DNA of 21,734 nucleotides, taken from the IMG/VR virus record IMGVR_UViG_3300043395_002187, positions 1 through 21,734 of that record, one strand, 5' to 3'. This DNA is from a virus. A program made the position numbers and the translations under genes. Shown in pieces: positions 1 to 21,734 of this stretch; within the stretch, counting starts at the first letter, position 1; each line of letters starts with the position of its first letter. The notes under the pieces are model-generated. The model was not told the origin of the DNA and searched no databases. It saw only the letters and a list, made by a program, of their open reading frames with translations.

Positions 1-211
1 GGTCGCCGGATTTCGCCGCCACATTGGAAAGCGCGACATAATCGCCCTGGCCGATCGCAGAGGCTGCGGCCTCATTGACTGAGCGCGCCCGTTGAGTGCG
101 GGCTTCTTCTTCCTGTTGCCGGCGGCGGGCTTCGGCTTGCTCGCGTCCGGCCATGAAATGCCCATACGGGTCAGGCGTGACTTGCCCGGAGAGGCCCCAG
201 TTGACGCTCAT
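1..211 (-). CDS. Possible third ejection (gp16-position) protein, N-terminal part only
   Basis: This reading frame starts with ATG at 211, overlaps the stop of the preceding gene by four bases (ATGA), and runs without a stop off the left edge, so only about 70 residues are visible. The N-terminus reads MSVNWGLSGQ, followed by a charged stretch rich in Glu, Arg and Gln (about residues 23-42, with a QEEEAR run) that could be helical or coiled coil. A GGGAG sequence lies about nine bases before the start. I recognise no domain. Its place after a gp14-like, a gp7-like and a gp20-like gene is the place of P22 gene 16, which encodes an ejected DNA-injection protein; that is an inference from order only. 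Start and strand are well supported; the function is not. Confidence 0.7.
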   Translation of the reverse strand, partial: MSVNWGLSGQVTPDPYGHFMAGREQAEARRRQQEEEARTQRARSVNEAAASAIGQGDYVALSNVAAKSGD

Positions 212-1194
212 CCGTACCAGCTCCCGTATTGGTCGGTTCCGTAGGATTTGTAGTCGTAGCGCGGCTGGGCCTGGGCAGGCTGCTTGCGGTTCGACCATGA
301 GCCATACGCGTTGCCCGCTGCAGAGCCGATCTGGTTCCACATGTTCGCGTTCGCATTACCTCGAGCCAGCGCTGCGTTCGAATACGCATCGGCTGCGTTC
401 TGGTTGGCCGAGTTGATGTTGTTGGTCGCCACTTGGCCTGCGTTCACCGCCAACTGAGACGCGTTATATCCGGTGTCAGACTGACGATTGCGCGCATTCA
501 GCCAATCAGAATAGGCCGAAGCTTTTCCGCCTGAATACGCATCATAAGCCGAGCCATAGCCCTGCCACATGCGGTTGTTGTTGGTTGACGCGTTCAAGTG
601 GTAGGCGCCAAGATTGGCTTCGCGGCGTTGAGCGAGATCATCATAGGCCGAATACCGCTTGCCGCCTTCATAAAGCGCGCGGTCCTGGGCGTAACGGTTG
701 CCGATCTCGGCGATGTTGCGGGTTGATTTACCGAGATCTCCGCGCACTCCAAAGCGAGAGGCTACTAGATTGCGCGCATCCTCGGCCTCACGCTGAGCGA
801 CTTGATCCCAGGCGTTGACTTCGTTGGTGATGAGCGCGTTGCGATCGCCGTAAGCAGAGCCCGCTTCCGCATTGAGATCATTGTAGGCGTTGGCGTTGAG
901 GGTTTGGTCGTCAAGGCTTTGGCCATAGACGAGCGCGTTGCGTTGATCGAGGTCAGAGCGCGCAAATTGCGCCAACGGCCCCGCGTCGATCTGATCCATG
1001 ACTTGCTGAGGGCCAGGCGCGGGCGCGGGTGCTTGAGGGGGCGCAGTAAAGCCTCCCTGTTGGCCTTGGGTGTTCCAATGCCATTCCCCGAAGCGCGCGG
1101 GATCATTGTTGAATTGGGCCTTTTGCGCCGGGGTCAGGTTGTTCCAGTAGGTCTGGAGCGCCGGGTTTTGGCCAAGATAAGCGGTCCAGTTCAT
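208..1194 (-). CDS. Asn/Ala/Tyr-rich virion protein, probable ejection protein (gp20 position)
   Basis: A 328-residue protein. The ATG at 1194 overlaps the previous stop (ATGA) and has AGGATGG just upstream. It has no recognisable enzyme motif. After an N-terminal part with many aromatic residues comes a Pro/Ala linker (about 50-63). From about residue 100 to 300 the sequence is low-complexity, dominated by Asn, Ala, Gln, Ser and Tyr in helix-like spacing (for example NAADAYSNAALARGNANAN near 266-284). The C-terminus is rich in Tyr and Gly. Such composition is typical of podovirus internal or ejection proteins, and the position matches P22 gene 20. It shares a YDAYSG motif (217-222) with the protein encoded just upstream (104-109 there). 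A tail-associated protein is an alternative. The gene is convincing; the role is inferred. Confidence 0.75.
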   Translation of the reverse strand: MNWTAYLGQNPALQTYWNNLTPAQKAQFNNDPARFGEWHWNTQGQQGGFTAPPQAPAPAPGPQQVMDQIDAGPLAQFARSDLDQRNALVYGQSLDDQTLNANAYNDLNAEAGSAYGDRNALITNEVNAWDQVAQREAEDARNLVASRFGVRGDLGKSTRNIAEIGNRYAQDRALYEGGKRYSAYDDLAQRREANLGAYHLNASTNNNRMWQGYGSAYDAYSGGKASAYSDWLNARNRQSDTGYNASQLAVNAGQVATNNINSANQNAADAYSNAALARGNANANMWNQIGSAAGNAYGSWSNRKQPAQAQPRYDYKSYGTDQYGSWYG

Positions 1195-1814
1195 ACGCGC
1201 ACCATCCTTCCCCACGCGCCGCGTGGGCCGCCATATCCTCCACCCGCATTCCCTTGCGGGTTATAGACCGGAGGGGCCGGAGGCGGCGCGGGAGGCGATT
1301 GAGGTTGTCCCGGACCTGCGCTCGGCAAAGGCGGCAAGCCTTGGGGGGTAAAATTCGCGTACCAGGGTGTTTCGGGTTGAGGCGCGGGCGGGGATTGCGG
1401 GCGCGTCGGCCCGCGCACTTGAGGAACCGCCCCGCCACTCGTCATGGCTGAATAGGCAGGGGTTCCCGCATTATAGACCGCTGACGGGCCAGAATACGCA
1501 TCGTAAGGCGACGGCGGACGAAACGCGCCGCCAGGATTGGCCCCATACGCGCGATTGACCGCCGCTGTCGCCGGGCTCACATTCCAGCGCGCGTCCAAGA
1601 TCGCATCGGCTGCGGTTCCGGCTTGCTGGTAGGGCTTGGCGGTTGACTGCGCGAGCGCGAGTTGTTCGCGCTGTAATGCGATTTGCGCGTCAGAAGATTG
1701 CTGTTGTGCGTTGGCGGCGGTTTTTGCCGCGCTCTTTTGCGCGTTGGAGGAAACGACTGCGCCGACAACGCCAGCGCCGGCAGCGATGAGGGGAGCCGCA
1801 GCGATCAAAGGCAT
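1191..1814 (-). CDS. Probable ejection/internal virion protein (gp7-like in position and design)
   Basis: A 207-residue protein starting with ATG at 1814, joined to the upstream gene by a TAATG junction; a GAGAGAGA purine run serves as ribosome binding site. Residues 3-22 are hydrophobic and rich in Ala and Gly (IAAAPLIAAGAGVVGAVV), resembling a membrane-active segment. A Gln/Ala-rich amphipathic helix or coiled coil follows (about 24-72). From residue 95 on the protein is Pro/Gly-rich and probably disordered. An N-terminal hydrophobic Ala/Gly stretch followed by a Gln-rich helix is common in phage DNA-transfer proteins that leave the capsid ahead of the genome. The order after the gp14-like gene matches P22 gene 7. 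I cannot show homology to gp7 itself. Confidence 0.72.
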   Translation of the reverse strand: MPLIAAAPLIAAGAGVVGAVVSSNAQKSAAKTAANAQQQSSDAQIALQREQLALAQSTAKPYQQAGTAADAILDARWNVSPATAAVNRAYGANPGGAFRPPSPYDAYSGPSAVYNAGTPAYSAMTSGGAVPQVRGPTRPQSPPAPQPETPWYANFTPQGLPPLPSAGPGQPQSPPAPPPAPPVYNPQGNAGGGYGGPRGAWGRMVRV

Positions 1815-2275
1815 TAGTGAATCTCTCTCTTGCGCGAGCCGTGCGATGCCGCCCACGCCTCTTGCGTCAGCATCCACAAGCGGAACGCGCCGATGTCGTT
1901 TTCAAACGGTTCACCGCAGGGGCGGAACCCAAACGAAAGCGGCGGGCGCGTGCGCCAATTGCCGACGCATTCTTGCGTGAACACAACCAACGCGCCCGAT
2001 TCAAACAGGCGCGTAAACGCAGCCTTGGCGGCGAAGAGAACCTCCCTCCCCCATCCGGCGCGCTTGTAAGCGGAATGGAGCTCAAACACTTTGCCGAACG
2101 CGTCCCTCGAAATGAACAAGAGCCCGCCGTTTTTGGTCGCCAGCGGCAACACGCCGGGGTGTGAGATCATTTCAAGAACGGCGTCCGGCGAGCGCCCGAA
2201 CAGGGCCGGGGCAACGTCAGGATCGGTGAAAATCCCGCGCCAAAAGGCTTCGTCGCGCTGCTCGCAAGGCTCCAT
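1814..2275 (-). CDS. GNAT-like/DUF2824-type protein, P22 gp14-like
   Basis: A 153-residue protein. A TTG codon at 2293 is in frame upstream, but I chose ATG 2275 (MEPCEQRDEAF) because TTG 2293 lies almost against the repeat at 2300. The fold suggested is a small acetyltransferase-like one: two strands around GVLPLATKNGGLLFI (41-55), then ELHSAYKRAGWGREVLFAA (65-83), which resembles the GNAT acetyl-CoA loop and helix, and a GFRPCGEP segment near 116-123. Phage proteins of this type (DUF2824) include P22 gp14, a small protein of the head and DNA-transfer module. The next two genes being ejection-protein candidates fits that. Catalytic activity is not assured, because the family may only keep the fold. 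It is the first gene after the plus-strand pair, so transcription probably restarts just upstream. Confidence 0.7.
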   Translation of the reverse strand: MEPCEQRDEAFWRGIFTDPDVAPALFGRSPDAVLEMISHPGVLPLATKNGGLLFISRDAFGKVFELHSAYKRAGWGREVLFAAKAAFTRLFESGALVVFTQECVGNWRTRPPLSFGFRPCGEPFENDIGAFRLWMLTQEAWAASHGSRKREIH

Positions 2276-2351
2276 GCCACTCTGTTTGCCCAAAGGGCTG
2301 GAACGCGGCTTGCGTCGGGTTTACCCTGCCCGGCAAATCAGGGAGGTTCGG
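2276..2351. promoter_or_regulatory. Divergent intergenic region between gp14-like gene and lipoprotein gene
   Basis: These 76 bases separate a minus-strand gene starting at 2275 from a plus-strand gene starting at 2352, so a promoter for each direction is expected here or nearby. One copy of the 15-base intergenic repeat lies at 2300-2314, oriented with the minus-strand gene. On the plus side, AGGGAGG at about 2339-2346 is the ribosome binding site of the lipoprotein gene. I see no good sigma-70 pair: TTGCGT with GCAAAT 17 bases later (plus strand) is a very weak match. The regulatory role is inferred from layout. Confidence 0.4.
2300..2314 (-). repeat. 15-base intergenic repeat, copy before the gp14-like gene
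   Basis: In the gene direction this reads CGCAAGCCGCGTTCC, followed by AGCCCTTT. It lies 24 bases before the ATG at 2275, in the region where the minus-strand operon restarts after two plus-strand genes. It differs from the copies at 9712 and 19959 by one base (C for T at position 3) and from the copy at 9345 by one base (C for G at position 8). Confidence 0.75.
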
Positions 2352-2720
2352 ATGCTTCGGGTTCTGGCTTTTGTGGCGGTTCTGGCCATTTCGGGGTGCG
2401 CAACCTCCGAGCAGATCATGCAGGGCTACGTCGGGCGCACGCTTCAAGACGTGATGCTTGACTACGGGGCGCCGACCAACGCCTTCGACATGCCAGACGG
2501 GTCGCGCGCCTTTCAATGGGCGGCGACGTCAACCTATGTGATGCCGACGACAGTCCAAACCTCAACCGTTCCCATCGGCAACACCTACATGACCAACACC
2601 CACATTTCCGGGGGCCAGCCGATCACAAGCTCATGCACCTATACGATGCTGGCGCGATGGGATGAGGCTCGGAACGCTTGGGTTTTCACCGACTTTCGTC
2701 CCCCGAATTGGGGATGTTGA
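2352..2720 (+). CDS. Small outer-membrane-type lipoprotein (moron candidate)
   Basis: A 122-residue protein on the strand opposite to the operon. The frame is open further upstream, but ATG 2352 is the right start: GGGAGG lies five bases before it, and the protein then begins with a clean lipoprotein signal, MLRVLAFVAVLAISGC, with lipobox ISGC and the lipidated Cys at residue 16. The mature part begins ATSEQIMQGYVGRTLQDVML and includes DYGAPTNAF and SRAFQW, a pattern like the small SmpA/BLIP-fold lipoproteins ('G..l.dv....G.P'). The C-terminus ends in PPNWGC. It would be anchored in a Gram-negative outer membrane. Possible roles are superinfection exclusion or another lysogenic-conversion effect; an outer spanin is a weaker alternative. 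It forms a pair with the membrane protein 54 bases downstream. Confidence 0.8.
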   Translation: MLRVLAFVAVLAISGCATSEQIMQGYVGRTLQDVMLDYGAPTNAFDMPDGSRAFQWAATSTYVMPTTVQTSTVPIGNTYMTNTHISGGQPITSSCTYTMLARWDEARNAWVFTDFRPPNWGC

Positions 2721-2774
2721 GCGTTCCCCCTCCGTCCTCTTGATTTCTTTCGCGTTTAGGGCAAGATTCAACCC

Positions 2775-3071
2775 ATGAAAGCACTCCAAACCCGGATGCT
2801 CGGCTACGCCCCCGATGAACGCGACCGGGAATATCCCCCGGAAGTGGTTTACTGGACGGAGCGCGCGCCAAAGCCTTGGTACCAGTCATGGTGGATGAAG
2901 GCTTACATCGTCGGCGCGTTCGCCTTCTTTGGCTGGCTAGCGTTCGGCGCGCTCAATCAGGCCATGACTGAGGGCGTGCCTGATTGGATTATCGCGTGGT
3001 ATTCCATCATCGTCGCCGTTTTCATGCTTGATTGGACTATCAGGGACCGACGTTCGCGAGAGGGTCGCTAG
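2775..3071 (+). CDS. Small two-helix membrane protein (moron candidate)
   Basis: A 98-residue protein starting with ATG 2775, same strand as the lipoprotein gene 54 bases upstream. Two hydrophobic helices are clear: about residues 43-63 (KAYIVGAFAFFGWLAFGALNQ without its ends) and about 70-88 (DWIIAWYSIIVAVFMLDWT). A charged tail rich in Arg follows (RDRRSREGR). The N-terminal 40 residues are polar with Trp and Pro. I recognise no family. The ribosome binding site is poor (TAGGGCAAG far upstream), so translation may depend on the lipoprotein transcript. Its 3' end overlaps the 3' end of the giant minus-strand gene by 32 bases, tail to tail, with no terminator visible between them. Superinfection exclusion or envelope interaction is a guess from topology and setting. 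Confidence 0.68.
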   Translation: MKALQTRMLGYAPDERDREYPPEVVYWTERAPKPWYQSWWMKAYIVGAFAFFGWLAFGALNQAMTEGVPDWIIAWYSIIVAVFMLDWTIRDRRSREGR

Positions 3072-6000
3072 CGGTCGCGCCCATCACACCAAGCGCGACT
3101 CCCGACACCCCATAGCGCTTCAGAAACGCCGTTAGTTCGCGCGTTGAATCAAACCGCCGCCCAAGCTCGCGCTTGAGCGTGCGCCGCAGATCAGCGTCGG
3201 CCACTCCTTCGGTTGAGATGCCCAGATCATCGGCCATCCGCCTCAGTGTCGGCGCGCGAACCCCTTGCAGGCCCCCGCTCGCGCCGCTTTCGGCGACGCG
3301 CTCATCGACAGGCGCGCGAGGTCTCGGCTGACGCGGTGAGCGCCCAAACAATGGCCTGCCCGTAACCGGGTCATAGAATCCCGCCGGTTGCCCCGCGTTC
3401 GGGTTGGGCTCGCGTCCGCTGACAAAGCCGATTTGCCGACTATCAGGCTGTGGAGCCTCGCGCTCCATCCAAATCAATTGATCGAGCGGATCAGCGCTTA
3501 GGAACTGCTCGCGCGGAGACCCTACGTTTTCACTGGGAAGGTCGCGATAGAATCCCTCATTGAGGGCCTCGCTGTCGCCAACCGAAAGCGGCGGCATCCC
3601 CTCTTGCTCTCTCAAAATGTCGCTGTGATAGTTCTCGCCCATAATGCGGCGAACGCGCGGGACTTCGTCTGAAAGAGCCTGCGCAAACGCATCACGGCGA
3701 AGCCTGAACGCTGGATCTGTCGCTAGCCTCAAATCCGCGCCGGAATTGGTCAGCCGTTCGGCGATGTCGGGGCCGATGCGTTCGATCCCTGCGCCGATGG
3801 CGGGAGATGTAAGCGTAGCGCCCACCGCCTCCAAAGGGTCGCCCCCTGCAATGTAGTCAGTAGCGCCAGCGGCCAGCGCGCCGTTGATGTCGCGCACGAC
3901 GCCGCGGCCAAGGCGTCGGCCCAAGAGCCCCGCTCCAACCGAAAGGCCTAAGCGTTCAATCAGCGGCAGACGCGGGCGGTCGCGCGCCTCTCCGTCATGC
4001 TCGCCTTGAAGGTAAGCGTCCCCCCCGGAATCCCCCGCCCCGCTTTCTCTGCCCGACGCCGCCAGCATTTCATCCGCAGACATTGGCGGGTGGAGTAGCG
4101 CGTCAATGCGCTCGCGCTCATCCGGGCGGATTGGAATTTCCGAGGGGTCGTGTTCGACAATGAGCGGGCTGCGGGCCTCAAAGAATGTCGCCGGTCCAAT
4201 AAAATCCGTGGTGCGTTGATCTTGGATCTGAACCCGGCGCAGCGTGCGCCCGTCGCGCGTGCGCCAATAAGTGGTTTGCTCCAAACGTCCGTCGCCCAAA
4301 TCGCGCGATTCCCGCGGCACGCCCAATTGGTGCGCGCCGGTCATATCTGGCGAGATGACCTGGTCACCTTCCTCCGCTTCCGCTCCCCCGCTCACCGCGT
4401 CCGCAGCAAGCAAAGCGCCACCGCCAATGGCGATGCCGGCGAGAGGGTCTATTTTGCGGCGAGTTCCGGGGCTTGCGTTTACGACGGCGATGGCGCGTCG
4501 GCGCACGGCGTCAGGAGTTCTGCGCCCATAGCGAGGCTCAGCCGCCGTCGCCAACAGCGCGCGCACTTGGGTTGCGTCAAGGTTCACGACGCGCCCGATT
4601 TCGGTCATGGTCATGGGCGAATTGTTGCGGATGGCGCGCTCTGCGATTTCGAGTATGCGCGTGGTCATTTCCCCGCCTGGGGTGCTGGTCGCGCCCCCTC
4701 TACCGCCAGTGATCCGAGAGGGAACCGGGATGCCTTCGGCGCGCGCTTGCGAAAGCGTTGCGCCCAAAGAGTTCTCCGACTTGATCCCGGTTGCGTTCAG
4801 GATGTCGGAAGTAGCGTAGATGAAGCGCCCGGTTTCATCCCGCGCGCTCGCCATGATGACGGCTTGAACGCGCGACGGGATCGGCCCTCCACGACCCTGA
4901 AACCAGGGATGCAGGTCGGCCGCCTCGCGCCACTGTTCCGGGTTTGTCGGCAACCGAGCTATTAAATCCGCTTCTGTTCCCGCTTCGGTCGCGCCGCGTA
5001 CCCCATGGGGATTAATGTTGGCTATAGGCTCTTGACCTATGCGCCGCGCTCCCGCTTCTGCCCCCTCCTCTACAGCGCGCGCGCCGCCAACGCCTGAAAG
5101 CGGGTTGGATTCCGCGCCACGACGGACTTGGCCGGAGCGGTAGGGGAAGCTGGTTTGAGGAGCAGGCACAGGCGGCGGCGGGTTGTCCTTGAACACTTGC
5201 CGGAACCAAGCATCGACGTCCTCAACCGTTGGGCGGTCAAGGTGCGCCATGTCGATGTGATTACCGTTAGGGCGGCTCGCCTCCACGGTCAGGGGCATGC
5301 GTCGCTCGCGCGCCGCTCGCACAGCGATCTCAATTTGCCGTCGCGTCGGAGGCCATTGCGTCTCAAAGAGGCCGTTGGCGGCGTCATAGCGAACGGCATC
5401 CGTTGCGTTCATGAAGGCAATCATGCCATCAGTCCCGCTCCCGTACTCCGCAGCGTGATCGAGAATGCTCGGCAGACCCGCCACGTCCCGGTGATCCAAC
5501 GTCCGCGATCCGTCACCGCCGATCTCGCTGAAGTCCAGCATTTTGCCGTCAGGAAGGATATAGCCCGCTTGATAGGGGTCGCGCGCGAGGCGGTATTCGC
5601 TGAGCGCCTCCTCGATCAGCGTATCGCCGTCGAGATTGTAGCCGAGCCAAGGCGGGCGCCCCTCGACTGTTACAGGCGGGCTGTTCTCATGTGCGCGTTG
5701 AATGACCTCTTCTTGCGACCCGCGAACAGGCGCGAGATTGTCTCTAGCGAGGTTGCGCGGTCCCGTGATGCCAACGCCTGTGAGCGGACCTCTGGCTTCG
5801 GCACGCTCTACAGCGCGCGCGCCGCGTCCTCTTCCAAGAGGGCCTATAGCCATAGCGGCGACGCCCGTCTCGCCCAGCCCGTCAAACTCTCCGTTATCGA
5901 GATAGTCGTAAGCAGCTGTTCCCCCGCCTACTCCAGCAAGAGCAAGGGGAACGCCTGCCATCAAATCGCTCTCTCCGCTTCTTGCGGGGTCAAAGGCGGC

Positions 6001-8586
6001 GAAGCGGGAGCGGATGTTGGAGGGGTCGAAAATGAGCCGGCTTCGGTCGCCATCGTGATTTGTCATTTCAATGGCATCGTAACCAGCGTCACGCGCGTTT
6101 TGAATGTCGCGTGGGCGAACATTCCTTTGCTGCACGCTAATCGGCATATGCTTTACGCGTCCACGCCCAACAAGCGGCATCACATTAGCGCCGGCGCCGC
6201 CCGAGCGCATGGCTTGCCTGTTTGGGCGTGCCGTTCCTGTGCTCACCCAGGTTTCGCCTCTGAATGCAGAAAAATCAGCATCAGTCCCGTGATACAGCGG
6301 CGTCTCTACGTCGAACCCCATTTCCCTTGCTCTCGCCATGCGCGAGGCTTCGTCCATGGGCAGATGAGACGCGCCCCGTAGGCCGCGCCCTCCAATGACA
6401 CCGCCAGCGATTGCGCCTATTCCAGTTCCCAAGGGATCAAACCCTCCGCCTTCGCTTCCATCCGAAGCGTTCGCGTCAGATAAGAGCGCGTTTCCAGCGG
6501 CCCCGCCAAGGGCTGCGCCCGCGCCTATCCCCAGAAGCGGCATGCTGCGGATGGCTTCGGGGAGGAGTTCGCCGTCGCCGACCCTTTGGAGTTGGGAGGG
6601 ACGCGGAGGCGGCGCGGCCTCAGTGCGGACCAGATCGATATGCCCGCCAGCGCCAGGAGCGACGCGCACCTCGTAGCCTTCCGGGGGGATGATGTTGCGC
6701 GCTAGGCGCTGGTAGATGAGCCGGTGACTGTCAGACGCGGGATAGAGCCTGTAGGCTTGGCGCGCGCGGGTTGCTGCATCTTCGGAGATCGCCGCGACCG
6801 CGCGCTCAATGACGCGCTGAGCTTCTTGGGGAGAAAACCGTTCGCCCGCGCGAAGTCCATAAGGCTCGTATTGATCGGCGCGGGCGATGTCCTCCAGTTG
6901 CACCTGACCAAAATTCTGGTCGCCGTTGATGGAGACCGCGAACTCGGCATTACGCGGACCACGAAACCCATAAACCGGGTAGCCAGCGCCGTCGACGTCC
7001 TCGGGGACTTCAAGGAGCGCTTGACGCGCCCAATCCGCGCGCTCCTCTGGAGTGCGGACAGGCTGCAACCCGTCGCCAAGCGGCGCACTCCCCCGTGCAT
7101 GTCTCCTCCCCATGAGAATTTCTGCGCCGTTGGCTTGGGCTGATTCCATCAGTCTCGCGTAAAGCCCTTGGCCGTCGCCGATGTCGCGGTTGACGCTGAC
7201 GTTTGTAATATGCCAGCCGTCAGGCTTGACCTCGTACTCGATGTAGCCCTCTGGACCGCTGACGCGTTGGGCGCGCGTTCCAACCCCCGAAAGCACATCC
7301 TCCCCCACTCTTTCAGGAGAGCGCGCGACAAGCTCAGGGGCTTGCTCACTGGCTTGGAAAGGAACGTCGCGGATGGATTCGATCGGTGAGGTCGCGCGTT
7401 CGGCGCGAGAGGCGCCGCCGAATTGTTCGCGCAACGCTTCGCCGATGCGGCCTGCAATGCGCGGCGCGCGCGGAGCCAGCGCAATTGCTGAGCCTATCGG
7501 AGCGCCGGCCACATAGCCAACACCTGCGCCAACGCCTGCATCGGCGAGACGTTCCGGCCATGTGTCAGCATCGGACGTGGCCGCGCCATAAGCGCCCCCC
7601 GCTGCGGCCCCTACGCCATGCCCTGCCCACCAGCCGACATTGGCCGGGATCACTGCATCGCGCACAAGATCGCGCGCCAGCGGGCTTGCATCGATCGCGC
7701 CGCGCACGCCTTGAACTGCGCCTCGAGCTGCGCCAGCGGTTCCTTGCGCCACGGTTTGCACGCCCCGCAGCGCCATGGGCAAATCCCCCGGCGCAAAGGC
7801 TGCATTGAGCCCCGCCCAGGCGGTTTCGAGGTTGGCGGCATCCGCCAGCGGGTCGATCTCAGAACCGCCCCCTAGTCCCCGCGCTTGCCGTGCACGGGCC
7901 AGATCGATTTGGCCTTGCAGTTCAGCCTCGTTTTCCCATGGCCCATAAGTGAGCGAACGCGCAATCTCAGGGCCGTACTGGACCGCGAGGCTCCCCACGC
8001 CGCCAATGAAATTAGGACCGTCGAAGGCTTCCGGATCGGCCTGATTGGAAACCCAATCGTAGCCTTGAGATATGAGATTGCCTGCGCCTTGGGCCGCGCG
8101 CGGCGCTTCGCGTTGAAGTGTCCCCGGAAGGTTCGCCAGCGCGTCGGGCGTCGCCTGTGCGACTTGGCCAATATCCCGCGCGGCCTGCCCTCCCCCGATA
8201 TAGCCCATCGCGGCCTGACCTGCGTCAGAAAGCCAATCGAGCGCGCCAGCCCCAGCGCGGCCCAAAGAATCGCGCCGCGAAGGGTCAACCAGCGCGTCCA
8301 CAAACGGCGCGGTCAGTCCCCCCAGCGGCATGACGTTTTGCCCTAGGCGGCGATCGAGGCCCGTTTGCGCTGTACTCTGGCGCGCGTCGGCTTCGAGATT
8401 GGCCAGCCGAAGCGGCCCATCTTGGATTTGATCGAGCGGAATGCCGCTGTCTGCAATCTGCGCCCACGCCGGGGGCGGAGCTATGCCTTCCAGGGGCCTT
8501 GGACGCCGTGCAGCGGTCATGGCGCGCGAGCGGGCTAGGATTTCCGCTACCCGTGCGCGTGACGCGTTGGTGTTGCCTGCCGGCAT
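3040..8586 (-). CDS. Giant multidomain 'polyvalent' phage protein with ADP-ribosyltransferase-like domain
   Basis: An 1848-residue protein whose ATG at 8586 overlaps the stop of the gp4-like gene (ATGA). Visible parts in order: a polar N-terminus; Gly/Ala hydrophobic segments at about 315-336 and 350-370; an acetyltransferase-like segment at 447-490 (YIEYEVKPDGWHITNVSV, then GQGLYARLM); more Gly/Ala segments at 684-700 and 719-735; an ADP-ribosyltransferase-like domain at about 761-870 (PLYHGT at 763-768, WVSTG at 780-784, GYDAIEM at 835-841, FDPSNIRSRFAAFDP at 853-867); a domain at about 960-1135 with ILPDGKMLDFS and the DHRDV motif (1031-1035), seen in large polyvalent proteins; a helix-turn-helix-like region at about 1306-1372; further Gly-rich segments near 1381-1400 and 1545-1605; and a basic, helical C-terminus ending in a short hydrophobic stretch. 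Such proteins are thought to be carried in virions and injected with the DNA. That role here is inferred from architecture and the structural operon. Confidence 0.88.
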   Translation of the reverse strand: MPAGNTNASRARVAEILARSRAMTAARRPRPLEGIAPPPAWAQIADSGIPLDQIQDGPLRLANLEADARQSTAQTGLDRRLGQNVMPLGGLTAPFVDALVDPSRRDSLGRAGAGALDWLSDAGQAAMGYIGGGQAARDIGQVAQATPDALANLPGTLQREAPRAAQGAGNLISQGYDWVSNQADPEAFDGPNFIGGVGSLAVQYGPEIARSLTYGPWENEAELQGQIDLARARQARGLGGGSEIDPLADAANLETAWAGLNAAFAPGDLPMALRGVQTVAQGTAGAARGAVQGVRGAIDASPLARDLVRDAVIPANVGWWAGHGVGAAAGGAYGAATSDADTWPERLADAGVGAGVGYVAGAPIGSAIALAPRAPRIAGRIGEALREQFGGASRAERATSPIESIRDVPFQASEQAPELVARSPERVGEDVLSGVGTRAQRVSGPEGYIEYEVKPDGWHITNVSVNRDIGDGQGLYARLMESAQANGAEILMGRRHARGSAPLGDGLQPVRTPEERADWARQALLEVPEDVDGAGYPVYGFRGPRNAEFAVSINGDQNFGQVQLEDIARADQYEPYGLRAGERFSPQEAQRVIERAVAAISEDAATRARQAYRLYPASDSHRLIYQRLARNIIPPEGYEVRVAPGAGGHIDLVRTEAAPPPRPSQLQRVGDGELLPEAIRSMPLLGIGAGAALGGAAGNALLSDANASDGSEGGGFDPLGTGIGAIAGGVIGGRGLRGASHLPMDEASRMARAREMGFDVETPLYHGTDADFSAFRGETWVSTGTARPNRQAMRSGGAGANVMPLVGRGRVKHMPISVQQRNVRPRDIQNARDAGYDAIEMTNHDGDRSRLIFDPSNIRSRFAAFDPARSGESDLMAGVPLALAGVGGGTAAYDYLDNGEFDGLGETGVAAMAIGPLGRGRGARAVERAEARGPLTGVGITGPRNLARDNLAPVRGSQEEVIQRAHENSPPVTVEGRPPWLGYNLDGDTLIEEALSEYRLARDPYQAGYILPDGKMLDFSEIGGDGSRTLDHRDVAGLPSILDHAAEYGSGTDGMIAFMNATDAVRYDAANGLFETQWPPTRRQIEIAVRAARERRMPLTVEASRPNGNHIDMAHLDRPTVEDVDAWFRQVFKDNPPPPVPAPQTSFPYRSGQVRRGAESNPLSGVGGARAVEEGAEAGARRIGQEPIANINPHGVRGATEAGTEADLIARLPTNPEQWREAADLHPWFQGRGGPIPSRVQAVIMASARDETGRFIYATSDILNATGIKSENSLGATLSQARAEGIPVPSRITGGRGGATSTPGGEMTTRILEIAERAIRNNSPMTMTEIGRVVNLDATQVRALLATAAEPRYGRRTPDAVRRRAIAVVNASPGTRRKIDPLAGIAIGGGALLAADAVSGGAEAEEGDQVISPDMTGAHQLGVPRESRDLGDGRLEQTTYWRTRDGRTLRRVQIQDQRTTDFIGPATFFEARSPLIVEHDPSEIPIRPDERERIDALLHPPMSADEMLAASGRESGAGDSGGDAYLQGEHDGEARDRPRLPLIERLGLSVGAGLLGRRLGRGVVRDINGALAAGATDYIAGGDPLEAVGATLTSPAIGAGIERIGPDIAERLTNSGADLRLATDPAFRLRRDAFAQALSDEVPRVRRIMGENYHSDILREQEGMPPLSVGDSEALNEGFYRDLPSENVGSPREQFLSADPLDQLIWMEREAPQPDSRQIGFVSGREPNPNAGQPAGFYDPVTGRPLFGRSPRQPRPRAPVDERVAESGASGGLQGVRAPTLRRMADDLGISTEGVADADLRRTLKRELGRRFDSTRELTAFLKRYGVSGVALGVMGATASDPLANVGP

Positions 8587-9305
8587 CAGGCCACGCTTTG
8601 ATCTTGGCCGGTCAGGCCCGTGCGCTGGGTTTGGCCGCCAATGTTGGAGGCCGCGCTTTCAGGATACATGATCGGGGGCACGCAATAGCGGTTGCGCAGC
8701 TTGGTTTTTCCGCCCCTCATCAAATGAAAGTCGGATTCAGTCAGGCTCGCGCCGTACTCTCCCCCCAGCCTGTGGGCAAGGATGAGCGCGACCGGAAGAT
8801 CAAACTCGCTCGGAAACGGGAGACTGTCGCTGGTGGCCAAATCCGCGGCCAGCTTCCAATCGCCTAGATCGGCGCGGAACATATAAACCCGGTTGGTTCC
8901 ATTGGAGGATATGGTCGCGTTGGCGGCACTTCCCGCAATCAGCAAGCCATTCCGGGCGATGGTGATATTATAAGTCGCCGCGTTGGCGCTCACGTCCACT
9001 ACCCCAAACCGGAATCCATCCTGTAGAGGAGCCGATGCGGTACCCTCAGGAAGCGTAATGGTGATGGCTGAGCTCGGGTGTCTGACCAAAACGCGTTGGG
9101 CCGGGTAATCCCAGCCGAGATCCATGGACGCGTCGCAGTAAGTGGTTTTCCACGCGATCGAGGAGCCAAACCCAATCATCTCATTGAGCCAGGCGTTGAG
9201 CTCCGTCAGCGCGTCGGTTTGCTGGTCAGAGGTAGGGCTTTCCCCTTGGCCTATAACCCGCAGCTTGCGCAAAGCCTGCTTGATCGTATTCGCCGCAGTC
9301 GCCAT
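8586..9305 (-). CDS. P22 gp4-like head-closure (portal adaptor) protein with inserted beta domain
   Basis: A 239-residue protein. A GTG at 9329 is in frame, but GGGGAGG abuts it with no spacing, so I chose ATG 9305, which has GGAG five bases before. The N-terminal half-domain (TIKQALRKLRVIGQGE, 7-22, and LTELNAWLNEMIG, 33-45) and the C-terminal part (PFPSEFDLPVALILAHRLGGEYG, 163-185, wording shortened) match the helical fold of P22 tail accessory factor gp4. That protein binds below the portal, seals the packaged head and starts the tail. Between them, about residues 75-153, lies a beta-rich block (ITITLPEG, FGVVDVSANAATYNITIARNG, YMFRADLGDWKL), which makes the protein longer than P22 gp4 (166 residues). 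A 9-bp hairpin covers the start region. Confidence 0.8.
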   Translation of the reverse strand: MATAANTIKQALRKLRVIGQGESPTSDQQTDALTELNAWLNEMIGFGSSIAWKTTYCDASMDLGWDYPAQRVLVRHPSSAITITLPEGTASAPLQDGFRFGVVDVSANAATYNITIARNGLLIAGSAANATISSNGTNRVYMFRADLGDWKLAADLATSDSLPFPSEFDLPVALILAHRLGGEYGASLTESDFHLMRGGKTKLRNRYCVPPIMYPESAASNIGGQTQRTGLTGQDQSVA

Positions 9306-9328
9306 GGAGGCTCCATCGTGAGCCTCCA
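9305..9328 (-). promoter_or_regulatory. Hairpin over the ribosome binding site of the gp4-like gene
   Basis: In the gene direction TGGAGGCTC pairs perfectly with GAGCCTCCA across a six-base loop (ACGATG). The arms are at 9305-9313 and 9320-9328, and the 3' arm includes the GGAG ribosome binding site and the A of the ATG start at 9305. Such a structure would limit free ribosome access, so it could tune the level of a protein needed in few copies. There is no T-run after it, so it is not a terminator. Confidence 0.45.
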
Positions 9329-9344
9329 CCCTCCCCTAAAGGCT

Positions 9345-9359
9345 GGAACGCCGCTTGCG
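9345..9359 (-). repeat. 15-base intergenic repeat, copy before the gp4-like gene
   Basis: In the gene direction this reads CGCAAGCGGCGTTCC, followed by AGCCTTT. It lies between the stop at 9377 and the ATG at 9305, about 39 bases before that start and just upstream of the hairpin at 9305-9328. Its 3' flank AGCC is shared with the copy at 2300. Confidence 0.75.
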
Positions 9360-9376
9360 GGATGGGGGCGCGACCC

Positions 9377-9670
9377 TCATGGGTTCACGTAAATCTCGTT
9401 TGCGGTGCAGGAGGTGGCGCTTGAGCCGCCCCCGCCGGTCAGGTTGATATTGCGATACCCAGAGCCTGCGACCTCATGCTTGGCTTTGCCGACGACGGTA
9501 AGACTGGTCACGTCGGTATTCGCTCCTGTTGACAGCACGCCCGCCGCGCCGGTCACGCCCATGACTTGGGCGGTTTGTGATGCAGCGACGGTCTCATACC
9601 CGTTAGCCAAGGGAACGCTAGATTCAGCGCCCCCTTGCGCGACGGCTCTCATCAATGCGGGTTGCGCCAT
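9377..9670 (-). CDS. Small Gly/Ala/Thr/Ser-rich virion-type protein of unknown role
   Basis: A 97-residue protein. I start it at ATG 9670 (MAQPALMRAVAQGG) rather than the upstream alternative at 9694, because GAGG lies ten bases before 9670. The sequence SSVPLANGYETVAASQTAQV followed by MGVTGAAG and SLTVVG looks like a short beta-rich decoration or fibre-type domain; phage head-fibre and decoration proteins often have this 'VAASQT.QV.G..GA.G' wording. The rest is Gly/Ser-rich and ends YVNP. It has its own intergenic gap on both sides, each carrying a copy of the 15-base repeat. No function can be assigned firmly. Candidates are capsid decoration or fibre, or a stopper-associated protein. Confidence 0.62.
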   Translation of the reverse strand: MAQPALMRAVAQGGAESSVPLANGYETVAASQTAQVMGVTGAAGVLSTGANTDVTSLTVVGKAKHEVAGSGYRNINLTGGGGSSATSCTANEIYVNP

Positions 9671-9711
9671 TGGCTTTGTACCTCGTGGGCACAAGCCTTA
9701 GCGAAAGCTTC

Positions 9712-9726
9712 GGAACGCGGCTTACG
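9712..9726 (-). repeat. 15-base intergenic repeat, copy before the 97-residue gene
   Basis: In the gene direction this reads CGTAAGCCGCGTTCC. The match to the copy at 19959 extends to 19 bases (9712-9730 and 19959-19977). The TAA stop of the coiled-coil protein gene lies inside it, and the next start (9670) is about 41 bases on. Confidence 0.75.
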
Positions 9727-10096
9727 CCTTGGGGGCGCGCTTCGGTTTGGAGGCCTTAGCGGGGGCTTCCGGGACCGCCTCCCCTTCCGGGATCATGGCC
9801 TTGGCCGCGTCAAGGGCTGTGCGCAAAGCCTTGTTCTCATCCTCGTAGAGCTTGAGGGTGTCCTTGAGGGCTGCGTTTTCGCGCTCCATGGCGACCAGGC
9901 GCTTGCCGGCGCTTACCGCGTCCGCGCTTGGCATCGGCGGGGCCAGCGGCAGGGGTTCAACCGGAAGCCCCGCAAGATCGGTCCAGCCGGGCTCGACCTC
10001 TTCGGCGGATTTGAATAAGCGTTCGCGGCGCGTCCCGTCCGCATCGGTCCTAAATAGCGACTTAGGATATTCCTTGTACTCGTAGGGCGTGCTCAT
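9722..10096 (-). CDS. Small coiled-coil protein with basic Ala/Pro/Lys tail
   Basis: A 124-residue protein starting with ATG 10096, which overlaps the previous stop (ATGA). GGAGG, seven bases before this start, lies inside the last codons of the upstream gene. The N-terminus (MSTPYEYKEYPKSLFR) is a compact aromatic-charged motif. A Pro-rich linker lies near 45-58, a clear heptad helix at about 62-100 (LVAMERENAALKDTLKLYED and onward), and a tail of Lys/Ala/Pro repeats ends the protein (KASKPKRAPKA). The coiled coil suggests an oligomer, and the basic tail could bind nucleic acid or an acidic partner. The family is not recognised. The TAA stop sits inside one copy of the 15-base intergenic repeat. 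Confidence 0.7.
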   Translation of the reverse strand: MSTPYEYKEYPKSLFRTDADGTRRERLFKSAEEVEPGWTDLAGLPVEPLPLAPPMPSADAVSAGKRLVAMERENAALKDTLKLYEDENKALRTALDAAKAMIPEGEAVPEAPAKASKPKRAPKA

Positions 10097-10398
10097 TGCA
10101 CCGCCTCCGCCGGATCGGGAAATTCGGCCCTGAGGAATTCCAGAAGCAGGGCTGCGTCCTTCGCGAGCCACACATAGGCTTCAAGCCCATAGTCTTCGCA
10201 GTCACCGAAGGTCGCTGCGTTATCGGCCTCGAACACTTGGCGCCCGAGATAGTGGTATGCAATCCTGCGCAGCCTGTAGTGCCCCTCCTCGGTTCCATCT
10301 TTTATGTCCACGCCGAATTGCTTGCTGAGATCCGCGCACACGGCGTCGTACTGAGTGACGCCATCTCCGCAGGTTTTTGTTACCGTCCACTCGCTCAT
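10093..10398 (-). CDS. Hypothetical 101-residue protein
   Basis: A soluble protein of 101 residues. The frame is open upstream inside the glycosyltransferase gene, but ATG 10398 is the likely start because it overlaps that gene's stop (ATGA). Visible features are three Cys (10, 21, 67), an acidic balance, and a C-terminal helical region (EDYGLEAYVWLAKDAALLLE, about 68-87). No motif identifies a family. Its last codons (GAG GCG GTG CAA TGA) contain the ribosome binding site of the next gene. Because it lies at the downstream end of the glycosyltransferase island, it may be a partner of those enzymes or an ordinary small virion gene; nothing in the sequence decides. Confidence 0.65.
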   Translation of the reverse strand: MSEWTVTKTCGDGVTQYDAVCADLSKQFGVDIKDGTEEGHYRLRRIAYHYLGRQVFEADNAATFGDCEDYGLEAYVWLAKDAALLLEFLRAEFPDPAEAVQ

Positions 10399-11126
10399 TG
10401 TTTCACTCCGTCTTCGTTTGCAGGCTGAGCGAAGTCCGCCGCCAGCATGCCTTGAAACCGCACCTCGCCCGCGTGGGAGAGCATCAGCATCGGGTCTACA
10501 TAGATGGGGTAGCCCAATTCGCGCGCGCTCACGCAAAAGGCTACATCGCCTGAGTGGCGTTCTCCTGCAATGGTTCGCCGCTCAAACAGGCAAGGGGTTG
10601 TTTCGCCCCCGACCTCGGGCGAGATGAACCCCTTAGCCAGGAAATGCTCGGCCATGTGTGTGAGCAGCTTGCGCGACAACCGGAGGAACCCCGCCGGCAC
10701 TGACAGGATCCCCTCTCGGATGAGCCCGTCATCTCCGGTTTTGAGCACGTCGCCCTCAAACCGGAACGGGTAACTCACCTGCCATTCCTTGCGCCGGTAG
10801 ACGCCTGCAACGATGTCGCCCTCATGACAAATCAGGCGGTATAAAGCTTCCGGGGGAAAGCCGACGTCAGCGTCAATGAAGATGAGATAATCGGCCTCGG
10901 ACTTGAGGAATGCGGCGACGCACTGGTTTCTGGCGTCATCGACGTGACACCCGTTCGCCAGCAAATAATGATCGACCGCAATGCCCGCCCCCATCAGCCG
11001 CGGGATCGCCTTCACGATGGAGGAGAAATGGTTGGCGTAGGTGTGCGTCGTCGGCGTCGCGATGAAGGCGTGAACCTTTCCTTCCGTCTTTGGTATGGGG
11101 GAACGCGCATAATAAAATTCGGGCAT
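10395..11126 (-). CDS. GT-A-type glycosyltransferase (paralogue of the GT-methyltransferase fusion)
   Basis: A 243-residue protein. The frame extends to 11384, but that part lies inside the HNH gene in another frame; ATG 11126, overlapping the HNH stop (ATGA), is the start. It has the nucleotide-sugar-binding layout of GT-A enzymes: a first strand (VHAFIATPT, 18-26), HVDDARN (61-67), and a DxD metal-binding motif in FIDADVG (83-89), followed by DIVAGVYRRK (104-113) and VPAGFLRL (143-150). Near 180-219 come CLFERR, GDVAFC and a SHAGE ending. The same landmarks occur in the same order in the N-terminal half of the protein at 13982-15277, so the two are paralogues. Donor and acceptor cannot be read from the sequence. 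Candidate targets are virion proteins or host surface glycans. Confidence 0.82.
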   Translation of the reverse strand: MPEFYYARSPIPKTEGKVHAFIATPTTHTYANHFSSIVKAIPRLMGAGIAVDHYLLANGCHVDDARNQCVAAFLKSEADYLIFIDADVGFPPEALYRLICHEGDIVAGVYRRKEWQVSYPFRFEGDVLKTGDDGLIREGILSVPAGFLRLSRKLLTHMAEHFLAKGFISPEVGGETTPCLFERRTIAGERHSGDVAFCVSARELGYPIYVDPMLMLSHAGEVRFQGMLAADFAQPANEDGVKQ

Positions 11127-11650
11127 CAAGCGTCTCTGTAGCTCTGGTTGCGACGTATCTTCGATATCGTGGTGTAATTTACATTGTAGACCTTGGCCAA
11201 GGCTCGCAGTGAGCGGCCATCTTTTCTGATCAGCGATGCAATCTCGTTGGTGAGTTTGGCTCGACCGGATTTCTCTCCTCGATGGTTGACATAGCCATCC
11301 GTCCTGTCCGCGACATTGGACTTGCGGGTATCCCATCGCAGGTTTTCTACGCGATTGTTTGCTGGGTTTCCGTCGTTGTGACATGCCTCCATTCCCTCTG
11401 GGAGAGGACCAACGAAGGCGTACAGCACTAGCCTATGGATAAACACGGCCCCGGCATATCTGCCTTGGCCGTCGTACAAGTCGGCAATTAAATGGCCCGT
11501 CAGTGTCTTTGTTCCGCGGATGAACGATCCCGCTTTATAGCGCTTTGAGAGGGAGTCCGTCTTTCGGCGCAGCCGCCCCCAACTGGAGATCTCATAGACA
11601 TCCGCCAACCCCGAGGGGTGCGCCACCGGCCTCCATTCCTCTTCACTCAT
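11126..11650 (-). CDS. Free-standing HNH homing endonuclease (NUMOD4 + HNH + helix-turn-helix)
   Basis: A 174-residue protein starting with ATG 11650, overlapping the previous gene by eight bases; GGAG lies seven bases before the start. An N-terminal NUMOD4-type motif is seen at about 6-30 (WRPVAHPSG, YEISSWGRLRR). The HNH core includes IHRLVLYAFVG (71-81), CHNDG (90-94) and NNRVENLRW (98-106), with His72, His91 and Asn103 as likely catalytic or metal-binding residues. The C-terminus has GEKSGRAKLTNEI and RSLRALAKVYNVNYTTISKI (125-166), a DNA-binding helix-turn-helix common in these nucleases. The DNA is less GC-rich than its neighbours: two 60-base lines I counted are 50% and 52% G+C against 62% in a nearby glycosyltransferase line. 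That suggests a separate origin. It sits within the glycosyltransferase island with no intron visible. Confidence 0.9.
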   Translation of the reverse strand: MSEEEWRPVAHPSGLADVYEISSWGRLRRKTDSLSKRYKAGSFIRGTKTLTGHLIADLYDGQGRYAGAVFIHRLVLYAFVGPLPEGMEACHNDGNPANNRVENLRWDTRKSNVADRTDGYVNHRGEKSGRAKLTNEIASLIRKDGRSLRALAKVYNVNYTTISKIRRNQSYRDA

Positions 11651-11879
11651 TCAGCATCTCCGCAAAGCGCACTGATTCAAGGTTGTCTGCATGCGCCGCA
11701 AACACGGGTTGGGCGTCCTCCCAACGTCCAATGACGCGTGCGCGCATCATGCGGGCGGCGTCGAAATAGCCCCGCCAATCGTCGCGCGTAAGGGGAACGC
11801 GCACAGAAGCGACGCCATCCTCGCGCGTCGCCTCATACTGAGGCGGATCATGGTTGAAGGAGATGAGCCAGACGGCCAT
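11643..11879 (-). CDS. Hypothetical 78-residue protein
   Basis: A small soluble protein starting with ATG 11879, three bases after the previous stop. It begins MAVWLISFNHDPPQYEATRE and has no signal peptide, membrane helix or known motif. The C-terminal half is helical and charged (YFDAARMMRARVIGRWEDAQ, about 38-57). There is no strong ribosome binding site, so translation is probably coupled to the gene before it. It ends eight bases inside the HNH gene (ATGAGTGA). I recognise no family. Position between two glycosyltransferase genes suggests either part of that module or a small passenger that came with the nuclease. Confidence 0.6.
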   Translation of the reverse strand: MAVWLISFNHDPPQYEATREDGVASVRVPLTRDDWRGYFDAARMMRARVIGRWEDAQPVFAAHADNLESVRFAEMLNE

Positions 11880-11882
11880 TTT

Positions 11883-12110
11883 TCAGAAGAGCCCCCAAAC
11901 GAATGGATCTCGGTAAGCATGGCCGCGCCGCATCGCCTCGGCTTCGACGGCGCAAAGCTGCTCGCAAGCGTCCTCTTGAGAGGATAGCGGCGCTCTGTTT
12001 GATAGCTCGGTCACTCTGTGAAATGTCTTGTGTATTGCGTCGCGCGCGACCGACAACTCGTCATCGGTCACTTGGTCAATAAATTGTGCCTTCCACATCA
12101 AGCGTCGCAT
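11883..12110 (-). CDS. Hypothetical 75-residue protein
   Basis: A small protein starting MRRLMWKAQFIDQ. The frame is open further into the glycosyltransferase gene, but the start is fixed by AAGGAGG seven bases before ATG 12110, which overlaps the preceding TGA (GTGATG). A GTG one codon earlier is possible but too close to the ribosome binding site. The protein is helical and charged (VTDDELSVARDAIHKTFHRV, about 14-33), with two Cys near 49 and 53, and ends FVWGLF. No family is recognised. The ribosome binding site is the same AAGGAGGCGGCGTGA block found at the end of the fusion glycosyltransferase gene. Confidence 0.62.
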   Translation of the reverse strand: MRRLMWKAQFIDQVTDDELSVARDAIHKTFHRVTELSNRAPLSSQEDACEQLCAVEAEAMRRGHAYRDPFVWGLF

Positions 12111-12122
12111 CACGCCGCCTCC
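12110..12122 (-). repeat. Shared 13-base gene-junction block, copy 1
   Basis: In the gene direction GGAGGCGGCGTGA ends one gene (Glu-Ala-Ala-stop) and provides the ribosome binding site for the next. The same 13 bases occur at 13632-13644 and 13982-13994; with the copy at 13982 the match runs to 15 bases (AAGGAGGCGGCGTGA). Confidence 0.7.
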
Positions 12123-12820
12123 TTCTCTTGCAACGCCTTCTGCACGTCGAGCCATTCGCCAAGGCAGGCTTTCACACTCCACTTCGGCGCGATTACATGC
12201 TGCATGGTGATGGCGGGATCGACATAGATTTTTCCCCCGAGATTGCGCCACGCATGACAGAAGAAGGTATCCTCCCCCCATGATCCTGGCGCTTGGAAAT
12301 AGGCCTTGCGTTTGTCGCCCCCCTCCCCGTTCGGGGGATCGTAGGTGTTCTGTCCATCCCAATGCGTGCGCTCGGCCATGATCTCATAGACGCGCCTTTT
12401 GGTGAGCATAAAGCCAGTGCCGACCGTATCGACCTCGATCAAACCTTTCTCATTGGGCGTGCGATCGGGCAGGAAGCGCACATTCCACGATATCTCGGCT
12501 TCCTTCTTAGGCACGGCCGCCGCGCAAATATCAACGTCATGGGAAAGCATGCGGATGACCGCGCCGGAGGTCCAGTTCATGTCCCCATCAACCCACATGA
12601 CCGCGTCGGCGTTGCGGTTGTGGAGTGCGTTCCACACCGCTTCATTGCGCGAACGCGCGATCAGCGACGATCCAGCAACCACGATGATGTCGGTGCGCCA
12701 GCCGAACTCCGGCAACTGGCGAAACAGTTCTTCCTCTTGCCGGATCTGAAACCAGGTCTCCCAGCAAACCTTGCCATCATAAAGCGGCAAGCAAAAGACA
12801 AGGAGTTTCGGTTCGCTCAT
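12110..12820 (-). CDS. GT-A-type glycosyltransferase, third member of the island's paralogous family
   Basis: A 236-residue protein starting with ATG 12820 (ATGA overlap; GGGAG just upstream). Landmarks: LLVFCLPLYDGKV (6-18), SLIARSRNEAVWNAL (52-66, the counterpart of the HVDDARN region), and WVDGDMNW (76-83) with the DGD metal-binding motif. Then come DICAAAVPKK (97-106), GLIEVDTVGTGFMLTKRRV (126-144) and WGEDTFFCHAW (181-191), which includes a likely catalytic acidic residue. The order 'SRN, DxD, AxVPKK, GTGF, D-FC' parallels the proteins at 10395-11126 and 13982-15277, so this is a more diverged paralogue. Substrate is unknown. It ends KEAA, and those codons double as the ribosome binding site of the next gene. 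Confidence 0.82.
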   Translation of the reverse strand: MSEPKLLVFCLPLYDGKVCWETWFQIRQEEELFRQLPEFGWRTDIIVVAGSSLIARSRNEAVWNALHNRNADAVMWVDGDMNWTSGAVIRMLSHDVDICAAAVPKKEAEISWNVRFLPDRTPNEKGLIEVDTVGTGFMLTKRRVYEIMAERTHWDGQNTYDPPNGEGGDKRKAYFQAPGSWGEDTFFCHAWRNLGGKIYVDPAITMQHVIAPKWSVKACLGEWLDVQKALQEKEAA

Positions 12821-13635
12821 GCGTGCTCCCGCAACAGCGCGAGGCTTTTCTCAGCGCGTTTCTTCTGCCGGTCATAGAGGGGGTTTGGTTCGGGCTCCGC
12901 CATGCTCTCGGCGCGCTCAAACAAAGACGGATCGAACTCGAACCGCGCCATCGCGGCGATGAACTCCACCATGGGGCGCACGGTTTCATCGCCCACAATA
13001 GCGACAGCCGCATTGAGGCGCGCCGGCCGCAACGCGTTGAAATAGCCGGTCCAGAATGGCAGGTCGCGCATGCCGCGGGTCAAGCCATTGCCCGAGGGGC
13101 GATAGCTCCACGCCATCTCATGGCGACGCGCGATCAGCACAGCGATGTCGTCAAGCCAGGTATCCCCGAACCAATAGGGAAAGAACGGGGGAACCACGAA
13201 GCCCTGCGCGCGGCGGATGCGCTCCTCGAATGTCTTAGGCATGAACAGATAGGCCGCCACAGTGTCGGAGGCTTGGCCCCGGATGCGCGGGCGCCAGAAG
13301 CCTATATCGGCCTCGCCGATCGCATCGCGCGTGATCTCATCCCAGTGTTGCGTCTCACACACGACATCGTCGGAGCCCCAGCCAACGATATCGCCTTGAG
13401 CCTCTTGCATCAGGCGGTCGAAGGTGGCGTTGACGTTGGTTCTCGGCGCGATGGAGACGCGCACCAGATCGCTCTCCAGGCCACGGTAATTGTTGAGCTC
13501 TGGATCGTCATCATCAACGCCGAGGATGATGCTGACATCGTCATGGCGCGCGACATGGTGAAACATGGAGATGATATAGGCTGCGGCTCCGCGCGGTCGC
13601 CCCCTGCTCGGAACGCAAAGAGTGATGGAGGTCAC
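12817..13635 (-). CDS. GT2-like glycosyltransferase
   Basis: A 272-residue protein read from GTG 13635, which overlaps the preceding TGA; GGAGG lies just before. The N-terminus (MTSITLCVPSRGRPRGAAAY) is a typical start of GT2-family sugar transferases. An acidic DDDDPE run (41-46) and GWGSDDVV (85-92) supply candidate donor- and metal-binding residues. The region with FWRPRIRG and FPYWFGDTWLDDIAV fits the acceptor side. The C-terminus (about 225-272) is a charged helix. It is less similar to the other three glycosyltransferases here than they are to each other, so it is probably a different family within the same island. Protein or surface-glycan glycosylation is the likely job; the acceptor is unknown. 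Confidence 0.75.
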   Translation of the reverse strand: MTSITLCVPSRGRPRGAAAYIISMFHHVARHDDVSIILGVDDDDPELNNYRGLESDLVRVSIAPRTNVNATFDRLMQEAQGDIVGWGSDDVVCETQHWDEITRDAIGEADIGFWRPRIRGQASDTVAAYLFMPKTFEERIRRAQGFVVPPFFPYWFGDTWLDDIAVLIARRHEMAWSYRPSGNGLTRGMRDLPFWTGYFNALRPARLNAAVAIVGDETVRPMVEFIAAMARFEFDPSLFERAESMAEPEPNPLYDRQKKRAEKSLALLREHA

Positions 13636-13644
13636 GCCGCCTCC
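13632..13644 (-). repeat. Shared 13-base gene-junction block, copy 2
   Basis: GGAGGCGGCGTGA in the gene direction, ending the Cys-rich protein gene (Thr-Glu-Ala-Ala-stop) and giving the GTG start of the GT2-like gene. Confidence 0.7.
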
Positions 13645-13985
13645 GTGGGCTCAAACTCACCGCAAAAGTCGCTGCTCACTGTGCATGGCCATGCGGTCTT
13701 GACCCCCCAAGTCCTGACCTCTCCGCTCGGCCATGTTTGACCGCGCACCTCAGGGAGGCCGATTGGGGCGCGGGCGCGGCACTCGCCCAGACCATCGTCA
13801 TCAACGATTGCCCGCCAAAAGAGGCAGCTTCCGCAGTTGAGTTCCGCAGGCCCACGCAGCCCTCCTGTTGGCGGACTGACGCAAGCCATGTGATAAGGCG
13901 AGCCGGCCATAAAAGCGACGGTAGGATCGGCGATTGACCGCCCGCAGCGTGCGCAGGTCGGTGGGGTTGCTGTTGAGCCGCTCAC
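13632..13985 (-). CDS. Small Cys-rich, probably metal-binding protein
   Basis: A 117-residue protein read from GTG 13985. A longer upstream frame exists, but this GTG overlaps the stop of the fusion glycosyltransferase gene and follows AAGGAGG by four bases. Cysteines form two groups: CARC (11-14) with YHMAC (His32, Cys35), a CxxC/HxxC zinc-type site, and CGSC (51-54), GEC (69), WPC (101) and FCGEF (108). The second pattern ('C..C.FW ... G.C ... WP ... CGEF') is widespread in small uncharacterised bacterial and phage proteins. A structural metal or iron-sulfur site is likely, but the function is unknown. Its coupling to glycosyltransferases on both sides suggests a helper in that pathway. Confidence 0.68.
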   Translation of the reverse strand: MSGSTATPPTCARCGRSIADPTVAFMAGSPYHMACVSPPTGGLRGPAELNCGSCLFWRAIVDDDGLGECRARAPIGLPEVRGQTWPSGEVRTWGVKTAWPCTVSSDFCGEFEPTEAA

Positions 13986-13994
13986 GCCGCCTCC
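13982..13994 (-). repeat. Shared 13-base gene-junction block, copy 3
   Basis: GGAGGCGGCGTGA in the gene direction, ending the glycosyltransferase-methyltransferase gene (Lys-Glu-Ala-Ala-stop) and giving the GTG start of the Cys-rich protein gene. Confidence 0.7.
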
Positions 13995-15277
13995 TTGGCT
14001 TCGGCGCGCCGCGGCGCGCACACCGCAAACTGCCGATGCCCGGAATCGCAAATCCGCACATCATGGGTTTGTTCAAGCCGCGCGCGCAGTTCAGGAACCC
14101 CGCCGTCATCTTGCACATCGTCGGCCACCACGACAGAGCGCGAGAGGTCTATTCGGTCAGGGGTTTCCGCCCTCCCCCCAGTGGTGCGCCGGGGACCGTC
14201 GATAAACACCAAGCCCCAGCGTTCGCCAAACGGAAGCTGGCCCAAATCATACCAGCCGTCTTTGATGGGAAGCGCATGAATGATGAGGTTGTCGAGCCCA
14301 TGCTTTGCGGCGGTCTCGCGCAAATGGTCAGCATAGACGGGGCTATCCTCCAGCGTATGCACCTCGAGATGGGGCGCAGCCGCGGCCAGCACGAGGCTTG
14401 AAAGCCCCGACCCGCATTCAAGGATGGGCCCGTCCGAGACCCGCGCCAAAGTGGCGAGCGCCTGCAGGAGCGTGATGCTGGCCGCAAAGGAGGGGTTATC
14501 CCAAGCGTCGAAGAGGTCGGTCAGGTGCTCAGCGGTTTCGCGGCCTTCCCGTATCGCCTTCAATCCATCCACAAGGCCTAAGCCCGCGCGTTGCTTGAGC
14601 CAAGCCCCGCACGATCCGGTCCAGGTCTGCTCGCCTGAGTGCTCAAACCGCATGGAGGGGGCCATATAGATCTTGATCCCGCGCGCACGCGCCTTGCGGC
14701 AGAACACATAGTCCCCACCCCAACGCGTGCCGTCGTGGATTTGGCGCTCGAAAATGCACGGCGTCGCCATGGCCCGGTCATTCTTGGCGTTGTAGAGCGT
14801 CGCGGTTGACGCCATCGCCTCTAGAACGGCCCTACGAATGCGCAGGAAGCCCGTAGGCACGCCTTCCACTTCAATGAGGCCGTCCCGTTCAGACCAGATT
14901 TCCCCAGGCTTGGTGACGACGGGATAGGTGTCATCGCCGTTCTTCTTGGGATAGACGCCGGCCACCACGTCGCGATCATAGCCTAGGAGCGCGACGAAAT
15001 CCTTGGCGAACCAGCCAATGTCAGCGTCGAGAAACACCAGATCCGTACAGTCTGAATTGAGGAAGTCGCGCACCAGCCGGTTGCGTGAATCATCAACATG
15101 GCAATTGCCGGAATAGATGGCGAGCTCGTATTCGATCCCCGCCTTTTCAAGTTCGGCCCCGGTATGAAACAGCGCATAGGTGAAGCCCGCCGCGCACCCC
15201 TCATAGGCCGCCACCGCAATAAAAACTTTCTGGCTGGCCTTACGGGGATCGCCTTTGCGATGCAGCATGCGCGACAT
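13982..15277 (-). CDS. Glycosyltransferase fused to a SAM-dependent methyltransferase-like domain
   Basis: A 431-residue protein starting with ATG 15277; GGGAG lies five bases before. Residues 1-220 form a GT-A-type glycosyltransferase: VFIAVAAYEG (18-27), GNCHVDDSRN (57-66), FLDADIGW (82-89) with the DxD motif, DVVAGVYPKK (103-112), VPTGFLRIRR (140-149) and CIFERQ. A helical linker (about 225-265) leads to a Rossmann-type domain at about 270-424: GPILECGSGLSSLVLAAA (283-300) is a SAM-binding motif I, VHTLEDSP (306-313) holds the acidic post-II residue, and LVFIDGPRR (356-364) and VVVADDVQDDGG (382-393) fit the small-molecule or sugar O-methyltransferase class. One chain could add and then methylate a sugar, or methylate a glycan made by its neighbours. 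It opens the island, directly after the terminator. Confidence 0.82.
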   Translation of the reverse strand: MSRMLHRKGDPRKASQKVFIAVAAYEGCAAGFTYALFHTGAELEKAGIEYELAIYSGNCHVDDSRNRLVRDFLNSDCTDLVFLDADIGWFAKDFVALLGYDRDVVAGVYPKKNGDDTYPVVTKPGEIWSERDGLIEVEGVPTGFLRIRRAVLEAMASTATLYNAKNDRAMATPCIFERQIHDGTRWGGDYVFCRKARARGIKIYMAPSMRFEHSGEQTWTGSCGAWLKQRAGLGLVDGLKAIREGRETAEHLTDLFDAWDNPSFAASITLLQALATLARVSDGPILECGSGLSSLVLAAAAPHLEVHTLEDSPVYADHLRETAAKHGLDNLIIHALPIKDGWYDLGQLPFGERWGLVFIDGPRRTTGGRAETPDRIDLSRSVVVADDVQDDGGVPELRARLEQTHDVRICDSGHRQFAVCAPRRAEAKEAA

Positions 15278-15289
15278 GAACTCTCCCTC

Positions 15290-15329
15290 AAAAACAAACG
15301 CGGGCTAAGGGGTTAGCCCTAGCCCGCGT
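15290..15329 (-). terminator. Rho-independent terminator after the head gene module
   Basis: Read on the minus strand, ACGCGGGCTA (15329-15320) pairs perfectly with TAGCCCGCGT (15307-15298) over a 12-base spacer that can itself partly pair, and the stem is followed by TTTGTTTTT (15298-15290). A ten-base GC-rich stem followed by a T-run is a textbook intrinsic terminator. It lies 21 bases after the stop of the 82-residue gene and ends 12 bases before the ATG of the glycosyltransferase-methyltransferase gene, so it separates the head module from the sugar island. Readthrough or antitermination would be needed to express the island from the same transcript. Confidence 0.85.
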
Positions 15330-15350
15330 CCGCTTAACGATCCGTTGACT

Positions 15351-15599
15351 TCACGCGCCAGCGATCAAGCCGAGGTTGACGAGCGCCAAGCGCAAGGCGT
15401 TCGCCAGCACCCGCACTGCGTCGATATCGACGGTGAGCGCGGTCGTGGTCGAAGTCGTGGTCGTGGTTTTGGTCACGATCCCCTGGCTCGCGCCAGAAGG
15501 CCGGACGATCGGAGTTGCGCCGTAAAAGGAGATCAGTTCGGTCGAAGAGAGGCCGACGCAAGTTCCTTCCGGGGCGCCGTCGCCAATATACTGTACCAT
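15351..15599 (-). CDS. Small head-associated protein downstream of the coat gene
   Basis: An 82-residue protein. I start it at ATG 15599 (MVQYIGDG); an in-frame TTG at 15608 is the alternative. The sequence has VGLSSTELISFYGATPIV (15-32), a wording often seen in short proteins next to phage coat genes ('..elIgFyGatPv..ps'). A Thr-rich run (KTTTTTSTTTA, 44-54) follows, and then a hydrophobic C-terminal helix (VRVLANALRLALVNLGLIAG). This build suits a short head fibre or decoration protein whose C-terminal helix assembles with others. A GC-rich hairpin separates it from the coat gene, and a strong terminator follows it. The family is not named with certainty. Confidence 0.72.
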   Translation of the reverse strand: MVQYIGDGAPEGTCVGLSSTELISFYGATPIVRPSGASQGIVTKTTTTTSTTTALTVDIDAVRVLANALRLALVNLGLIAGA

Positions 15600-15634
15600 T
15601 GTAGTCAAGTCCCTGTGTTTGAGTGAACGTCTGC

Positions 15635-15660
15635 GCGGGGGAGCGTTTCCCCTCCCCCGC
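15635..15660. other. GC-rich inverted repeat between coat gene and 82-residue gene
   Basis: GCGGGGGAG (15635-15643) and CTCCCCCGC (15652-15660) are perfect inverted repeats with an eight-base loop. The structure falls in the 71-base gap after the coat gene stop. No T-run follows on either strand, so it is not a standard intrinsic terminator. It could protect the 3' end of the coat message or reduce readthrough into the next gene; that is inference. Confidence 0.6.
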
Positions 15661-15670
15661 TAGGTTAGAC

Positions 15671-16909
15671 TTACGCCGTGCCGGAGAGACGGGTGGCCTT
15701 GCGCGGGTCGAGCGTCTTGACGCCATAGAGGACGTCGAGGCGATAATTCGACACGTCGTTGGTGCCGTCATAGTACGGGATGAGGCGCACCGAGAGGTTC
15801 TTGTAGTTCTCGATGGCGACATCCACCGCGCCAGCCGGACGCTCCATCGGCACCATGGCCAAGGCGAACGCTTCCTTCTTGAACAGAAGGTTTTGCGCAT
15901 AGCCCGTAGAGGCTGTGCCCGTCATGGTGATGGTGGTGTCGTTGGCGTTGTCGGCCGAGACGTTCTGGTACGCGCCCGTGGTGATGAGCGGCGGCGAGAT
16001 CACCAGCGAAGTCGTGTTCGACGAGGTCGTGTTCGTCGTCACGTTCGCGGTAATGACGAATTGCTGCAAGTGAGGCAGCGTCGCCTTTGTCACCGGGTTG
16101 ACGGCGTAGACACCGGAGATGGTGAACACGTCGCCTTGCTTCAGGCCCGAGTTGGTTGTCCAGCCATCGGTGTAGAGGGTTTGCGTCATCGTGGTTTTCA
16201 CCGACGAGTAGGCAACGCCCTGGCTTGCGCCGCGCGTCAGGGGCGTGCCCCCGTGCGCGCCGACCGTGTGCGTCTGGATGTTCTGCGACATGTAGAGGTC
16301 GCAGCCGCCGACCGGGCCGAGTTTGGCTTGCTCGAGCGCGTTCTTGGCGGTGTTGTTGATGTAGAGGCCTGAGAAGGCGCCCAACAGGCCCCAGTGGTCG
16401 GTTGGGCTCAACACGCCCATACGGCCTTCCTGTTCAACCGCGCCGAGGTCGAGACGTTCCGGCCCCTTGGCGAAGTCAACGTAGGAATTGATGGTTTGGC
16501 CGGCGGTGCCCGCCCAATTGTAGACATCCTTGTAGAGCGCGGCGATGTCCTGGTCGACCTGGTTGGCGATCTGGATCATGGCCGGCTTGATGTAGCGCTC
16601 GGAGAACTCCGTAATGCTCAAGGTCATATCCGAAGACACGAACTTGAAATCAACGCCCTTCTGCTTGTCCACCGTGATCGAGGTCGTGCCTTCGGTCACG
16701 TCTTGCATGTTGGCGGTCGCCCCCGAACGCACCGCGAATTGCACGGGGCGGCGGATGGTGACAGACGATCCCGGCTTGTTGCCGTTCACGCTGGCGCCAA
16801 ATTCGTTTTCATACCCGCGGTGGACAATGTTGCCCCACACGAGATTGTTGTCCAACTGCATGATCGCCTCTTTGGCGATGATGGTCGGAGTGATGAGAGA
16901 GTTAGCCAC
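15671..16909 (-). CDS. Major capsid protein, P22 coat (gp5) type
   Basis: A 412-residue protein read from GTG 16909, with AGGAG eight bases before it. The sequence follows the P22 coat family: MANSLITPTIIAKEAIMQLD at the N-terminus (the N-arm), VWGNIVHRGYENEFG (24-38), then GSSVTIRRPVQF and the SITVDKQKGVDFKFVSSDMT segment, with TLSITEFSERYIKPAM forming the long spine helix of the HK97-type fold. The middle region (GDVFTISGVYAVNPVTK) corresponds to the inserted domain region of this family, followed by IPYYDGTNDVSNYRLDVLYG near the C-terminus. Length is close to that of P22 coat (430). It would form the procapsid shell with the scaffold encoded just upstream. The GTG start is unusual for such a highly expressed protein. 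Confidence 0.93.
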   Translation of the reverse strand: MANSLITPTIIAKEAIMQLDNNLVWGNIVHRGYENEFGASVNGNKPGSSVTIRRPVQFAVRSGATANMQDVTEGTTSITVDKQKGVDFKFVSSDMTLSITEFSERYIKPAMIQIANQVDQDIAALYKDVYNWAGTAGQTINSYVDFAKGPERLDLGAVEQEGRMGVLSPTDHWGLLGAFSGLYINNTAKNALEQAKLGPVGGCDLYMSQNIQTHTVGAHGGTPLTRGASQGVAYSSVKTTMTQTLYTDGWTTNSGLKQGDVFTISGVYAVNPVTKATLPHLQQFVITANVTTNTTSSNTTSLVISPPLITTGAYQNVSADNANDTTITMTGTASTGYAQNLLFKKEAFALAMVPMERPAGAVDVAIENYKNLSVRLIPYYDGTNDVSNYRLDVLYGVKTLDPRKATRLSGTA

Positions 16910-16943
16910 TTGCGTTGCTCCTGGGCCTCAGAAGCGATTGCCG

Positions 16944-17906
16944 TCACTGCATGCTGGCGCGTGCGCGGACGTAATCGTTCATGTCGGCCTTGTTCAAATC
17001 GATTGAGGGTGCGGCCCCTCTCCCGTTGACGACGGGAGGCGGGGTCGGTGCGGGTGATGCTTGAACAGGAGCGCTCGGGGCCGGCGCTTGAGGCGCTTGC
17101 GGCTGAGCCGATTGAGCAGCGGCGAGATTGGCCGAAATTTGCGCGTCGATCTTGCCGATCGCCAAAGCGCGGCGTTCGGGGGGAAGCGCGAGGATTTGCC
17201 GTCTGAGCTCGGGTTTGGTCGCCAAGGCCGCCGCCACCCAGCCCGGATTTTCGGTCAGGGTGACGACATCGATAAGCCGTCCCGGCGTATTGGGAGGCTC
17301 CATGCGCGCGATATCGTCCAGGGCCTCGGTGACAACGCCTGCATATTGGGGGTGTTGTTCCTCGATGGCTCTGGCTTGGACTTCGCGGGCTTCCATGAAG
17401 CGCTGGCGGCCTTCTTCAAACGCGCGTTCTCTGGCTTGCGCCTCGGTCTCGCGCGTCTGGGATGCTTTCAGTTCTTCATGCAGCCGCTTGGCTTCCTGTC
17501 TCCCCTCCCAGCGGGCGACGTCGCGCAGGTAGGCGGGATCAAAGTCCTTGCCTGCGTACTTTGCAGGGTCGGGCTCTGGGTCCGCTTGAGCAACGGGCGT
17601 CGCTTCAATGGGAGGGGCTGGGGCGTTCTGCCCCCTTTGAGCTGCGTCAGCGAGGCCTCGATAATACGCCGCTTGCTTTTCAGCTTCGCGGAGCTGTTTC
17701 GACATCTCGCTGAAACGGTAAGACGCCTTGCGATGCTCGGGGGTTTCGCCCTCTGCTTTCGCGGGTTCGCCGGCCGGCTGGCCATCCGGTGTTTGCTGCG
17801 GTTCGGCAGGCGCAGCGTCGCCATCCGCAACGGGCGCAGCCCCGTTGGAAAGTTCAGACGATGCGGGGGCTTGTGTTTCCACCCCAGGATTGGCGTCGGT
17901 GCTCAT
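16944..17906 (-). CDS. Capsid scaffolding protein
   Basis: A 320-residue protein starting with ATG 17906; AGGAG lies four bases before. It is the classic scaffold type: an acidic, disordered N-terminus rich in Ala, Pro and Glu (1-55), a coiled-coil stretch at about 62-92 (FSEMSKQLREAEKQAAYYRG), and a second long charged helix at about 127-185 (RQEAKRLHEELKASQ, ARERAFEEGRQRFMEAREV). A more compact helical region follows at about 188-262, then a Pro/Ala linker and a conserved-looking end (DLNKADMNDYVRARASM). The place between portal and coat genes is that of P22 gene 8. Scaffolds guide coat assembly and leave the procapsid. Sequence identity to P22 gp8 is not claimed; the role rests on architecture and position. 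Confidence 0.85.
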   Translation of the reverse strand: MSTDANPGVETQAPASSELSNGAAPVADGDAAPAEPQQTPDGQPAGEPAKAEGETPEHRKASYRFSEMSKQLREAEKQAAYYRGLADAAQRGQNAPAPPIEATPVAQADPEPDPAKYAGKDFDPAYLRDVARWEGRQEAKRLHEELKASQTRETEAQARERAFEEGRQRFMEAREVQARAIEEQHPQYAGVVTEALDDIARMEPPNTPGRLIDVVTLTENPGWVAAALATKPELRRQILALPPERRALAIGKIDAQISANLAAAQSAQPQAPQAPAPSAPVQASPAPTPPPVVNGRGAAPSIDLNKADMNDYVRARASMQ

Positions 17907-17916
17907 GGTGCTCCTG

Positions 17917-19935
17917 TCAGTTACCCCGCGCGCCCTGCAGCATCGGCTGTGGCGCTACGCGTGGTCCGGTGGCGGGGAACGCACCGGACGGCGGAAACGG
18001 AATGATGTTGTCGATCGGGCCGCCCATCGGAGGGCCTGGCTGTGGTTGCTGGCCAGGCATGCCCGGAGGGGGAAGCATAGGCGGGGCGCCGCCTGGCGCG
18101 CCCATCATCGGACCCATTCCAGGCGGCGCCGCCCCCGGAGGCGGCGGCAGCATGCCTAATGCCTGCGCCACGCCCTCCAATTTGGCAGCGAGTTCGTCGG
18201 AGCCATGGAAGTCCTGAAGCTTGGTGATTTCGACATAGAGAAGCGTCTGGAACGCAGGGTTCGACGCGTTCTTAGCGAGATCAATGAGCCCGGAGATGAC
18301 TTCCTGGCGCTGGGTCTCGAACGCGGGGCCAAGCTTGACCGCCACGTCGTATTTGCCGACGTTCAAATCGACGCCGGATTGGGCAAGATCGATGATGGCG
18401 GGCGCATCGTCTTCGCCCAAAATGCGGATCTGGCGATCAGGCGAATAGACGATAGGAATGACCGCCACCATTTCGCGGCCCATCGCCTCGACCGTGTTGG
18501 CGAGGTTGTCCACGAAGTTGAACGTGCCGGTGTCGGCTTGAGCATCGCGCGCCTCGATGGCTTTGCCTGAGACCTCGTTGCCCTGATTGCCGATCGAGGC
18601 ATCGTAAATGCCGGTCGTGTCTTTGAGATACTGGCCCGCGGCCTGCGCACCAGCCATCAGGCCGGGATTTGTACCAATGCCGGGCTCGCGCGACGGCTTG
18701 GGCGCTTTGATTTCGCCCTCTTCGTCGTGATCGTTGTACGGCAAATAAGGCCGGGTCGATTGGTTGGCCGTGTTCCAGAATTGCTCGAGGCCCGCGACCT
18801 GGCGCAGACTCAGGATGAACGGCACCTTCGGGGCCAGCGCGTGCATTTCAGCATCGGCTGAAGCGTAATAGTTCAACAGCCGTTGGGCGTCCTTGGCGTG
18901 ACGCAGAAGCGAAGAGCGCACGGTTTCATCGCCAAGTTCGGTTTCATCGCCGACGACTGTAAAAATCGGAATGCGCGTGAAGGGGGTTTGGACCGGACCC
19001 TCCAGCATGGAGTTACCTCCGAGGAGGTACATGCAGACGCGCTTTTTCTTGGCCGAGCGCTTGGCGACGAAGGAAAACCCTTGCGCCTGGTATTGCGCCA
19101 TCTCTTCGGGGCTCGGGTCCTCGAGGATGGCGTCTTCCCCGGTCGGCATTTGCGGGCCGCCTTGGTCGTACCATTCCCGGTCATGGCGAACGCGCACCAG
19201 CGTCGAGGGTTCTTCGTGAACCACCCAATATTCGCAGACCGTGACGGTCTTGCCCCCTGCCCGCCAATGGCCCGCGCTTGTGGGCGAAGCCGCACTTGGC
19301 GTCGCCCATGGGTTCAGCGCCGCGTCGGGGTAAGAGGCCTTGAACTCTTCTTCGCTGAGCTCCTGGTAGACGAAGCAATATTTGGCGTCGGACTTGTCAT
19401 CCATCACCGCGGATGGATCCCAGATCACCGAGAACGGATTGCGGATCGAGCGAATCCGAAGCCCCATGTCGAATGAGGTTTCGTCCTCGTATTCGAGGGC
19501 TAACCGGAAATGGCCCATGCCGCAGCCGGCCGATTGCTCGACCGCGCGCGAATAGACCCGGCCCGCCCCTGAGACGCGCTCGATGGCTCGAATGAGGCCT
19601 TCAAAGACTTGAGCCCCAGCGGGATTAGCCATCCCATCAGCGGCAGTGCATTTGATCGCAGGGCGGTTTTTGCGGACCTCATTGGAGACCTGCTTCAAGA
19701 ATTGCGGCAGGCGATTGAGGGTGAGCGTCGGGCGCCGAGCTAAGCGGCGTTCGTTGACGTCCAGGGTATGCCACTGATTGCCCGCGAGGAAGTCTAAGTC
19801 CTCGCGCGCCTGCTCGCGGTTCTTGCTGTCCCAGGCGACGGCTTTGTCGAATTGCTTGCGCGCAGTCTGCACAAGCCCGTAAGCGTCAAAGCCTTCGGGG
19901 TCGCTGCCAGATTGAGCCGGGGCGCTTGCATCCAC
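17917..19935 (-). CDS. Portal protein, P22 gp1 type
   Basis: A 672-residue protein read from GTG 19935, which follows a 41-base gap containing one copy of the 15-base repeat. The N-terminus matches P22-type portals: AVAWDSKNREQAREDLDFL (32-50), GNQW (52-55), RPTLTLNRLPQFLKQVSNEV (68-87) and RKNRPAIKC. Further in come GCGMGHFRLALEYEDE, IRNPFSVIWDPSAV and, in the helical stem region, the segment from NYYASADAEMHALAPKVPFI through GIYDASIGNQGNEVSGKAI. The C-terminal about 80 residues are very rich in Pro, Gly and Met, a flexible tail in place of the helical barrel of P22. Twelve copies would form the DNA gate of the head and dock the terminase and the gp4-like adaptor. Confidence 0.92.
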   Translation of the reverse strand: MDASAPAQSGSDPEGFDAYGLVQTARKQFDKAVAWDSKNREQAREDLDFLAGNQWHTLDVNERRLARRPTLTLNRLPQFLKQVSNEVRKNRPAIKCTAADGMANPAGAQVFEGLIRAIERVSGAGRVYSRAVEQSAGCGMGHFRLALEYEDETSFDMGLRIRSIRNPFSVIWDPSAVMDDKSDAKYCFVYQELSEEEFKASYPDAALNPWATPSAASPTSAGHWRAGGKTVTVCEYWVVHEEPSTLVRVRHDREWYDQGGPQMPTGEDAILEDPSPEEMAQYQAQGFSFVAKRSAKKKRVCMYLLGGNSMLEGPVQTPFTRIPIFTVVGDETELGDETVRSSLLRHAKDAQRLLNYYASADAEMHALAPKVPFILSLRQVAGLEQFWNTANQSTRPYLPYNDHDEEGEIKAPKPSREPGIGTNPGLMAGAQAAGQYLKDTTGIYDASIGNQGNEVSGKAIEARDAQADTGTFNFVDNLANTVEAMGREMVAVIPIVYSPDRQIRILGEDDAPAIIDLAQSGVDLNVGKYDVAVKLGPAFETQRQEVISGLIDLAKNASNPAFQTLLYVEITKLQDFHGSDELAAKLEGVAQALGMLPPPPGAAPPGMGPMMGAPGGAPPMLPPPGMPGQQPQPGPPMGGPIDNIIPFPPSGAFPATGPRVAPQPMLQGARGN

Positions 19936-19958
19936 ACCGGCAAGATTTCAGAAACTTT

Positions 19959-19973
19959 GGAACGCGGCTTACG
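19959..19973 (-). repeat. 15-base intergenic repeat, copy before the portal gene
   Basis: In the gene direction this reads CGTAAGCCGCGTTCC, directly after the large terminase stop (TGA at 19979-19977) and 23 bases before the portal GTG at 19935. It is identical over 19 bases to the copy at 9712-9730. Confidence 0.75.
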
Positions 19974-19976
19974 CCT

Positions 19977-21434
19977 TCACGATCCGAAGAAGGTTCCCCC
20001 TACCCCGCCAACGTGCGCGAATGGGTCCTCTATCTTCTTGGCTTTCTTTGGCGGTCCGCGTTTTGCAGCGACCACGGCCAAGAGAGCCAGCGCATCAACC
20101 TGGTCATCATACTTTGCGGCTGGAAAGCGCGCAACCTCACCCAGTAAGTCGTCCGACCAATAAGCGTCAGGGTAGACCGCGAGCTTGCCCTGAGCGATAC
20201 GCGCCTGCAGAGGCCGCGCACGCGTCGGCTTGTCTCTAATGGAAGGGTATTGTTCCCGTGAAACATAAGAGCCTTTCTCCTGGCTCATGCGGCGTTCAAT
20301 TTGAGGGGCCACCGCTTTGATGATAACGCCGGCCTCTTCGCCCCACTCGAGCGGCTTCCATGAGCGCACCATGGCCAGCATTTGCTCAATCCAAATGTCG
20401 GTGGTGGTTTGACGGCGCCAAACGTCAAGCACATGCAGCACGTCATCATTGTCGAGGCCGCCCACGATATGGACCGTGTAATCCCCTGCCCCGTCGGAGG
20501 TCGCGTAGTCTGACGCCGCGAAGACGCGTAATTCATCCAGGGGCGGAGGCTTGACGCGTAGGATTTTGCCCACATCGAGAAACAGCCCTTCGTCAGGAAC
20601 CGGATTTTGCTGGTACATCGCCGCCCATGAGCGAGGGTCCGAGGTCTCTCGCTTCTCTCTGAGGCGATCAGCATACCCGTATTCGCCCTCCCAGAGCCAT
20701 TCACCTGGCGCGCGGCCAAGAGCATCTTCTTCGCCAGCGACAGCGGGAAGCGACAGCACCTCGCTTGAGATGCTCGTGTCTTGAAGTAGGCGCCCGGCTA
20801 AATCGTCTTCATGCCAGCGAGTCATTATTATCAATTCGCGCGCGCCTGGAATAAGCCGGTTTGAGAAGTCATCCTGATACCATGACCAGATGCTTTCGCG
20901 TGAAACCTCGCTGTCGGCCACTTCACGCGATGCGACGGGATCATCAATGATACCCAGGGCCGCGCGAAATCCGGCGATGCCGGTTCCGACACCGGCCGCG
21001 TAATATTCCTGCCCCTTGGTGGTTTCCCATCGGCCAGCCGCTTGGCTGTCGGCGGCTAGTTCATAGCCGAGCTCGGCAGCGTGCTCAGTCACAAGGTTGC
21101 GCACCTTCCTCGAAAACCGCTCCGCCAGCGATACGCTGTGCGACGCGGCGATGACGGAGCCCGCATCCTCCTGGGCTAAGTACCACGGGGAAAAGAGGTT
21201 CGATCCGTAGGTGCTTTTCGCACTCCCCGGAGGCATGAACACGAACAGGCGACGGTATTCTCCCCGCGCTAGGCCCTCGAGCCGATCGATCAGGATTGCA
21301 TGGTGAGGCGCAGGCTCAAACCCGCACGCGCGAACCCACTCAGTGAGCGACTTCCGAACCGCCCGGCGTCTCAGTAGTTCCTGCGCCGCCGTCGGCTTGG
21401 TCAGCTCCAACGAGGTAGGCGAGGAGTTCATCAT
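19977..21434 (-). CDS. Large terminase subunit (packaging ATPase and nuclease)
   Basis: A 485-residue protein starting at ATG 21434 (a second ATG follows at once). It cuts and pumps phage DNA into the procapsid. The ATPase domain has a Walker A variant, MPPGSAKST (67-75), a Walker B, LGIIDDP (160-166), and a coupling motif, TRWHEDD (205-211). The RNase H-like nuclease domain has an Asp in AASDYA (Asp309) and the distal acidic pair in DDQVDALA (443-450). These are the marks of the terminase large-subunit family with an MPPGxxKS loop. The start overlaps the small terminase gene by 95 bases. The stop lies beside a copy of the 15-base repeat, and the portal gene follows. Confidence 0.94.
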   Translation of the reverse strand: MMNSSPTSLELTKPTAAQELLRRRAVRKSLTEWVRACGFEPAPHHAILIDRLEGLARGEYRRLFVFMPPGSAKSTYGSNLFSPWYLAQEDAGSVIAASHSVSLAERFSRKVRNLVTEHAAELGYELAADSQAAGRWETTKGQEYYAAGVGTGIAGFRAALGIIDDPVASREVADSEVSRESIWSWYQDDFSNRLIPGARELIIMTRWHEDDLAGRLLQDTSISSEVLSLPAVAGEEDALGRAPGEWLWEGEYGYADRLREKRETSDPRSWAAMYQQNPVPDEGLFLDVGKILRVKPPPLDELRVFAASDYATSDGAGDYTVHIVGGLDNDDVLHVLDVWRRQTTTDIWIEQMLAMVRSWKPLEWGEEAGVIIKAVAPQIERRMSQEKGSYVSREQYPSIRDKPTRARPLQARIAQGKLAVYPDAYWSDDLLGEVARFPAAKYDDQVDALALLAVVAAKRGPPKKAKKIEDPFAHVGGVGGTFFGS

Positions 21435-21734
21435 CGGTCATCTGCTTGATGTGCTTGATCGTGCCTGAGATGTGTTGCGTCGGCTTGCCATAGCCGCGGT
21501 CTAGAATGTGGGCCACAGCGGCCACGCGTGCGGCTGGAGGGGCGCCCTTGTCGCGCATGACCGAAGCCAGCGTGTCGAGCGCTTCCAGCGTGTAGGCGCG
21601 CGCCAGATCCTTGAGTTCGGCAATGACCTTGGGGCGACCGCCTGGGTTGCCGGATTGGCCGGGCTTCCACTTATAGGCTTCCAACGCTGTTCCAGCGGTC
21701 TTCTGAGCGGGCTTGCCCTCCCCTGCTTTGCGGG
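21340..21734 (-). CDS. Small terminase subunit-like protein, start beyond the right edge
   Basis: At least 114 residues. The frame can begin at TTG 21684, but it is open without a stop to the window's end (adding a Lys/Gly/Ala-rich stretch with GEGKPAQKTAGTA), and no ribosome binding site precedes the TTG. The real start is therefore probably outside. The motif YKWKPGQSGNPGGRPK is a hallmark of a family of short phage proteins encoded directly before large terminases. A helical region follows (VIAELKDLARAYTLEALDTL, then AARVAAVAHILDRGYGKPTQ), fitting a DNA-recognition small subunit. The C-terminal Gly/Thr-rich tail ends GGSEVAH. The role as small terminase is inferred from the motif and its place before the large subunit gene. 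Confidence 0.8.
   Translation of the reverse strand, partial: RKAGEGKPAQKTAGTALEAYKWKPGQSGNPGGRPKVIAELKDLARAYTLEALDTLASVMRDKGAPPAARVAAVAHILDRGYGKPTQHISGTIKHIKQMTDDELLAYLVGADQADGGAGTTETPGGSEVAH

Follow-up and report, generated by a model that had tools for sequence, protein, structure and literature searches.

An 1848-residue predicted polyvalent protein with ART-like and DHRD modules in the late operon of a P22-type phage contig

A giant gene within a P22-type structural operon

The window analysed here, a single metagenomic contig of 21,734 bases, contains one uninterrupted open reading frame of 1848 codons on the minus strand (3040..8586), which makes up 25.5% of its length and agrees with a preceding sequence-only reading that had assigned about a quarter of the window to one gene. 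In 300 trials with first-order Markov sequences modelled on this region, the longest stop-free run had a mean of 280 aa and a maximum of 624 aa; the 1848-aa frame lies far above this maximum and is therefore not a product of chance. Codon-position GC (0.73/0.55/0.66) is steady along the gene. The encoded protein contains no cysteine, and a self-comparison revealed no internal repeats. A motif search detected no HExxH zincin motif, and processing of the protein by a zincin autoprotease was rejected on this ground.

Searches with the whole protein sequence revealed no full-length relative in IMG/VR, two local matches in phages and one in genome contigs, none of them full-length, and no match in plasmids. 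NCBIfam and PADLOC gave no match, the PDB searched by sequence gave weak, spurious-looking matches only, and no match to SNF2, methylase, ParB or lysozyme was detected. Residues 1-430 and 1150-1848, well over half of the protein, have no detectable relative.

The genes of the operon are all encoded on the minus strand in the order TerS-TerL-portal-scaffold-coat, followed after further genes by gp4 and the giant gene and, further on, by an ejection gene; PHROG matches on this strand gave E-values of 1e-96 for TerL, 2e-107 for portal and 6e-89 for coat. The giant gene thus lies near the late/virion genes of a portal-terminase phage, as is characteristic of polyvalent proteins. Its start overlaps, in the sequence TGATG, with the upstream P22 gp4-type head-tail adaptor gene (8586..9329, minus), which matches PHROG 637 'head-tail adaptor Ad3' (E=4.8e-4) and, in a phmmer search, the PBR31 'tail tubular protein A' (E=4e-4). 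Coupling to a head-closure gene had been proposed; the overlap is present, but the upstream gene resembles gp4/Ad3 (PHROG 637). An Hc3/gp10 head-closure gene was not found in any ORF of the window, and for this reason the giant gene was rejected as a replacement of, or a fusion with, gp10.

Directly after the giant gene, a two-gene insertion on the opposite strand encodes a small membrane-type protein (2775-3071) and a lipoprotein-like protein (2352-2720). It is followed by a small acetyltransferase-type gene (1814..2293, minus), assigned by its position before the ejection genes as in PBR31 and contig L010, with no profile match of its own, and by a P22 gp7-type ejection protein gene (internal virion protein A; 1191..1877, minus; PHROG 598 'DNA ejection', E=4.3e-7). 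The latter also matches its counterpart in L010, which itself matches PHROG 598 at E=1e-30. Four sugar-transferase-like genes lie within the operon, and no Rfam RNA or tRNA was detected in the window. In two other P22-type contigs, the slot between gp4 and gp10 is occupied by a smaller ART-family protein, with 420 aa in L115 and 347 aa in L010; the latter displays the order gp4-slot gene, ART protein, gp10, GNAT-type gene and PHROG 598 ejection protein.

Modules of the giant protein

The segment at aa ~741-880 (5947..6366, minus), with the pattern LPMDEASRMARAREMGFD...YHGT...FDPSNIRSRFAAFDP, matches Pfam ART-PolyVal (PF18760) with E=3.4e-5 and 25.1 bits, under the curated cut-off of 31.2. Homology is nevertheless clear through its relatives, which were found in at least 124 viral loci of IMG/VR; 28 of the 43 scanned match the ART-PolyVal model at E<=0.001. 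By its sequence the module is therefore a divergent relative of ART-PolyVal and not a model-level member, and the ADP-ribosyltransferase-like domain noticed earlier is borne out. The AF2 model (pLDDT mostly 86-97) predicts an ART fold, with PDB structure matches to MbcT (probability 0.95), tankyrase 2 (0.90) and the anti-CRISPR protein 6kyf (0.80; presumably AcrIF11), at E-values of only 0.05-0.12.

The active site of ART-PolyVal comprises H in strand 1, Y in strand 2 and D in strand 5 (PMC5512222). The module shares with this family the strand-1 H (H766), the conserved FDPxNIRS block and the modelled fold, and differs from it by the sub-cut-off score, a Trp (W780) in the strand-2 aromatic column, a Ser (S849) in the acidic column of strand 5 and a shortened strand-2 loop, in which the Gly-rich stretch ahead of the strand is missing. 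In addition, T785/P788/Q791 replace the conserved P/A/Y of the helix after strand 2. Among 38 relatives, E is the commonest residue in the strand-5 column (16/38), and the strand-2 column contains Y, W or F (19, 12 and 3). A loss of the catalytic Tyr, considered at one point, was withdrawn because of this variation, and only the strand-5 acid and the loop and helix positions are unusual. Judged by these residues, activity is doubtful and the ART may be impaired. The module is internal, whereas in the family it is as a rule C-terminal: most relatives are much shorter (median 417 aa) and have a median of 23 aa after the ART, compared with about 970 aa in the giant protein.

Preceding the ART, aa ~438-660 (6607..7275, minus) were modelled by AF2 as a GNAT (acetyltransferase)-like region with an apparently long insert. 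Its best PDB match is AcrVA5 (6iuf; E=3.5e-3, probability 1.00), and many GNATs match too. The pLDDT of the region is moderate (60-76). The sequence NVSVNRDIGDGQGLYARL fits a G-x-G-x-type acetyl-CoA loop. The model of GNAT and ART together reached an overall pTM of only 0.44, so we relied mainly on its ART half. No sequence profile, including those of Pfam, matched the region; the acetyltransferase-like segment proposed earlier has a modelled GNAT-like fold but no profile match. It is mainly the structure match that suggests a GNAT-like region before the ART, an arrangement also seen, directly adjacent, in L014 and L009.

The DHRD domain at aa ~985-1140 (5167..5634, minus) was delineated in an alignment of 11 sequences. 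Its pattern is AGYILPDGKMLDFS...R...DHRDV...R-x-D...P-T-x-x-Q, in which the A-G-Y, D-F-S, R, D-H-R and Q positions are conserved. Giant phage proteins of 1,600-4,085 aa from very different hosts share the domain; three of these proteins have LPD3, LPD22 or ddrB-ParB above the Pfam cut-off, in keeping with its proposed polyvalent-associated nature. A repeat scan returned the same eleven contigs. In the class to which the L089 host belongs, 245 genomes yielded DHRD in L089's own genome only, and the domain therefore looks sporadic there. The core folds confidently (AF2 pLDDT mostly >90), and the model has no match in the PDB. No Pfam family matched the window segment or the corresponding DHRD stretch in four giants, none of the existing Pfam LPD (large polyvalent-associated) models matched the segment, and no PHROG was found for the domain among the 11 members. 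On these comparisons, DHRD is a conserved module described by no public library searched.

Profile searches by segment thus gave a match for ART-PolyVal but no significant one for the GNAT-like, DHRD or HTH segments, while structure prediction by segment yielded an ART fold, a GNAT-like fold of moderate confidence and the DHRD core. The proposed helix-turn-helix-like region (aa ~1205-1375; 4462..4974, minus) remains statistically unsupported, as its best Pfam matches (E=0.03-0.2; HTH_AsnC-type 0.09, HTH_27 0.18) are not significant. Gly/Ala hydrophobic segments are located on the minus strand at aa 347-371 (7474..7548), 678-702 (6481..6555), 875-893 (5908..5964) and 1382-1400 (4387..4443). Their mean KD hydropathy exceeds 1.3 in the 19-residue stretches 352-370, 684-702, 875-893 and 1382-1400, and the third segment sits where ART relatives have their usual C-terminal tail. 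At least six such segments had been counted from the sequence; four are clear at this threshold and about seven appear at a relaxed one.

Relation to known polyvalent and giant phage proteins

Phage polyvalent proteins with ART and GNAT adjacent within one polypeptide have been described in late-gene context, from which their packaging was predicted (Iyer et al. 2017, PMC5512222), and ARTs have been found near portal/terminase genes (PMC9503650). The window protein shares with the former the large multidomain chain, the ART and GNAT-like modules, the latter recognised by structure, and the late structural neighbourhood of a portal-terminase phage. It differs in that it has no zincin motif and no detected SNF2, methylase, ParB or lysozyme match, its DHRD has no Pfam (LPD) model and its ART is partly degenerate. 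Two independent homologous modules, the ART and a DHRD that it shares with LPD-bearing giants, support its assignment to the phage polyvalent proteins, as the sequence-only reading had proposed. The kind of protein is already known; its novelty lies in its architecture and in DHRD.

The 2163-aa protein of L014 resembles it in a GNAT-like region directly before a mid-chain ART, in Gly/Ala segments, in about 600 aa after the ART and in an internal-virion gene cluster. The two proteins align significantly in the ART region only; no DHRD was detected in the L014 protein, which follows ejection genes and not gp4, directly after genes matching PHROG 598/21132 'DNA ejection' and PHROG 2534 'released from the phage upon host infection'. 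In L091 and L092, a gene matching PHROG 418 'internal virion protein' lies two genes ahead of the giant. In L002 (Rhodobacteraceae phage LS06-2018-MD07, >3100 aa) and L089 (Clostridia MAG contig, 3548 aa), a single giant late protein contains a DHRD and, after it, an ART-like segment; both differ in gene slot, L002 also by an extra methyltransferase annotation and L089 by an extra LPD3 module. The capsid-delivered early-acting enzymes T4 Alt, N4 virion RNA polymerase and P1 DarB are comparable by analogy only, and no sequence relation to the window protein was found. T4 Alt belongs to a different ART clade (R-S-E).

Proposed virion packaging and alternative explanations

Because smaller ART proteins share the gp4-gp10 slot and giant relatives follow internal-virion or ejection genes, we favour, as reasonably probable, a late-made polyvalent protein that is packed in the capsid, is ejected together with the DNA or shortly ahead of it and then modifies the host. 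Gene position and context are the basis for this predicted packaging and delivery. The protein would be made together with the head and tail proteins, and after ejection its ART and GNAT modules could modify host proteins, candidate targets being RNA polymerase and proteins of host defence, for example those of CRISPR or restriction complexes. The Gly/Ala segments between the modules are probably flexible, membrane-compatible hinges that would help a partly unfolded chain to cross the portal and the inner membrane. P22 ejects gp7/16/20, and other putative ejection proteins reach 5007 aa (PMC8402733). Several features count against this explanation: the slot after gp4, which differs from the ejection-gene slot of the giant relatives, the moderate pLDDT of the GNAT-like region, the degenerate ART (S849, shortened loop, T785/P788/Q791), the much shorter ART relatives and the large part of the chain that has no detectable relative.

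The degenerate ART positions would also suit an internal virion or ejection-conduit component, in which the ART is dead, the enzyme-like modules are relics, and the function lies in the chain length and the Gly/Ala segments, which would fill the capsid or form or line a trans-envelope channel. The repeated Gly/Ala segments here and in L014 and the last internal-virion-protein position of the giant relatives point in the same direction. We regard this as unlikely, since the gp7-type gene and a further virion-type gene are separate and downstream and leave no obvious gap in the conduit set, H766 and the strand-2 aromatic are kept, and recognisable conservation of ART and DHRD is unexpected for mere filler. 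Less likely still is a late-made, unpackaged cytoplasmic protein for host modification or against superinfection whose gene simply happens to be in the late operon. The site does accept accessory genes, as the opposite-strand insertion implies, and the sugar-transferase-like genes are also within the operon; however, many phages carry an ART protein among their structural genes, in two cases exactly between gp4 and gp10, the start is overlap-coupled to a structural gene, and giants elsewhere come after ejection genes. That a chimeric contig or a multi-gene fusion created the ORF as an assembly artefact, with gp10 lost in the process, seems hardly credible. Such an origin would fit the single metagenomic contig, a gp10 expected directly after gp4 and missing from the window, and the long extension after an ART that usually ends its relatives. 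Against it, no stop interrupts the frame, codon-position GC is steady along the whole gene, the ART of L014 is also mid-chain, and ART and DHRD occur together in L002 and L089.

If packaging and ejection are right, the polyvalent class gains a candidate ejection protein of very large size from a P22-type phage, and gp4-gp10 would be a recurrent slot for ART-family proteins in P22-type phages. Within proteins that are presumably injected as infection begins, DHRD is a concrete target for structural and functional work. The resemblance of the modelled GNAT and ART to the anti-CRISPR enzymes AcrVA5 and 6kyf leads to a bolder reading, to which we give only a slim chance: DHRD as an undescribed, PDB-absent fold would form with them a virion-delivered counter-defence device against host immunity. 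A P22-type phage would then disable host immunity before any phage gene expression.

The 1848-codon gene and its operon

The contig is viral and comprises 21,734 bases. Its minus-strand late operon runs, in transcription order, from TerS through TerL, portal and a scaffold-type gene to the coat gene, which is of the P22 family. Downstream of coat lie a number of small genes together with four sugar-transferase-like ones, then a gp4-type adaptor. The 1848-codon gene is next; one small gene separates it from a gp7-type ejection gene, which is followed by one more gene of virion type. The 1848-residue ORF that the sequence-only reading had placed at 3040-8586, without naming its strand, is confirmed on the minus strand. 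It is free of stops with steady codon-position GC over its full length, and exceeds the longest stop-free run in Markov sequences of the region (at most 624 codons in 300 trials). The encoded protein belongs to the phage polyvalent proteins, an already known class; its GNAT-like, ADP-ribosyltransferase-like (ART) and DHRD architecture was met in no other protein found in these searches.

The ATG of the gene overlaps the stop codon of the gp4-type gene by one base (...GTGGCCTGATGCCGGCA...), an arrangement compatible with translational coupling. A coupling to the head-closure gene had been proposed; the overlap is present, but the upstream partner is the gp4-type adaptor. Profiles of the head-closure protein gp10 (Hc3) matched no ORF of the window even at E=10. 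In 44 coat-related contigs gp10 follows the coat/gp4 region, whereas no gp10/Hc3 gene was found in positions 1-9329 of the window; it may lie beyond the left contig end, after the ejection genes.

ART and GNAT-like modules

Residues 736-866 matched Pfam ART-PolyVal with E=3.4e-5 and 25.1 bits, below the curated cut-off of 31.2. A two-row alignment of the window protein and an Octadecabacter phage protein retrieved at least 124 relatives of the module from IMG/VR, of which 80 were kept. The proteins that carry the ART in these relatives range mostly from 213 to 906 aa; their median length is 417 aa, and a median of 23 residues lies behind the module. ART-PolyVal was matched at E<=0.001 by 28 of the 43 relatives scanned; LPD23 is present in three and a GNAT in three. 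A near-invariant block reads LPMDEASRMARAREMGFD...YHGT...FDPxNIRSxFAxFDP. The AlphaFold model is confident (pLDDT blocks mostly 86-97) and matched MbcT, tankyrase 2 and the anti-CRISPR structure 6kyf, which we take to be AcrIF11, with probabilities of 0.80-0.95 and E-values of only 0.05-0.12. The predicted ART-like domain was thus borne out. The ART active site consists of H, Y and D of strands 1, 2 and 5 (Iyer et al., PMC5512222). The window protein retains H766 and carries W780 as strand-2 aromatic, in a column with Y, W or F in 34/38 relatives. Catalytic activity is nevertheless uncertain, because S849 occupies the strand-5 acidic column and the loop ahead of strand 2 is shortened.

Sequence-profile searches detected nothing in residues 430-665. 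The top PDB match of a modelled 415-895 construct was AcrVA5 (6iuf; E=3.5e-3, probability 1.00, 22% identity), a 92-residue GNAT anti-CRISPR, with many GNATs lower in the list. A similar region stands immediately ahead of the same ART in two independent relatives (L014 and L009), and GNAT typically adjoins ART within one polypeptide (Iyer et al., PMC5512222). With pLDDT of only 60-76, we call residues ~430-665 'GNAT-like' with moderate confidence; the proposed acetyltransferase-like segment is thus upheld by structure, but not by profiles. AcrVA5 acts on Cas12a by acetylation, and AcrIF11 on the Csy complex by ADP-ribosylation (PMC13131331); a counter-CRISPR role for these modules is a lead rather than a result.

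Gly/Ala hydrophobic segments, which had been noticed, set the modules apart, and do so likewise in the 2163-aa L014 protein. No relatives were detectable for residues 1-430 and 1150-1848. Profile searches and structure prediction by segment, the check that had been suggested, recovered ART and DHRD by sequence and the GNAT-like region by model, but left the helix-turn-helix-like region unsupported, its Pfam matches not being significant.

The DHRD domain

Residues 985-1140 match part of the giant gene in Rhodobacteraceae phage LS06-2018-MD07 (L002), at 45% identity, and part of a 3548-aa protein of a Clostridia MAG contig (L089). An alignment of three sequences led to eleven IMG/VR contigs, where the domain lies within ORFs of 1616-4085 aa. 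Nine positions (A53, G54, Y55, L63, R74, D77, H78, R112 and Q130, construct numbering) are unchanged in 11/11 aligned rows. LPD3, LPD22 or ddrB-ParB scored above the Pfam cut-off in 3/4 DHRD giants, none overlapping the DHRD segment, and PHROG gave no match for any member. The AlphaFold model reached pLDDT >=90 at 119/221 residues and found no matching PDB entry (best E=0.32, probability 0.08). Against the viral model library the domain matched two phage proteins clearly, both of them poorly characterised, and Shigella phage pSb-1 weakly, through an uncharacterised protein of 1453 aa. The DHRD domain of the sequence-only reading is therefore real, polyvalent-associated and undescribed in the libraries searched; it could still equal one of the original LPD alignments. 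It deserves follow-up.

The L002 (4431-13732) and L089 (932-11578) genes are both late and giant, and in each an ART-like segment comes after DHRD. The L002 gene crosses the record start, and its sole label is 'methyltransferase'. A 1823-aa protein (L093:8279-13750) apparently has three DHRD-like copies and is not within an obvious structural operon.

Proposed virion delivery and neighbouring genes

In two P22-type contigs the place between the gp4-slot gene and gp10 (PHROG 578 'head closure Hc3') is taken by an ART-family protein, of 347 aa in L010 and of 420 aa in L115. The 420-aa protein is an ART by profile (E=6e-9); BLAST does not align it to the window protein. No ART was detected in this slot of the other coat-related contigs with gp10, so that it is an occasional passenger there. 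The giant relatives occupy the ejection slot, in contrast to the gp4 slot of the window gene: the L014 giant sits after PHROG 598/21132 'DNA ejection' and PHROG 2534 'released from the phage upon host infection' genes, those of L091 and L092 two genes behind PHROG 418 'internal virion protein'. P22 ejects gp7, gp16 and gp20, and a putative 5007-aa ejection protein is described in another short-tailed phage (PMC8402733). Judged from this context (late operon, gp4 overlap, shared slot, ejection-gene neighbours and P22 precedent), virion delivery is predicted for this protein, as the best reading.

The sugar-transferase-like genes lie on the minus strand between coat and gp4 (10395-11384, 12110-12820, 12817-13635 and 13982-15277). 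Related genes stand at the same place in three contigs with coat relatives (L113, L116, L131), and a 583-aa L080 protein matches all four. A minus-strand homing-endonuclease-type gene (11126-11650; HNH_3 and NUMOD4) lies inside the late operon; its L111 relative comes after the coat gene. Immediately behind the giant gene, within the minus-strand operon, lie two plus-strand genes. One (2352-2720) encodes a 122-aa lipoprotein-like protein whose signal peptide has an LAISGC lipobox, the other (2775-3071) a membrane-type protein of 98 aa with a weak DUF7940 match. The pair looks like an accessory (moron) insertion.
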